Below, one piece after another: positions 1-52,083 of a stretch of DNA of 52,083 nt. The notes under the pieces were generated by a model. The model saw only the letters and a program-made list of their open reading frames with translations. It was not told the origin of the DNA and ran no database searches. Numbering within the stretch: the first letter of the stretch is position 1; each line of letters opens with the position of its first letter. A program made the translations under genes and the position numbers. Source of the DNA: a virus; the IMG/VR virus record IMGVR_UViG_3300028592_000017, positions 1 through 52,083 of that record; one strand, 5' to 3'.

Positions 1-2
1 CT

Positions 3-305
3 GCGCACTTTGGGGATGCCGCCCGCCTCCTCCGATCTGAAGGCTGGGTTGCCTTTGATCCGGAGAGCGGGGCGGGCCTGCGAAGATCCAGCCGCCCCGG
101 ACACGGAAGGGCAATTCGCCAGTATAGCCTCTGGCTCCCCTCCGGGCGGCGCCGCCGACTCGTCGCCACTGGCACCGCAGCAACGCGGGCCGAGGCTATC
201 CGCCAGGCGCAGCCTGCGATCGCAAAGGCGCTCTCCGCGCCACTCCGCCCGCTGGAGCGACTCCGCCTGCCCTTCCATCTGACCTATAAGGACATCGCAC
301 CATGA
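3..305 (+). CDS. Hypothetical protein, 5' truncated by the window edge
   Basis: An open frame enters from the left edge and ends at TGA 303-305, giving 100 visible residues. It looks coding because its stop overlaps the ATG of the next gene (ATGA), the arrangement used throughout this block. The product is Arg- and Leu-rich and contains WVAFDPESG and LPFHLTYKDIAP. I recognise no domain. The true start lies outside the window, or across the junction if the molecule is circular. Confidence 0.5.
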   Translation, partial: AHFGDAARLLRSEGWVAFDPESGAGLRRSSRPGHGRAIRQYSLWLPSGRRRRLVATGTAATRAEAIRQAQPAIAKALSAPLRPLERLRLPFHLTYKDIAP

Positions 306-400
306 CAAAGCCGACCACCCCGCCGCCGGCCCCCACGCCGGCCGCCACCCTGGCCGCCCTCCGCGAGATGGAGATGGCCCTGAAAGAGAGCAACCGATGA
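302..400 (+). CDS. Small Pro/Ala-rich protein (32 aa)
   Basis: This short gene starts inside the stop of the preceding frame and ends in ATGATGA, where the next gene starts. The product has a Pro/Thr/Ala-rich first half and a charged helix-like tail (LREMEMALKESNR). Coding status rests only on the chain of overlapping starts and stops. No function can be assigned. Confidence 0.35.
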   Translation: MTKPTTPPPAPTPAATLAALREMEMALKESNR

Positions 401-498
401 TCACCGCCACGATTGCATCGCCACCCGACTGCCTGATCACCCCGCCCACCGGGGAGTGCCCGCACGGCAGCCATCGCCTCCAGGGATATGGACACTGA
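397..498 (+). CDS. Small hypothetical protein (33 aa)
   Basis: ATG 397 overlaps the previous stop and the frame closes at TGA 496-498, inside the next gene. The product has two Cys residues (PDCL and GECPHG) and no recognisable fold. It is supported only by the overlapping gene chain. Confidence 0.3.
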   Translation: MITATIASPPDCLITPPTGECPHGSHRLQGYGH

Positions 499-718
499 CC
501 CGCGCTTTGCCGAGCGGCCGCAGGTCTGGCCCGAGCGCTCGGCGGCGCTGCTGGCCTGCGACCAACTCCACGAGCTGCGGCCGACGCCGGTGACACCCCA
601 CATCCCCGCCGAGTTGCGCCGCCAGCAGCGGGCCGAGATGGAGCAGCTGGACCTCCGGCGCACGCCGGCAAACCCGGCGCTGTTCGAGGTCGGCGAACTT
701 GACGGATGGCGCGGATAA
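488..718 (+). CDS. Hypothetical protein (76 aa)
   Basis: A 76-residue charged protein, overlapping the preceding small frame by 11 bp. It contains helix-forming stretches such as IPAELRRQQRAEMEQL and is followed by a 46-bp gap with a good ribosome binding site for the next gene. No family is recognised. It is preferred to the opposite-strand frame at 196-663 because it fits the rightward operon. Confidence 0.5.
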   Translation: MDTDPRFAERPQVWPERSAALLACDQLHELRPTPVTPHIPAELRRQQRAEMEQLDLRRTPANPALFEVGELDGWRG

Positions 719-764
719 CGGAATCAGGAATCAGGAATTTCGAGAATGTACGCAAAGGAGATAT

Positions 765-956
765 ATGAACGACGACGATCTGACTATTCTCCCCACGGCC
801 TGGTACTTTGTGGCGACCTTCGGGCGTGGGCAGATTCGTCTGCCCCGCGCCCGCATCGCCAAGCTGGCCGCCGCCGCGCTGGCCTACCTCCAGCGCTTCG
901 ACCCGGCCGCCCTGGCCGCCGTGGTGGCGCCCTATACCCGAGAGGAGAACCGCTGA
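765..956 (+). CDS. Hypothetical protein (63 aa)
   Basis: The start is set by a strong AAAGGAG ribosome binding site just before ATG 765. An in-frame upstream start at 699 has no comparable site and overlaps the preceding gene. The product (begins MNDDDLTILP) reads like a compact single domain with a C-terminal Ala-rich helix. Its stop TGA overlaps the next ATG. No family is recognised. Confidence 0.6.
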   Translation: MNDDDLTILPTAWYFVATFGRGQIRLPRARIAKLAAAALAYLQRFDPAALAAVVAPYTREENR

Positions 957-1414
957 TGTTATTTGATCTTGAGCAGGCCATCACCGACCAGGCCGCAGCC
1001 TGGCGCCAGGACATCATCGACAACGAAGGATTCGACCCGCTGGAGTTGGGTCCGCTTCTTCCCGATGAGGATCGCGCCGAACTGCTGGACAGCCTGGCGT
1101 CGTTCCGCGCCGAACTGGAGCGGTATATCCCGCCAGCCTGGTGGGCCGCGCTGGGCTGCCGCGTGGAGGCGCGCCGCGAGAACCTTGAGGAGTATGTCTC
1201 CGTGTTGGCCTTCACCTACGACAGCAAGCCCTGGCTGCTCTGGCGGGATTATTTCTACAACCCCAACGGCCTGTGGTCGATCCAGGGGCCGCTCGATGTG
1301 GCCTACGACCTGGGCGAGTTCGATCCCTTTACCACCATCTGGAAGGCCCTGGCCTACTACCGGAGCTTCACCGCTACCGACGCGCCGCTGGTGCTGCCGC
1401 TCGAAAGGAGCTAG
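956..1414 (+). CDS. Hypothetical protein (152 aa)
   Basis: This gene is coupled to the previous one by ATGA overlap. The product is acidic and aromatic-rich (WWAALGCR, WLLWRDYFYNPNG, FTTIWKALAYYRSF), consistent with a soluble globular phage protein. An AAAGGAG just before its stop serves the next gene. No catalytic motif is seen and I do not recognise the family. Confidence 0.65.
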   Translation: MLFDLEQAITDQAAAWRQDIIDNEGFDPLELGPLLPDEDRAELLDSLASFRAELERYIPPAWWAALGCRVEARRENLEEYVSVLAFTYDSKPWLLWRDYFYNPNGLWSIQGPLDVAYDLGEFDPFTTIWKALAYYRSFTATDAPLVLPLERS

Positions 1415-1418
1415 CACG

Positions 1419-1856
1419 ATGCCTGACCCGACCTACACCATCTGGCGTGGCGAGATCATGGCCACCCTCTGCCGCGACGATGGCCACCGCTGGCACTTCG
1501 GCGGCTACGGCGACCCGGCCCGCGACATCACCCAGCCCGGCTGCGCGATGGTCGCCGCCTACATGGACGCGCGCCGGCTGAACACCACGACGCTGACCCT
1601 GATCGACATCCTTGACCTGGCCAAGGCCGGCACGCCGGACTCCACGCCCGCAATCGTGCTGGCCGCCCAGGTGGCCCAGATGCGCCAGTCCCTGGTCTCA
1701 TCGAACGGCCAGCGCGACGAGGCCCTGGCGGTCTGCCGGCTGCTGGCCGACGCGCTGAAGCGCAGCCTCTACGCCGGCGGCTACGTCGCCCTCCGCCCGG
1801 ATGATGCCGCCCTGCTCGCCGCTGAGCTGGCGAAGATTGGAGTAACCGCGCTATGA
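1419..1856 (+). CDS. Hypothetical protein (145 aa)
   Basis: ATG 1419 is preceded by GAAAGGAG at about 1405-1412, which decides the start. The N-terminal half is mixed alpha/beta (YTIWRGEIMATLCRDDGH). The second half is helical and resembles the generic phage pattern of a long helix ending in a short Asp-rich segment. Its stop overlaps the following membrane-protein gene by 4 bp. No known domain is recognised. Confidence 0.6.
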   Translation: MPDPTYTIWRGEIMATLCRDDGHRWHFGGYGDPARDITQPGCAMVAAYMDARRLNTTTLTLIDILDLAKAGTPDSTPAIVLAAQVAQMRQSLVSSNGQRDEALAVCRLLADALKRSLYAGGYVALRPDDAALLAAELAKIGVTAL

Positions 1857-2140
1857 ATACGCTTCTGTTGATCTGGTCGCTGCTGCTGGCCGTGCCGCTG
1901 GTCGATGAGTATCGCACATGGGGGAATGGTCGGCCGCTGAGGCGTCGCCGCATCGCCATGTGGGTAACCGCTGGCTTTTGTGGATGGGTGCTCTCCAGCG
2001 GCATCGCCGCGCTGCTCCTGATCGCGCTGGCCGGCCTGCTGTTGCTGGTGGCCCAGGCCGCCGTGGTTGTCCTGGGCGTCATCCACCTGCACGCCGCCTG
2101 GATGTGGCTGCGCAGCCGGAAGGCGGTCCACGATGACTGA
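1853..2140 (+). CDS. Small membrane protein (95 aa)
   Basis: The product is strongly hydrophobic. One segment spans residues about 3-17, and a long Leu/Ala/Val-rich stretch at about 35-78 should form two more membrane helices. They are separated by a basic cluster (GRPLRRRRIAM) that would stay in the cytoplasm by the positive-inside rule. It overlaps both neighbours by 4 to 8 bp in the early operon. It could act on the host envelope, for example in superinfection exclusion, but nothing in the sequence shows this. Confidence 0.6.
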   Translation: MNTLLLIWSLLLAVPLVDEYRTWGNGRPLRRRRIAMWVTAGFCGWVLSSGIAALLLIALAGLLLLVAQAAVVVLGVIHLHAAWMWLRSRKAVHDD

Positions 2141-2378
2141 TCCGACTGCCGTCGTCGAGCCGCCGACCATCGCCGTCGCGGCGCCTGTTGAACTGGCTGG
2201 CCAGTGCGTGGCCGCCCACATCGTGGTCTGCGGGATCTGCCTGCGCCGCGTCCCCATCTACCACCCGCGCGGCATCAAGCTCACGAAGGAGTGGGCCGAG
2301 CGCCAGGTGCGCGCCCACGGTTGGGTGCGCAGGGTCAAGCCCGGCTGGGTCTGTCCGAACTGCAAAGGAGCGAAGTAG
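2133..2378 (+). CDS. Small zinc-ribbon-like protein (81 aa)
   Basis: Two Cys pairs, CGIC in the middle and CPNC near the end, give a CxxC...CxxC arrangement typical of a zinc ribbon. Between them lies a basic helix (KEWAERQVRAHGW). The start overlaps the previous gene by 8 bp. The protein may bind nucleic acid or scaffold a complex, but the specific role is unknown. The next gene, a DNA methyltransferase, starts 2 bp after its stop with an AAAGGAG site inside this gene. Confidence 0.6.
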   Translation: MTDPTAVVEPPTIAVAAPVELAGQCVAAHIVVCGICLRRVPIYHPRGIKLTKEWAERQVRAHGWVRRVKPGWVCPNCKGAK

Positions 2379-2380
2379 CG

Positions 2381-3220
2381 ATGAAGAAGCCGACGCGCCC
2401 GGCGCTGCGCTATTTCGGCGGGAAGTGGCGGATTGCCCCCTGGATTATCAGCCACTTCCCGCCGCACAAGATCTATACCGAGTCGTTCGGCGGCGCCGCC
2501 GGCGTGTTGCTCCGCAAGCCACGGGTCTACGCAGAGGTCTACAACGACCTCGACGGCGAGGTCTGCAACCTCTTCCGTGTGTTGCGCAACCCAGTCCAGG
2601 GTCTGGAGCTGCAACGCCAGCTGAAGCTGACGCCATTCGCCCGTGAAGAGTTCGAGCTGTCCTACCTGGCCGATGGCGATCCCATCGAGCAGGCCCGGCG
2701 CACCATCATCCGCGCCTTCCAGGGCTTCGGATCGGACGGGGTCACCGGGGAGCACCGCACCGGCTTCCGGGTCAATGCGAACCAGTCGAGGACCTCGCCG
2801 GCGCCGGACTGGGTGAGCTACGCCGACAGCCTGCACCTGTTTGTAGAGCGCCTGCGCACGGTGGCGATCGAGCAGAAGCCGGCGGTCGACGTCATGGTGC
2901 AGCACGATACGCCGCGCACCCTCCACTATGTCGACCCACCCTATGTGTGGTCGACGAGGAAGATCAGCCGCGGCCACGGCTACCGGCACGAGATGAGCGA
3001 CGACGACCACCGGTCGCTGGCCGAGGTCCTCCGGTCGCTCCAGGGCATGGTCATCCTGAGCGGCTATGCGTCCGACCTGTATGACATCGAATTGTTTTCA
3101 GACTGGAAGCGCGTGGAGCGTGAAGCCCTGGCCGATGGCGCCGAAAAGCGCACGGAGGTCCTGTGGCTTAACCCGCAGGCCTGCGCACATCAACCCATGA
3201 TGGAGGTTCATCATGAATGA
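2381..3220 (+). CDS. Dam-type DNA adenine N6-methyltransferase
   Basis: This is an alpha-class (D12/Dam family) enzyme that would transfer a methyl group from S-adenosylmethionine to adenine N6. The AdoMet-binding motif is the N-terminal RYFGGKWRIAPW (residues 10-21) followed by ESFGGAAGVLL. The catalytic motif IV is DPPY at 185-188. The length, 279 residues, is normal for the family. No restriction endonuclease is adjacent, so it is an orphan methyltransferase, most likely masking phage DNA from host restriction. ATG 2381 follows AAAGGAG and has an ordinary spacing. The target site cannot be read from sequence alone. Confidence 0.93.
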   Translation: MKKPTRPALRYFGGKWRIAPWIISHFPPHKIYTESFGGAAGVLLRKPRVYAEVYNDLDGEVCNLFRVLRNPVQGLELQRQLKLTPFAREEFELSYLADGDPIEQARRTIIRAFQGFGSDGVTGEHRTGFRVNANQSRTSPAPDWVSYADSLHLFVERLRTVAIEQKPAVDVMVQHDTPRTLHYVDPPYVWSTRKISRGHGYRHEMSDDDHRSLAEVLRSLQGMVILSGYASDLYDIELFSDWKRVEREALADGAEKRTEVLWLNPQACAHQPMMEVHHE

Positions 3221-3623
3221 AGATACCGAGGTCCTGGGCGGCGGCCGCCGCGCCCCCGCCCCGCTGGCCCCGCACAAGCCGGTCTGCTGTCACCGCTCGC
3301 AGGATGAGATTGCCAGCGAGCAGGAGTCAAAGCGGCTCCAGCAGCTGGCCGTCGAGGAGATCTCTGTGCTGCTGCGCGCCGAGTACGTGCCGGCCTGGCG
3401 CCTGCTCCTCCCGCTCCGCAGTACGGCGCTGACCCGCCCGGGCGACATCAACACCGCCGAGGATATTTTCCAGCATCTTGCCCGCGAGCTGGTCGAGCGC
3501 CACCTCGTGCAGGATGGCCGCTGGCGCGCCTCCGCCACGCTGCTCCAGCTGCGCGCCCTCTACGTCGCGATGCACCAGCGATTCAGCCCGGAGCAGACGC
3601 AGATGATGGCGGTGCCGCGATGA
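3213..3623 (+). CDS. Hypothetical helical protein (136 aa)
   Basis: The gene overlaps the methyltransferase by 8 bp and the next gene by 4 bp. After a flexible, Pro-rich N-terminus with a Cys pair (PVCCHR), residues about 30-130 read as several amphipathic helices (ESKRLQQLAVEEISVLL and HLARELVERHLVQDGRW). No family is recognised. Confidence 0.6.
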   Translation: MNEDTEVLGGGRRAPAPLAPHKPVCCHRSQDEIASEQESKRLQQLAVEEISVLLRAEYVPAWRLLLPLRSTALTRPGDINTAEDIFQHLARELVERHLVQDGRWRASATLLQLRALYVAMHQRFSPEQTQMMAVPR

Positions 3624-4159
3624 AGCCGCACACACGCAACCCCGACGCCTGGGCGGTCCTCGACGACCCCGAGACCTACGCCAATACACAGGCGCGCTTC
3701 GAGGCCGGCGAGCGCCAGAGCCTGGCCGACTCCTTAGGCGTCTCGGTCACGACCGTCTACCGCTGGGCGAAGGAGTTCGCATGGCCCCACTTGCGCCGCC
3801 GCGAATGGCTCGAGGAGCGCAAGGCAAAGGCACTGGAGATGATCGCAGCGGGGTACAGTACCCACGCGATCCGCGAGGCCACCGGGATGGCGCAGACAAC
3901 CATCGACGACATGCGGGATCCGGAGGACCGGGAGCGCCGCCGCCAGGCCTGGACATCCACCCGCGCGGCGAAACCTGGACCCGCGCCGGCAACGCGACCC
4001 GCCGGCCACGTCGGCGGCTGGTTCTGCTCGTCGAACGGCTGCACATGGTGGGGCGCCGATGTCGTCGCCTACAAAGCGCATAAGAAGATGCACGAGGAGG
4101 TTGCCGATGCCGAGTCTGAGTCTCGACACCCGCGCCGAGCGCCGCGCAAAGCGGCGTAA
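3620..4159 (+). CDS. Helix-turn-helix protein with C-terminal Cys/His segment
   Basis: Two HTH-like units are visible. Residues about 34-52 (SLADSLGVSVTTVYRWAKEF) look like a resolvase/transposase-type HTH that reads DNA. A second follows at about 70-95 (EMIAAGYSTHAIREATGMAQ). Near the C-terminus a WFCSSNGCTWWG segment followed by HKKMH could bind zinc. It is probably a DNA-binding accessory or regulator protein, but the target is unknown. Its end overlaps the next gene by 53 bp in a different frame. Confidence 0.65.
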   Translation: MKPHTRNPDAWAVLDDPETYANTQARFEAGERQSLADSLGVSVTTVYRWAKEFAWPHLRRREWLEERKAKALEMIAAGYSTHAIREATGMAQTTIDDMRDPEDRERRRQAWTSTRAAKPGPAPATRPAGHVGGWFCSSNGCTWWGADVVAYKAHKKMHEEVADAESESRHPRRAPRKAA

Positions 4160-4613
4160 TAAAAAACTGCTGGAGCGCAACCCGCTGCTGGCCGATGAAA
4201 TTATCGACGGCAGCCTCCGCAACTGGCTGACTACGCCGGCCGCCGAGAAGGAGGCGCTGGTCGGCATCATCGAGAGCGCCGATGACCTGTTTGTCCGGCT
4301 GGCCAAGGGTATGCGCCGCAACGCCCGCCGCGCCGCCACCTACCGCGAGCTGGTGGCGCGGTACATCACTCCGGAGCAGCTGGCCGCCGCCGACCGCCAG
4401 ATCACGGCCTACCCCAGGGACCCGGTCTACGCCGTGGAGTACTGGTTTAAGTACCTGGCGCGGGTCAACCCGCCCGAGGCGCACCGGCGCTGCGCCAACC
4501 GCCCGCTGCACGAGGGCATGCGGCACTTCCACGATCGCTGCCCGTGTTGTGGCAAACCATTGAATCGCATCGTCGAGCCGCCTATGCCTGAGCAAGTAAA
4601 GTTGGAGATCTAA
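4107..4613 (+). CDS. Hypothetical protein with C-terminal zinc knuckle (168 aa)
   Basis: ATG 4107 is preceded by GAGGAGG (about 4094-4100), which supports this start even though it overlaps the HTH gene. The N-terminus is very basic (RAERRAKRRNKKLLERN). The body is helical, and the C-terminus carries HFHDRCPCCGKPLNR, a short zinc-binding-like motif. The next gene, a cytosine methyltransferase, starts 3 bp later. Function is unknown, though nucleic-acid binding is plausible. Confidence 0.6.
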   Translation: MPSLSLDTRAERRAKRRNKKLLERNPLLADEIIDGSLRNWLTTPAAEKEALVGIIESADDLFVRLAKGMRRNARRAATYRELVARYITPEQLAAADRQITAYPRDPVYAVEYWFKYLARVNPPEAHRRCANRPLHEGMRHFHDRCPCCGKPLNRIVEPPMPEQVKLEI

Positions 4614-4616
4614 CCC

Positions 4617-6176
4617 ATGACCGATAGCGACATCACCGTCACAGATCTGTTTTGCGGCGCCGGCGGGTCCTCGACCGGGGCGGCCGACGCCGGCGCCCGC
4701 ATCCGGATGGCACTCAACCACTGGGACCTGGCCATTAGGACGCACAACGAGAACCATCCACAGGCCGACCATGATTGCACCGATATCTCGGCCTGCAACC
4801 CCAACCGCTACCCGTCGACGACGATCCTGATCGCCAGCCCCGAGTGCGTCAACCATAGCTTGAGCAAGGGGGTGAAGCGCAAGAGCCGCCAGCTGTCGCT
4901 GCTACCCAACGGTCAGCCTGACCCCGCCGCCGAGCGCAGTCGGGCGACGATGTGGGACGTGGTGCGCTTTACCGAGCGCCACCGCTACCAGCTGGTGATC
5001 GTCGAGAACGTGGTCGAGGCCCACTCCTGGGAACTCTACGAGGAGTGGATCGCCGCGATGCGCAAGCTGGGCTACGAGTCGAAGGAAGTCTTTCTCAATA
5101 GCCAGTTCTGCTGGCCAACCCCGCAGAGCCGCGACCGGATGTACGTCGTGTTCTGGCGCAAGGGTAACCGTGCCCCAGATCTCGACTACCGCCCGCTAGC
5201 CCGCTGCGAACCCTGCGATCAGGATGTCCACGGCGTGCAGTGCTGGAAAAATCCGATGAAGCCCTGGGGCAAATACAAGCAGCAGTATGTCTACCGCTGC
5301 CCCCGCTGCGCCACCCAGGTCCATCCCTACTACTATGGCGCCTACACCGCGATCGACTGGTCGATCCAGGCCGAGCGCATCGGCGACCGCCGGAAGCCCC
5401 TGGCCGCAAACACCCTGGCCAGGATTCGCTACGGCCTGGAGAAGTATGGCACCCAGGCCAACCTGATCAAGCTGGCCCACAGCGCCAACAACCCGGCCAA
5501 CTATGTGCGCCCGGTCGAGCGTCCGTTTGCAACCCAGACCGGCTGCCATGAGACTGGCCTGGCCGTGCCGCCAATGATGGTCGTGGCGAACTATTCGCCC
5601 GGGTACTGCAAACCGGCTAGCGAGCCGCTCGGCTCCATTACGACCCGCGATCACCATGGCGTGGTTGCTCTGCCCTTCATCGACATGCAGCGCGCGAACA
5701 GCGCCGGCAGCCGCATCGATCAGGAACTGCCCACCATCTGCGCCGGCGGACGCCACCATGGCCTGGTGGTCCCGCCGGGGACCCACATCAGCAGCTACTA
5801 CAGCAACGATAAGGGACATGCCATCACCGATGCGCTTGGCACCATCAGCACGGTCGAACGCCACTCCCTGGTGACCGCGCCGCCCTTCATCGCCAGTTAC
5901 TACGGTGGCCGCCACGCCACCCAGCTGCTCGACGAGCCCCTGCCCACCGTGCCGGGGATGAAGGTGCATTATCTGACCCAGCCTGGCCAGGTGCCTGAGG
6001 TTGAGGACTGCACCTACCGCATGCTGGCCGTCCGCGAGATCGGGGCAGGCATGGCCTTCCCCGCCGACTATGTCGTCTATGGAACCCAGGACGATCAGGT
6101 TAAGCAACTTGGGAATGCAGTGACTCCGCCGGTGATGCGCTGGCTCAGCGGTCAGTGCATCGCATCGTTGAGCTAA
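4617..6176 (+). CDS. C5-cytosine DNA methyltransferase
   Basis: This enzyme would methylate cytosine C5 in DNA using AdoMet. Motif I is DLFCGAGGSSTG at residues 10-21. The catalytic motif IV reads SPECVNHS with Cys77, motif VI is ENV at 130-132, motif VIII is TPQSRDRMYVV, and the terminal motif is QLGNAVTPPVM. Motif IV has SPEC rather than the common PPC, as in a known phage/bacterial subfamily. An insertion at about 197-231 carries two CxxC pairs and looks like a zinc ribbon. At 519 residues it is longer than minimal enzymes because of this insertion and repetitive target-recognition segments. No partner endonuclease is present. Confidence 0.92.
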   Translation: MTDSDITVTDLFCGAGGSSTGAADAGARIRMALNHWDLAIRTHNENHPQADHDCTDISACNPNRYPSTTILIASPECVNHSLSKGVKRKSRQLSLLPNGQPDPAAERSRATMWDVVRFTERHRYQLVIVENVVEAHSWELYEEWIAAMRKLGYESKEVFLNSQFCWPTPQSRDRMYVVFWRKGNRAPDLDYRPLARCEPCDQDVHGVQCWKNPMKPWGKYKQQYVYRCPRCATQVHPYYYGAYTAIDWSIQAERIGDRRKPLAANTLARIRYGLEKYGTQANLIKLAHSANNPANYVRPVERPFATQTGCHETGLAVPPMMVVANYSPGYCKPASEPLGSITTRDHHGVVALPFIDMQRANSAGSRIDQELPTICAGGRHHGLVVPPGTHISSYYSNDKGHAITDALGTISTVERHSLVTAPPFIASYYGGRHATQLLDEPLPTVPGMKVHYLTQPGQVPEVEDCTYRMLAVREIGAGMAFPADYVVYGTQDDQVKQLGNAVTPPVMRWLSGQCIASLS

Positions 6177-6224
6177 GAGCTAAGAGCTAAGGGCTAAAGC
6201 ATAAAGAAGAAAGGCAAAAGACGA

Positions 6225-6866
6225 ATGACAACGAAACCTGTAGAACACCCGATCCTGTTCAGCGGCCCGATGGTATTGAAAATCCTGGCCAACCAGAAGA
6301 CCCAGACCCGCCGGGTTGTGGTCCCCCGCCAGAGCACGCCGAAGGTGGCGCCGCTCAAGATGGAGCCGTGGTTCATCGGCGATGAGCGCCAGACCTACGA
6401 CGACGGCCGGCCGCTGTGGGTCGGCTTCCACCCGGCCTACGAGGTCGGCGGCGCCGAGGCGAAGTGGTTCGCCTGCGATTACGGCCAGCCCGGCGACCGC
6501 CTGTGGGTCCGGGAGTCGTTGCACGAGAGAGACGGCACATGGTTCTACGACGCCGACGGCGCGCCGGTGCTGGTCGCCGAGTCCGACCGCCTGGCGATGA
6601 TCACATGGGCGCACCACAAACAGCAGAGCTACTGCCCATCGATCCACATGCCCCGCTGGACCAGCAGGATCCTGCTCGACCTGAAAGACGTTGATGTACA
6701 GCAGGTTCAGTCAATCTCGGATGCCGACATCCTGGCAGAAGGATTCCCACTGGACCCGCCGAGCAGCATGATGGAGACTGACAGCGCTGTCAGTGGAATA
6801 GGCGCCAGAACGATGGTGAGAGTCGGCGTAAGAATTGGCGCGAGAACAGGCACCGGAAATCCTTGA
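6225..6866 (+). CDS. ASCH-like phage protein, C-terminus atypical
   Basis: The first 175 residues match a widespread phage family related to the ASCH fold: ILFSGPMVLKILANQKTQTR at the start, GQPGDRLWVRESL in the middle and SIHMPRWTSRILLDL later, then SDADILAEG. Members are thought to bind RNA or modified nucleotides, but the role in phages is not settled. Family members normally end in a conserved Trp-rich strand (NPWVW-like). Here the last 30 residues are a Gly/Arg/Thr-rich tail with no such strand, which suggests truncation or sequence decay. It directly follows the cytosine methyltransferase. Confidence 0.8.
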   Translation: MTTKPVEHPILFSGPMVLKILANQKTQTRRVVVPRQSTPKVAPLKMEPWFIGDERQTYDDGRPLWVGFHPAYEVGGAEAKWFACDYGQPGDRLWVRESLHERDGTWFYDADGAPVLVAESDRLAMITWAHHKQQSYCPSIHMPRWTSRILLDLKDVDVQQVQSISDADILAEGFPLDPPSSMMETDSAVSGIGARTMVRVGVRIGARTGTGNP

Positions 6867-6956
6867 GAAATCGGTCGTAATTGGATGAGAACGCTCGGCA
6901 CGCCTGGGCACTCAGGAAGCCGCAAAACGGAACGACGTTAATACAGGAGAATACCC

Positions 6957-7415
6957 ATGCTTAAACATTTCCGCTATCTGCGCTATGTTCTCCGGCATAA
7001 GTACTTCGTCTTCATCGGCTGCCTGCGCCTGGGCGTGCCGCTGCGCCAGGCCATCGTCCACGACTGGACCAAGTTCCTGCCCATCGAGTGGCCAGCCTAC
7101 GTCGAGCGGATGGCGGCCGGCCGCCACTCGACCTGGGAGAGCGTCGCCGACACGCCGGCCTACAAGCGGGCCTGGCGCCATCACTGGAGCGCAAACGCGC
7201 ACCATTGGCAGTTCTGGATCATCGACGACGAGCCGACCCCGATGCCCGAGCGCTATGTCCGCGAGATGGTGGCCGACTGGTACGGCGCCGGCCGGGCCCA
7301 GGGTAAGCCCGATATCGCCGGCTGGTATGCCAGGGGCAAGGCCGAAAACCGCTACCACCTCCACCCCGACACCCAGAAGCGCGTCGAGGATCTGCTGGTC
7401 GAGCTGGAGGACTGA
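6957..7415 (+). CDS. DUF5662-family phage protein
   Basis: The pattern is that of DUF5662: an N-terminal basic helix (RYLRYVLRHKYFVFIGC), the HDWTKFLPIEW motif, a histidine cluster (WRHHWSANAHHWQFW), then MPERYVREMVADWYGAGRAQG and a C-terminal HLHPDTQKRVE. The conserved His/Asp/Glu residues suggest a metal-binding helical enzyme, but the biochemistry is unknown to me. ATG 6957 has an upstream CAGGAGA. The gene abuts the next one with no gap. Confidence 0.85.
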   Translation: MLKHFRYLRYVLRHKYFVFIGCLRLGVPLRQAIVHDWTKFLPIEWPAYVERMAAGRHSTWESVADTPAYKRAWRHHWSANAHHWQFWIIDDEPTPMPERYVREMVADWYGAGRAQGKPDIAGWYARGKAENRYHLHPDTQKRVEDLLVELED

Positions 7416-7664
7416 ATGAACCTGGCATCATTCCTGAACATCGAGGAGGAGACCCGCGAGCTGAGCCTGCTCATCGCCGCCGGCCTGGCCGAGATGACCG
7501 CCGACCAGCGCGCCGCTATGAGCGAGCGGCTAGAGATGATGCTCAGATGGCTGCGGCCGCCGGCGCCACTGGTTGCCGAGGGGGAGTTGAGCATCGAGGT
7601 TGCTCATCGTATGATGGAGCCACGTACACAGACAGAGGAGGATCAGCATGGGTCAACTGCCTGA
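7416..7664 (+). CDS. Hypothetical small protein (82 aa)
   Basis: ATG 7416 overlaps the previous stop (TGAATG). The product is acidic and helical (FLNIEEETRELSLLIAAGLA, MSERLEMMLRWLRPP) and has no recognised domain. Its last 17 bp overlap the exonuclease gene, and the GAGGAGG inside its end provides that gene's ribosome binding site. Confidence 0.55.
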   Translation: MNLASFLNIEEETRELSLLIAAGLAEMTADQRAAMSERLEMMLRWLRPPAPLVAEGELSIEVAHRMMEPRTQTEEDQHGSTA

Positions 7665-8583
7665 ATATCCGTGGTTCGACCAGGTGCCCGAGGGCCTCAA
7701 GACCCGCAACCAGCTTGCGGAAGAAGGACTCGTCCCAACCGGCGAGCCGGTGGCCATGGTGGTCTGGAAACGTGGCAAGCGGACGGCCCTGCTCTATAAC
7801 CGCGGTGCGACCCGGCCGAAGAAGAAAGCCACCTACGCCCAGATGGCCGCGCTGGAAAAAGCACGTGCCGCCAGTGAGGCCAAGCGTTGGACCTGCGGTG
7901 GCTGCACCCGGGTGGTGGTCGGCGGCCTCGACGAGGATGGTATCTGCGACGAGTGCGTCGAAAAGGCAACGCAGGCCGAGGTGCGCGCGGCCCGCCGCAA
8001 GGGCGCCCGCTGGTCGCAGAAGCTGCTCGCCGGCGACACCGTGCTGCTCGATGTCGAGACCACCCGCCTGTATACCCCGGACATCGTCCAGATTGCGATC
8101 CTGCACGTCGACGGCCGCGTGCTGCTGGATACGCTGGTCCGGCCGAGCCACCCGATCGAGGAGGGCGCCCAGGCGGTCCACGGGATCACCGATGCGATGG
8201 TTGCCGGCGCGCCGACTATCCTGGAGATTGCCGACCAGATCGAGGCGGCAATCGTTGGCCGCACCGTCGTGGCCTACAATGCCGACTTCGATTATGGAGC
8301 GATGCGCTCGGCGCTCGAGCGGGCCTGGGACCCCGCGGGCGAGATCCGCTCCTGGGATCGAGCCGACTGGTCGCGGGCCTGGGTGGACCGGGCCAAGTGG
8401 GTTGATGCAATGCCCCGCTACTCAGCCTGGGTCGGGGAGTGGTCGGACTACCATGGTGATTTTCGCTGGCAGCGGCTCCCCGGCGGCGACCACTCGGCGA
8501 TGGGTGACTGCCGGGCGCTGCTTTCGATTCTTCAGATGATGGCCAAGGAGGTCGAGGATGTCCAACAAACTCCCACTGAGTGA
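7648..8583 (+). CDS. DnaQ-fold (DEDDh) 3'-5' exonuclease with N-terminal zinc ribbon
   Basis: The C-terminal half is a DEDDh exonuclease. Motif I is LLDVETT (Asp135, Glu137), motif II is YNADFDYGAM (Asp213) and motif III is HSAMGDCR (His282, Asp287). All four carboxylates and the histidine are present, so it should be active on single-stranded DNA or RNA ends. Residues 13-72 form a region often found fused to such exonucleases (KTRNQLAEEGLVPTG...KRTALLYNR). Next comes a CGGC...CDEC zinc ribbon (83-103). Phage roles include replication, recombination and nucleotide salvage. Start at 7648 follows GAGGAGG. Confidence 0.9.
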   Translation: MGQLPEYPWFDQVPEGLKTRNQLAEEGLVPTGEPVAMVVWKRGKRTALLYNRGATRPKKKATYAQMAALEKARAASEAKRWTCGGCTRVVVGGLDEDGICDECVEKATQAEVRAARRKGARWSQKLLAGDTVLLDVETTRLYTPDIVQIAILHVDGRVLLDTLVRPSHPIEEGAQAVHGITDAMVAGAPTILEIADQIEAAIVGRTVVAYNADFDYGAMRSALERAWDPAGEIRSWDRADWSRAWVDRAKWVDAMPRYSAWVGEWSDYHGDFRWQRLPGGDHSAMGDCRALLSILQMMAKEVEDVQQTPTE

Positions 8584-8995
8584 GGCCGAGCTGCGCCAGG
8601 CCCTGGCCGCCGCCGGCATCGAGATCCGCCCGCATCACGACGGCCCGGCCTACGGATGGTTCTGCGCCTCGCCGCTGATGCCCGATGACGGCCCCTATGC
8701 GTCTCCGGCGGCGGCGCTCGAGCATGGACTCCAGACGATGCTGCGCCGGGCGCTGGTCTCCCCTGACTCTATTATGCCGGTGTTCGAGGTTGGCGCACAG
8801 TGGCGGATCAAGGATACCGTGTTTGCCGACTCGCCCGACCCCGCCGACCACGTTGTGCAAGGCCAGATCGTGACCCTGGTTATGAAGGTGGCCGATCGTG
8901 AATGGCAGGTCGAGGGTGAGGGCCTGCCGGATGGGTATGGCTACTATAGCGAGGATGAGCTGGAGCCGATTGAAGCAGCGATAGGGAGGTCCTGA
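8558..8995 (+). CDS. Hypothetical protein (145 aa)
   Basis: The gene overlaps the exonuclease by 26 bp, with an AAGGAGG site inside the upstream gene. The N-terminal third (LPLSEAELRQALAAAGIEI) looks helical. The second half resembles a small SH3-like beta barrel (VGAQWRIKDTVF, GQIVTLVMKVADREWQVEGE). No family is named with confidence. Confidence 0.6.
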   Translation: MSNKLPLSEAELRQALAAAGIEIRPHHDGPAYGWFCASPLMPDDGPYASPAAALEHGLQTMLRRALVSPDSIMPVFEVGAQWRIKDTVFADSPDPADHVVQGQIVTLVMKVADREWQVEGEGLPDGYGYYSEDELEPIEAAIGRS

Positions 8996-9243
8996 TGACG
9001 GCAAATATTCAAACGTTCACGGCGGCCGCCGATGTCGAGGGTGTTGGCGCCGATCATGATGCCGAGGCGGTCCAGGCGGCGGTGACACGAGCCGAGGAGT
9101 GGGCAAACGGGTGGCTCGACGATATGCGCAAAGCCATGGCCGATGTTCGCGTGTCCGCGCAGACGCTCTACAACGCCGAGCGGAATATCTATGTCCACGT
9201 CATTACCATTGTGGTCGATGAGGATGATGTTGCGGAATCCTGA
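8995..9243 (+). CDS. Hypothetical small protein (82 aa)
   Basis: This is the last gene of the early block, overlapping the preceding stop. The product is acidic and alpha/beta, with helix EEWANGWLDDMRKAMADV followed by a strand (NIYVHVITIVVDEDD). No known family is recognised. A 12-bp inverted repeat follows it before the integrase. Confidence 0.55.
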   Translation: MTANIQTFTAAADVEGVGADHDAEAVQAAVTRAEEWANGWLDDMRKAMADVRVSAQTLYNAERNIYVHVITIVVDEDDVAES

Positions 9244-9268
9244 CCGATCATTCCGCAACCGAACAACC

Positions 9269-9307
9269 GCCCTGATTTCGAGGGTCAAAGCACCCCGAAA
9301 TCAGGGC
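9269..9307. terminator. 12-bp inverted repeat between early block and integrase
   Basis: Arms at 9269-9280 and 9296-9307 (GCCCTGATTTCG type, revcomp exact) are separated by 15 bp. The hairpin is stable and sits exactly between the last early gene and the integrase. There is only a weak T-rich stretch downstream (ATTTAT), so it may be a terminator. It could equally be a recombinase or directionality-factor binding site, since it lies beside int. Confidence 0.5.
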
Positions 9308-9373
9308 CATTTATACCGTCATACGGCTATGAGAATGGTGATTTTCGAAAGCGTAGAATTCGAGGTATTTCCG

Positions 9374-10363
9374 ATGACTGATCTGACTCTTTTTGACCGC
9401 ACCGACCTGGCGCCAACCGACGCCGGCGCCGGCCTGCCGCTGTCGCAGAACCCGGCCGTGGTCTACGTGATGGCGCTCTCCGCTGGCAGCCAGCGGACTA
9501 TGCGCATGTCGCTGAATACGATCGCCCAGCTGCTCGGCTATCCCGATCTTGAGGCCTGCCCCTGGCGCGAGCTGCGGGCGCAGCATACCAGCGTTCTGCG
9601 CGGCCTGCTCCAGGAACGCTATGCCGTGGCCACGACCAACAAGATGCTCTCCGCACTCCGGGGCGTGCTGCGCCAGGCCTGGGAGATGGACCTGATGACG
9701 ACCGATGCCTACCAGCGCGCCGCCAACTTCAAGAACGTGGAAGGCTCGGCCGCGCCGGTGGCCGCCGGCCGCTCGCTGAGTCAGCGCGAACTGAATCGCC
9801 TGATGGAGGTTTGCCTGGAGGATGAGAGAACTGGGGGACAACGGGACGCGGCGATCATCGCGGTGGCCTACGCCACCGGCGCCCGCCGCGCCGAGCTGGT
9901 CGGCCTCGACCTGGCCGACGTGACGCGAGAGGAAGGGGCGCTCAAGGTCGTGATCCGGGGCAAGGGCAAGAAAACCCGCACCACCTATATGCGCGCCCCG
10001 TTGTCCGATGCCCTGCTCGACTGGATGCAGCTGCGCGACGCCGAGCCTGGCCCGCTGTTCCTCCGGCTCCAGCACGGCGGACTCCCGATGAGCGACAGCC
10101 GGCGGCTTAGTACTCAGGCGATCTACGAGCTGCTGCTGGCCCGCAGCGTCCAGGCCGGCATCGAACACTTCAGCCCGCACGACCTGCGAAGGACCTGTAT
10201 TAGCAACCACCTCGACGCCGGCACCGATATTACCACGGTGGCCGGGATCGTCGGCCATAGCAACGTCCAGACGACCGCCCGCTATGACCGCCGTGGAGAG
10301 CGAGCGAAGCGAGATGCAGCCGGCAATCTTCACATTGCCTATCGGCGCCGTGACGAGCGGTAG
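9374..10363 (+). CDS. int: Tyrosine-family integrase/recombinase
   Basis: The enzyme would join phage and host attachment sites by a phosphotyrosine mechanism. The catalytic set is complete: Arg171 in TGARRAEL, a Lys in the GKGKKTR hairpin, His269 and Arg272 in SPHDLRRT, His295 in VGHSN and nucleophile Tyr304 in TARYDRRG. Residues about 28-125 form the SAM-like core-binding domain. At 329 residues it is a simple XerC/D-like integrase without an obvious arm-binding domain. GAGGT at 9362-9366 selects ATG 9374 over in-frame starts further upstream that overlap the preceding gene. An att core was not identified. Confidence 0.93.
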   Translation: MTDLTLFDRTDLAPTDAGAGLPLSQNPAVVYVMALSAGSQRTMRMSLNTIAQLLGYPDLEACPWRELRAQHTSVLRGLLQERYAVATTNKMLSALRGVLRQAWEMDLMTTDAYQRAANFKNVEGSAAPVAAGRSLSQRELNRLMEVCLEDERTGGQRDAAIIAVAYATGARRAELVGLDLADVTREEGALKVVIRGKGKKTRTTYMRAPLSDALLDWMQLRDAEPGPLFLRLQHGGLPMSDSRRLSTQAIYELLLARSVQAGIEHFSPHDLRRTCISNHLDAGTDITTVAGIVGHSNVQTTARYDRRGERAKRDAAGNLHIAYRRRDER

Positions 10364-10366
10364 AAA

Positions 10367-10433
10367 TTGTCTCTACAAACCGCTTGACTTGTAGCTACAA
10401 ATAGTATATAGTGTAGCTACAAGTCAAGCGGTT
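10367..10433 (+). promoter_or_regulatory. Operator-promoter with three phased palindromic sites
   Basis: A sigma70-type promoter, TTGACT (10384-10389), 17-bp spacer, TATAGT (10407-10412), is embedded in a perfect 22-bp inverted repeat (10378-10399 and 10412-10433). Inside it, the palindrome TTGTAGCTACAA occurs at 10389-10400 and with one change at 10411-10422. A third, weaker copy TTGTCTCTACAA lies at 10367-10378. The three copies are exactly 22 bp apart, two helical turns. A dimeric repressor bound here would cover both -35 and -10. The regulator is unknown; the RHH-like protein at 10780 is one candidate. Confidence 0.85.
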
Positions 10434-10451
10434 CACCGAAAGGACAAAGAA

Positions 10452-10790
10452 ATGCCCACCTACGCCATCGCCGCCGAGATCAAGACCGAGCTGGCCGAGA
10501 AGTTCGCCGAGTCCCAACACATCGGCTACGACACCCGCTATCGGGGTGACTACTACGCTGTTGATACGGACGGCGATGGCTTGCTGGACAGCGTCTACCA
10601 CGCCGAGGAAAACCGCCAGTGGAATCCCTGGAGCGACAGCGCGGTGGCTGTGCCGGCTAGCGCCTGCTTTGACCACGACGGCTATGACTATGCCTGGGGC
10701 GACGACGGCAACGACGACGGCGAGCTGGCCGCATCGTTCGCGCTCCAGGGGATGCTGGAGCAGGTCGAGGTAGCTGACGATGGCGAGTGA
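10452..10790 (+). CDS. Extremely acidic small protein (112 aa)
   Basis: The product has about 26 Asp/Glu against 5 Lys/Arg, a net charge near -21. It includes a DxDGDGxxD segment (VDTDGDGLLDSVY, about residues 37-49) that resembles a calcium-binding EF-hand/dockerin loop, and an Asp-rich end (YAWGDDGNDDGE). Such charge is typical of DNA-mimic inhibitors, but no known DNA-mimic family is recognised. It is the first gene of the operator-controlled unit, with a GAAAGGA site before ATG 10452. It overlaps the next gene by 11 bp, an arrangement also used by toxin-antitoxin or regulator pairs. Confidence 0.65.
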   Translation: MPTYAIAAEIKTELAEKFAESQHIGYDTRYRGDYYAVDTDGDGLLDSVYHAEENRQWNPWSDSAVAVPASACFDHDGYDYAWGDDGNDDGELAASFALQGMLEQVEVADDGE

Positions 10791-11052
10791 AATCCGTCTG
10801 CGCGTCCTCGGGGACGAGGAGAAGCATCTTGATGTGATCCGGCAGTATCTCAACTGGGGGCAGACGGATAGCGAGATTATCCGCAACCTCCTCCGCGAGA
10901 AGGCTGAAAAGCTCCAGAAGGACAAGCAGCCCGCGCTCAACCGCATCCAATACCATACGCGGGCTATCCAGTCCATCCTCGACGACGAGGCTGCTCGCCA
11001 GCAAGAGATCGAGGACGCTGCCGAGATTGATGAAATTCGCCGGGGAGTGTAG
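10780..11052 (+). CDS. Ribbon-helix-helix-like protein (90 aa)
   Basis: The N-terminus has a strand (SEIRLRVLGDEE) followed by two short helices (HLDVIRQYLNWG, TDSEIIRNLLREK). This order fits a ribbon-helix-helix DNA-binding dimer. A long charged helix follows (KAEKLQKDKQ...DEAARQQEIEDAAEIDE), which could form a coiled coil or bind a partner. It is cotranscribed with the acidic protein from the operator promoter at 10384, so it may be an autoregulator. RHH assignment is by pattern only. Confidence 0.55.
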   Translation: MASEIRLRVLGDEEKHLDVIRQYLNWGQTDSEIIRNLLREKAEKLQKDKQPALNRIQYHTRAIQSILDDEAARQQEIEDAAEIDEIRRGV

Positions 11053-11101
11053 CGTTACTGACAACATGTGCCTGCTATGCTGCGACGAAGGAGGATTACC
11101 T

Positions 11102-11311
11102 ATGGACTGGACAACCGCAATTCTGACGATGAAGAAGAACGACACCTATTCTCCGGACTGGTGGGAGGCGCTGGAGGTTATCGAGCGCGCCGTCGGGTGC
11201 GATGATCGCGAGTGGATCTATACTGGCTTCTGGAATGGCGATGAGACGGTTGACCAGGTCAAGCGGGACTGGGCCGAGGAGACACAGCGACGTGCCGATC
11301 TGCAACCCTGA
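11102..11311 (+). CDS. Hypothetical small protein (69 aa)
   Basis: ATG 11102 follows a strong AAGGAGGA site at about 11088-11095. An in-frame upstream start would add a Cys-rich extension overlapping the previous gene and lacks such a site. The product (MDWTTAILTMKKND, then WWEALEVIERAVG) is acidic and Trp-rich with no recognised domain. It is the last gene before the non-coding control region. Confidence 0.6.
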   Translation: MDWTTAILTMKKNDTYSPDWWEALEVIERAVGCDDREWIYTGFWNGDETVDQVKRDWAEETQRRADLQP

Positions 11312-11418
11312 TGCAATGTCGCCGGCACCAGCTGGCGGTATACTCTTGGTCAAACCTTCTCCTCTCTCTTCTCTCCCACACGCGGCTCGCACTTAGCGGG
11401 CCGTTTGTGGTTTAGTCT

Positions 11419-11484
11419 GCAATTCACGTGTAATTTACGCGCAATTTACGTGAAACTTAGGCGAAATTTACGCGCAATTTACGG
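11419..11484 (+). repeat. Tandem array of six 11-bp repeats (array 1)
   Basis: Six consecutive 11-bp units start at 11419, 11430, 11441, 11452, 11463 and 11474, with consensus GnAATTTACGy. Five match closely and the fourth is degenerate (GAAACTTAGGC). The period equals one helical turn, so all units face the same side of the DNA. This is the pattern of origin iterons or of centromere sites for RHH-type partition proteins. The region is non-coding. Confidence 0.85.
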
Positions 11485-11536
11485 GGTACAGAATCGGCCG
11501 GGTTTGGTCTACTCCAATGGCCCATCTCCGCAGCGG

Positions 11537-11699
11537 ACATCTTTAATAGGCCGCGTAGCCACCGCTCTGCAATCCTGTTGGTATCCACTTGAGATTCTGT
11601 TGGTATCCTGTTGTTATCCTGTGCATACCCAAAACAGCCGTTTCACCCCTTTGCTATGCAGTACTTTGCTCCACAAACATCTTTTATAGGGCGCGCAGC
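11537..11699 (+). repeat. Pair of imperfect 23-bp direct repeats
   Basis: Copies at 11537-11559 and 11677-11699 share ACATCTTT-ATAGG-CGCG-AGC with about four differences and are 140 bp apart. They flank array 2. Their AT-rich centre and GC-rich end could be a binding site or duplicated promoter element. No gene overlaps them. Confidence 0.65.
11575..11629 (+). repeat. Second 11-bp-period repeat array (array 2)
   Basis: Units start at 11575, 11586, 11597, 11608 and 11619. Two are identical (CTGTTGGTATC), one differs by a base (CTGTTGTTATC), one is weaker (CTGTGCATACC) and the second position is degenerate. The consensus differs from array 1, but the 11-bp phase is the same. Together they make the 11.4-11.7 kb region a likely multiprotein assembly site. 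Confidence 0.75.
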
Positions 11700-11742
11700 T
11701 CCCTCATTGATTCCCACATGTGACTGGATAGTTACCTTATTA

Positions 11743-11770
11743 TTGACAAGTAGCAAGGATGTGCTACAAT
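11743..11770 (+). promoter_or_regulatory. Strong sigma70-type late promoter
   Basis: TTGACA at 11743-11748 is a perfect -35. A 16-bp spacer leads to TACAAT at 11765-11770, giving a near-consensus promoter pointing into the lysis and structural genes. Transcription would start near 11777. A terminator lies only about 35-70 bp downstream, so productive late expression would require read-through. Confidence 0.85.
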
Positions 11771-11790
11771 CCATGACAGATTATCTACCT

Positions 11791-11816
11791 GACCTGATGC
11801 GAAGAACGCGCGGTCA
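11791..11816 (+). repeat. 26-nt leader element, copy 1
   Basis: This 26-bp sequence (core GATGCGA-GAACGCGCGG) recurs at 12212-12237 with 24 of 26 bases identical. In both places its end forms the left arm of a terminator hairpin just upstream of a gene. The repeated placement suggests a shared regulatory RNA element, for example an antitermination signal. Confidence 0.75.
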
Positions 11817-11856
11817 TCAAGATTCCTTCCGAGGGTTTTGATGACCGCTTTTGGTT
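11810..11856 (+). terminator. Intrinsic terminator directly after the late promoter
   Basis: An 11-bp perfect stem (GCGGTCATCAA at 11810-11820 and its complement at 11838-11848) is followed by TTTTGGTTT. It lies between the late promoter and the first late gene (ATG 11879). This matches the logic of lambda tR', where an antiterminator opens the late operon. Confidence 0.85.
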
Positions 11857-11878
11857 TAGCGAGAACGCGAGGCCCACC

Positions 11879-12202
11879 ATGCCGGCCGCCATCCCGCCCC
11901 CGACTGAGAAGGACGCGCCACTCTACGGCGAGATTGTTGAAGAGTTTCTCGGCAACGAGTGGCACACGACCTACGAGTCGTACTCGCTGCCCAACGAATT
12001 GCGCGAAGACCCCGAGCCGTTCAAGGCCCGATCCCGGCGCTGGGCGCTAGCGATCGCCGCCGAGGAGGGCGCGGCCAAGCTCGCGATTAGCTACTGCCTG
12101 AAGGCTGGCCGGATGGAGCGGAGCCACATCCGCATCACACGCCAGCGACCACTGCCCATCAAGATGCCGCGGCTCTTCAAGAGCGAGTCGCCCGCCGACT
12201 AA
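11879..12202 (+). CDS. Hypothetical protein, first gene of late region (107 aa)
   Basis: The product is a charged alpha/beta protein (MPAAIPPPTEKDAPLYGEIV, then LAIAAEEGAAKLAISYCLKAG) with a basic C-terminus. No Shine-Dalgarno of note is seen at ATG 11879. It is isolated by two terminators, one before it and one after it, and so may be a small regulator or early-late protein. I do not recognise the family. Confidence 0.55.
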   Translation: MPAAIPPPTEKDAPLYGEIVEEFLGNEWHTTYESYSLPNELREDPEPFKARSRRWALAIAAEEGAAKLAISYCLKAGRMERSHIRITRQRPLPIKMPRLFKSESPAD

Positions 12203-12211
12203 CCGAATATC

Positions 12212-12237
12212 GACCAGATGCGATGAACGCGCGGTCA
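12212..12237 (+). repeat. 26-nt leader element, copy 2
   Basis: This is the second copy of the element at 11791, differing at two positions. Its 3' part (ACGCGCGG) is the base of the next terminator stem, upstream of the holin gene. Confidence 0.75.
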
Positions 12238-12274
12238 CACCACTCTCTCGGGAGTGCTGTGGCCGCGCGTTTTT
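12227..12274 (+). terminator. Intrinsic terminator upstream of the holin gene
   Basis: A long hairpin pairs ACGCGCGG (12227-12234) with CCGCGCGT (12263-12270), extends inward through CA and CACTC pairs, and ends in TTTTT (12270-12274). It sits only 22 bp before ATG 12297 of the holin. It would stop basal transcription before the lysis and structural genes unless polymerase is made resistant. Confidence 0.88.
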
Positions 12275-12296
12275 GTAGTTTCAGGAAGGACCCGAG

Positions 12297-12719
12297 ATGG
12301 AGATCGTGAATGCCGTTTTGAACCTTATCACTCGATCAGCACCAGGGATGCTGCTCGCGCTGATCGTCCTCGATGTCGTCAGCGGCCTGCTCAAAAGTGC
12401 CAAACAGAAGCGCTGGTCCAGCGACGTGAGCTACGCCGGGATGACGCGCAAGCTCGGCATGCTGCTGGCGCTCGGCCTGTGTTATGTCTTGGAGTCCTAC
12501 TCCAAGCTGCCGTTTGTCATCATTGCGTCGCTGTTCTATAGCGCGACCGAGGGCATGAGCCTGGTCGAGAACCTGGACGCGCTCGGTGTCCCCATCCCCC
12601 CACAGGTCGCCCAGTACTTCAAGAAACTGAACACCACCGCGCCGCCGGCATCCTCCTTTACCGATGTCGTGACCTCGGTGACGAAGCGAGACAGCGATGA
12701 TGACACCACTCTTCATTAG
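12297..12719 (+). CDS. Phage holin (holin 4-like family)
   Basis: The 140-residue protein has three likely membrane helices (about 17-33, 52-66 and 70-82) and the family signature LDVVSGLLKS...YAGMTRKLGMLLALGLCYVL, followed by ATEGMSLVENLDALGVPIPP. Holins of this type open the inner membrane at the end of infection and let the endolysin reach the cell wall. The C-terminal tail is acidic and polar. AGGAAGGA precedes ATG 12297. A small basic ORF and the amidase follow, forming a lysis cassette. Confidence 0.9.
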   Translation: MEIVNAVLNLITRSAPGMLLALIVLDVVSGLLKSAKQKRWSSDVSYAGMTRKLGMLLALGLCYVLESYSKLPFVIIASLFYSATEGMSLVENLDALGVPIPPQVAQYFKKLNTTAPPASSFTDVVTSVTKRDSDDDTTLH

Positions 12720-12831
12720 TGAGCTGATCCGCGTGATCCGCTACGCCTTCAGCCAGCGCCGGCGCGCCGCACGGCATCGCCGCCACCGGCTGGTCCGGCT
12801 GGCTATACAGAAGCAGCAGGTGCGCCGATGA
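12697..12831 (+). CDS. Small Arg-rich protein between holin and amidase (44 aa)
   Basis: This frame starts at tandem ATGs inside the holin gene end (12697 or 12700) and its stop overlaps the amidase ATG (ATGA). A short hydrophobic start (PLFISELIRVIRYAF) leads into a run of Arg and His. It may be a lysis accessory or just a coupling peptide. It is too short for a firm call. Confidence 0.4.
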   Translation: MMTPLFISELIRVIRYAFSQRRRAARHRRHRLVRLAIQKQQVRR

Positions 12832-13580
12832 CCTTCGCGATCGACCGCACAACCTGGCGCAAAGACCGCCGGCCGGTGGGCACTGGCTGGGATTACCGTG
12901 TGAATGGGAGGAAGGGTACAAAGCTCATCATCCACACGACCAACGGGAACCGCGGGTCATCCTTCGAGGGTGAGTGCAAGTACCTGTTTAACTCCAACAG
13001 CGTCGGCGCCAACTTTGTGGTCGGCAAGGCCGGCCAGATCGCCGAACTCGTCCCGGTGGCCCTGCGCGCCTGGCACGCCGGCGTCTGCAAGGCCGGCTGG
13101 ACCAACAACACGACGATCGGCATCGAGTGCCACCACGCCGTCGGCGAGACCTGGACCATCGCCCAGCGTAACGCCCTGACCTGGCTGGTCATCAAGCTCA
13201 TGGTCGAGGAGGGCATCGGCGTCGGCGACATCGACACCCACCGCGAAGTGGCCCTGCCGCCTGGCCGCAAGATCGACCCCAGCGACTGGACCAACCGCTC
13301 CTTCTACGACTGGCGCAACAGCCTGGACGATGTGTCCGAGATGCCCAGCTGGGCCTTTCCGGCCGACCCCGAGCTGCTCGACGAGTGGACGGCCAGCGGC
13401 AAGCAGTACAACGGCAATCTCTTCGCCCCAGGATGGGCGCTGACCCCGTTGTTCGCCCACACCGATGGGCAGCGCTATCAGATCTATGAGCGCACGGCGG
13501 CCCGGATCACCTACTCCGGCGCCATCGAGTGGCTGTTTACGGCCGAGGTCGAGGCCCTGAAGAAAGCCCGGGGGCTGTAG
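12828..13580 (+). CDS. Endolysin: N-acetylmuramoyl-L-alanine amidase
   Basis: The product is an Amidase_2/PGRP-type zinc amidase that would cut the bond between MurNAc and L-alanine in peptidoglycan. The zinc ligands and catalytic residues are in place: His36 in LIIHTTNG, His83 in AWHAG, Glu100 in IGIECHH, and a C-terminal THREVALPPGRKIDP with His138, Lys148 and Asp150. Residues about 165-250 form a separate C-terminal segment (LFAPGWALTPLFAHTDGQRYQIYERTAA style) that probably binds the cell wall. No signal peptide is seen, so it depends on the holin for release. Confidence 0.92.
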   Translation: MTFAIDRTTWRKDRRPVGTGWDYRVNGRKGTKLIIHTTNGNRGSSFEGECKYLFNSNSVGANFVVGKAGQIAELVPVALRAWHAGVCKAGWTNNTTIGIECHHAVGETWTIAQRNALTWLVIKLMVEEGIGVGDIDTHREVALPPGRKIDPSDWTNRSFYDWRNSLDDVSEMPSWAFPADPELLDEWTASGKQYNGNLFAPGWALTPLFAHTDGQRYQIYERTAARITYSGAIEWLFTAEVEALKKARGL

Positions 13581-13582
13581 AC

Positions 13583-13918
13583 GTGCCCGAGCTGACCGCC
13601 AAGAACGTCGCGATGAAGCGCCGCGGCCGCCTGTACCGGGCGATCGTGCGCGGGCTGAGCAGCCACGCGGAGGTCCAGCTGGCGGTCCCGGAGGCCGTCT
13701 GGTCCATCGTCGCCGATGGCTGGCTCTCCGGCCCGCTGGTCAAATCAAGCAGCGGGATTCCGGACCCGGACTACCCGACCGTTCGCTGGCGGGCCTGGAT
13801 GTTCCAGAACGGCACGGTCATCCTGCAATCAACGACCAACCCGGCCTATATCCGGCTGGCCAGTCTGGCGGCCGAGGCTCGGGCCAATCCTGCGGACACA
13901 CCCACGCGGGGCTTATAG
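13583..13918 (+). CDS. Hypothetical protein, GTG start (111 aa)
   Basis: GTG 13583, 2 bp after the amidase stop, gives a product starting MPELTAKNVAMKRRGRLYRA. An ATG further upstream in frame would overlap the amidase by 52 bp. The protein is basic at its N-terminus and has a beta-rich middle (TVRWRAWMFQNGTVILQSTTNP). It is perhaps a small accessory of the packaging region. No family is recognised. Confidence 0.5.
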   Translation: MPELTAKNVAMKRRGRLYRAIVRGLSSHAEVQLAVPEAVWSIVADGWLSGPLVKSSSGIPDPDYPTVRWRAWMFQNGTVILQSTTNPAYIRLASLAAEARANPADTPTRGL

Positions 13919-14003
13919 GCGGCACACAAGCGCGGCAGTGACGATCCAGCAATCCCAATGGATACGAGCCGCGCACCGCCGCACCGACTAAAGGACTGGG
14001 CCA

Positions 14004-14246
14004 ATGGCACGTACAAGCAGCATCACGCCGGCCCAGGCCAAAAAACTCGAAGCGGCCTTCCGGGAGACCAGCAACGTCGCCGAGGTGGCGCGGCTGACCG
14101 GCATCAACGCCGACCGGATCCGCCGGTGGAAGAAGGCCAGGGACAGGCCCAGCCCGGAGCAGCTGCACCAGGAGGGTCTGGACAAGATCAAAGAGGGCCT
14201 CCGCCTGATCGAGCGGAGCCAGAAGGCCAAAGCAGGAGACCCCTAG
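14004..14246 (+). CDS. Small helix-turn-helix protein (80 aa)
   Basis: Residues about 8-45 fit a homeodomain-like/transposase-type HTH (AQAKKLEAAFRETSNVAEVA then RLTGINADRIRRWKKA). A charged helix follows. It lies directly upstream of the terminase genes, where small HTH proteins are often terminase accessory or regulators. ATG 14004 follows AAAGGA with good spacing. Confidence 0.7.
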   Translation: MARTSSITPAQAKKLEAAFRETSNVAEVARLTGINADRIRRWKKARDRPSPEQLHQEGLDKIKEGLRLIERSQKAKAGDP

Positions 14247-14248
14247 CG

Positions 14249-14620
14249 ATGAAGAACGCCACCATCGAATGCACCGCCCACTCGGCCTTTGGCCGCACCT
14301 GGTGCACCTACCGCTGGATCGGGCCGAAAACAGGCGCGGTGGAGATCAACCGCCACGTTCTCCGCCGGGAAGAGCGCCACATGCCCTGGCCGCTGCGCGA
14401 GATCGACTATGACGTTCTGATGCAGCGTGGCACCTACGTCCGCACGGATGTGGGCTTTGGCATTCCAGCCCTGGCCACGGCCGGCCGCGTCGCCGCCCAC
14501 CGTCTGCTCGGCAGCATCAAGGCGCGCCTGATCATCACCGCGATGGTCTGGGGAATCGGCTATGTGCCTGAGTATGAGGCGCCGGACTGGCGCCACCTGA
14601 AAGGTCAGAGCAAGGAATGA
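14249..14620 (+). CDS. Hypothetical protein (123 aa)
   Basis: Starts 2 bp after the HTH gene stop with CAGGAGA upstream. The product is alpha/beta with several Arg and Trp residues (HSAFGRTWCTYRWIGPKTGA, RHMPWPLREIDYDV). No domain is recognised. Its stop overlaps the small-terminase start by 4 bp, so translation is probably coupled. Confidence 0.6.
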   Translation: MKNATIECTAHSAFGRTWCTYRWIGPKTGAVEINRHVLRREERHMPWPLREIDYDVLMQRGTYVRTDVGFGIPALATAGRVAAHRLLGSIKARLIITAMVWGIGYVPEYEAPDWRHLKGQSKE

Positions 14621-15270
14621 GCGACGCCGAGCAGCAGGCAACTGAATCAGGGCTGACCGCCAAGGAGCAGTTGTTTGTTGGCTTTTATCTCCAGCACGGC
14701 AACGGCGCCAAGGCCGCCCGCCAGGCCGGCACCCCGGCCAAGACGGCGCGCAACGTCGCCTACGAGCTGCTGACAAAACCTCACATCAAGGCCGCGGTGA
14801 AGGCTGGCATTCACGACATCATCCCGGCCGCCGAGATCATCATCAGGATGGCTGAGGTGGCCCGCAGTGATATGTCCGACTTCTGGACCATCGGCGAGGA
14901 GAAGGTAGAGATCACCAAGACTGAAACCATCGAAGAGGTGGAGGAGGTCGTGGGCAAGCGCGGAAAACCCATGGATAAGGTCACCGTGATCAAGCGAACC
15001 ATCGTCACCGAGGAGGCGATGCGCCCGGTCACCATGCTCGACCTGCGCAAGGCCAAAAAGCTGGGCGTGCTGCACCTGATCAAGAAATATTCCGTTGGAC
15101 CCAAGGGCGAGTCGATCGAACTCTACGACGCCGAGGCCGCCCGCAAGCAGCTGGGCATGCTCCACGGTCTGTGGATCGAGAAGAAGGAGCTCTCCGGGCC
15201 GGGCGGCGCCCCGATTGAGATCAACGAGATCGTGGTGAGTAAGACCCATGAAAAACCTATGGAGGACTGA
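14617..15270 (+). CDS. terS: Terminase small subunit
   Basis: The N-terminal region (GLTAKEQLFVGFYLQHGNGA, then KAARQAGTPAKTARNVAYELL) is the helical DNA-recognition domain of Terminase_2. The following central helices mediate ring assembly. It recognises phage DNA and stimulates the large subunit. At 217 residues it has a longer than usual charged middle (KTETIEEVEEVVGKRGKPMD) and a C-terminal tail ending in an unstructured acidic segment. Its last 23 bp overlap terL in another frame. Confidence 0.9.
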   Translation: MSDAEQQATESGLTAKEQLFVGFYLQHGNGAKAARQAGTPAKTARNVAYELLTKPHIKAAVKAGIHDIIPAAEIIIRMAEVARSDMSDFWTIGEEKVEITKTETIEEVEEVVGKRGKPMDKVTVIKRTIVTEEAMRPVTMLDLRKAKKLGVLHLIKKYSVGPKGESIELYDAEAARKQLGMLHGLWIEKKELSGPGGAPIEINEIVVSKTHEKPMED

Positions 15271-16495
15271 CCAGGGTCGCGTTGCCATCGACCTGCACTA
15301 CGGCCAGACGCTGGCCTGGGAGAGCCTGCGGCGGTTTATCGCCGTCATCGCCGGCACCCAGTCGGGCAAGACGAGCTTTGGGCCCTGGTGGCTCCAGCGT
15401 GAAATCAAGATGCGGGGACCCGGGGACTACATGGTGGTCACGCCGACGTTCCCGCTCCTTGAGGTCAAGGCCCTGCCGGAGTTCCGGCGCCTGTTCGAGC
15501 AGACGCTCAAGCTCGGGAAGTACGTCGGGTCACCGGTCAGGCGGTTCGAGTTCAGCCCGGAGGGATTGCGCAGGATGTTCGGCGCCGGGGCCGACCCGAC
15601 CTATGTCTACTTCGGCTATGCGGCCGATCCGGACAGCCTGGAGAGCGCCACCGTCAAGGGGTTGTGGTGCGACGAGGCGGGGCAGAAGAAGTTCAAGCTG
15701 GCCTCGTGGGAGGCGCTCCTCCGGCGGCTCAGCATCCACGAGGGCCGGGCGCTCATTACGACCACGCCGTACGACCTGGGATGGCTCAAGACCCAGATGT
15801 ACGACAAGTGGACCAAAGGGGACACGTCGATCGAGCTGGTGAACTTCGCCAGCATTATGAACCCGGTCTTCCCCCGCGCGGAGTACGAGCGGGCCCGGCG
15901 CGACCTTCCACTGTGGAAGTTCCGAATGTTCTACCAGGGCCGGTTCGAGCGGCCGGCCGGGCTGATCTACGGCAACTTCAACACCGACAAGCACACCTGC
16001 CCGCGCTTCACGATACCGAGCGACTGGCAGCGCTACCTGGGGGTCGACTTCGGCGGCGTCAACACGGCGGGCCTGTTCTACGCCGAGGAGCCGACGACCA
16101 AAAAGCTCTACGGCTACCGCGAGTACAAGGGCGGCAACAAGTCGGCGAAGGAGCACACGGCGGACCTGCTGGAGGGGGAGCCGATGGTCCCGGTGGTGGT
16201 CGGCGGCTCCAAGAGCGAGGGCCAGTGGCGGCGGGAGTTCCGGATTGCGGGCCTGCCGATCCAGGAGCCGGACATCAGCGAGGTCGAGGTCGGCATCAAC
16301 CGCGTCTACGGGGCGCACGCCCGCGACGAGATCATCTACTTCGACGACCTGGCCGGGGTGCTGGCCGAGAAGGGCTCCTACAGCCGGGTGCTGGACGCCG
16401 ACGGTGAGCCGACCGAGGCCATCGAGGACAAGAGCAGCTTTCACTTTCTGGACGCGGAACGGTACATCATCGGCCGCATCCGCAGGGGGCAGTAA
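15248..16495 (+). CDS. terL: Terminase large subunit
   Basis: This motor pumps DNA into proheads and cuts it. Walker A is AGTQSGKT (residues 35-42), Walker B ends in WCDEAG (Asp142, Glu143) and the coupling motif is TTTPYD at about 171. The C-terminal RNase H-like nuclease domain starts at YLGVDFGG (Asp267) and carries later acidic residues (FDDLAGV). The 415-residue length is short but complete for this class. ATG 15248 is inside terS, a common arrangement. Confidence 0.95.
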   Translation: MKNLWRTDQGRVAIDLHYGQTLAWESLRRFIAVIAGTQSGKTSFGPWWLQREIKMRGPGDYMVVTPTFPLLEVKALPEFRRLFEQTLKLGKYVGSPVRRFEFSPEGLRRMFGAGADPTYVYFGYAADPDSLESATVKGLWCDEAGQKKFKLASWEALLRRLSIHEGRALITTTPYDLGWLKTQMYDKWTKGDTSIELVNFASIMNPVFPRAEYERARRDLPLWKFRMFYQGRFERPAGLIYGNFNTDKHTCPRFTIPSDWQRYLGVDFGGVNTAGLFYAEEPTTKKLYGYREYKGGNKSAKEHTADLLEGEPMVPVVVGGSKSEGQWRREFRIAGLPIQEPDISEVEVGINRVYGAHARDEIIYFDDLAGVLAEKGSYSRVLDADGEPTEAIEDKSSFHFLDAERYIIGRIRRGQ

Positions 16496-16779
16496 TGAGC
16501 GCACAGACACCAATCTTTGTCGAGGAGATCCGGCCCTTTGGCCCTGAGCAGTTCGCACAGATCCAGCGCAGCATTGCGGAAATGAACGCGCAGCAGGTCT
16601 ACATCTGCTCGATGTTTGGCCTGCCTGCGCACGCCTTTGAGCCGGAGTACATGCCGGAACCGGAGCCGGCCGCCGAGTCGCCCTATGATCCCCCGCCGGC
16701 ACGGGTCGAAGCCCGCAATGAGAACAGCCCGCGCAAGCCGTGGCAGTCGCGCAAATGGGCGCCGAAAGGACGGAAGTAA
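16495..16779 (+). CDS. Hypothetical protein (94 aa)
   Basis: Starts at TAATG shared with the terL stop. A helical first half (PEQFAQIQRSIAEMNAQQVY) leads to a Pro/Glu-rich linker and a basic tail (SPRKPWQSRKWAPKGRK). It is likely an intrinsically flexible accessory of packaging or head assembly. No family is recognised. Confidence 0.6.
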   Translation: MSAQTPIFVEEIRPFGPEQFAQIQRSIAEMNAQQVYICSMFGLPAHAFEPEYMPEPEPAAESPYDPPPARVEARNENSPRKPWQSRKWAPKGRK

Positions 16780-16781
16780 CC

Positions 16782-17288
16782 ATGGCAAACGAACGCACAC
16801 TCCGCGATCGCGTGACCGATATCGTTGACAGCCTGGTACAGGGGACCGCCATCAACTGGACCAGCCCGACCGTCAATCAGCTGATGGATCTGATCGAGCC
16901 GGCCGCAGCGCCCACCGAGGCTATCAAGAGCATCAGCGCGGCCGATGAGGAGTCCTACCTCATCAACGATTGCCACTCCTTCAATGTGGTCGGCAAGGAC
17001 AACACCTATATCGCCAACCTCGATGTGGTGCGCCGGCATGGAGTCGCCCTGCTGACCAACCTGTCGGTGCACCACGCGCACCGCCGCAAGGGCCTGGCCC
17101 GCCGGTTGTTCGAGCAGGCGTTCGCCTATTACGGCGATGAGACGCTGTACCTCAACGTGTACGGCTTTCACGATCGCCCGATGGATGACGGTCAGCTGAC
17201 GGACTTCTACCGCAGCCTGGGCTTTGTGCCTATGCTCACAGCCCCTGGAATGATGGTCCGCCATGGACGGCGCGGGGCGGCTGAGTAA
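16782..17288 (+). CDS. GNAT-family acetyltransferase
   Basis: The C-terminal two thirds match the GNAT fold. LLTNLSVHHAHRRKGLARRL holds motif A, where the RRKGLA loop binds the acetyl-CoA pyrophosphate, and DFYRSLGFVPM is motif B. The substrate is unknown. A GNAT gene between terminase and portal is an accessory insertion that could modify host or virion proteins. GAAAGGACGG before ATG 16782 decides this start over one 42 bp upstream that overlaps the previous gene. Confidence 0.85.
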   Translation: MANERTLRDRVTDIVDSLVQGTAINWTSPTVNQLMDLIEPAAAPTEAIKSISAADEESYLINDCHSFNVVGKDNTYIANLDVVRRHGVALLTNLSVHHAHRRKGLARRLFEQAFAYYGDETLYLNVYGFHDRPMDDGQLTDFYRSLGFVPMLTAPGMMVRHGRRGAAE

Positions 17289-17491
17289 TGGAGCGCCGCA
17301 CCCGCCAGCTTCTTGCCTTCCTGTGGTCCTGGGTCGTCGATACGGCCACGTGGACCTGGCGCCAGTTGCTGCCGTTCCTGGTGGCGCTGGTGCCGTTTGT
17401 GGCGGGCTGGCTGGTCGGGTCGCTGGTGTTTGCGGCGCTGTGGACGTGGGCGGCGGTGGCCGAAGGGTATACGAGGGGACGGCAGGCATGA
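17288..17491 (+). CDS. Small membrane protein (67 aa)
   Basis: ATG overlaps the GNAT stop. The product has a Trp-rich amphipathic N-terminus and two hydrophobic segments (about 26-42 and 42-60, LLPFLVALVPFVAGWLVGSL). Its C-terminus overlaps the portal start by 4 bp. The role is unknown; envelope interaction or superinfection exclusion is possible. Confidence 0.6.
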   Translation: MERRTRQLLAFLWSWVVDTATWTWRQLLPFLVALVPFVAGWLVGSLVFAALWTWAAVAEGYTRGRQA

Positions 17492-19515
17492 GCGTACTTG
17501 GCGACATCCAGCGGCGGTTTGCCCGGCTCCGGCGCAAGGGCGTCTCGACCCACCCCGAGCTGGCCGGCCGCGAGCACCTGTACTCGTCGGCGCGCACGGG
17601 CGACAGCACCTATGAGATCGACAACTACTTCGACTTCGCGACCACCTACATCAACTATGTGTGGGTCCGCAAGGCCGTGGGGCTGATCGCCGACAACATC
17701 GCGCCGCTGCCCGTCAGGGTCATCAAGGACGATGGCAAGGCCGTGCCGAGCCACCCGCTGACCGAGCTGTTCAGCTATGCCAACGACACCATGGACCCCT
17801 CGCACGTCTGGCGCCAGGACATCATCCACAAGCTGCTCGGCGGCGAGTCGGGGATCGAGATCGTCCCCAACGCTGCCGGCACCCAGGCCACCGAGTTGTG
17901 GCCGCGCCGGCCCGACCGCATCCACGTGCTGCCCGACTATACGCGCCTCAACTACCCGCGCATCGCCGAGTACGTGTTCAACGGCCTGGACGAGGAGCCG
18001 ATCACCATCCCGGATAGATGGATGGTCTTCGACCGCTTCTACAACCCGCTCAACGTCTGGCGCGGCATCTCACCGATCCGGGCGGTCCGCGAGGGGATCA
18101 CCCTCGACATCCTCGGGATGCGCTGGGGGAAGAGTCTACTCAAGGCCGGGGCCAAGCCCGAGTACGCCATCACGTCCGAGGAGTTCCTGACCCCCGACGA
18201 GCGCCTGCGGCTAGAGAAGCAGGTCATGGAGAAGCACGGCAGCGCCCTGCCGTTCCTGCTCGACAACAAGACCAAGATCCAGCCCTTCAGCTGGGCGCCG
18301 AAAGACATGGAGTGGATGGAGCAGCGCCAGTTCAGCCGGGACGAGGTTGGCGGGATCTTCGGCGTCCCCGATGAAATTATGGGGTATGGCCGCGACACCT
18401 ATGAAAATTTCGAGACCGCCCTCCGGGTCTTCTGGCTGCTGACCCTGCTGCCGCTCATTCAGCGCCGCGACGTGCTGCTGACCAAGCACTTCAAGCACAC
18501 CCTGCCGATGCTGCGCCCGGGCGAGCGCATCGCGACCGACACGTCATCGGTGGGCGTGCTCCAGGACGACGACGCGCCGCGCATCGAGAAGGCCGGCAAG
18601 CTGTTCGATATGGGCGTGCCCTTCAACAAGATTGACGAGCGCCTCTCGCTGGGCGTTGGGCCGATCCCCGGCGGTGAGGTCGGCTATCTGCCCGCCACCC
18701 TGCTGCCGGCGGACGCCGTGGCCGCACCACTCCCGCCGCCCCAGGCCAAGGCCGCCAAGGCCGGCCGGCCCACGGCCCAGCGCACGGGCCGTGCCCTCCA
18801 GCGCATCCGCAAGCAGGTGGCAACGAAGATGGAGACGGCCGTCGACGGCTACTTCACGGACCTGGCCAGCACGGTGGTGGCCCGGGCCAGGACGGCGAAA
18901 TTCGCCGCAGTCTGGCAGAAGGCGATCCGGACCAAGGAGCTGCCGACCCTCGACATGCTGATCCTCGACGAGGACCTCGCGGGCCTCACGACCATCGTCG
19001 GCGATTACTACGTGCAGGTCTGCGAGGCCAGCTGGGAGACGTGGAACGCGGCCCTCGGCCTCGATGTCTCGTTTTCCGCCGATAACGCCGCCGTCGTGGC
19101 GGCCCTGGCCGACGCCGGCGACCAGGTGGCGCTCATCGATGAGGCGACCAAAGCGGCGCTCCAGGAGCTGCTCCAGTACGCCGCCGAGCAGGGCTGGACC
19201 GTGGCCGACCTGGTGAAGGGCGACGACGAGCACCCCGGCCTGAAGGCGCTCATCCAGGAGACCTACAAGGGCCGGGCGCGCACCATCGCGCGCACCGAGC
19301 TGGGCACGGCCCAGAACAAGGCCACGCTCGGCCGCTACGGCAGCGAGGGCGTGACGAAGGTCAAAGTGTTCGACAACGGCGACGACGACCCGGACAGCGC
19401 CTGCCAGCAGGCCAACGGCCAGGTCTGGAGCCTGAAGAAGGCCAACGCCAACCTGCTGGAGCACCCGAGCTGCACCCGCGCCTTTGCGGTTGAGTACGAC
19501 GAGGAGGAAGACTAA
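17488..19515 (+). CDS. Portal protein fused to a MuF-like minor head domain
   Basis: Residues about 1-430 are an HK97-type portal: an N-terminal segment, then NYVWVRKAVGLIADNIAPLP, the DRWMVFDRFYNPLNVWRGIS wing, and EVGGIFGVPDEIMGYG. A linker with Pro/Ala/Lys follows, and residues about 490-675 match the phage Mu gpF-like minor head domain (GRARTIARTELGTAQNKATL, then HPSCTRAF at the end). Portal dodecamers form the DNA gate, while MuF proteins normally are separate and attach nearby. The 675-residue length equals the sum of both. ATG 17488 follows AGGGGACGGCAGGC. Confidence 0.9.
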   Translation: MSVLGDIQRRFARLRRKGVSTHPELAGREHLYSSARTGDSTYEIDNYFDFATTYINYVWVRKAVGLIADNIAPLPVRVIKDDGKAVPSHPLTELFSYANDTMDPSHVWRQDIIHKLLGGESGIEIVPNAAGTQATELWPRRPDRIHVLPDYTRLNYPRIAEYVFNGLDEEPITIPDRWMVFDRFYNPLNVWRGISPIRAVREGITLDILGMRWGKSLLKAGAKPEYAITSEEFLTPDERLRLEKQVMEKHGSALPFLLDNKTKIQPFSWAPKDMEWMEQRQFSRDEVGGIFGVPDEIMGYGRDTYENFETALRVFWLLTLLPLIQRRDVLLTKHFKHTLPMLRPGERIATDTSSVGVLQDDDAPRIEKAGKLFDMGVPFNKIDERLSLGVGPIPGGEVGYLPATLLPADAVAAPLPPPQAKAAKAGRPTAQRTGRALQRIRKQVATKMETAVDGYFTDLASTVVARARTAKFAAVWQKAIRTKELPTLDMLILDEDLAGLTTIVGDYYVQVCEASWETWNAALGLDVSFSADNAAVVAALADAGDQVALIDEATKAALQELLQYAAEQGWTVADLVKGDDEHPGLKALIQETYKGRARTIARTELGTAQNKATLGRYGSEGVTKVKVFDNGDDDPDSACQQANGQVWSLKKANANLLEHPSCTRAFAVEYDEEED

Positions 19516-20582
19516 TGCCACCTGCATCCATCATCCGCAAAGAGGCCACCATCGAGGTTCTGGCTAAGACCGCTACCGGCGGCCGCATCCGCATCAACAC
19601 CGCATCGTTCGACCGCGATGGCGACCGGGTCTTCCCGGCCGGCGCCCAGGTTGATGATTACATGCTCAACCCGGTCGTGCAGTGGGGGCACAACTACAAA
19701 GATCCCTGGGCCACCATCGGCCGCACGATCTCGATGGAGATCAGCAACGACGCGATCGACGTGGAGTTCGAGTTCCGGCCGGCCGCAAACGAGCACGACC
19801 CGCAGAACATCATCCTCCTGCTCTGGGAGGGCGGCTGGGTGCGGACCTCCTCGGTCGGCTTCAAGCCGCTGACCTACAAGGCCAATGCCAGTGGCTTCGA
19901 CTTCCTAACCTGGGGGCTGCTGGAGTGGTCGCTGGTGCCGATCCCGAGTAATCAGGACGCGCTGCGCCTGGCCGTCAAGGGCCTGGACGCGCTGATCGAC
20001 ATGCAAGACCTGCCTGGGCAGGCGGCCGAGGATGTCACGCCCGATGGCACCAAGGAGCTGTCGCTCGACCGCTGGGTCGATGCGGTCAGCAACGCGCTCT
20101 ACAGCGCGCTGTGGGAGGGCCATGGCTACGACGGCGTGCGCCGCCACATCGTCGCCATCTATCCGACCTACGCCATCGTCTGTATCGGCCTGACGTTCTA
20201 CCGGGTCGACTATGAGCTGGCCGAGGGCCTGGTGGTCGTTCCGGATCAGGCGGCATGGGTCGAGGTGGAGCAGGAGTGGGCCGAGCTGTCGACCACCCTG
20301 ACCACGCTGGAGCGCAGCTGGACCCAGAAGGCCGGCGCCCGCCACAGCAAGTCGGATGTGGAGCGGATCCAGAGCATGCACGATATGGCCTGCGAGCTGG
20401 GCGCGGCGTGCGCGAAGGAGATGGACAACGAGGATATGCCGGACGACGAGGCTATGGATGAGGAAAAATCAAAGGGGGTGGTTCACGACGGCGAGGGAGA
20501 TCCAACCGACCAGACGGCCCTGACCGGGCTGAAAACCGCAATTGGCGATTTACGCAGCGCACTTATGCGCAAGGAGCAATAG
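19515..20582 (+). CDS. HK97-family prohead maturation protease
   Basis: The N-terminal domain (residues about 10-170) has the herpesvirus-assemblin-like fold seen in prohead proteases, with the catalytic His59 in WGHNY and the nucleophile Ser in VRTSSVGF (Ser112/113). It would cleave scaffold and capsid precursors. The C-terminal half adds a long helical, acidic extension (SDVERIQSMHDMACELGAAC, then an Asp/Glu-rich linker) that may act as internal scaffold. The start overlaps the portal stop (TAATG). Confidence 0.9.
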   Translation: MPPASIIRKEATIEVLAKTATGGRIRINTASFDRDGDRVFPAGAQVDDYMLNPVVQWGHNYKDPWATIGRTISMEISNDAIDVEFEFRPAANEHDPQNIILLLWEGGWVRTSSVGFKPLTYKANASGFDFLTWGLLEWSLVPIPSNQDALRLAVKGLDALIDMQDLPGQAAEDVTPDGTKELSLDRWVDAVSNALYSALWEGHGYDGVRRHIVAIYPTYAIVCIGLTFYRVDYELAEGLVVVPDQAAWVEVEQEWAELSTTLTTLERSWTQKAGARHSKSDVERIQSMHDMACELGAACAKEMDNEDMPDDEAMDEEKSKGVVHDGEGDPTDQTALTGLKTAIGDLRSALMRKEQ

Positions 20583-20584
20583 CA

Positions 20585-21961
20585 ATGCCCACCGAACTGG
20601 AAACCCTGACGGCTGAGATTGCCGAGATGACCAACGCCATCAAAGCGGGCGGCCTGGTCGATATGGACGCCATCAAGGCGGCGTTCGCCGAGAAGTTCGC
20701 CGAGCTGACCGCGCTCCAGGCGAAAGAGGCCCTGGAGAATGCGCCCGTCCGGCGCGTGCCCGGCGCCCTCATTGGGCCGGACGGCACCCCGATCGCCAAG
20801 TCCAACCGCTACTACCGCACGCTGAAGGCGCTCTCCGAGGATGGCGAGGCCCGCATCGGCATGACCCGGGTCAAGGCCGTCGACGTGTACCTGGCCGGCC
20901 TGATCCTGAGCAAAGCGCACGAGCTGATGCCCGACCGGGTCAAGTCGCCCTCGGACGACTTGAAGGCCGCCCTGAAGGCCCTGACCAGCGATGGCGCGGG
21001 CACGGGCGATGAGTATGTCCCGACCAACATGGCCCAGACCGTCTGGGATGACATGTATCTGGCCTCGCGCGTGGCCGCCCTGATGCAGCAGATCCCGATG
21101 CCCACCAACCCGTTCGAAATCCCCCAGGGGCTGGGGTCGGTCACCTGGCGCAAGGGCCGCGAGAACACCTCGACCACCCCGAGCGACGCCGCGACCGCCA
21201 AGAGCGTGCTCACGGCGACCGAGCTGGTCACCGAGCAGAACTGGAGCTACACGATGGAGGAGGACTCCGTCGTGGCGCTGATGCCCGCCCACCGCGCGCG
21301 CCTGGCCCAGTCCGGCGCCGAGATGATCGATGACTTCGCGCTGAACGCCGACGCGACTAACGCCGCGACCGGCAATATTAACCTCGACGACGCCGCGCCG
21401 GCCGCCGACACCTACTACCTGTCCGACGGCCAGGATGGCATCCGCCACCAGTGGCTGGTCGACAACACCGCCCAGACCGTCAACGCGGGCGGCGACGCCC
21501 TGATCGATGGCGACATCACTGGCACCATGGCCCTGATGGGTAAGTACGCCGTCGACCCGGCCAAGTGCGCCATCATCACCGATGTCGCCACCTACCTGAA
21601 CGGGTTTCTCAAGCTGGACACCGTCACGACGTTCGAGAAGTTCGGCGCCGGCGCGGTGGTCCTGACCGGCCAGCTGGCCAGCTATCGCGGCCTGCCGATC
21701 ATCGTCTCGGAGTCGCACCGCAAGGCCGAGGCCGATGGCAAGCGTGCGGCCGCCGAGGCCAGCAACACGCTCGGCAGCTTCAGCATCGTGAACCGCTCTA
21801 TGTGGTACACGGGCTTCCTGCGCGACATCCTGGTCGAGGTTGACCGGGACATCCAGAAGCGCCAGTACATCATGGTGACGAGCTTCCGCGAGGCCATCGC
21901 GGCCCACGGCACGCGCTCGACCAACACCCACACCGCCGGCTGCCGCAACATCCTGGTCTAG
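20585..21961 (+). CDS. Major capsid protein (HK97 fold)
   Basis: The gene lies directly after the protease. A 100-140 residue N-terminal delta-domain is helical (EIAEMTNAIKAGG..., AFAEKFAELTALQAKEALE). After it come the HK97 spine and P-domain signatures (VWDDMYLASRVAALMQQIPM, then NPFEIPQGLGSVTWRKG), and the A-domain (MALMGKYAVDPAKCAIIT, YRGLPIIVSESHRK, YIMVTSFREAIA). The protein builds the icosahedral shell. Its length of 458 residues fits a precursor cleaved near residue 130. A GC hairpin follows the stop. Confidence 0.92.
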   Translation: MPTELETLTAEIAEMTNAIKAGGLVDMDAIKAAFAEKFAELTALQAKEALENAPVRRVPGALIGPDGTPIAKSNRYYRTLKALSEDGEARIGMTRVKAVDVYLAGLILSKAHELMPDRVKSPSDDLKAALKALTSDGAGTGDEYVPTNMAQTVWDDMYLASRVAALMQQIPMPTNPFEIPQGLGSVTWRKGRENTSTTPSDAATAKSVLTATELVTEQNWSYTMEEDSVVALMPAHRARLAQSGAEMIDDFALNADATNAATGNINLDDAAPAADTYYLSDGQDGIRHQWLVDNTAQTVNAGGDALIDGDITGTMALMGKYAVDPAKCAIITDVATYLNGFLKLDTVTTFEKFGAGAVVLTGQLASYRGLPIIVSESHRKAEADGKRAAAEASNTLGSFSIVNRSMWYTGFLRDILVEVDRDIQKRQYIMVTSFREAIAAHGTRSTNTHTAGCRNILV

Positions 21962-21983
21962 GCCAGGCCCTAACGTGTAATCT

Positions 21984-22009
21984 CCCGCGCTGCTTTCGGG
22001 TGGCGCGGG
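21984..22009 (+). other. GC-rich hairpin after the capsid gene
   Basis: CCCGCGC (21984-21990) pairs with GCGCGGG (22003-22009). No T-run follows, so it is not a clear terminator. It may protect the capsid mRNA 3' end or tune downstream expression. Confidence 0.5.
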
Positions 22010-22031
22010 CTAGCCCCAAAGGAGGCCATCA

Positions 22032-22445
22032 GTGGCCAATGAACTTGATCGCGATGATGGCATCGATGTCACCCTGACCTTCGCCATCGCCAACCCGGGC
22101 GCCGCCGCCACCACCGACCTGACCCTGGCCCAGGGCAACGCCGGCTTTGTCGTCCCGGCGGGCTACCAGTTCCACCCGATCTGCATCTCGGGCGCGTCCA
22201 ACGCCGATCTGACCGCCGGCACGGCGACCTTCAAGGTGACCCGCGACGGCACCGAGCTGACCAACGGCCCAACCGCCGCGCTGTCCGACACCGTGCAGAA
22301 GAAGGCTGGCGTGCAGCGCGTCGATGCGGACCCGATCGCCGCCGGCGTGGTCGTCGGCGTGAGTGTCACCACCGACGCCGGCTATCTGCCGGTCACCGCC
22401 GACCTGGATGCCATCCTCGTCGGCAAGCTGCTGCCGGCCTACTAG
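22032..22445 (+). CDS. Likely capsid decoration or head protein, GTG start (137 aa)
   Basis: The start is GTG 22032 (residues MANELDRDDG) after AAAGGAGG at 22017-22024, a strong site that supports it. The product is beta-rich, with many Thr/Val/Ala and no Cys except one (TLAQGNAGFVVPAGYQFHPI, VSVTTDAGYLPVTAD). Its position after the capsid gene and its jelly-roll-like composition suggest a trimeric decoration protein. This is an inference from place, not from a recognised motif. Confidence 0.65.
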   Translation: MANELDRDDGIDVTLTFAIANPGAAATTDLTLAQGNAGFVVPAGYQFHPICISGASNADLTAGTATFKVTRDGTELTNGPTAALSDTVQKKAGVQRVDADPIAAGVVVGVSVTTDAGYLPVTADLDAILVGKLLPAY

Positions 22446-22488
22446 GCCCAGGCGGCCATCATTGTTCCGTTAGGCAAGGAGGTCCATC

Positions 22489-22719
22489 GTGCATCTGCGC
22501 TGTATTAGCCGATACTCAACCCCCAAGCGCACGGTTGAAGTCGGCCAGGTGGTCGAGCTCGACGACGCGGACGCCGCGTTTCTCCAGCGCGACTCGCCCG
22601 GGTCGTTCGAGGTCGTTGAGGTCGACATCAGGATCGAGGTCAGGGGTCCAGTCGAGGAGAAGGCACCGGCCAGGCCGCCGCGCAACAAGGCCGTCGAGCA
22701 GGCGCCGGAGGTTAAGTAG
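22489..22719 (+). CDS. Hypothetical structural-module protein, GTG start (76 aa)
   Basis: GTG 22489 has AAGGAGG upstream. The product is a small beta protein (SRYSTPKRTVEVGQVVELDD) with a Pro/Ala/Lys-rich tail, the usual appearance of small proteins beside connector genes. No function is known. Confidence 0.6.
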   Translation: MHLRCISRYSTPKRTVEVGQVVELDDADAAFLQRDSPGSFEVVEVDIRIEVRGPVEEKAPARPPRNKAVEQAPEVK

Positions 22720-23238
22720 ATGTCGCTGCTCTCGCTTACCGAATGCCGCGCCACGGTCAACACGGGCGTCAGCGACACCAACCTCCAGGCGATCATCGAT
22801 CGCGAGGAGGCCGACCTGGTCGACCGTCTGGGCGATGCCGGCGACGGAACCACCGCGCGGACCGAGACCGTGGCGATCGCGAGTGGGAGCAGCAACGTCT
22901 ACCTGAGCCGGCGGATCGCAAGCGTCACGAGCGTGGAGGAGGCGGCGCCAGGCGGGAGCTACAGCACCGTCGCCGCCACCGCCTACGAGGTCTGGAGCGC
23001 ACAGGGCATCGTCGAGCGCGTCAACGGCGCGTGGGCCGGCCGGGTGCGCGTCACCTACGTGCCGACCGACGAGCGGCCGCGCTGGAAGCGGGCCCTGATC
23101 GAGCTGGTCCGCATCGCCCTGGAGCGCACGGCCATGCAGGAGGAGAGCGTGGCGAAGGAGTTCAGCTACGTCGCCCCGCCCGACTGGGAGGCCGCCCGCT
23201 CGAACATCTATCGGACATTGGTTTTACCGCGAGTCTGA
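22720..23238 (+). CDS. Head-tail connector (adaptor, gp6-like)
   Basis: The 172-residue protein starts MSLLSLTECRATVNTGVSDT, followed by a helical bundle and beta elements that match the gp6/gp15-like adaptor pattern. The C-terminal helices (RALIELVRIALERTAMQEES) would dock on the portal. It lies in the standard connector position after the capsid genes. Confidence 0.75.
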   Translation: MSLLSLTECRATVNTGVSDTNLQAIIDREEADLVDRLGDAGDGTTARTETVAIASGSSNVYLSRRIASVTSVEEAAPGGSYSTVAATAYEVWSAQGIVERVNGAWAGRVRVTYVPTDERPRWKRALIELVRIALERTAMQEESVAKEFSYVAPPDWEAARSNIYRTLVLPRV

Positions 23239-23260
23239 GGACTCGGGAGGAATATCTACC

Positions 23261-23602
23261 ATGGCTGAAGTTACCCCCACCGTCTACACGGCCGGCCGCG
23301 TCGCCGTCAGCTCGGCCAACTACTCCGACAACCTGACCGCGGCCACGGCCGGCAACAACTACAACATCGCCAACAACGGCCGCGTCGGGCTCATGCTGGA
23401 GTGCACCGCCGGCGGCACCGCCACCGTCGCCACGCCCAACAGCGTCGACGGCAACGCGATCGCCGACCTGACCCTGACCCTGACCGCCGCCAAGATCAAG
23501 ATCTGGGGCGGCTTCCCGCCCGCGGTCTACAACAACTCGAGCGGCAACGTTGTGGTGACGGTCTCGGCCGCCACCAACCTGTTTGCCTTCCGGCTGGGCT
23601 AG
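23261..23602 (+). CDS. Hypothetical virion protein (113 aa)
   Basis: The product is Ala/Thr/Asn-rich and beta-rich (NYNIANNGRVGLMLECTAGG, VTVSAATNLFAFRLG), consistent with a small virion surface protein. ATG 23261 follows GGGAGGA. No family is recognised; a minor head or head fibre protein is possible. Confidence 0.6.
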   Translation: MAEVTPTVYTAGRVAVSSANYSDNLTAATAGNNYNIANNGRVGLMLECTAGGTATVATPNSVDGNAIADLTLTLTAAKIKIWGGFPPAVYNNSSGNVVVTVSAATNLFAFRLG

Positions 23603-23605
23603 GCG

Positions 23606-23818
23606 ATGCACACGCTCATCGCCGACCAGGACGGCAAGGTCTGGTTTGAGGTCGACCTCGATGGCGCCAGCGCCCGCTTCTCCGTCACCGGACGCAACGG
23701 CGTGGACTTCACGCCGGGCGAGGCCACCTTGTGGAGCCAGGGGCAGATTGACCGCCTGCTGGCCGAGCTGCTCGGGGCCTTCGCGGTGGCCCAGCCGATT
23801 GGGGAGACGTCGCAATGA
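23606..23818 (+). CDS. Hypothetical small protein (70 aa)
   Basis: A short protein 3 bp after the previous stop. It begins with a beta hairpin (MHTLIADQDGKVWFEVDLDG) and ends in a helix (QIDRLLAELLGAFAVAQ). Its stop overlaps the next start. Function unknown. Confidence 0.55.
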   Translation: MHTLIADQDGKVWFEVDLDGASARFSVTGRNGVDFTPGEATLWSQGQIDRLLAELLGAFAVAQPIGETSQ

Positions 23819-24177
23819 GCATGGACGCCCACCTGATCCACACCTGCACCGTCCAGACCGCCACGGTGGCCCAGGATGACTACAACCACGACGTGGAGAC
23901 GTGGGCGGCCAGCATCACCGGGCAGCGCTGCCGCCTGGTCATCGGCGAGGAGCGGGTGCCGTTTAGCGAGCTGGCCGAGCGCCCGGTCGTCACGACCTAC
24001 GCGCTCTACCTGCCGGCCTACGTGGCGGTGGCGCCGGGCCAGCGCATCGTCGACGTGACGCTGGAGGACACGACGGTCGAGCCCGGGCCGTTTCGCATCG
24101 AGTCGGTGCTGGCGCGCCGGGGCCGCTCCCAGCGCCACATCCGGCTCAATCTGGAGAAAATCTATGTCCAACCTTAG
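23815..24177 (+). CDS. Head-tail joining / head closure protein
   Basis: The 120-residue beta-barrel-like protein (HLIHTCTVQTATVAQDDYNH, PFSELAERPVVTTYALYLP, TTVEPGPFRIESVLARRG) matches the SPP1 gp16/HK97 gp9-type head closure pattern, including a short loop rich in Arg. It is in the correct place after the adaptor. It would seal the portal after packaging. Confidence 0.8.
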   Translation: MSMDAHLIHTCTVQTATVAQDDYNHDVETWAASITGQRCRLVIGEERVPFSELAERPVVTTYALYLPAYVAVAPGQRIVDVTLEDTTVEPGPFRIESVLARRGRSQRHIRLNLEKIYVQP

Positions 24178-24448
24178 TAATAAAGCGATTGATGCATTGC
24201 TGGCCAGCGGCGACGCGGTCAGCCAGCACGGCCGCGTCTACATCGCACGCGACATCGTTGAGGGCATTCTTGCCGGCGTGGTCGAGGGTGCTCGGATTGC
24301 CACAGAGGAGGCGCCCGATGGCGCGCAGGAAAGCCCATCTGGAGTGGCGCGGGGACGCCGTGCTGGCGCAGCTCACGCGGCGCGCAGTGGCGGCGACGGG
24401 GGAGATCACCAATCGGATGGAGGCGGGGGCCAAGGCGGAGCTGTATAA
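24164..24448 (+). CDS. Hypothetical protein overlapping the next gene by 131 bp (94 aa)
   Basis: ATG 24164 opens a frame whose first 45 residues look natural (LSNKAIDALLASGDAVSQHG, VYIARDIVEGILAGV). From about residue 52 the frame runs through the start of the following gene and becomes Gly/Arg/Ala-rich. The real protein may simply end in this low-complexity tail. The large overlap is unusual for this genome. Confidence 0.4.
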   Translation: MSNLSNKAIDALLASGDAVSQHGRVYIARDIVEGILAGVVEGARIATEEAPDGAQESPSGVARGRRAGAAHAARSGGDGGDHQSDGGGGQGGAV

Positions 24449-24674
24449 GCCTCGCCACGGCGTCCGCACCGGCACCCTGCGGCGCGCGATCACCCGGCTC
24501 CCGGTCCGCGTGGAGGGCAGCAGGGTCATCGGCGGACTCGGCACCGGCCAGGAGGTCAGGAAGTACGCGCTGGTCCAGCATCGGCGCTACGAGTACCTGA
24601 CCAGAGGCCTGAAGAAGACCATTCCCAGCGTCGCCGAGATTCTGGCACGCCACATGAAAGGACGGGGCGGATGA
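24318..24674 (+). CDS. Tail component, HK97 gp10-like (118 aa)
   Basis: The product MARRKAHLEWRGDAVLAQLT... contains an N-terminal helix followed by a beta core (TGTLRRAITRLPVRVEGSRV, IGGLGTGQEVRKYALVQH) and a C-terminal helix. This is the gp10-like tail-completion pattern. ATG 24318 has GAGGAGG upstream. It belongs in the head-tail joining cluster. Confidence 0.75.
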   Translation: MARRKAHLEWRGDAVLAQLTRRAVAATGEITNRMEAGAKAELYKPRHGVRTGTLRRAITRLPVRVEGSRVIGGLGTGQEVRKYALVQHRRYEYLTRGLKKTIPSVAEILARHMKGRGG

Positions 24675-25114
24675 TCGATCCCCTGGCAGCCATCATCAAA
24701 TACGCCGGCAGCGATGCCGCCCTGGCCCTGCTCATTGAGGGACGCATCGCCGAAAAGCATAAGTTCGGCCTGGCATCAAGCGACGGCTGGACCGCTGGCC
24801 AGAAGGCCCTCGTCATCCGCGATGACCCCGGCAGCCAGCCGGACATCGACACCGAGGTCCATGTCGGCCGCCTGGAGGCGCGCTGTTACGGCGAGCGCCC
24901 CTCGGAGGCCAAGCGGATCTACCTTGAGCTTGTCCGGATCTGCCGTGATCTGAACAAGGCAACCATTCTAACCAGTAACGGGACGGCACTGATCTACTGG
25001 CTGGTGATGGACTCGTCGCCCATGACCGGCATCGACCCGGATGTCAACCTTGATATGGTGGCCGTCTCGCTGCGCTACAGCGTGCACGAGCAGCCCCTGG
25101 AGAATTACGCATGA
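24671..25114 (+). CDS. Tail terminator / tail completion protein
   Basis: The 147-residue protein starts MIDPLAAIIKYAGSDAALAL and ends with beta strands (IDPDVNLDMVAVSLRYSVHE). It occupies the place of the tail terminator between the gp10-like gene and the tube protein. The pattern fits the DUF3168/gp17-like group, though with low direct similarity. It would cap the tail tube at the head-proximal end. Confidence 0.7.
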   Translation: MIDPLAAIIKYAGSDAALALLIEGRIAEKHKFGLASSDGWTAGQKALVIRDDPGSQPDIDTEVHVGRLEARCYGERPSEAKRIYLELVRICRDLNKATILTSNGTALIYWLVMDSSPMTGIDPDVNLDMVAVSLRYSVHEQPLENYA

Positions 25115-25689
25115 GCGCCATGTCGCCCTACGCCCAGATTGTTGGGCCGGCCAAGATCTATCTCGCCGCCTACGGCACCGCCGAGCCGGCCGTCGACGCC
25201 ACCCCCGGGTCGTCCTGGGTCGAGCTCGGCCCGACCGCCGGCGACCAGGACATCGCCCACGACGGCGACCTGGAGGAGTTCCGCGACAACGACCACCAGG
25301 GCCCGGTCAAGGTGACCCGGCCCGACGAGGATGTGCTGGTCCACTTCACCGTGGTCGGACTGACCCTGGAGCATTACGCCCGCATCATCAACGATGTGAG
25401 CCAGGTCACCAGCGTCACGTCCGGCGCGGCCGCCGCCAAGCGCCTCTCCCTGAAGCGCGGCTTCACGCCGACCGAGTACGCCCTGCTCATCAAGGGCGAC
25501 GCGGATTCGCCGTATGGCATCTTCCCCGGCCAGACCTACATCCCACGCTGCGTCCAGGCCTCGAGCCCCAACCCGACCCGCGGCAAGGCCCAGCGCGCCG
25601 AGCTGGAGTGCGAGTTCAAGGCCCTGGAGGATGACCTCCAGAGCGTTGACGAGGACAAGCTCGGCTGGTCGACCGTCCAGACCAGCTAG
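25111..25689 (+). CDS. Major tail tube protein
   Basis: The 192-residue beta-rich protein (AKIYLAAYGTAEPAVDATPG, VTRPDEDVLVHFTVVGLTL, YGIFPGQTYIPRCVQASSP) lies directly before the tail chaperones, the fixed place of the tube protein in siphophages. Hundreds of copies stack to form the tail tube. A GC hairpin follows the stop. Confidence 0.82.
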   Translation: MSAMSPYAQIVGPAKIYLAAYGTAEPAVDATPGSSWVELGPTAGDQDIAHDGDLEEFRDNDHQGPVKVTRPDEDVLVHFTVVGLTLEHYARIINDVSQVTSVTSGAAAAKRLSLKRGFTPTEYALLIKGDADSPYGIFPGQTYIPRCVQASSPNPTRGKAQRAELECEFKALEDDLQSVDEDKLGWSTVQTS

Positions 25690-25709
25690 TCCACCCGGTT
25701 TCTCTCTGC

Positions 25710-25727
25710 GGGCGGCTCCGGCCGCCC
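25710..25727 (+). other. GC-rich hairpin after the tail tube gene
   Basis: GGGCGGC (25710-25716) pairs with GCCGCCC (25721-25727) across a TCCG loop, with no T-run. As after the capsid gene, it may protect the highly expressed upstream mRNA or partly limit read-through. Confidence 0.55.
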
Positions 25728-25745
25728 CTCGTCTCTGAGGTATGT

Positions 25746-26198
25746 ATGGCTGAGTTTACATTGATGGATCTCCCGCCCGAGCCACTTACGTTTCGCGATC
25801 GCCAGGGCGTCCGCCACGAGGTTAAGCGCCCGAATGAGTTCGGCCTGATCTCCCTGGCCAAGTTCGATAAATTGCAGCGCGAGCAGGCCCAGCTGATGGC
25901 GAAGCTCCAGGGCATCTCGGCCCAGAGCAACAACAAGGCGCTGAAGCAGGCCGAGCAGGACCTGGCCAAGGTCCTCGACGACATGGTGACCATGCTCGCG
26001 CCGGACCTGCCCGACGAGGTCAGGGACTCCATGACCTTCCTGGAGCGGATCGGCTTCATCCGCTGGTGGAGCGCCGAGACCGCCGGCGACCAGGTGCGCC
26101 CCGTGGGGGAAGCGGCGGCGGGGAAGACGGAACCGAGTCCGAAGAAAGCAGCGACCCGGAAGAAATCTTCGCCCGCCTCGTCCGCTACTACCGAATAG
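25746..26198 (+). CDS. Tail assembly chaperone, upstream frame (gpG-like)
   Basis: The 150-residue product (DLPPEPLTFRDRQGVRHEVK, then FIRWWSAETAG) is the gpG-like chaperone that binds the tape measure and tube protein during tail assembly. It ends in a Lys/Ser/Ala-rich tail. The next frame (26066-26575) is -1 relative to it, so a fraction of ribosomes probably shift near 26105-26126 to make a longer gpGT-like form. Confidence 0.82.
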   Translation: MAEFTLMDLPPEPLTFRDRQGVRHEVKRPNEFGLISLAKFDKLQREQAQLMAKLQGISAQSNNKALKQAEQDLAKVLDDMVTMLAPDLPDEVRDSMTFLERIGFIRWWSAETAGDQVRPVGEAAAGKTEPSPKKAATRKKSSPASSATTE

Positions 26199-26575
26199 AT
26201 CCGGAGTCGTTTTTCCGCCAGCCGCTGTGGATCCTACTCATCCTGATCCGCCAGATGAACGTGGTGGAGGCGGCCGAGGAGCTGAGCGCGATCGGCGTGG
26301 CCACGGCGCCACACCTGAAGCGATCAAGCTTTCGCGAGAAGGTCAAGACCTTGCAGCGCATCGCCCGCAACGGCAAGGGGCGCGAAGAGAAACAGAGCGC
26401 CTATCCCGACGCCATCCCTGACCCGGTGGCCGCCGCCGAGTTTTTCGCCGGCCTGGGCGTCCGGGTTCGCACGAAAGGACCACCGACCGATGAAGAAGGA
26501 ACGCCTGTTCTGGCAGGTCATGTATCGCAGCCTGCTGGCGATGGCTCAGGCCATCAAGACGACCAAGTTGAATGA
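26066..26575 (+). CDS. Frameshift extension of tail chaperone (gpT-like)
   Basis: This frame has no convincing start of its own. Its conserved part (EEIFARLVRYYRIDPESFFR, then RQMNVVEAAEELSAIGVATA) lies in the -1 frame of the gene at 25746 and overlaps it, as in lambda G-GT. Fusion by a -1 slip near GGGGGAA (26105-26111) or GGGGAAG (26120-26126) would give about 275 residues. Neither heptamer is the ideal XXXYYYZ, so the exact site is open. Coordinates give the open frame from a GTG. Confidence 0.75.
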   Translation: MERRDRRRPGAPRGGSGGGEDGTESEESSDPEEIFARLVRYYRIDPESFFRQPLWILLILIRQMNVVEAAEELSAIGVATAPHLKRSSFREKVKTLQRIARNGKGREEKQSAYPDAIPDPVAAAEFFAGLGVRVRTKGPPTDEEGTPVLAGHVSQPAGDGSGHQDDQVE

Positions 26576-26672
26576 CCCGCCGCTCCGGCAGGAATATGTC
26601 AAGCTCGACCACGACCCGGCCAAAGCGGCCGCGTTCTTTGCGGCCCAGGGCTGCCGCGTCAAAAGCTCCTAA
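26490..26672 (+). CDS. Small protein with a duplicated chaperone-end motif (60 aa)
   Basis: ATG 26490 follows GAAAGGACC. The C-terminus (DPAKAAAFFAAQGCRVKSS) resembles the end of the chaperone extension (DPVAAAEFFAGLGVRVRTKG), suggesting duplication. The N-terminus has a helical ERLFWQVMYRSLLAMAQAI. It overlaps the gpT-like frame by 86 bp. Function unknown, but possibly part of the tail-chaperone system. Confidence 0.6.
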   Translation: MKKERLFWQVMYRSLLAMAQAIKTTKLNDPPLRQEYVKLDHDPAKAAAFFAAQGCRVKSS

Positions 26673-26700
26673 CAACCGAATCCCGCTCCCTCGCGCTGCC

Positions 26701-26754
26701 GCCGCCACCCGCGCCCGCAGCGACTGAGCGTCCACATCGCCGCCACCCGCGCCC
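26701..26754 (+). repeat. 16-bp direct repeat in the gap before the tape measure
   Basis: GCCGCCACCCGCGCCC occurs at 26701-26716 and exactly again at 26739-26754. It lies in the 136-bp non-coding gap between chaperone and tape measure. Meaning unknown. Confidence 0.7.
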
Positions 26755-26808
26755 ATGTGCATCGAAATCCCTTTCGTATGCGCCTGGGCGCGTTTTAGGT
26801 GGTGTGGT

Positions 26809-29800
26809 GTGGGAACCTTCGATTTAGGTAGCGCTAGTCTTGGCACAGAGATAGATTTATCCGGCCTCCACGACGGCATCAACAAGGCACGGAGTGACGC
26901 CGAGTCCGGATTCGGCGATATCGGCGCGTCGATCGGCAAGAGCCTGACGACCGGCATCGTCGCCGCCGGCGCCATCATCACCACGGCCCTGGGCGGTGTC
27001 ATGGCGGGCGGCATCACCTCGTTTATGGGCTTCGAGCGCCAGATGAACGAGGTCTTCACGCTGCTCCCGGGGGTCACCCAGCAGGCCATGGGGCAGATGT
27101 CGAACGACGTGCAGGCATTTGCCATCGAGTTCGGCGCCCTGCCCCAGGACGTCGTGCCGGCGCTCTACGAGTCGCTCTCCAGTGGCGTGCCCCCTGGAAA
27201 TGTCTTCGACTTTCTTGCTGTTGCTCAGAAGGCGGCTGTGGGCGGCGTCACCGACACCAAAACCACGGTCGACGGCCTGACCAGCGTGGTCAACGCCTAC
27301 GGCTCCGATGTCCTCTCGGTCCAGCAGGCCAGCGATCAGATGTTCACCGCGGTCGCGTATGGAAAGACCACCTTCGCCGAGCTGGCCGGGTCGCTCTACA
27401 ACGTCATCCCCAACGCCCAGGCCCTCGGGGTCAAGTTCTCCGACGTGACGGCCGCGATCGCCGCGATGACCGCGCAGGGCGTGCCGACGGCGCAGTCGAC
27501 CACCCAGCTGCGCCAGCTGATGATCGAGCTGTCGCAGGCCGGCGGCGAGACCTCCGAGATGTTCACCCGCATCGCCGGCATGGGCTTCAAGGACTTCATC
27601 GCCTCGGGCCGCTCGCTCCAGGACGCCCTGATCCTGATGGAACAGGCCGCCCAGCAGAGCGGCGTCGGCGTCAACGACCTGTTCAGCAGCGTGGAGGCCG
27701 GCAGCGCGGCCCTGACCCTGACCGGGCGCGGCACCGAGTCCTTTACGGCCGCCCTGGACCAGATGCAGGGCAGCGCCGGCGCGACCGATGCGGCCTATGC
27801 CCAGATGGACCAGGGGATCGGGCGGAGTGTCGACCGCATGAAGGCATCGTTCGCCGTCCTGCTGGCCGATGTGGGCGAGCGCCTGGGGCCAACCTTCGCC
27901 GTGTTTGCCGACTGGATCAACGCCAACATGCCGATGATCAGCGACGTGGTCGGGCAGGTCTTCCAGGCCATCGGCAACGCCATCGCCTTTGTCCTGCCCT
28001 ACTTCTCGGCCTTTGTCCAGGGGGTGCAGCAGGCCTTTGGCATCTTCATTGAGCTCGGCTCGGCCGCCATGCAGTGGGGGCAGAACATCGCCCAGCAGCT
28101 GGCCAACGGCATCCTGGCGGGCGCCGGCGCGGTCATCGACAGCCTGGGCTATATCGGCGACCTGATCACCTACTGGCTGGAGCCGCACTCGCCGCCCAAG
28201 CTGCTGCCCGACATCGACCAGTGGGGCACGGACACGGCCCAGGTCTACCTCGACGGCTGGGGCCAGGCCGACTTCGGCGTGTTCAATCAGATGGGGTCGA
28301 CCATCGAGAGTCTCCTCAAGGGCATGGTCAGCAGCGGCATCCTGCCCGAGGAGGGCATGATCCCGATGCTGCTCGGCAGCCGGGAGGCCGTGGCCGCTGC
28401 CATCAACGAGCTGCGCACGACCGGCAGTGTCTCCGAGGCGGCCTTCCAGGCGGTCCGCGACAGTGCGGGCGCCGCCGGCAATGAAGTCGACCAGATGTTC
28501 CGCTCGATGGTGGCGCTCGAGCAGGCCAACCGCGCGGCAGCCGACGCCCAGGCCGAACTGAACGCGATCACCGACCGATACAGCGCCATCCTTGACCCGA
28601 TGGAGGCCGAGCTCCAGGCTATCCGCGACCAGCAGCAGGACCTGCGCGACACCCAGCGCGAGGCCGAGCTGCAGAAGATCATCAACTCGGTCGGCGGCGA
28701 CGACTCGATCCGCGAGGCCGCCCGGCTGGAGCTGGAGGCGCTGCTCTTAGAGAAGAAGATCCGCGAGACCAGGGCCGCCCAGAACGCCGAGGAAGAGTCG
28801 GCCGAGGCCAAGCTCGACGCCGCAGCCCAGGCCAAGGCCGCCCTCGAAGCCGAAATCGCCCTCCAGCGCGAGGAGATAGCCGCGCGCCAGCGGCACAACG
28901 ACCTGATCCAGCAGCAGATCGCCCTGTTGACCCGGCTCACCGAGACTTCGGCCGGCGGCGGGGGTGGTGGTGGCGGCGGTGGGATGGACGACGCGGCCAG
29001 AAAGGCCGAACAAGCCGCCAAGGCCCAGCGCGACTATAACTACGCGATCGCCGACACCGAGACCAAGCTCGGGATGCTGAAAGAGGAGCAGGCCAAGTAC
29101 ACCGAGGCCGACGCCGAGTACTGGCGGCTCCAGGGCCAGATCACGGGCATGGAGAAGCAGAAGCAGACCGAGCTGGAGGTCTCTGCCAAAGCCCAGCGCG
29201 ACTATGAGCTGTCGCTCATGTCGACCGAGGACCAGCTGCGCTCGCTCAAAGAGGAGCAGGGCCGGTACGCGGTTGGGAGCGAGGACTACAACCGCATCCA
29301 GAAGGATATTGATAAGGTCGAGAAAGAGCGCACCCGCCAGCTCGAAGAGGTCGAGAAAAAGAATACTGAAGCGGCCAAAGCGGAGCGCGACTATCAGTAC
29401 GCCGTCGCCGACACCGGCGGCAAGCTGGATATCCTGCGCGGCGAGCTGGCCAACACGGTCGAGGGCTCGGCCGATTACTGGCGGATCAAGACCCAGATCA
29501 ACAGCCTGGAGCAGACCCAGCAGCAGGAGCTGGCGGCGACCAGTAAGGCCATGGGCGGCGCGGGCGCGGCGGTCAGCGGGCTGGCCGGCGGGGTCGGCAA
29601 CCTGAGCGGGATGCTGCCGCCGCTGATGGGCAACATGGGCGCGGTCCAGGGCGCCACCGAGACCGCCGGCGCCGCGGCCAGCACCACGTCCGAGCAGTAC
29701 GCTGCGATGAAGGACAAGCAGCTGGAGGCCGCCGACGCCGCCGGCGCCGCCGTCTCGCCACTCGGGCTGGTAGAGCGCGCCCTGGCCTCCCTGGCTCCCT

Positions 29801-31869
29801 ATGCTGATGCGCTGGGCGGCGCGATGCTTGGGATGGGCGCCGTGCTGCTTGGCCCGCAGGTCGCCGGGGCGCTCGGGGCGATTGGCAGCGCCCTGGCGTT
29901 CATCGTCTCGCCACTGGGGCTGATGCTCGCCGGCGCGGCCCTGCTCGGCATGGCCTGGACCACCAACTTCGCCGGCATCCGCGATGTCACGATGAAGGTG
30001 ATCGGGGCGGTGATGGGGGTGATCGGGCCGGCCATCAGCCTGGTCGTCTCGTGGTTTGAAGAGAACGGCCCGGACATCGTCGCCTTCTGGACCACGACCT
30101 GGAATGACATCGAGGGCGTGGTCTCGACGGTGCTTCAGGCGGTTGGCAGCGTCATCACCACGGTGTTCGGCGCCGTGCAGACCTTCCTGAGCACCCACGG
30201 CGACAAGATCAAGGGCTTCTTTACAAAGGCCTGGACTGCCATCAAGACCATCATCACCGGTGTGATGTTTGTGGTCAAGACCTGGATTGTCCCGGTGCTG
30301 ACCGAGATTGCCGCCTTTATCTCGCGCAACCAGGACGCCATCGTGGGCTTTATCACCGGGGCGTGGGACCTGATCAGCGGGATTATCGGCGGCGCCCTCG
30401 ATGTCATCAGTGGCATCGTCAACGTGTTCATGGGACTGTTCACGGGCGACTGGGATCTGATGTGGAACGGGGTGATGCAGATCCTCCAGGGCATCTGGGA
30501 CGCCATCAAGGGCGTCGTGGTGGGCGCGCTGGAGATCATTGGCAGCACCATTGAGCTCGCCTGGAGCGCCCTGGGTTCGGCCATCTACCTGGCCTGGAAC
30601 TTAATTCTAGACATTTTCGGCGCGGTCTGGAACGCGATTTTGCTGGTCATCGGCACGGCCCTGGGTGTCATCCTCACCGGGATTACGACCGCCTGGGACG
30701 CCGTGTCGGCGGTCTTCATTGCGGCCTGGGATACCATCTCGACCTTCTTCAGCGGGGTCTGGGATTTCTTCTCCACGCGGGTCAGCAACGGACTCGACGT
30801 GGTCAAGGGCGCCATTCAGACGGCCTGGGATACCGTCAGTGGCATTTTCAGCACGGTCTGGAACAACATTTCAACCTTCTTCAGTGGCCTATGGGATGGC
30901 CTGACGGCGCGGGTCAGCGGCGGCGTCGACGTGGTGAAAACCACGGTGCAGACCGCCTGGGATACCGTGTCGGGGATCTGCTCCACGGTCTGGAACGCCA
31001 TCAAAGACACTATCTCGGGCGTGTGGGACGGCATCAAGCTCGTCATCGACACCGTGCTTGGGCTGATCTCCAGCGCTATCTCGGGTGTCTGGACGACAAT
31101 CAAGGACGTGGCGACAACCTCCTGGGACGGAATCAAGGGCGCGATCAGCGGGGCGTGGGATGCCATTAAGCTGGCGATCGACACGGTACTGACCACTATC
31201 AAGGATGCCCTGACCGGTGCCTGGGACACCATCAAGACAGCGGCCTCTACGGCCTGGGGGGCCATTAAGGACGCACTGATCGCACCGTTCCAGTCGGCCT
31301 ACGACACCATCTCGGGGATGGTCCAGAGCTTCATCGATATCGGCACCGACATCATCGATGGCATCACCGGCGCCATCTGGGGCGGCGGCGGCAAGGTCGC
31401 CGCCGCCCTGGTCGGCGTGGTCAACAACGCCAAGGATGAGGCCAGGGCCGCGGCCGAAATCCAGAGCCCGTCGAAGCTCTTTGCCCGCGATGTCGGCGCG
31501 CACCTGCCGGGCGGCGTCGCGATGGGCGCGGAGGAAGCGATGCCCAGCGCGATGGACTCGATCCGCACCACGATGGACACGCTGTTCGCCGGCAGCATGC
31601 CGCTGGCGCTCGGCGGCGGCCTGTCCCTGCCGGGTGTGAACCTGCGCGCGATGCTGCCGACGTCGGTGCCGTCCCTCGCCCAGGCGACCGGGCTAACGGC
31701 CGAGCGCGGGATGCGGGGCGGTGCAGCTGGTGCTGGCGACACCATCAACCAGTACTTCCCGCCGGTCACCGACACCGCCCAGATGCGCGCCATTGCCAAG
31801 CAGGCTGCCCTGGACGCGATGGACCGCACCGGCGGGTCGGCCGTCATCCGCCAGCAGACACGGAAGTAG
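26809..31869 (+). CDS. Tail tape measure protein
   Basis: At 1686 residues this is the largest gene; the length would set a tail of roughly 250 nm by the usual 0.15 nm per residue rule. GTG 26809 with AGGTGG six bases upstream is preferred over an ATG 54 bp earlier without a site. The N-terminus (FDLGSASLGTEIDLSGLHDG) and the PhageMin-type core (GGVTDTKTTVDGLTSVVNAY) are typical. A coiled-coil section spans about 580-900 and includes a Gly9 run. Hydrophobic helices occur near 1000-1100. A Trp-rich repeat region at about 1200-1500 repeats units like AWDTVSGIFSTVWN. Confidence 0.93.
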   Translation: MGTFDLGSASLGTEIDLSGLHDGINKARSDAESGFGDIGASIGKSLTTGIVAAGAIITTALGGVMAGGITSFMGFERQMNEVFTLLPGVTQQAMGQMSNDVQAFAIEFGALPQDVVPALYESLSSGVPPGNVFDFLAVAQKAAVGGVTDTKTTVDGLTSVVNAYGSDVLSVQQASDQMFTAVAYGKTTFAELAGSLYNVIPNAQALGVKFSDVTAAIAAMTAQGVPTAQSTTQLRQLMIELSQAGGETSEMFTRIAGMGFKDFIASGRSLQDALILMEQAAQQSGVGVNDLFSSVEAGSAALTLTGRGTESFTAALDQMQGSAGATDAAYAQMDQGIGRSVDRMKASFAVLLADVGERLGPTFAVFADWINANMPMISDVVGQVFQAIGNAIAFVLPYFSAFVQGVQQAFGIFIELGSAAMQWGQNIAQQLANGILAGAGAVIDSLGYIGDLITYWLEPHSPPKLLPDIDQWGTDTAQVYLDGWGQADFGVFNQMGSTIESLLKGMVSSGILPEEGMIPMLLGSREAVAAAINELRTTGSVSEAAFQAVRDSAGAAGNEVDQMFRSMVALEQANRAAADAQAELNAITDRYSAILDPMEAELQAIRDQQQDLRDTQREAELQKIINSVGGDDSIREAARLELEALLLEKKIRETRAAQNAEEESAEAKLDAAAQAKAALEAEIALQREEIAARQRHNDLIQQQIALLTRLTETSAGGGGGGGGGGMDDAARKAEQAAKAQRDYNYAIADTETKLGMLKEEQAKYTEADAEYWRLQGQITGMEKQKQTELEVSAKAQRDYELSLMSTEDQLRSLKEEQGRYAVGSEDYNRIQKDIDKVEKERTRQLEEVEKKNTEAAKAERDYQYAVADTGGKLDILRGELANTVEGSADYWRIKTQINSLEQTQQQELAATSKAMGGAGAAVSGLAGGVGNLSGMLPPLMGNMGAVQGATETAGAAASTTSEQYAAMKDKQLEAADAAGAAVSPLGLVERALASLAPYADALGGAMLGMGAVLLGPQVAGALGAIGSALAFIVSPLGLMLAGAALLGMAWTTNFAGIRDVTMKVIGAVMGVIGPAISLVVSWFEENGPDIVAFWTTTWNDIEGVVSTVLQAVGSVITTVFGAVQTFLSTHGDKIKGFFTKAWTAIKTIITGVMFVVKTWIVPVLTEIAAFISRNQDAIVGFITGAWDLISGIIGGALDVISGIVNVFMGLFTGDWDLMWNGVMQILQGIWDAIKGVVVGALEIIGSTIELAWSALGSAIYLAWNLILDIFGAVWNAILLVIGTALGVILTGITTAWDAVSAVFIAAWDTISTFFSGVWDFFSTRVSNGLDVVKGAIQTAWDTVSGIFSTVWNNISTFFSGLWDGLTARVSGGVDVVKTTVQTAWDTVSGICSTVWNAIKDTISGVWDGIKLVIDTVLGLISSAISGVWTTIKDVATTSWDGIKGAISGAWDAIKLAIDTVLTTIKDALTGAWDTIKTAASTAWGAIKDALIAPFQSAYDTISGMVQSFIDIGTDIIDGITGAIWGGGGKVAAALVGVVNNAKDEARAAAEIQSPSKLFARDVGAHLPGGVAMGAEEAMPSAMDSIRTTMDTLFAGSMPLALGGGLSLPGVNLRAMLPTSVPSLAQATGLTAERGMRGGAAGAGDTINQYFPPVTDTAQMRAIAKQAALDAMDRTGGSAVIRQQTRK

Positions 31870-31877
31870 GAGCACCT

Positions 31878-33230
31878 ATGCCACACGAGATGCTGATCGA
31901 GCACGGGTCGACCGTGCTAAACCTGAACGATATGAGCCGGGACTGGACCTACCGGATCGCCCACAACTCCTGGGCGCCGCGGGTGGCCCGGCGCTCGCGC
32001 TCGCTCCTCGCCGACTGGCCGTATGACACCACGGTCGAGGACTACGCGCTGATGGTCCAGGGGCAGACGCCCGAGGCATGCATGGACGCGCTGGCCGCGC
32101 TCGTGCTGGCCTTCGACAACGCCCGCAAGTTCGAGCAGGGGCTCTCCAGCACGCCCGTGATCTGGAAGGTCCGGCCCGAGGGCGCGCGCCAGATGCTGAG
32201 CAGCATGATCCTGCCCGACCCGGAGGACCCGGAGAATGTGTCGTTCGACACGTCGTTTCTCAAGGGCGCGGCAGGCAAGTTCCAGAAGGTCGTGCCGATC
32301 CAGTTCCGGCGCCGCCCGCTGCTCGTGCGCGCGGCCGAGGAGACCTCGACCATCAGCACGGCCGGGATGGGCACGGTGCAAACGGTCACATGGGCCGACA
32401 GCGCCGACACGGTCAGCCCGGTGCGGGTCCAACTCAACGCGGCGACCAACGGCGGCGTCATGCCCGACGTGCGCGCCGGCGTGGTGTTAATCAGCAACAC
32501 GGCCGCCGACATCCAGATCCACGAGGGCGAGTCGTTCACCATCGGCGCCCCCTGGACCTCGCAGGCCGACGTGGCCAACTACGCCTCGGGCGGCTCGGTG
32601 CTGCGCTACACGCCGGTCGTCACCACGCGGGTCGAGGTCCTCAAGTCCGGCATCTCGATCCCGGCCGGCACATGGGTGCCGGTGCTGCTCTGCCGCAACA
32701 ACACGGCCGGGCGGGCCTACCTGGCCGACATTGGCATGCGCTACCTCCAGCGCACCGTCTACACCGGCGTGGGCCTCATCGACCTGGCGGTCACCACCCC
32801 GACCCACGTCATCCTGCCCTCGGTCACCATCACCGACACGGCCACCTCGCTGTACATCGGCATCCAGGCCATCTCGACCGGCGGCACGCTCGACATTGAT
32901 GCGGTCGCCTTCCTGAACGTCGCCAACCCCGAGGCCTGCTTGATCGTCCACGGCGCCTCGGTCACCGCCCTGCCGGGCACCCGGGTGGACCTGAGGATCG
33001 ACCCGCAGTACCTGACCGGGCGCGAGCCCACGGCCCTGGCCTACTACGGGCCCTCGACGGCCGCGGCCTTCTCGACCATCGACGGCGACATCAGCATCGC
33101 GCTCTCGGGCGCGTCGGCGACGGCGCTGTGGCTGCCGCTGGATACCCTCAACGCCTGGACGCTCGACGACCGGCCGACTGCGGTCGAGTTCACCGCCTAT
33201 CGGCAGCGGGCCTCGCTGATCCCGCGCTAG
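31878..33230 (+). CDS. Distal tail protein (Dit-like)
   Basis: The 450-residue protein follows the tape measure. Its first 150 residues (EMLIEHGSTVLNLNDMSRDW, PVIWKVRPEGARQMLSS, FQKVVPIQFRRRPLL) fit a Dit-type N-terminal domain that forms the hexameric ring at the tail tip. A C-terminal beta-sandwich region (about 200-400) may bind carbohydrate. Assignment is by place and pattern. Confidence 0.7.
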   Translation: MPHEMLIEHGSTVLNLNDMSRDWTYRIAHNSWAPRVARRSRSLLADWPYDTTVEDYALMVQGQTPEACMDALAALVLAFDNARKFEQGLSSTPVIWKVRPEGARQMLSSMILPDPEDPENVSFDTSFLKGAAGKFQKVVPIQFRRRPLLVRAAEETSTISTAGMGTVQTVTWADSADTVSPVRVQLNAATNGGVMPDVRAGVVLISNTAADIQIHEGESFTIGAPWTSQADVANYASGGSVLRYTPVVTTRVEVLKSGISIPAGTWVPVLLCRNNTAGRAYLADIGMRYLQRTVYTGVGLIDLAVTTPTHVILPSVTITDTATSLYIGIQAISTGGTLDIDAVAFLNVANPEACLIVHGASVTALPGTRVDLRIDPQYLTGREPTALAYYGPSTAAAFSTIDGDISIALSGASATALWLPLDTLNAWTLDDRPTAVEFTAYRQRASLIPR

Positions 33231-33237
33231 GAGCCCT

Positions 33238-34989
33238 ATGAGCCGCTACAACATCGCCATCTACGACCCGATCAAGGCGCAGACCATCGCGACCTACACC
33301 AGCCGTCTGCGCCCCGACTCGCTTTCCCTGACCGATGCGGCCTGCTCGTTTGAGGTCCCGCTGCCGCCCTGGGAGTCGGTGCGCTACCTCGATAACCAGC
33401 GGGTGCTTCAGATCTGGGTGACCCGCCACGGCCGCATCCGCAAGTACCGCCTGGCCACGCCGACGCTGCTGCCCGACGGCGTGCGCTTCGAGTCGGCCGG
33501 ACTGGTCGTGGCGCTCGACGACGACGACTATACCGACCTCTGGAGCTCGACCGACCTGGGCAGCTGGCTGGTGATGAACCCTAACTACAACTCCCGCTAC
33601 GGGGAAAACTGGACTATCGACACCAACAACCGCCTTTTCCTCGGGATGACCAACAACGCGACCTACCCCAACAACGCAGGGTATGCCGGGGCGGGCTTCT
33701 TCGCGCCCGCCGGCGGCACGCGGCCGGTCGCGGTGGCGCAGTTCGACGTGGCCTTCGTCAATATCCCGGCTAACTTCCGCTGGCAGATGATTCGGGGCAA
33801 CCGCGACTTCACTGGCTTGGCCACCCAGACGTTCCTGCTGTCGCCGGGCACGAGTACCTATGCGTTCTGCCAGACGCTGACCACGCCCATGGATCTGATC
33901 GCCTTCGAGCTGTTCAACCTGACCGGGGCGCCCGCGCTCTACGTCGGCGAGACCGGCGCCTCCCGCGCCGTGATGACCAACGTCCGCGTGGCGACCAGCG
34001 TCGCCAACCTGGTCAGCACCACGGTGACCAGCGGCGCGATCGCCATCGGCGTGGCCTCGCCCACCGTGGCCAGCGTCGCCAACCTCTACGTCGGCCAGCG
34101 CGTGGTCATCAACTCCGGGGCGGCCGACAGTGAGAGCGTCGTCATCACGGCGGTGGGCGCGACGACCCTCACCGCCGTCTTCGCCAAGAACCACCTGGCC
34201 GGCGCCACGGTCCGCGCGATCTATGTCTCCGACAAGGAGATCATCGAGCATGCACTGAGCCAGGTGACCACGCTCAATACCGCGAGCGGGCTCAGGACCA
34301 GCACCGCGCTGATCCAGTCGAGCGGCCGCGACCTCGCCGACAAGCAGTGGTCGGCGGCCAGCCCGCTGGCGGTCATCAGCGAGCTGGCCGCGCGGGCGGA
34401 CTACAGCTACGGCGTGCGCCCGGACGGCGCGTTGTACTACCACCCGCGCGGCACCTACAGCCGGGCATGGTCCGTGCGCGCCGGCGACATCGTGCTGGCG
34501 CGGCCGGCCGCCGGCCTGGTCAACAGCGTGCGCGCGCGCTACGAGAGCAATGACCGGGCGGCGGTCACCGCCTATAGCAGCGACACGGCCTCCATCGTCC
34601 AGAACGGGCTGACCCGCCGGCGCACCATCGGCGCCGACACCGGGAGCGCGACCGAGGCGGGCGTGATCCGCGACACCAGCCTGGGCGACACCAAGACCCG
34701 CAAGGTGCAGAGCAGCATCACGTTCCGGCGACTCTTTGATCGCGGCGGCGTAGAGTATCCACCAGACAGTGTGCAGCCGGGCGACACGATCACGATCGCC
34801 AACCTGCCGGCCGGCCTGACCGGCTCCAACCTGCGCACGTTCACCGTCGCCGAGGCCGCCTTCGACCCGGTCACCAGCACGCCGAGCGTCACGCCCCAGG
34901 AGCCGCTGCCGCGGCTGGATGTCCTGCTGGCGCAGGGCATTTCCGCCAGCACCAGCCCCACCACCGGGGGCGTTGATACCCGCGATTGA
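33238..34989 (+). CDS. Tail tip / baseplate hub protein (Tal-like)
   Basis: The 583-residue protein (MSRYNIAIYDPIKAQTIATY) has the order of a tail-associated hub: an N-terminal domain that docks to Dit, an inserted beta-sandwich at about 90-240 that could bind the receptor, then a mixed domain (VSDKEIIEHALSQVTTLNTA) and a C-terminal strand region (FRRLFDRGGVEYPPDSVQPG). It would plug the tube and recognise the host. No enzymatic motif is seen. Confidence 0.7.
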   Translation: MSRYNIAIYDPIKAQTIATYTSRLRPDSLSLTDAACSFEVPLPPWESVRYLDNQRVLQIWVTRHGRIRKYRLATPTLLPDGVRFESAGLVVALDDDDYTDLWSSTDLGSWLVMNPNYNSRYGENWTIDTNNRLFLGMTNNATYPNNAGYAGAGFFAPAGGTRPVAVAQFDVAFVNIPANFRWQMIRGNRDFTGLATQTFLLSPGTSTYAFCQTLTTPMDLIAFELFNLTGAPALYVGETGASRAVMTNVRVATSVANLVSTTVTSGAIAIGVASPTVASVANLYVGQRVVINSGAADSESVVITAVGATTLTAVFAKNHLAGATVRAIYVSDKEIIEHALSQVTTLNTASGLRTSTALIQSSGRDLADKQWSAASPLAVISELAARADYSYGVRPDGALYYHPRGTYSRAWSVRAGDIVLARPAAGLVNSVRARYESNDRAAVTAYSSDTASIVQNGLTRRRTIGADTGSATEAGVIRDTSLGDTKTRKVQSSITFRRLFDRGGVEYPPDSVQPGDTITIANLPAGLTGSNLRTFTVAEAAFDPVTSTPSVTPQEPLPRLDVLLAQGISASTSPTTGGVDTRD

Positions 34990-35005
34990 TAAAGGAGAGA
35001 TCACC

Positions 35006-35728
35006 ATGAAATCACCCGCCCTGCTCACGCTCCTGCTGGCCGCGCTCCTGGCTCTCCTGATCGGCCTGGCGCGTCCTGGGGGCGCCCACGAGATCCCGGC
35101 CTACGCCGATGACGCCTATGCGCTTGGCGATGTGCAGGCGGTCACCCAGACGCTCTGCCACACGGGCCTGGATGGCGACCACGCCACCATCCTCCAGTCG
35201 CTAACCGCGCCGACCACGGGCACGTACCAGCTGACCCAGGGCCGGCTCAGCGGCCAGTACCTGCCGCGCATCGTGACCGCGCCCTGGACCGGCGTGATCA
35301 CCGGCGATGTGCTGACCTGGTCGCCGAACCTGCGCGATCCGCGCATCGTGGTGCTATGGGAGGGGGCGGGCTGCCTCTTCCGCATGCCGGTGATGGAGCT
35401 GCTGCCGCTCGTGGCGGCCGACGAGGCGTACGCCGTGGACGGTGCGGCGGTCGAGACCTTTGTCGCATGCGCCGAGTATGGGCGGAGCGTGGTCATCGTG
35501 CTGACCGCCACCGATAGCCAGGCGCGGCGCTACAACCTGGGCGTGGATACGACCGGCCTGATCGTCAGCCACACCGGGCTCGTGGCCGTGGCGGGGGAGA
35601 CGGTGGACTGGCTTCCGCACGACCCCGGCGACCGGGCGACCGTCGTCATCGGCGGCGGGCCGTGCGACGCGCCGGTGCTGCGGCTCTGGCGGGTGACCCG
35701 GGTGTGGCTGCCGCTGCTGGCCCGCTAA
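35006..35728 (+). CDS. Secreted or virion protein with signal peptide (240 aa)
   Basis: ATG 35006 follows AAAGGAGAG. Residues 1-28 are a clear signal peptide (KSPALLTLLLAALLALLIGL with an Ala-His cleavage region). The mature part is a beta-rich protein with four Cys residues that could form disulphides (TLCHTGLDG, AGCLFRMP, FVACAEYG, GGGPCDAP). It is the last gene of the late operon. It may be an exported lysis or superinfection protein. No family is recognised. Confidence 0.6.
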   Translation: MKSPALLTLLLAALLALLIGLARPGGAHEIPAYADDAYALGDVQAVTQTLCHTGLDGDHATILQSLTAPTTGTYQLTQGRLSGQYLPRIVTAPWTGVITGDVLTWSPNLRDPRIVVLWEGAGCLFRMPVMELLPLVAADEAYAVDGAAVETFVACAEYGRSVVIVLTATDSQARRYNLGVDTTGLIVSHTGLVAVAGETVDWLPHDPGDRATVVIGGGPCDAPVLRLWRVTRVWLPLLAR

Positions 35729-35770
35729 ACCACCACCGCCCCTGGACGTGCTCCAGGGGCGGTGGTGGTT
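35728..35770. terminator. Strong bidirectional terminator at the end of the late operon
   Basis: A 19-bp perfect stem pairs 35728-35746 with 35752-35770 across a 5-nt loop, followed rightward by TCTTGT. It sits between the convergent late operon and the leftward gene at 35788. The mostly G/C stem should stop transcription in both directions. Confidence 0.92.
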
Positions 35771-35787
35771 CTTGTGGCATGGGCGGG

Positions 35788-36582
35788 CTAGTCCCGGAAC
35801 GCTGGCACGAGTGAGATATCGTCGGCGATCAGATAGATGGTGTCGATATCGATGCCGGCGAAGTTGATCCGCTCGACCGTTGCGCGGTTGTACTGGACGA
35901 GCACGGACGCCTGCTCGGCGGTGTTGCCGAACGTATCCTTGAGCGAGAAGGTGCCCTGAAGGATGACAAACTCGTAGGCGATGTTGGATTGATCCACGGT
36001 TTGCAGCAGGTCCTTCACATCGCGCTTCGCCCCAAACTTCACCAGGCCGCTCGTCAGGTTGTCGTTGATCGCCCACTGGATGACAAGCCCGCCGTCGACC
36101 TCTTGCACCGTTTGCAGCCGCTTTAGCCCGCGGTTGCCATCGCCCAGTGCGCGCTCCAGGAACTCGCTCAGACCCTCGACGGCCGTACGCGTTGGCGCGG
36201 GCGTCTTTGTGGGCGCCGGCGTTCTGGTTGGCCCGGGCGTTGGGGTGATGGTCGGCGGCACGGTTGGCCGCGCCGCCTCGGTGGCGGCCAGGGCCTGCTG
36301 GTTTGCCTCAGCGGTGCCGTTCGCGCTGGACTGGACCACGGTGGCCGTTGCGCCGGCATTGGCCCGCTGGAGGTCGGCCAGGGCCTGGGCGGTCGCCGTC
36401 GTGTTTCGCGGCGAGACATAGCCCAGTGCTTGGAGTACGCCACCAAGCGCGCCGCAGATCAGAAAGAGGCCAATGCAGCCGAGCGCCTTCGGTATCTTCT
36501 TCTTCGGCGGCGGGGGTGGTGGATAGTAGGGCATATAGGGCGGCTGCGGCGGACCAGGCGGCGGGTACTGCGATTGGGACAT
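35788..36582 (-). CDS. Membrane-anchored protein with Thr-Pro linker (moron candidate)
   Basis: The 264-residue protein has a Pro/Tyr-rich N-terminus (QYPPPGPPQPPYMPYYPPPP), a basic KKK stop, one membrane helix (about 33-55) and an extracytoplasmic linker with TPTPGPTRTPAPTKTPAP. A folded C-terminal domain (about 135-264) follows. This layout is common in host envelope proteins of Chloroflexota. ATG 36582 has AAAGGAG just upstream. It sits alone at the convergence point with a terminator hairpin 30 bp before it, typical of a lysogenic-conversion gene. Confidence 0.65.
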   Translation of the reverse strand: MSQSQYPPPGPPQPPYMPYYPPPPPPKKKIPKALGCIGLFLICGALGGVLQALGYVSPRNTTATAQALADLQRANAGATATVVQSSANGTAEANQQALAATEAARPTVPPTITPTPGPTRTPAPTKTPAPTRTAVEGLSEFLERALGDGNRGLKRLQTVQEVDGGLVIQWAINDNLTSGLVKFGAKRDVKDLLQTVDQSNIAYEFVILQGTFSLKDTFGNTAEQASVLVQYNRATVERINFAGIDIDTIYLIADDISLVPAFRD

Positions 36583-36611
36583 GCCGACTCCTTTCAGCGA
36601 GATACACCATG

Positions 36612-36656
36612 CAAGCAAAAAGGAACCGCCCGTCTGATGATCAGACGGGCGGTTCC
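36612..36656 (-). terminator. Leftward intrinsic terminator
   Basis: A 16-bp perfect stem pairs 36622-36637 with 36641-36656 across a 3-nt loop. On the minus strand it is followed by TTTTTGC. It ends the leftward plasmid-like operon after the gene at 36667 and lies just before the gene at 35788, which it could also attenuate. Confidence 0.9.
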
Positions 36657-36666
36657 TGTGGGTCTA

Positions 36667-37071
36667 TTACTGCGCCACTCCCTGGACCGGCTTTTGTGCC
36701 GGCATTGGAAGAATGCGCCGCCAGAGGATTATATCGGTTTGCCCAACACCCCATAGCTCAAACTGTTGCCACTCTGAGGAGAAGTGTTCCGGTGCCTGGA
36801 TCGTTAGCTCGCCCACCCGTGCGTCCCTGGCATCGACCAGGGCAACCGTGACGGCGCGCCTCGCCGTGATAACCTGGCGCTCACGATTGTGCTCCTCTAT
36901 CAGCGGAAGATAGCGCACGGCGTACTGCCGACCGTCAGCGAGGGCCTGGCCTAGAAGAACGGCCAGTTCGCGATTGATGCGCTCATGTGCGTCATCGCGC
37001 GCCTCGGGGAAGCGCTCGGCATAGTCGTACACCACAGTGTGAATGCCGGTCTTAGGATTCTCGGTACTCAC
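36667..37071 (-). CDS. Hypothetical protein (134 aa)
   Basis: The last gene of the leftward operon, its start overlapping the stop of the ATPase gene by 4 bp. It is alpha/beta with an N-terminal helix (AHERINRELAVLLGQALADG) and strands (RQVITARRAVTVALVDARDA). No family is recognised. The strict overlap suggests it works with the ATPase. Confidence 0.6.
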   Translation of the reverse strand: MSTENPKTGIHTVVYDYAERFPEARDDAHERINRELAVLLGQALADGRQYAVRYLPLIEEHNRERQVITARRAVTVALVDARDARVGELTIQAPEHFSSEWQQFELWGVGQTDIILWRRILPMPAQKPVQGVAQ

Positions 37072-38264
37072 TGCGCCACCTCCTCGGCAACAACTTCCGG
37101 TGTATTCTCGGCTATTTTCTGTAAAGCCTTTGCCGCAGCCGCCGCCGCCATCGTAGCCCGGATCTCCTTCGCCAGAAGCCGAGCGTTTTCCTTCCTCATA
37201 TCGACCTTGACCGCAATCTCGCTATCGGTCAGGCCCTCCATAATCCAGTAGCGGATTGCCGCCGCGCGCAACTCCGGCTGTTTCACGGAGGTGCTCCCTG
37301 GCGAAAACTCCCGAACTCCCAGCGTGGAATCCTCGGTTTTTTCTCCCTCGGAGCTGGGAGTTGGGAGTTTCCAACTCTGGAGCGAGCTCAGCGGGCCGGC
37401 GGCCAGCCGAGGGGCGGCGCTCAGATCGACGGCATAATGCTGACCGCCGTGGGCGACCACGCACGGCCGCGCCATCGTGATCATGGCCTGCCCCACTTCG
37501 ACGGTAATCTTCTTATCGGCGACCAAACGCTTGACAACATTCCGGGCGTCATTCCCCAGATAGATCCATAGGACGTTCTTCACCGCATCGCCATGTCCAT
37601 CGAGTCCGAGCGCGCCGACCCGGTCGGATTGCGGGAAGAACAGGACATGCACGTTGTATTCGCGGCCGACGCGGAGCAGGCGACGCAGCGGCACGCCGGC
37701 GTCGGGCAGCTCCTCCATGGTGTCATTGATCTCATCCCAGATCAGCCACAGGTCCGAGAAGATGGCATCGGGGTTGTCGCGTTTATGGATCCGGCGCCGA
37801 TTGAATTCGGTGAACACCGCCCGCAGTCCGGCCGCAATTCGTGTGTAGCCCGCGTCGTCATCCAGTCCGGCCGCGGCCAGGCCGCCCCACTTGCCGCGCC
37901 ACCACTTAGGATCGGCCACAAAGGCCTCGCCGTGGAGCAGGCGGGTAATTGCCTCGCCCGTCGTCGTCTTGCCCGCGCCGGTGTCGCCGATGATGCCGAT
38001 GTGCGGCGCAGTCTGGAGCAGCTGGGCGACCACAGCCTGGATCGGCGCGAGGGTGATGGATGGCGACATCGGCGGCTCCTGCTGTGGCGCGAGCTGCTGT
38101 TGACGCGGCTCATCCTTCGGCGGCTCCTGCCGGCGGCCAGGGAGACCGCCGACCAGGACGATGTTGGGGCGCAACTTGAACCACAGGAAGCCCGCGAGCG
38201 CCGCCACCACGAGGGCGACGGCGACGAGGATGACCTGGAGCGATTGGGCGGCATCTGGTGTCAT
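37068..38264 (-). CDS. Membrane-anchored P-loop ATPase (FtsK/HerA-like)
   Basis: Residues about 9-29 form one membrane helix. After a Gln/Pro linker, a P-loop ATPase domain follows, with Walker A GDTGAGKT (93-100) and Walker B LWLIWDEIN (Asp177, Glu178). The order fits FtsK/HerA/VirD4-type DNA or protein translocases. The C-terminus has an HTH-like stretch (TDSEIAVKVDMRKENARLLA). It is followed by a coupled gene and preceded by a polytopic membrane protein, so the pair may form a membrane channel for DNA handling or segregation. Substrate unknown. Confidence 0.75.
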   Translation of the reverse strand: MTPDAAQSLQVILVAVALVVAALAGFLWFKLRPNIVLVGGLPGRRQEPPKDEPRQQQLAPQQEPPMSPSITLAPIQAVVAQLLQTAPHIGIIGDTGAGKTTTGEAITRLLHGEAFVADPKWWRGKWGGLAAAGLDDDAGYTRIAAGLRAVFTEFNRRRIHKRDNPDAIFSDLWLIWDEINDTMEELPDAGVPLRRLLRVGREYNVHVLFFPQSDRVGALGLDGHGDAVKNVLWIYLGNDARNVVKRLVADKKITVEVGQAMITMARPCVVAHGGQHYAVDLSAAPRLAAGPLSSLQSWKLPTPSSEGEKTEDSTLGVREFSPGSTSVKQPELRAAAIRYWIMEGLTDSEIAVKVDMRKENARLLAKEIRATMAAAAAAKALQKIAENTPEVVAEEVAQ

Positions 38265-38273
38265 AGGAACCTC

Positions 38274-38921
38274 TTAGCGCTTGACCAGGCGCACGATGAT
38301 CACGCCGGTCAGAACGATCAGCCGCTCGGATGCAAGGGCGATAAAGGCACCCAGCAGGGTGAACAGAATCACGACATAGCCCTGGTAGGCCATACCGCGA
38401 GTCGCGGCGCCCCACTGGATGCCGGCGGCGCTGCTGACCACATCGAAGAGGGTAACCAGGAAGAGGACCGGCCAGATGATCCAGCGCAGCACCTTCCAGA
38501 TCTCGACCATCTTGTGGCGCAGCACCATCGCCTTCACGCGGGGAAGGTGCTGCTCACACAGCGAGATCCCAAGGTGGACGATCGCCGCCGGCACGACGGC
38601 CATGCCGATCCACTGATTGAGCGAGAGGATCGACAGATAGCCGTTCAGCACCCAGAGGCCAACCCAGACCAGTTCCAGCACGACCAGGGCTGAGATCAGG
38701 CCCCAGTACTGGTAGCGCTGGACCGCCTTGTCCTTGGAGATTGGCACCGGCTCGGCGCGCGTCGCGATGACCTTGCGCTGGCGAGCGGCGATGCTGGGGC
38801 GCCGGCGATCGGTGCGCTTCTTTTCTTCGGCGGGTGTGTGTTCTTGAGAGGGAGGCGCAGCGGACTTGAGGTTGCTGTTATCCAGCACCGCGGCGTTGAG
38901 GTCAAAAGCGGCGTCCGTCAT
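38274..38921 (-). CDS. Polytopic membrane protein (215 aa)
   Basis: After a charged cytoplasmic N-terminus (about 1-70) come four or five membrane segments (about 73-93, 103-121, 146-166, 181-198 and 201-213). It lies 9 bp upstream of the membrane-anchored ATPase gene and is probably its partner. No channel or transporter motif is recognised. Confidence 0.65.
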   Translation of the reverse strand: MTDAAFDLNAAVLDNSNLKSAAPPSQEHTPAEEKKRTDRRRPSIAARQRKVIATRAEPVPISKDKAVQRYQYWGLISALVVLELVWVGLWVLNGYLSILSLNQWIGMAVVPAAIVHLGISLCEQHLPRVKAMVLRHKMVEIWKVLRWIIWPVLFLVTLFDVVSSAAGIQWGAATRGMAYQGYVVILFTLLGAFIALASERLIVLTGVIIVRLVKR

Positions 38922-38930
38922 CGGGTCTAC

Positions 38931-38969
38931 CTACCTTTCCTGGTAGGCAGCCATGCTATACTTTGCCAT
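38931..38969 (-). CDS. Possible 12-residue leader peptide
   Basis: A minus-strand frame MAKYSMAAYQER, preceded by AGGAGA, ends in TAG about 9 bp before ATG 38921. Its codons lie over a 10-bp inverted repeat (38946-38955 and 38967-38976). It could be a leader that couples or attenuates translation of the membrane protein. It is short and may be chance. Confidence 0.3.
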   Translation of the reverse strand: MAKYSMAAYQER

Positions 38970-39074
38970 GGCTGCCGTCTCCTAAACGTTCCGGTGGCCC
39001 ACGCGCCAGACCGCTCCAACGGTGCTGGCGTTTATGTTGGCCACAGTATACCACCGGGCGCAATGGCGATCATC

Positions 39075-39293
39075 CTATGAGCGCTCGTGCGCCTCTTGAA
39101 GTTCATAGCCCAGGCGTTCCACATCGGCGTCGAGTTCCTCAATTCGCTGCTGGAGCGGCACAACTGCCTCCTCGACCGCCGCGCGGATAATGGCCGCAAG
39201 CCCCGCCATGTCGCGCCGTATAGGCGGAAGGAGTGGGTTGTCAGGGAAAATAAAATCCATAATCTGCCGTGCCCATTCTTCCGGAGTCTTCAT
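39075..39293 (-). CDS. Small coiled-coil protein (72 aa)
   Basis: ATG 39293 follows AGGAGG, deciding this start over in-frame starts inside the next gene. The product (MKTPEEWARQIMDFIFPDNP) ends in a helix with a heptad-like pattern (VPLQQRIEELDADVERLG). Such proteins are common in phage early regions but the function is unknown. Confidence 0.6.
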   Translation of the reverse strand: MKTPEEWARQIMDFIFPDNPLLPPIRRDMAGLAAIIRAAVEEAVVPLQQRIEELDADVERLGYELQEAHERS

Positions 39294-39303
39294 CCCTTCC
39301 TCC

Positions 39304-39699
39304 TTAGTCATCGTCGTCCAGAAACCCACTGCCGAAGCTGGCCACGTCGGCGGCCGCGGTCGGCGCGATGGTCGGCGGTGCGGGCGCAGCTGGCGCCGAT
39401 ATCGCACGTGCGACACCGAGCATCGCGGGCAGGGCGTTCTGCTGGGTCAGCAGCTCGAGCGCCGGCAGCAGGGCGACGCGCAGGCGCTGGGCCAGGGTGC
39501 GCGGGTCGAAGCCGGCCACCTCCGCCCCGCTGATCAGCGCCTCGCCGGCCAGGATCAGCAGCCCGCGCCGCGTCGACTCGGCCAGCAGCTCGGACTCGCT
39601 GCCGAACTGGGGCAGCGCCGCCAGGACCGCCTGGAGCAGCGCCACCTCGTCCGGGCCAAGCCGGGTAGACTTGGTGGCGCGCTGGACGGCCGGACTCAC
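39304..39699 (-). CDS. ParR-like partner protein (131 aa)
   Basis: GTG 39699 overlaps the stop of the ParM-like gene (GTGA). The small size, the order after the actin gene and the first half (GPDEVALLQAVLAALPQFGS, LAESTRRGLLILAG) fit a DNA-binding adaptor of ParMRC segregation systems. The C-terminus is Pro/Ala-rich and ends in DDDD, a tail that could touch the filament. Sequence similarity to known ParR is not evident, so the assignment is by context. Confidence 0.6.
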   Translation of the reverse strand: MSPAVQRATKSTRLGPDEVALLQAVLAALPQFGSESELLAESTRRGLLILAGEALISGAEVAGFDPRTLAQRLRVALLPALELLTQQNALPAMLGVARAISAPAAPAPPTIAPTAAADVASFGSGFLDDDD

Positions 39700-40871
39700 G
39701 ACGCGCTCCCCGCCGCCGCGTACACGACGGCGACCAGGGCGCCGGTGGCATTCAGCGTCAGGGCGAACTGGTCCGGCACCATGGTGTAGTTGCGCGGCGC
39801 CCGCTTGCCCATCGCGGCCGCCCGCTCCTCGATGGCGGCGCGCAGGCCGTCGAGCAGGACGCCGCCGCCGGTGAAGAGGACATAGCGCGACTGCTGCTGG
39901 AGGACCGGGAGCAGCCGCGCCACCAGGTCCTGGCCCTCGGCCGCGATGACCTGGTCGACCTCGGCGTCGATCGGGACGCGCACCCCCGACTCGCGGACCG
40001 TGCGCGAGATCAGCGCCTGCATCGCCTGGGCATCGTTGAGGCGCAGGTGGCCGAGCTGGGCGGCCAGCTGGCGGGCCATGGTCACCGTGCCGCGTCCGAG
40101 CTTCTCGCCGGTCATGCGGTAGGGCGCCACGTCCACGTCCGTGCGCTGCAAATCGCCGGTGCCGATGTCGACGATCGAGAGCGCCTCGATGCCGTCGTCG
40201 ACCGTCTGGCCGTTGGGCTGGCGCGACCAGACCAGATAGGTACCGATCGACTGGGCCTGGGGCATGATGGTCGAGTAGGTCAGCGTCCACCAGCTGACCT
40301 GGCCGTTCGACGCCGTGCGCGCGACTTCGAAGGTCTTGCCGAACAGGTGCTCCTTGATTGCCTGCTTCGTCTCCTTCGAGACGCCCAGCCGGTCGCCGCC
40401 GCGCATCAGCACGATCTCATCGTTGGGCACGGCCAGGCCGACCGCCAGGTTGTGGATGCCGGACTTGTAGCCGCCGGCGATCAGCGCCTCGACCAGGGCC
40501 GCCGCCAGGAAACTGATCTGGCGCGGGTCGCCCAGACGCTCCGAGGTCGTGCCGATCGGCAGCGCGTCGCCGTCCTGCCCCAGCGCCTCGGCGCCCGCCC
40601 AGAAGGCCGGTCCGCTGTTCACGCGGTAGCTCGTGATGCCGGCGCCGCCGCGGATCTCCTTGGCGGCCCGGTAGACGGTGGGGACCGCCTGGGTGACCAG
40701 CTCGCCGGCCGGGGTCAGCAGCGCGATCTTGGTGTGGCCGTTGCCGTTGTCCAGGCCGGCGGGGACCAGCGGCCCGGAGCCGGCGACGCGGATCGTGCTC
40801 GGGAGGCCGAGCGGGAGGTTGTCCTGGAGGTGGTCGAGGATCGTTCCGCCGCGTTGCGCTGTCAGGGTCAT
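39696..40871 (-). CDS. parM: ParM/StbA-like actin-fold segregation ATPase
   Basis: The actin fold is shown by phosphate-1 motif GLDNGNGHTKIA (Asp41), phosphate-2 motif VDIGTGDLQRT (Asp235) and the adenosine motif FTGGGVLLDG (about 333-342). Such proteins polymerise with ATP and push or pull plasmid copies apart through a partner bound to a centromere. At 391 residues it is slightly longer than R1 ParM. It starts with AAGGAGCAGG before ATG 40871. Two direct repeats lie in its promoter region. In phages, such filaments also centre or move genomes. Confidence 0.85.
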   Translation of the reverse strand: MTLTAQRGGTILDHLQDNLPLGLPSTIRVAGSGPLVPAGLDNGNGHTKIALLTPAGELVTQAVPTVYRAAKEIRGGAGITSYRVNSGPAFWAGAEALGQDGDALPIGTTSERLGDPRQISFLAAALVEALIAGGYKSGIHNLAVGLAVPNDEIVLMRGGDRLGVSKETKQAIKEHLFGKTFEVARTASNGQVSWWTLTYSTIMPQAQSIGTYLVWSRQPNGQTVDDGIEALSIVDIGTGDLQRTDVDVAPYRMTGEKLGRGTVTMARQLAAQLGHLRLNDAQAMQALISRTVRESGVRVPIDAEVDQVIAAEGQDLVARLLPVLQQQSRYVLFTGGGVLLDGLRAAIEERAAAMGKRAPRNYTMVPDQFALTLNATGALVAVVYAAAGSAS

Positions 40872-40894
40872 GGCCTGCTCCTTTGTCTACAGAT

Positions 40895-40954
40895 GTCATG
40901 ATATGCAGACAGTATAGCACAGATGTAGCACTTTCTTGTCACGATATGTAGACA
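40895..40954 (-). promoter_or_regulatory. Direct repeats around the parM-like promoter
   Basis: Two 17-bp copies differing at two positions (GTCAyGATATGyAGACA) lie at 40895-40911 and 40938-40954, 43 bp apart. They flank a minus-strand TATACT -10 element at about 40911-40916. This is a likely autoregulation site for the ParR-like protein or a small centromere. Confidence 0.7.
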
Positions 40955-40972
40955 CATCGTTACAATGTGGCG

Positions 40973-41608
40973 CTAGCCGCCGGAGACATCAATCAGGATG
41001 CGCTTGAAGTTCATTCCATCATAGATTGGAATGAGGTCATCGGGCTGGACGCGCGCATTGTAGTGCTCCTCACCACGCGGCCGATAGCGGAGCTCCCAGC
41101 GATCGCCACACTCGGCAACGCGAAGCAGGATTGAGCCGAACACCTCCTCCTCATAGACTTTCTGATACCGGCCAGCGACACAGATGGTCTTTTCGGTCAT
41201 CAAGGACTTCTCGAGGTGTGTCACCCGCCCTGGCGCGGTCTGGCCTTGCATGATCGCCTTCATCTCGCGGACGCTTTCAAGGAACTCATTGAAGAGCGCG
41301 TCGCTCATGGGCGCGGCCTTGGCCTGGGGCGTTGCCGGCGGAGCCGGGCGCCGAGGCGGAGAGTCATCGCGATCGGGCTGCACGCACCCGTTCGGCATGA
41401 TGAAGTAGCGCTTCTCCAGCTTCTCGATGTAGGCGACGAGCGACCGCATGTACCCGTTCGCCCCAAGCACAAACTCCAGCAGGGTGGTGTGCTGCTCGGG
41501 CGTCAGAGCATCGACGTAGAGCTCCACCCCGGTATCGGATTGCAAAACCGTCACGGCGGGGAGTTGGTCCAGACGGGCTTTGATGTCCTCAATATTTGGT
41601 CGGTCCAT
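40973..41608 (-). CDS. Phage protein of paired paralogues (211 aa)
   Basis: It starts MDRPNIEDIKARLDQL and contains NGYMRSLVAYIEKLEKRYF. The adjacent gene at 41619 has the same opening (MDRPNLESIKAR) and the same IAYIEELE helix, so the two are paralogues with different C-terminal domains. The C-terminal half here is beta-rich (TICVAGRYQKVYEEEVFGS). AAGGAGG precedes ATG 41608. Function unknown. Confidence 0.65.
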   Translation of the reverse strand: MDRPNIEDIKARLDQLPAVTVLQSDTGVELYVDALTPEQHTTLLEFVLGANGYMRSLVAYIEKLEKRYFIMPNGCVQPDRDDSPPRRPAPPATPQAKAAPMSDALFNEFLESVREMKAIMQGQTAPGRVTHLEKSLMTEKTICVAGRYQKVYEEEVFGSILLRVAECGDRWELRYRPRGEEHYNARVQPDDLIPIYDGMNFKRILIDVSGG

Positions 41609-41618
41609 CAGGTCCTCC

Positions 41619-42392
41619 TTATTCCGGCCAGTGCCAGGTGCCGGGCGTTGCGTCCGAGCTGCGGGTAACGTCGAGCCGAATGAACGCGCCGAGCTGGTTG
41701 AACACATGCAGGTCCAGCGTGATCACCTCGACGCCGGGTCCGTTGCCGCCCGGCGTGCTGCGCACCTCGATCACGGTGGCCGGCCGATGGGCGCCCTCGG
41801 GGTACTCGCCCTCCAGGCCGCGGAGCACGTAGTGGACGGTGTCGCCGGCCTCGGGCATATCCTCCTCGTCGATACCGGTCTCGAAGAGGTTGATTTCCTC
41901 CAGGTTGTCCAGCGACGGATAGGGATGGGCAAACTCGACCGGCGGACGGTTCAACCACGTGTCGCGGGCTTCACGCATCGCCCCACGTAGCACGCCCTCG
42001 CGGACCTCGTCGGGGATTGGGCCAGGATCAGGCCAATTGCTGAGCACAACGCGCGGCTCGATGCTGATCTCCTGCGGCTTCCGCCCACGATACCACGCAG
42101 TCAGCGCCTCCCACCGCTCGGGCGTCATCACCATCAGCTCGTCGTACCACATCATGCCGCCTGCCGCCTGGACGAGCTGGTGCAGACGGTCGCGGCCCTC
42201 CTCCAGCTCCTCGATGTAGGCGATGAGCGCCGGCACATCCTCCCTGGCCAGGCCGGTCACCAGCATGTCGGTGTCATCCGGCTGGGGCGGGACGGACATA
42301 CGAAAATGGTTTGCGTTTTGGGCGACCGCGCAGATCGCTTTGTCGGCGGCCTGGGCGCGGGCCTTGATGGACTCAAGGTTTGGACGATCCAT
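41619..42392 (-). CDS. Phage protein, paralogue of the preceding gene (257 aa)
   Basis: The N-terminal domain MDRPNLESIKARAQA plus VPALIAYIEELEEGRDRLHQ is shared with the gene at 40973. The middle has WYDELMVMTPERWEALTAW. The C-terminus (AGDTVHYVLRGLEGEYPEGA, ATVIEVRSTPGG) looks like a small beta barrel. Such multi-domain early proteins occur in many phages without assigned roles. The start at 42392 is favoured over 42422 by similarity to its paralogue. Confidence 0.65.
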   Translation of the reverse strand: MDRPNLESIKARAQAADKAICAVAQNANHFRMSVPPQPDDTDMLVTGLAREDVPALIAYIEELEEGRDRLHQLVQAAGGMMWYDELMVMTPERWEALTAWYRGRKPQEISIEPRVVLSNWPDPGPIPDEVREGVLRGAMREARDTWLNRPPVEFAHPYPSLDNLEEINLFETGIDEEDMPEAGDTVHYVLRGLEGEYPEGAHRPATVIEVRSTPGGNGPGVEVITLDLHVFNQLGAFIRLDVTRSSDATPGTWHWPE

Positions 42393-42861
42393 GGGGCAGG
42401 TCCTCCGTAGGAGTGTAGTCAAAGGGCGCGCAGCACATACCGCAGAAGGTATCGATACAGGCCGTCCCGCAGCGGGGGCAGACGAGCATTGTGGTGTAGC
42501 CGTGCTGGATGGTCTTAGGGAAGGGGCGCAGCGGGGCGTTCAGCTCGCCGAGCGACACAAGGCGGCCTCCAGCGGTCCAGGTGTAGGGGAGCGGCCGTTT
42601 CTCGGCCATCACCGCCCGCTGCGCTGGGTACCACGCCGCCCGGTCCTCGTCCAGGGCCGCCTGGATGGCATCGGCGATCACCTGCTTCAGGTCCAGCGAC
42701 TCAGACCCGCGCGGCTCGGCCGGCCAGGCCAGCAGCACGTCAAAATCGAACGGGTACCAGGTGAAGGCAATCCAGCCCAGGCAAAGCCGGGAGGTGTAGC
42801 CGCGGCGGAAATACACGCCGCCCCAGGCCCCAACGGAGATCAGCAGGCTCCGAGGTTTCAT
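42373..42861 (-). CDS. Phage protein with C-terminal zinc ribbon (162 aa)
   Basis: It starts MKPRSLLISVGAWGGVYFRR and continues RLCLGWIAFTWYPFDFDVLL, an N-terminal pattern seen in other phage early proteins. The C-terminus has CPRCGTACIDTFCGMCCAPF, a four-Cys zinc ribbon. Its 3' end overlaps the next gene by 20 bp. Function unknown. Confidence 0.65.
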   Translation of the reverse strand: MKPRSLLISVGAWGGVYFRRGYTSRLCLGWIAFTWYPFDFDVLLAWPAEPRGSESLDLKQVIADAIQAALDEDRAAWYPAQRAVMAEKRPLPYTWTAGGRLVSLGELNAPLRPFPKTIQHGYTTMLVCPRCGTACIDTFCGMCCAPFDYTPTEDLPHGSSKP

Positions 42862-43325
42862 GGCTTCACCCAGCTCCAGCGCCCCCAGGACTCCTGCCGC
42901 ACCTGGTCGTAGGTAAAGAGCACCGCCAGGGCGTTCTCATTGGCGCTCAGGAATCCATCGTTCAGCTTGCCATCCGGCTCCAGGCAGTGCTGCTGCACCA
43001 TGTCCTTGAGCGCTTCTTCCAGCTCAAACGCCTTCTGTGCCGGCGAGACGCCGTGGGCCCACTGCACGGTCACCCGCACGGGCGGCGTGCCGGCGCGGGC
43101 CAACATATCGAACTGGATGTAGTTTTTGGCGTTGCCGCGCTCCAGCATCGCCGAGGCCTCGGCGGCCAGGTACGCGATCGCCGGCGAGGTTCCCGTGGCG
43201 GTCATCCCGTCTGCGGTGAATTCCATGTGCGTCCACTCAAACCCCGGCGCTGAGCGCTCGGCGGCAGCAACGGCCAGCCGGCGGTCAATCCACCAGTGGG
43301 CCAGGCGGTCGAGGATAGTTTTCAT
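42858..43325 (-). CDS. Hypothetical protein (155 aa)
   Basis: The gene overlaps both neighbours by 4 bp. The product is alpha/beta with a helical N-terminus (ILDRLAHWWIDRRLAVAAAE) and strands around VRVTVQWAHGVSPAQKAFEL. No family is recognised. Confidence 0.6.
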   Translation of the reverse strand: MKTILDRLAHWWIDRRLAVAAAERSAPGFEWTHMEFTADGMTATGTSPAIAYLAAEASAMLERGNAKNYIQFDMLARAGTPPVRVTVQWAHGVSPAQKAFELEEALKDMVQQHCLEPDGKLNDGFLSANENALAVLFTYDQVRQESWGRWSWVKP

Positions 43326-43582
43326 AGTGCCTCCAGAAGTGCATCGGCTTCATCGCGCAGGCGCTGGAATTTGCTCCAGGCGTGTTGGTAATCCTCCCAG
43401 GCCTTGGGATCAGGGAGTTGCTTGATGAGTGCCTGACTCTTTGCGGCGGCGACCTGGGCGCGGGCGTTCAGGGTGCGAACACGGACCGACCCGATCATCT
43501 GCCGCGATGGCTGGGCCGGCATCAGCGCGATCAGCGCCAGCAGTTCGGCGCGGGTCAGGTCGGATAACGTTGGGAGCTTCAT
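43322..43582 (-). CDS. Hypothetical helical protein (86 aa)
   Basis: A short helical protein (DLTRAELLALIALMPAQPSR, WSKFQRLRDEADALLEAL), overlapping its neighbours by 4 bp. No motif is recognised. Confidence 0.55.
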   Translation of the reverse strand: MKLPTLSDLTRAELLALIALMPAQPSRQMIGSVRVRTLNARAQVAAAKSQALIKQLPDPKAWEDYQHAWSKFQRLRDEADALLEAL

Positions 43583-44358
43583 GCCGCCACCGCCTTCGGC
43601 GCGACCTTCTTCTTCGCTGGCTTGGTCTTGCTGAAGCGCTTCGGATTCGTGCAGGTGCTGAAGTGGCTGACCTCCGTCTTATTGCCCTGGGCGTCCGCAT
43701 CGTAGGGACATGGCTTGTTGTTGGCCGTGCGCCCCCAGACGATGGGCGCATCGCACTCGTCACAGCGAGCCACGCGGGTTGACGGGGCAGCCACTGGCAG
43801 CGGCGTCAGGTCAGGGCGCGGGTCCACAGGCGCAGCGGTGGCCAGGCCGAGCAGCTGGGGCTGGCCAGGGATGCGCAGGGCCGGGAGCTTCTGGCGGCGC
43901 TCGACCAGGCGGGCCGGCAGCTCCCACGACCAGTCGACCGGCAGCTGGGCAAGATCCCAGATCAGGGCATTCGCCTCGTCGATCGCAATCGTGATCCGCG
44001 CGCACGCCGTCGTCAGCTGCTGCTCGGCCACCAGGACCTGGGCCAGCGCATCACCACGGGCCGCTGTGGCCGCTTCCCGGCGCCGCTGGACCTCCCAGCG
44101 CTCGTCATTGGCCAGGCAGGCCGCACGTGCCGCCAGGAGCGTGTGGTAGCGCGTCAGGGTCTCAAGGCTCGCGTGCTCCAGGTGGGTAAAAAAGGCGGCG
44201 TAGGCGCGCGCCAGGGCCTCCTCCTGCTCGATGATGCGCTCCTCAAGGACCTCGCGCGTCCTGGCCGGCTGGCCCAGGCAGCGCGGACACAGCCGCGGCG
44301 CCGTCTCGGCGATGGTTGTGGGGTAGCCGCAGATCGCACAGCTAGTAGCTATCGACAT
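43579..44358 (-). CDS. Zinc-ribbon and coiled-coil protein (259 aa)
   Basis: The N-terminus carries a CAICGYPTTI...RLCPRC zinc ribbon (residues about 7-27). A long helical region follows (about 35-160), with a coiled-coil appearance. A second Cys cluster lies at CDECDAPIVWGRT...CTNPKRF (about 198-235), followed by a Lys-rich tail. It directly follows the replication gene, overlapping its stop, so it may assist replication or load proteins on DNA. Role unknown. Confidence 0.65.
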   Translation of the reverse strand: MSIATSCAICGYPTTIAETAPRLCPRCLGQPARTREVLEERIIEQEEALARAYAAFFTHLEHASLETLTRYHTLLAARAACLANDERWEVQRRREAATAARGDALAQVLVAEQQLTTACARITIAIDEANALIWDLAQLPVDWSWELPARLVERRQKLPALRIPGQPQLLGLATAAPVDPRPDLTPLPVAAPSTRVARCDECDAPIVWGRTANNKPCPYDADAQGNKTEVSHFSTCTNPKRFSKTKPAKKKVAPKAVAA

Positions 44359-47300
44359 CGTGGGCCTCCAGTTCGGTTTGTTGGACGGTCGGGTGGAGTG
44401 CCAGCCAGCGGTCGGCCCAGCGCCGAGCCTCAGTGGCGGCCGCCTCGTCGAGGGCGTAGATGCGGACGCGCTTGCCGAGCCCGACCCGGTGCTGCTTACT
44501 GGTCATTTTGAGGCCAAGCTGGCCCAGAAACGCGGAAACAAACTGCATCGGCTTGAGGTCAATGTCTTTGTTGACGGTCAGACCCAGCAGGCTCCAGATC
44601 TGCGCCCGCTGCCCCTGGATGATGGCCGCAAAGGTGGGCGGGATCGTCACAGTCCGGGATCTCATGTTAATCATGGCTCCGGTTGTGACACCCCCCTTCT
44701 CAGGCTCCTGAACAAACTGGATGTGCTTCAGGATCTCCCGGCGCAGTTTTGCTTGCAGCTGGTAGTTGGCCTTGTCCGGCAGCAGGGCATGGCGCTCCAG
44801 CTCGTCGGCCGCGGCGGCCGCCTCCGGGCTGAGCAGCATGGCCAATCGAGCAGCGTTGCGACGCAGGCCGGCGTCGTCCGCCTTGACCAGGACCTCGGTG
44901 ATGTCGGCCGGCTCGATCTCGTAGAACTGACAGAGGTCGTACTGCTTGAGCTGGGCCATTTCCTCAGCGGTGTGGGTCTGCTTCTGACGTAGCTCCTTGG
45001 CCTCGTAGCCCGCCAGTGGGGTAACCGTGCGCAACTGCTGGACGTGCTGCGCGAACACCAGCTCCTTGCCAGCGTTGTAGATCTCGCGGGCCTCGGCCAG
45101 CTCGGCCTGGGTGACGTCATCGGCATGCACCAGCCGGTGGCCGTCAGCATGGGCGGCGGCGTAGAACTGGTCGCGCAGGTTGTTTAGCGAGCGATTGCGC
45201 TCGCTTTCCACATCGGCCCACAGCGCCAGGTACTCGTCATCTTTCGAGTACATCTCGCCGGCGGCGTCAATGCCGATCAGCAGGCCGGTCTCGGTGGCGT
45301 TGCGGACGCACTGCTCTTTCAGCAGCGCGATCGCCGTCGGCTTATCGTGGCGCTGCGAGCTGATCCAGCAGTGGACGGTTTTGGTCTTGGGATGTCGGAC
45401 CCGCCCGGCCTGCTGGAGCATATCGCGGTGGGTGGTCGGCTGGCCGTGGCCAAACACGAACACCGCGTCAAAGTGGACGGTGTCGATCGAGACACCGGTG
45501 CCAAGGCTCGGGCTGTAGACCAGCACGTCCACGTCGCGCACCCGCTCGTTGATGTACTGGATGAACTCCTGGACCTCCGCCTCGGCGCTGTTCTCCCCAT
45601 GGATGCCGAAGGCGCGCACCTCCGGGTATTCCAGCCCGATCGACTGGATCAGGTTCTTGACCATCTTGATGCTATTGGCGGCCACGGCCACCTTCTGGCC
45701 GGAGCGGATGGCCTCGAACAGCGCGGCCTTCAGCTCCGCCTCCAGGTCGTAGGCGACAAAGGTCTTGTCGGCCGGCCGAGCCGTGTTGACGATGGTGTGC
45801 AGCTGATCTGCGCCGAGCACGCGGCTGGCGTAGCCGTGCGTGATCCGGCCGGCGTCCGCGTCGAGGTAGATTACCTGGCCGGCCGTCGTCTGGAAGTGCC
45901 GGAGGTACTCCAGCACGCCGGATCGCTTGGGCTTGACGGTCGAGCCGGTGGCGTGCTGGAGGATCTGCTCCGACTCATCCAAAATGACATAATCAAATTG
46001 CTGGCGGGTCGAGAGTTTCTCGATCGAGTCCAGGCAGATGGCCAGGCGGGTGCAGTCGGTCAGGTCGGCCTGGTCCTCGTCGGTGCCGTTGACCACATCC
46101 TCGTAGTAGGTCAGGCCGAGGCGCTCGGCCATGTTGCGCAACAGGTTGCGGCGGTGGCCGACCACCAGCACCGAGGACTCGGCGGCGAGCCGACGCTTCA
46201 ACAGCTCGGTCTTGCCGGTGCCGATCGGGCTCTTGATAATAATGCCCCGCGCGTCCGGCAGCTCGTGGACCGCCGTGGTGATGTGGCGCGCCTCGACATG
46301 GGTGTGGACCGGCAGCTGATAGGCCGGCTCATCGATCCAGCCGGCGGCGCGGATGTCGTTCATGGCGTGCGCGAAGTTGCCGCCGTGGTCAAACGTCACA
46401 TGGACCTGGAAGGGCGTGGCGCAGGCGCAGGCCCCGCGGCCGTGGTGCAGCGGGTCGTCGAGGTCCCAGATGTAGGCGACGTTCTTCCCCGCGTCGATGA
46501 CGACGCCGGCGGCGTGCTTGCGCGAGCTGTCCGGGTGGCGCATCCGCCGGCCATCCCACAGGTAGCCCACGCGCTCCAGCTCGGCGGCGATGTCGTGGTC
46601 GGCGTTGTAGGCGGCGACGGAGGGGTATTTGCTGGCCGTGTGCTCGGTCGTCCTGCGGGCGGCGCGGTGGATGTGGACGGTGGCGTCGGCGTTGTAGGCG
46701 GCCAGCTCGTCGGCGAAGTCGTCCAGGCTGTAGGTCCGCTCCACGTTGGTCAGCGTCCTGGCCGGCCGGGGCGGCTGGTGCTTATGGTTGAGCGTGCCCG
46801 GGGCGCGGAAGACGCGGGCGGCGTCGCTCAGCTGGTCGACGTGCCAGCCGTATTTGCTGGCCTGCTGCTGGATCGACCACTGCACGGCCTCGACCGCCTC
46901 GACGACGTTGGTCGTCTCGGTCGGGTGGTCGCGGTGCAGGTACCAGTAGGGCTGGATGCCGCCGCCGGTGTGCAGGACAAACGAGGGCGGCGGGAGGTGG
47001 CTGATCAGGTTCATGGCGTCCTGGGTGGTCGGCGGCAGATTGGGCTTGGCGTGCACGCCCTCGCCGGTGTCGATGTCCGCCCAGATGACCGCGATCGAGG
47101 TGACATCGGTGGACATGCCGCGCTTGCCCCGTGGCGGCCGCGCCGCCTGGGTGCCCAAAGAGACATAGACATGGCCGGCCTTGCGCTTGCGCTCGATGAA
47201 GCTGATGGCCTTGTCCAGCTCGTGGCCCTGGAACGGCGTGAACGTGCCGATCTTGGCATCGTCCGGGCGGTCCCAGACGACATACCAGCCCCACGGGTTG

Positions 47301-47401
47301 GGGTGGACGTGGCTGAGCCAGGAGCGCAGGCCGTGCGGGTCGGCGGGAGCGCTCGACGAGCGGCGTGGGCCAGGGGGTGAATCGGCTAGTGCTGCGACCA
47401 T
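44342..47401 (-). CDS. Replication protein: primase (AEP-like) fused to SF2 helicase
   Basis: The 1019-residue protein begins with a primase-polymerase-like domain. WADIDTGEG (Asp109, Asp111) gives the metal site, HTGGGIQPYWYLHRD the His motif, and DAARVFRAPGTLNHK a later conserved segment. The second part is a helicase of the herpesvirus origin-binding/CyRepA1 type: Walker A SPIGTGKT (391-398), Walker B VILDESEQ (475-478) and motif VI QQAGRVRHP (about 664). Such fusions initiate plasmid and phage replication. ATG 47401 has CGGAGGG upstream, preferred over the TTG start at 47425. Confidence 0.85.
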   Translation of the reverse strand: MVAALADSPPGPRRSSSAPADPHGLRSWLSHVHPNPWGWYVVWDRPDDAKIGTFTPFQGHELDKAISFIERKRKAGHVYVSLGTQAARPPRGKRGMSTDVTSIAVIWADIDTGEGVHAKPNLPPTTQDAMNLISHLPPPSFVLHTGGGIQPYWYLHRDHPTETTNVVEAVEAVQWSIQQQASKYGWHVDQLSDAARVFRAPGTLNHKHQPPRPARTLTNVERTYSLDDFADELAAYNADATVHIHRAARRTTEHTASKYPSVAAYNADHDIAAELERVGYLWDGRRMRHPDSSRKHAAGVVIDAGKNVAYIWDLDDPLHHGRGACACATPFQVHVTFDHGGNFAHAMNDIRAAGWIDEPAYQLPVHTHVEARHITTAVHELPDARGIIIKSPIGTGKTELLKRRLAAESSVLVVGHRRNLLRNMAERLGLTYYEDVVNGTDEDQADLTDCTRLAICLDSIEKLSTRQQFDYVILDESEQILQHATGSTVKPKRSGVLEYLRHFQTTAGQVIYLDADAGRITHGYASRVLGADQLHTIVNTARPADKTFVAYDLEAELKAALFEAIRSGQKVAVAANSIKMVKNLIQSIGLEYPEVRAFGIHGENSAEAEVQEFIQYINERVRDVDVLVYSPSLGTGVSIDTVHFDAVFVFGHGQPTTHRDMLQQAGRVRHPKTKTVHCWISSQRHDKPTAIALLKEQCVRNATETGLLIGIDAAGEMYSKDDEYLALWADVESERNRSLNNLRDQFYAAAHADGHRLVHADDVTQAELAEAREIYNAGKELVFAQHVQQLRTVTPLAGYEAKELRQKQTHTAEEMAQLKQYDLCQFYEIEPADITEVLVKADDAGLRRNAARLAMLLSPEAAAAADELERHALLPDKANYQLQAKLRREILKHIQFVQEPEKGGVTTGAMINMRSRTVTIPPTFAAIIQGQRAQIWSLLGLTVNKDIDLKPMQFVSAFLGQLGLKMTSKQHRVGLGKRVRIYALDEAAATEARRWADRWLALHPTVQQTELEAHDVDSY

Positions 47402-47469
47402 GGGGAGACCCTCCGACAAACACAAGAGACCGCCCAGCCATTGCGGCCGCGCGGTTGAGAGGAAGAATA

Positions 47470-47575
47470 TTGATTGACCCTCGTGTTTGTGGTAGTATCT
47501 CGGTTAACAAATTCCCGGCTCGAACTTGGACGAAACGTGACGCTCACCGTGGCCCCGGTGGGCGTTTCTGTTTTA
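47470..47575 (+). ncRNA. Candidate counter-transcribed RNA upstream of the replication gene
   Basis: TTGATT (47470-47475), a 17-bp spacer and TAGTAT (47493-47498) form a moderate rightward promoter. About 40 bp later a 10-bp stem with one G-U pair (47540-47549 and 47556-47565) runs into TTCTGTTTT, an intrinsic terminator. No gene follows rightward. The predicted RNA of about 70 nt is antisense to the leader of the leftward replication mRNA, the layout of plasmid copy-control RNAs. It is a prediction from elements only. Confidence 0.5.
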
Positions 47576-47734
47576 GGGTGCCTCATATAGTCCTCCTTCT
47601 GGGCGTGCGGATGCCGCGCTGGGCGCGGTGCGCAGCGGGCGAGGGTGGTCTTGTTCAGAACTGATCAGGGTAGGGGTTGAGGTGCGACACCGACGCGACT
47701 CGGATGCGACACGCCGGCCTGGGGTGGTGCGACT

Positions 47735-47980
47735 TTAGTGCGACCGGCTCGCCAGCTGGCGTCCGGGGAGTGCGACGGCCAGTGACACGAGGATCGGCAA
47801 TGATGGTCTGGCCAGGCCGATGGGATGCCACTGCGGCTTCTTTGGGTTGAGCCGCTTCCGGCGCCGGCCGAGCCGGCCACCGACCGCGTCGCAGCAGCGG
47901 CAGCGCGCCCAGCGAATTCCATCCAGCTCGCGGATTTCGGCCGGGACGTAGAGCGCCCCGGTGGTTGGGCAGATGTGCAT
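47735..47980 (-). CDS. Small zinc-binding-like protein (81 aa)
   Basis: ATG 47980 follows GGAGG. The product (MHICPTTGALYVPAEIRELD) has a Cys cluster (CPTTG then CRCCDA), followed by a basic segment (GRLGRRRKRLNPKKPQW). The overlapping opposite-frame ORF is low-complexity and is rejected. It lies between the SOS-controlled HTH gene and the replication gene. Function unknown. Confidence 0.5.
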   Translation of the reverse strand: MHICPTTGALYVPAEIRELDGIRWARCRCCDAVGGRLGRRRKRLNPKKPQWHPIGLARPSLPILVSLAVALPGRQLASRSH

Positions 47981-48019
47981 AGCGACCTCCAGGGTAGACG
48001 GAAACATCCAGCGCGCCCA

Positions 48020-48260
48020 GGGCGGCCGGTGAAGGTCAAGGGTATCCAGATTGGATCTGGTGATAGGAGACGAGGGGCGAACCCTCGCAAAATGCCTGCG
48101 CGACGGGGACGTCGCCGGCGAAACACCACAGGCCCGGCGGGCGGACCGTGGGAAACAACCCCCAGCTGGTGGCCGGGGAACCTCTCATGCGGCTGTTAAT
48201 GCGGCCTATGATAAAACAACCTGCACGAAAAATCCAGATCCAGAAAAATGCCAGGGTCAC
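48020..48260 (+). ncRNA. Candidate structured RNA or mobile-element remnant
   Basis: This 240-bp stretch lacks a convincing gene but has many stems: CCAGAT/ATCTGG near 48049, CGAGGG/CCCTCG at about 48072-48088, GCGAC/GTCGC, GGTG/CACC closing a set, and a CCGGGGAACCTCT segment before GCGGC. The plus-strand composition recalled the omega RNA (HEARO) type, but no IscB or TnpB gene is present. This resemblance is from memory and is weak evidence. Confidence 0.25.
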
Positions 48261-48279
48261 TACAGCATGAGCAGGAGCA

Positions 48280-48510
48280 TCAGGAGGGGTGGGAGATGAG
48301 CTTGTAGCGCAGGCGACACCGGTAGTCGCTGGTGATTTTGAGGTAGCCCTCACGATCCATGCGCCGAATGAGCCGCCAGGTGTAGGGTTCCGACAGGTCG
48401 ACAAGCTGTGCGATCTCGCGCACAGTGGCGTTCGGGAGCAAATCGATGGCGGCGAGGATGTCCTCATAGTACTGAGGTATCTTCGTCTCACCCCCAGGGA
48501 TGGTGTTCAT
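48280..48510 (-). CDS. Winged-helix DNA-binding protein (76 aa)
   Basis: The protein has a HTH/winged-helix core: PQYYEDILAAIDLLPNATVR then EIAQLVDLSEPYTWRLIRRM then a wing (YLKITSDYRCRLRY). It is the first gene after the SOS-box promoter and would be expressed on DNA damage. It may regulate the leftward operon or act as an antirepressor. Confidence 0.7.
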   Translation of the reverse strand: MNTIPGGETKIPQYYEDILAAIDLLPNATVREIAQLVDLSEPYTWRLIRRMDREGYLKITSDYRCRLRYKLISHPS

Positions 48511-48772
48511 AGGTGATACTCTCTCTGCCGCGACTTGCTATCATCCCCCCATCATCTAGGTAAAAAGAACTAAAGGAGTTTTATTTCTTTTATTGCCTGA
48601 CTATGGTATGATGCAAATAACGGCGCTACTACGTAGTGACGTTGGCCTTGCCTTGATTGGTAAGGTTGGTGCATGGCGGGGGGCGTGTAGTGTCCGGCAA
48701 AGAAACTGGCACGTCCTCCCCACCCGCTGCTCACTGCTCATGAGCAAAAAGGCTTATTGCCTTTGATGAGCC

Positions 48773-48815
48773 ATTATAACCTACATGCCTTAAGATTTGT
48801 ACGAACACCTGTTCG
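48773..48815 (-). promoter_or_regulatory. SOS (LexA-like) box overlapping a leftward promoter
   Basis: On the minus strand, CGAACAGGTGTTCG (48802-48815) matches the Gram-positive-type LexA consensus CGAAC-N4-GTTCG exactly. It lies just upstream of a perfect -10 TATAAT (48773-48778), with only a weak -35 between, so LexA would block polymerase. It would control the leftward block beginning at 48510. The rest of 48511-48979 holds a hairpin at 48736-48771 and two rightward terminators, but no gene that I can see. Confidence 0.75.
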
Positions 48816-48894
48816 CAAAGCATTACGGCAAAATGACTCCGTAAATTTGTAAGGTTCCAAAGTTGGCTTGTCCGGCTGGCGAATCTGGTTTGTT

Positions 48895-48946
48895 AGGCGG
48901 TTGCGCAGCGAGGACCTCGACAATTCTCACACGACCGCCTGTTTTT
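48895..48946 (+). terminator. Rightward terminator 1
   Basis: AGGCGGT (48895-48901) pairs with ACCGCCT (48934-48940), followed by GTTTTTG. It would stop rightward transcription before the divergent control region. Confidence 0.65.
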
Positions 48947-48973
48947 GTGCCTGCGCTAACGGAGCAGGCAACC

Positions 48974-49016
48974 GCCGGTCTAGCGACTAGTCCTCGCTAG
49001 ACCGGCTTCGCTTTTT
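48974..49016 (+). terminator. Rightward terminator 2
   Basis: A 13-bp perfect stem (48974-48986 and 48994-49006) is followed by TTCGCTTTTT. It also overlaps the 3' end of the leftward HTH gene, whose last codons lie in the stem. It would keep antisense transcription out of that gene. Confidence 0.88.
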
Positions 49017-49198
49017 GATGAGGCATACTCAGCTTCGAAACGCAATACTTCGCGCTCCTCAATAACGACTGGACCTTTCGGGCCTCCTAGCCGGTCTGCC
49101 TTCAACTTTTTCTCTTTGATGAGCTGATAGACGCGCGCTGGAGTTAGGTCTAGTCTCTCGGCCACATCAGGCACCGTCATCGGATTTTCAAAAGCCAT
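48980..49198 (-). CDS. Small HTH regulator or excisionase-like protein (72 aa)
   Basis: Residues about 7-33 form an HTH_17/MerR-like unit (MTVPDVAERLDLTPARVYQL) followed by a short wing-like segment (GPKGPVVIEEREVLRFE). This family includes excisionases and phage regulators. It is transcribed leftward from a promoter within a 17-bp inverted operator that also holds the rightward promoter. It could be the switch repressor or recombination directionality factor. ATG 49198 follows TAGGAGG. Confidence 0.7.
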   Translation of the reverse strand: MAFENPMTVPDVAERLDLTPARVYQLIKEKKLKADRLGGPKGPVVIEEREVLRFEAEYASSKSEAGLARTSR

Positions 49199-49222
49199 AG
49201 AACCCTCCTAGCCGTTTTAGTA

Positions 49223-49305
49223 AGAATACTTGATCGTTTGACCCTTGTCAAGGATAAAATATCATAAAATTTGACTCTTGACAAGGGTCAAACACATGCT
49301 ATACT
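49223..49305. promoter_or_regulatory. Divergent promoters inside a 17-bp inverted operator
   Basis: GTTTGACCCTTGTCAAG (49236-49252) and its exact complement (49277-49293) face each other 24 bp apart. Rightward: TTGACA (49278-49283), 16-bp spacer, TATACT (49300-49305). Leftward: TTGACA (read from 49251 to 49246), 17-bp spacer, TATTCT (49228 to 49223). Each -35 lies inside an operator arm, so one repressor could shut both. A partial third copy (TTTGACTCTTGACAAG) overlaps the right arm, making it more palindromic. Confidence 0.9.
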
Positions 49306-49392
49306 CCCCTTAGTTGATAGGTTTCCAGTCTTGCCGGACACAGAACCCCTTCAGCTAAATGCATCAACCTTTACCCAACAGGAGGCAGGGCC

Positions 49393-50001
49393 ATGCCAAC
49401 CACCACCGCGATCTCCGCGTCCCCGGAATCCCCCAACACCGCCGCATTCATCAATGCGATCCACGCCGGCTACCGCGTCCTCCGGGACGCCCACGGCTGG
49501 GCCGTCGGCCTGCGCGCCACCGTCGTCGAGTCCGTTCCCACCAAGCCGGCCGCCATCAAGGCCGTGATCAAGCACCACAGCCTGGACCGCGTGGTGCAGC
49601 TGCACTATGCGGCCGCCGTGATCGCCCCGACCGCGCCGGCCGTCGCCGATGCCTTCACGCTGCTGGCCCGCCGGGTCGAGGCCCAGACGCCCGCACTGGC
49701 CGAGGATGTTGCGGAGGAATGCTCGACGACGGACGCCATCATCGCCCTGGCCGAGTTCCCGACCAGCGACCTGAGCGGGTACACCGCGATCGAGCTGCAC
49801 GAGGCCGCCCAGGTCGCCGCCGCCCAGCGCGACGCCGCCGCCGGCCGCGACATGCACGAGATGATGCGCCTGGCCGCGATTGCCCGCGAGCTGCATGCCG
49901 AGGTGGACCGCCGCTGCGGCAACGCCCCGATCAGCGCCACCACCACCACCCGCAATCAGGACCGCTACCACCGCCGCGCCGCGAAGGCCGGCCGCCGGTA
50001 G
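49393..50001 (+). CDS. Hypothetical helical protein (202 aa)
   Basis: First gene of the right-hand rightward operon, about 80 bp after the rightward promoter and preceded by CAGGAGGCAGGG. The product is mainly helical with short basic end (YHRRAAKAGRR). Segments such as TAAFINAIHAGYRVLRDAHG and DMHEMMRLAAIARELHAEVD show no known motif. It is followed by a clean terminator, so it may be expressed as a single-gene early unit. Confidence 0.65.
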   Translation: MPTTTAISASPESPNTAAFINAIHAGYRVLRDAHGWAVGLRATVVESVPTKPAAIKAVIKHHSLDRVVQLHYAAAVIAPTAPAVADAFTLLARRVEAQTPALAEDVAEECSTTDAIIALAEFPTSDLSGYTAIELHEAAQVAAAQRDAAAGRDMHEMMRLAAIARELHAEVDRRCGNAPISATTTTRNQDRYHRRAAKAGRR

Positions 50002-50008
50002 CCCAGGC

Positions 50009-50038
50009 GCCGCGTTCTCAATCAGAGAACGCGGCTTT
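50009..50038 (+). terminator. Intrinsic terminator after the first right-hand gene
   Basis: GCCGCGTTCTC (50009-50019) pairs with GAGAACGCGGC (50025-50035) across a 5-nt loop and is followed by TTTCC. The short T-tract suggests partial termination. Confidence 0.8.
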
Positions 50039-50086
50039 CCTGATCCCCGATTCCTGAATTTCCCGAATTCCCACGAGGAGATAGCT

Positions 50087-51001
50087 ATGAAATCCGATGG
50101 CACCTACACACCGGCCGAGGTCCGCGCCCTGGTCGACTTCCACCGCCGGCACGCGCCCGCCTTCGTCTGCGAGGGCTGCGGCCGCCCGGCCGATGCGCCG
50201 GTTCACCGCGACGACAGCGACGACGGCCACCTGTACGTTCCCTCGCATGCCGAGCTGAACCAGGACGCGCCCGCCACCCCGCCGGCGGACCCTGCGCCCG
50301 AGCCGGTGCCGAGCCTGGACGATGACGCGCTGCTGGCCATCATCGAGCGCAACGCCGTCGTGACGCGGGCCGAGGCGCTGGCCACCCAGACGGACTGGGA
50401 GCAGTTCGGCGCAGGCATCTATAGCGTCAAGCAGCCCCGCCCGATGCGCTCCCTGCTGCGCGCCTGCGAGCATAACTCGAACTTCGCCAACGACATGGCC
50501 TACGCGGTGGCCGTCCGCAACGCCCGCCAGCACCGCGACGTGGACGCGCTGCTGGCCCGCCTGGCTGACCGAGCCCACGATCTGCAATGGCAGGCAGAGC
50601 ATGCCAGTCACACCATCACGATGATCAATGAGGACCGCGCCGCATTGCGCCGAGAGAACAATGATCTGCGCGAGCGGCTCTTGGCCCTCGCGAGCGAGGT
50701 GCAGGCCACCCCTTCCAAGTCTCTGCCAGCCACCCCGCACACCGCCGGCCCCTGGTCGCACGATGACGAGGGCTATGTCTACGGTGCCGACGGCGAGCAG
50801 GTCGCCGGCGTGTACGAGGGCGACGGCCGCGTCTACGACGAGGTCGAGGCGAATACCCGCCTGATTACCGCCGCCCCCGACCTGCTGGATGCCTGCCGGA
50901 AGCTGCTGGATTCGGACGCCCCCGGCGTTGACCCGTCCGGCTATATCTGGACCCTGGCCGTCAGCGCCGCCCGCGCAGCCGTGCGCCAGACCACCGAGTA
51001 G
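50087..51001 (+). CDS. Phage early protein with C-terminal NTRLITAAPDLL motif (304 aa)
   Basis: ATG 50087 follows GAGGAG. The N-terminus has a small Cys pair (CEGCGRP) and a Pro-rich linker. A long coiled-coil region is seen at about 150-215 (RDVDALLARLADRAHDLQWQ, RAALRRENNDLRERL). The C-terminus ends in EANTRLITAAPDLLDACRKL, a motif shared by many phage Ead/Ea22-like early proteins of unknown function. It may be a host-takeover or regulatory protein. Confidence 0.65.
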   Translation: MKSDGTYTPAEVRALVDFHRRHAPAFVCEGCGRPADAPVHRDDSDDGHLYVPSHAELNQDAPATPPADPAPEPVPSLDDDALLAIIERNAVVTRAEALATQTDWEQFGAGIYSVKQPRPMRSLLRACEHNSNFANDMAYAVAVRNARQHRDVDALLARLADRAHDLQWQAEHASHTITMINEDRAALRRENNDLRERLLALASEVQATPSKSLPATPHTAGPWSHDDEGYVYGADGEQVAGVYEGDGRVYDEVEANTRLITAAPDLLDACRKLLDSDAPGVDPSGYIWTLAVSAARAAVRQTTE

Positions 51002-51160
51002 CACTTCCCGCCCGCACCTTACCAACCAAATACCGAGACCCGCAGCCTGACGCACCCAGCGTCGACGGTCCCCGGTCACGCGGACGCTTCCGCCTGACAT
51101 CGGCACTGCGCGGTCTGGAGAGACAACCGACAACCGACAACCACCCACCAGGAGATAGCT

Positions 51161-51793
51161 ATGCACACCATCAATGAAGCCGACCGCGCCGAGCTGGCCC
51201 GGCTGGAGTCCACCTACGGCCTGCGCCCGCCGCCGCCCGAGTCCACCCTCGTGCTGATCGACCTGGTTGGCCAGGCTCGCGCCGAGCTGACCCCTGGCCA
51301 GCGGGATGCCCTGGTCGAAATGTTCCTGATCGCCCGCTGCAATGGCTGCTCCGGCGTCGACGGCCCGGAGACCTACCACCCCATCGGCGTCCACACGCTG
51401 GCCTGCTGCGGGATCGACCTGCACGGTGACCTCTGCCCGACCTGCCGCCCCGAGCCGGCATTCTTGCGCGAGGGCGAACGGCCCACGGTGGTCTGCCTGT
51501 GTGGGAGCACGCGGTTCTACGCCCACTTCCAGCTGGCGAACTACGAGGAGACGATGCGGGGCAACATCGTCCTGTCGGTCGGCTTCTACCCGCACTCCCA
51601 GGTCCTGGCCCACGGCGAGACGCTGGGCTGCACGGCCGCGCAGAAGGAAGCGCTCGACCATCTGCACCTGCGCAAGATCGATATGGCCGATGAAATCCTG
51701 GTTATCAACCTGGGCGGCTATATCGGCGAGAGCACGGCCCGCGAGATCGCCTATGCGACCGCCGCCGGGAAGCGCATCCGCTACCTGGAGTAA
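51161..51793 (+). CDS. Nucleoside 2-deoxyribosyltransferase-like protein (210 aa)
   Basis: The C-terminal domain (residues about 108-210) has CLCGSTRFYAHF, IVLSVGFYPHSQ, LDHLHLRKIDMADEILVINL and GGYIGESTAREIAYA, matching phage proteins of the nucleoside 2-deoxyribosyltransferase fold. These can move or remove bases in nucleotide metabolism. The N-terminus has six Cys (60, 63, 82, 83, 92 and 95) that look like a zinc cluster. The pairing suggests a modified-nucleotide or salvage role. ATG 51161 follows AGGAGATAG. Confidence 0.82.
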   Translation: MHTINEADRAELARLESTYGLRPPPPESTLVLIDLVGQARAELTPGQRDALVEMFLIARCNGCSGVDGPETYHPIGVHTLACCGIDLHGDLCPTCRPEPAFLREGERPTVVCLCGSTRFYAHFQLANYEETMRGNIVLSVGFYPHSQVLAHGETLGCTAAQKEALDHLHLRKIDMADEILVINLGGYIGESTAREIAYATAAGKRIRYLE

Positions 51794-51839
51794 CGCCGGT
51801 TGTTATCCGACGTGCCACCTGTCACCAAAGGAGCCAATG

Positions 51840-52025
51840 ATGCCACTGCCGAAAAAGACCGCCGACAAGGCCACGCTCCAGCGCCTGTTGGCCGATGGCT
51901 ACACCATCGAGGAGATGGCGACCGCGCTGGAGATGCGCGAGGCCAAGGTCCGCACACCGCTGGCCGCCAACCGCCTGCCCACGCCGGCCGCCCAGCGCAC
52001 GCCGCGCCGGAGACTCCCGCGATGA
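51840..52025 (+). CDS. Small HTH-like protein (61 aa)
   Basis: AAAGGAG at 51827-51833 selects ATG 51840 over the ATG three bases upstream. Residues about 10-35 (KATLQRLLADGYTIEEMATA) fit a short HTH that reads DNA. It ends in a basic tail. Its stop overlaps the next start. Function unknown. Confidence 0.55.
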   Translation: MPLPKKTADKATLQRLLADGYTIEEMATALEMREAKVRTPLAANRLPTPAAQRTPRRRLPR

Positions 52026-52083
52026 TTCGGGCAGTCATCCCCAGCCCGCCCTGCTGTCTCCGCCGCCCTGCGCCCCCGCCCTC
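52022..52083 (+). CDS. Partial small gene at the right edge
   Basis: ATG 52022 overlaps the previous stop (ATGA), the usual coupling here, and opens a 20-residue Pro-rich frame that runs off the window. If the ends join, the frame would stop after 13 more codons. It is too short to be certain. Confidence 0.25.
   Translation, partial: MIRAVIPSPPCCLRRPAPPP

Follow-up and report, generated by a model that had tools for sequence, protein, structure and literature searches.

Does a tailed phage that carries plasmid-type replication and segregation genes beside a full set of virion genes live in its lysogen as a plasmid, or does it integrate into the chromosome? The question is raised by the virus record IMGVR_UViG_3300028592_000017, the whole of which (52,083 nt) was analysed and is referred to here as the window. 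An initial annotation of its leftward block (36667-49392) had suggested a phage-plasmid lifestyle in a poorly known host group. Virion and packaging genes, a plasmid Rep and partition genes are all present in the window, and our reading, with a probability of about 0.74, is that it is the genome, or most of one, of a temperate tailed phage that infects Chloroflexota and is kept as a low-copy circular plasmid in the lysogen. Four genes, encoding an actin, an adaptor, a membrane protein and an FtsK/HerA-like ATPase in that order, are referred to as the quartet. The features concerned with replication and segregation are:

47386-47586, minus strand: leader ORF of 66 codons with a strong ribosome site, overlapping the Rep start
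47539-47566, plus strand: terminator-like hairpin, a possible end of an antisense RNA
44342-47425, minus strand: Rep, a CyRepA1-family plasmid replication protein with a primase-like N-terminus and a helicase
39696-40871, minus strand: ParM-type actin
39304-39699, minus strand: ParR-like adaptor with an acidic C-terminal tail
38274-38921, minus strand: third member of the quartet, a small membrane protein assigned by position, hydrophobic segments and counterparts elsewhere
37068-38264, minus strand: fourth member of the quartet, a putative FtsK/HerA-like ATPase with a membrane anchor
36667-37071, minus strand: gene that ends the leftward operon, with a product of 134 aa and no family match
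11419-11483: array of 11-bp direct repeats, about six copies (GCAATTTACGC), which may be a centromere or iterons
11572-11622: second array of 11-bp repeats (ATCCTGTTGGT)

The Rep scored 331 bits against the NCBIfam CyRepA1 model (NF042913), for which the curated cut-off is 200, and it was also recognised by its motifs, by phrog_4913 and by a primase-like match to phrog_2478 at the N-terminus, which bears out the primase-helicase originally proposed. Its relatives are found on plasmids, while a scan of viral contigs found no close ones. CyRepA1 was above cut-off in none of 34 other contigs, most of them with a related terL, and the phage lineage as a whole is therefore not marked by this Rep; CyRepA1-like helicase segments are also found in phages not described as plasmids. 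The helicase region of RepA in N15, PY54 and VP882 is related as well (23-24% identity over about 43% of the Rep). These three phages are linear plasmids whose hairpin ends are made by a protelomerase, whereas none was recognised among the proteins scanned in the window, and a linear plasmid of the N15 type was rejected.

Translational coupling of the leader ORF with the Rep is suggested by their overlap. A small ORF also precedes the CyRepA1 gene of Synechocystis plasmid pSYSA where, unlike in the window, an antisense RNA has been shown (PMC9978351). The antisense copy-control RNA that had been proposed here fared poorly: the plus-strand terminator-like hairpin is strong and falls within the leader ORF, but its fold z is only -1.2 and no promoter match was found near it. 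An Rfam search of the window returned no RNA family and ARAGORN no tRNA.

Sequence profiles recognise the actin weakly (phrog_691 'partition protein', E 0.0012; ALP_N, 13.3 bits, under cut-off). A structure search ranked ParM, Alp and Ta0583 over MreB and Hsp70, and the product, which the initial annotation had called ParM-like, is clearly a ParM by fold and not another ASKHA protein. Relatives of the actin occur on two closed Herpetosiphon plasmids, pHAU01 (53% identity) and pHAU02 (39%), and relatives of both actin and adaptor also lie on contigs of plasmid size in other Herpetosiphon. No phage record matched the actin, and the scan of viral contigs for close relatives was likewise empty; it is carried by three of the 28 contigs tested, the window counted in.

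The adaptor gene overlaps the end of the actin gene, and its product is 34-41% identical to the one encoded just behind the actin gene on plasmids of Herpetosiphon (38-40% on pHAU01 and pHAU02). Its position directly downstream of the actin and its acidic tail fit ParR. The profile libraries searched held no match to it, and its fold model was poor (pLDDT 58) and did not bear out an RHH DNA-binding domain, so the search with that model, which gave no PDB match, is meaningless. From sequence and position, then, the proposed ParR-like partner is a plausible ParR, and it would bind one of the repeat arrays. Repeats of 10-11 bp lie directly upstream of parM at nine of the ten plasmid loci, pHAU01 and pHAU02 included, whereas in the window the repeats immediately before parM were not above shuffles and both 11-bp arrays lie far from that gene, at 11.4-11.6 kb.

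The ATPase has a Walker A motif (GDTGAGKTT) and a hydrophobic N-terminal stretch, in keeping with the membrane ATPase first described. Family matches of the window protein fell under cut-off, and one plasmid counterpart was over the FtsK_SpoIIIE cut-off; the resemblance to plasmid FtsK proteins is remote (66% probability by profile comparison), and identity to ATPases of integrated prophages is 24-25%. The quartet order recurs on Herpetosiphon plasmids and in related phages, and the window is thereby syntenic with real plasmids. On pHAU01 and pHAU02 the membrane protein and FtsK genes adjoin the actin pair as they do in the window, although the window ATPase is only remotely related to theirs and the window Rep has no match in the Herpetosiphon genome that contains them. 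With a plasmid-type Rep and an actin-like pair shared with Herpetosiphon plasmids, the phage probably lives as a plasmid in its host.

Further support comes from relatives of the virion genes, which are:

14617-35000, plus strand: virion cassette with TerS, TerL, portal, protease/scaffold, major capsid, tape measure and tail genes
12828-13580, plus strand: endolysin (amidase)

The cassette is homologous to those of three contigs, G001-G003. G003, from an assembly of Herpetosiphon geysericola, is the closest circular relative (terL 79%, portal 59%, MCP 62% identity). It is a SPAdes contig of 46,634 bp whose two ends overlap exactly over 127 bp and which has no chromosomal flanks, and four other contigs of the same assembly showed no such overlap when tested. 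It carries its own quartet, in the same place and order beside the tail genes. It differs from the window in having an actin of another family (24% identity), in having DnaB and another gene instead of CyRepA1, and in yielding no match to the recombinases searched and no recognised integrase. G001 and G002 have the same virion cassette and encode a serine integrase; they sit within longer contigs and were without actin in the contigs tested. Three terL-related metagenomic contigs without actin (G362, G376 and G385) likewise form circles, their ends overlapping by 97-127 bp. A closed circle from a metagenome by itself proves no plasmid, and what counts for G003 is therefore that it forms a contig of its own within the assembly of an isolate.

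For the window record itself we infer the plasmid state. When its ends were compared, no terminal overlap or repeat was found, and joining them gave no convincing reading frame across the junction. The phage-plasmid lifestyle originally suggested withstands both of the refuting conditions set for it, through the ParM fold and through a closed circular relative with the same virion cassette, and is weakened by a record that lacks a terminal repeat and by quartets in integrated prophages. Relatives in Herpetosiphon and Chlorohelix point to a host in Chloroflexota, which upholds the proposed host group, and the host class is most likely Chloroflexia. A literature search pairing phage-plasmids with Chloroflexota found no published case, and Chloroflexota are unnamed in the main text of an IMG/VR survey of phage-plasmid-like elements. 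Close parallels are phage vB_BtS_B83 and its relatives in the Bacillus cereus group, circular prophages kept as plasmids which, like the window, are siphovirus-type genomes of about 50 kb with a ParM-like protein, a small adaptor and one or more Xer-type recombinases (PMC8026635). The window differs in its unrelated host phylum, its CyRepA1 Rep with a primase-like domain, its quartet, which includes a membrane protein and an FtsK/HerA-like ATPase, and an adaptor unmatched by the profiles searched.

The reading that survives best beside a standing plasmid depends on one further gene:

9143-10363, plus strand: Xer-like tyrosine recombinase, a dimer resolvase or an integrase

The phage might alternate, being normally integrated or able to integrate through this enzyme and relying on the quartet during a plasmid phase, much as SXT/R391 integrative conjugative elements combine replication with active partition (PMC4489591). 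We consider this a genuine possibility, somewhat short of an even chance. The recombinase, Rep and partition genes stand together in one genome, and quartets with a G003-type actin are found in integrated prophages of H. aurantiacus (in a closed chromosome) and of G279, where the prophage lies between copies of a 90-bp tRNA-Phe repeat. Because a related module is also present in these tRNA-integrated prophages, the quartet alone is no proof of a plasmid state. The recombinase matches PF00589 and has the catalytic motifs, with the XerC model under cut-off. In favour of a plasmid, its gene is flanked on both sides by phage genes, and the window is unbroken through it. Against alternation, no attachment site was found, neither the tRNA-Asn nor the tRNA-Phe att sequence known from integrated relatives matches the window, and the enzyme may be a resolvase. 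Its relatives at 51% identity lie inside prophages in which a distinct integrase sits close to one end. In the G279 prophage this relative lies about 3.6 kb inward, and a different recombinase adjoins the tRNA-Phe repeat. The earlier statement that structural genes and an integrase share the window holds for the virion cassette and one tyrosine recombinase, while the integrase label is doubtful.

It is unlikely that the window is an ordinary integrating phage in which CyRepA1 serves lytic replication and the actin pair places or spreads replicating DNA after induction. The precedent is AlpC-AlpA of prophage CGP3 in Corynebacterium glutamicum, which is also a phage-encoded actin with a DNA-binding adaptor (PMC4446434), and both the tRNA-integrated quartets and a tyrosine recombinase with catalytic motifs agree with it. 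CGP3, however, is an integrated prophage whose pair acts in lytic replication and whose adaptor gene precedes the actin gene, an order its authors used as an argument against segregation (PMC4446434). The motor-then-adaptor order of the window is that of plasmid parMR, the reverse of alpAC. Further points against an ordinary integrating phage are the plasmid-borne nature of the closest actin and adaptor relatives, a replication protein of a plasmid family, the absence of a matched integrase from the closest circular relative, and the recombinase relative in G279, which is not the att-adjacent enzyme. That the block is plasmid-derived and the record a chimera or plasmid-phage co-integrate is very improbable: the actin and Rep do have relatives on plasmids and most virion-related contigs lack both, but in G003 a block of this kind occupies the equivalent position next to the tail genes and an HTH gene of the block is conserved, and in GC content the block resembles the virion genes.

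Overall, the element is a probable circular plasmid prophage, possibly integration-capable too. Its regulation may involve the upstream end of the block:

48280-48510, minus strand: small winged-helix regulator (HTH_24 above cut-off)
48803-48814: putative SOS-like box GAACACCTGTTC
48980-49198, minus strand: excisionase/MerR-like HTH protein (HTH_17 above cut-off), at the same place in G003 with 43% identity
49236-49293: candidate lysogeny-switch operator, a 25-bp inverted repeat flanked by divergent promoter-like sites

The case for the SOS-box promoter claimed earlier is weak. GAACACCTGTTC fits GAACN4GTTC, but the window holds two such words against 0.39 expected, and near lexA of two Herpetosiphon genomes no perfect GAACN4GTTC was found, only imperfect GAAC half-sites.

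For a plasmid prophage of this kind, the following cycle can be envisaged. Rep would open and prime replication, ParR would bind an 11-bp repeat array, for which 11.4-11.6 kb is the best candidate, and ParM filaments would drive sister copies away from each other. Together, the FtsK/HerA-like ATPase and the membrane protein could make up a DNA pump anchored in the membrane, which would either keep the closing septum free of copies or hand them on from cell to cell along a filament. The Xer-like recombinase would resolve dimers and may also allow integration, and the divergent operator at 49.2-49.3 kb would switch between the maintenance operon and early genes.

It is a tentative and rather unlikely proposition, yet the quartet conserved among Chloroflexia plasmids and phages might be a distinct segregation machine, an actin spindle coupled to a membrane-anchored DNA pump that moves replicons through the septa of filamentous cells, with at least two actin and at least two ATPase families swapped within one layout. 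The recurring four-gene layout suggests that a DNA pump may belong to the segregation system of these filamentous bacteria. The contrast within one virion cassette, between a quartet with a circle and a serine integrase without actin, makes the plasmid question testable in Herpetosiphon.

With a probability of roughly three in four, we read the window as a circular plasmid prophage. It covers a virus record in full (52,083 bases), and its termini show no end-to-end overlap. Genes pointing right occupy the stretch from about 49.4 kb to the right end and continue from base 1 to 35.7 kb; among them are two DNA methyltransferases, a tyrosine recombinase, an endolysin and the terminase, portal, capsid and tail genes. 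The leftward block (about 49.2 to 35.8 kb) contains the replication and segregation genes. Two adjoining leftward genes, 40973-41707 and 41619-42422, are alike in the stretches MDRPNIEDIKARLDQL and MDRPNLESIKARAQA and have a 41-bp repeat in common, so from their sequence they are likely tandem duplicates. The principal features are:

44342-47425, minus strand: replication protein (Rep)
39696-40871, minus strand: actin (parM)
39304-39699, minus strand: adaptor, ParR-like
38274-38921, leftward block: small membrane protein
37068-38264, leftward block: FtsK/HerA-like ATPase
9143-10363, rightward: tyrosine recombinase
11419-11483 and 11572-11622: two 11-bp repeat arrays

The initial annotation had placed a primase-helicase replication protein in the leftward block, and this is upheld: Rep scores 331 bits against a curated cut-off of 200 for the CyRepA1 plasmid replication family, and its N-terminus is a primase-like region (phrog_2478) with the motif WADID. 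Related proteins in annotated records belong to plasmids, including two of Candidatus Chlorohelix allophototropha (Chloroflexia) and many from cyanobacteria, and phage relatives of Rep include RepA of N15, PY54 and VP882, among other phages. The CyRepA1 cut-off was passed in one of 350 Chloroflexota genomes, where contig coordinates agree with the Chlorohelix plasmids, and by none of 34 other virus contigs, most with a related terminase. Ahead of Rep, and running into its start, is a leader ORF of 66 codons that has a strong ribosome site; pSYSA likewise has a small ORF before its CyRepA1 gene, and there an antisense RNA is active (PMC9978351). For a candidate antisense RNA at the Rep leader, the sole support in the window is an opposite-strand terminator-like hairpin.

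Sequence matches of the actin to known actins are weak. A structure search with its AlphaFold model (mean pLDDT 78) nevertheless ranked Ta0583, ParM, Alp7A and AlfA above MreB and Hsp70 (VIA Z 26.9 against Dh-cParM1), in agreement with the ParM-like fold proposed earlier. Its relatives on annotated plasmids are two Herpetosiphon aurantiacus proteins (53% identity on pHAU01, 39% on pHAU02), and a GTDB scan with one genome per species found relatives at Herpetosiphon loci only. By profile search, 11 of 350 Chloroflexota genomes hold the actin, and some of these copies are in other large genomes without partner genes. Four such window-family actins (L100-L103), three of them in Mb-size contigs, have no adaptor, membrane or ATPase neighbours, and possibly serve a cytoskeletal use by analogy with CorM of Anabaena. 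The adaptor was proposed as a ParR-like partner; its position after the actin, 34-41% identity to the corresponding gene on the Herpetosiphon plasmids and acidic C-terminal tail favour this, but the fold check gave no confirmation, and the resemblance of its start to a ribbon-helix-helix protein comes from inspection only.

The actin and adaptor genes of pHAU01, pHAU02 and other Herpetosiphon contigs precede two more, for a small membrane protein and for an FtsK/SpoIIIE-type ATPase, which complete the quartet; in pHAU01 these last two are on the opposite strand. The window shares this order, although one extra small ORF may intervene; a small ORF at 39075-39416, between adaptor and membrane gene, has no counterpart in the related loci compared. 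Related phages keep the order with a second actin family, related to the window type at 97% probability in profile comparison, and the quartet ATPases show only remote kinship (66%). Different parts thus seem, from these sequences, to have been swapped inside a single layout, several of the loci counted being near-identical orthologues from sister species and not all independent. FtsK-like genes also adjoin segregation genes in Bacillus phages (PMC9658697).

In nine of ten plasmid-type loci, direct repeats of 10-11 bp occur within 300-430 bases spanning the parM start and its upstream side, and each set scores better than almost every one of 500 shuffles. In the window, no array lies directly upstream of parM. 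The two arrays of the window are in an AT-rich intergenic region and rank first and third in strength among periodic spots of the entire record, and G003, a related virus record, has an 11-bp array (29,532-29,587) adjoining its quartet. These arrays are candidate centromeres, and could instead be replication iterons or recombinase arm sites.

Three virus records (G001-G003) have the virion cassette in common with the window (terL 79-80%, portal 58-59%, MCP 62-64% identity). G003 corresponds to one contig, 46,634 bp long, in the SPAdes assembly of H. geysericola DSM 7119 (PMC4653791), and its ends overlap exactly over 127 bases; the four other contigs tested from that assembly showed no overlap. 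It carries a quartet, DnaB and another gene, and no integrase was matched in it. Its actin is PRTRC_D-like and, with a Prok-JAB gene adjoining one that looks ThiF-like on inspection (L014:61-1534; similar genes at G001 30341-31907), resembles the PRTRC plasmid cassette. G001 and G002 lie within contigs of 131,884 and 166,834 bases, have a serine integrase called from its N-terminal motif, and lack the actin. A terminase related to that of the window is encoded on 337 virus contigs (IMG/VR, L147-L226), indicating a large phage lineage, and few of those tested have the actin module.

The window may also integrate, a possibility that overlaps with a plasmid prophage. Different prophages with the quartet and second actin type occur in the closed H. 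aurantiacus chromosome (G007:C1, about 743-780 kb), with a recombinase near tRNA-Asn, and in G279:C3 (about 247-284 kb), between two 90-bp tRNA-Phe repeat copies, so the quartet is compatible with chromosomal integration. A phage-plasmid lifestyle, as first suggested, is favoured by the CyRepA1 Rep, the ParM fold and circular G003, but the integrated quartets and the lack of a window end overlap weigh against it. Both prophages also encode relatives of the window's recombinase (51%) and endolysin (58%), in addition to the separate recombinase near tRNA-Asn or between the tRNA-Phe repeat copies. The window enzyme scores best to XerC models, far below the cut-off. In G279 its relative lies about 3.6 kb inside, and a different recombinase adjoins the attachment site, which suggests that the window enzyme may be a dimer resolvase, as described in plasmid prophages (PMC8026635). 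Directly after its gene, a perfect 22-bp inverted repeat with a 12-base spacer (10378-10433) is a candidate terminator or recombination site.

Circular plasmid prophages are a kind already known; the novelty lies in the host group, in a Rep of CyRepA1 type within this lineage of phages, and in a quartet that recurs.
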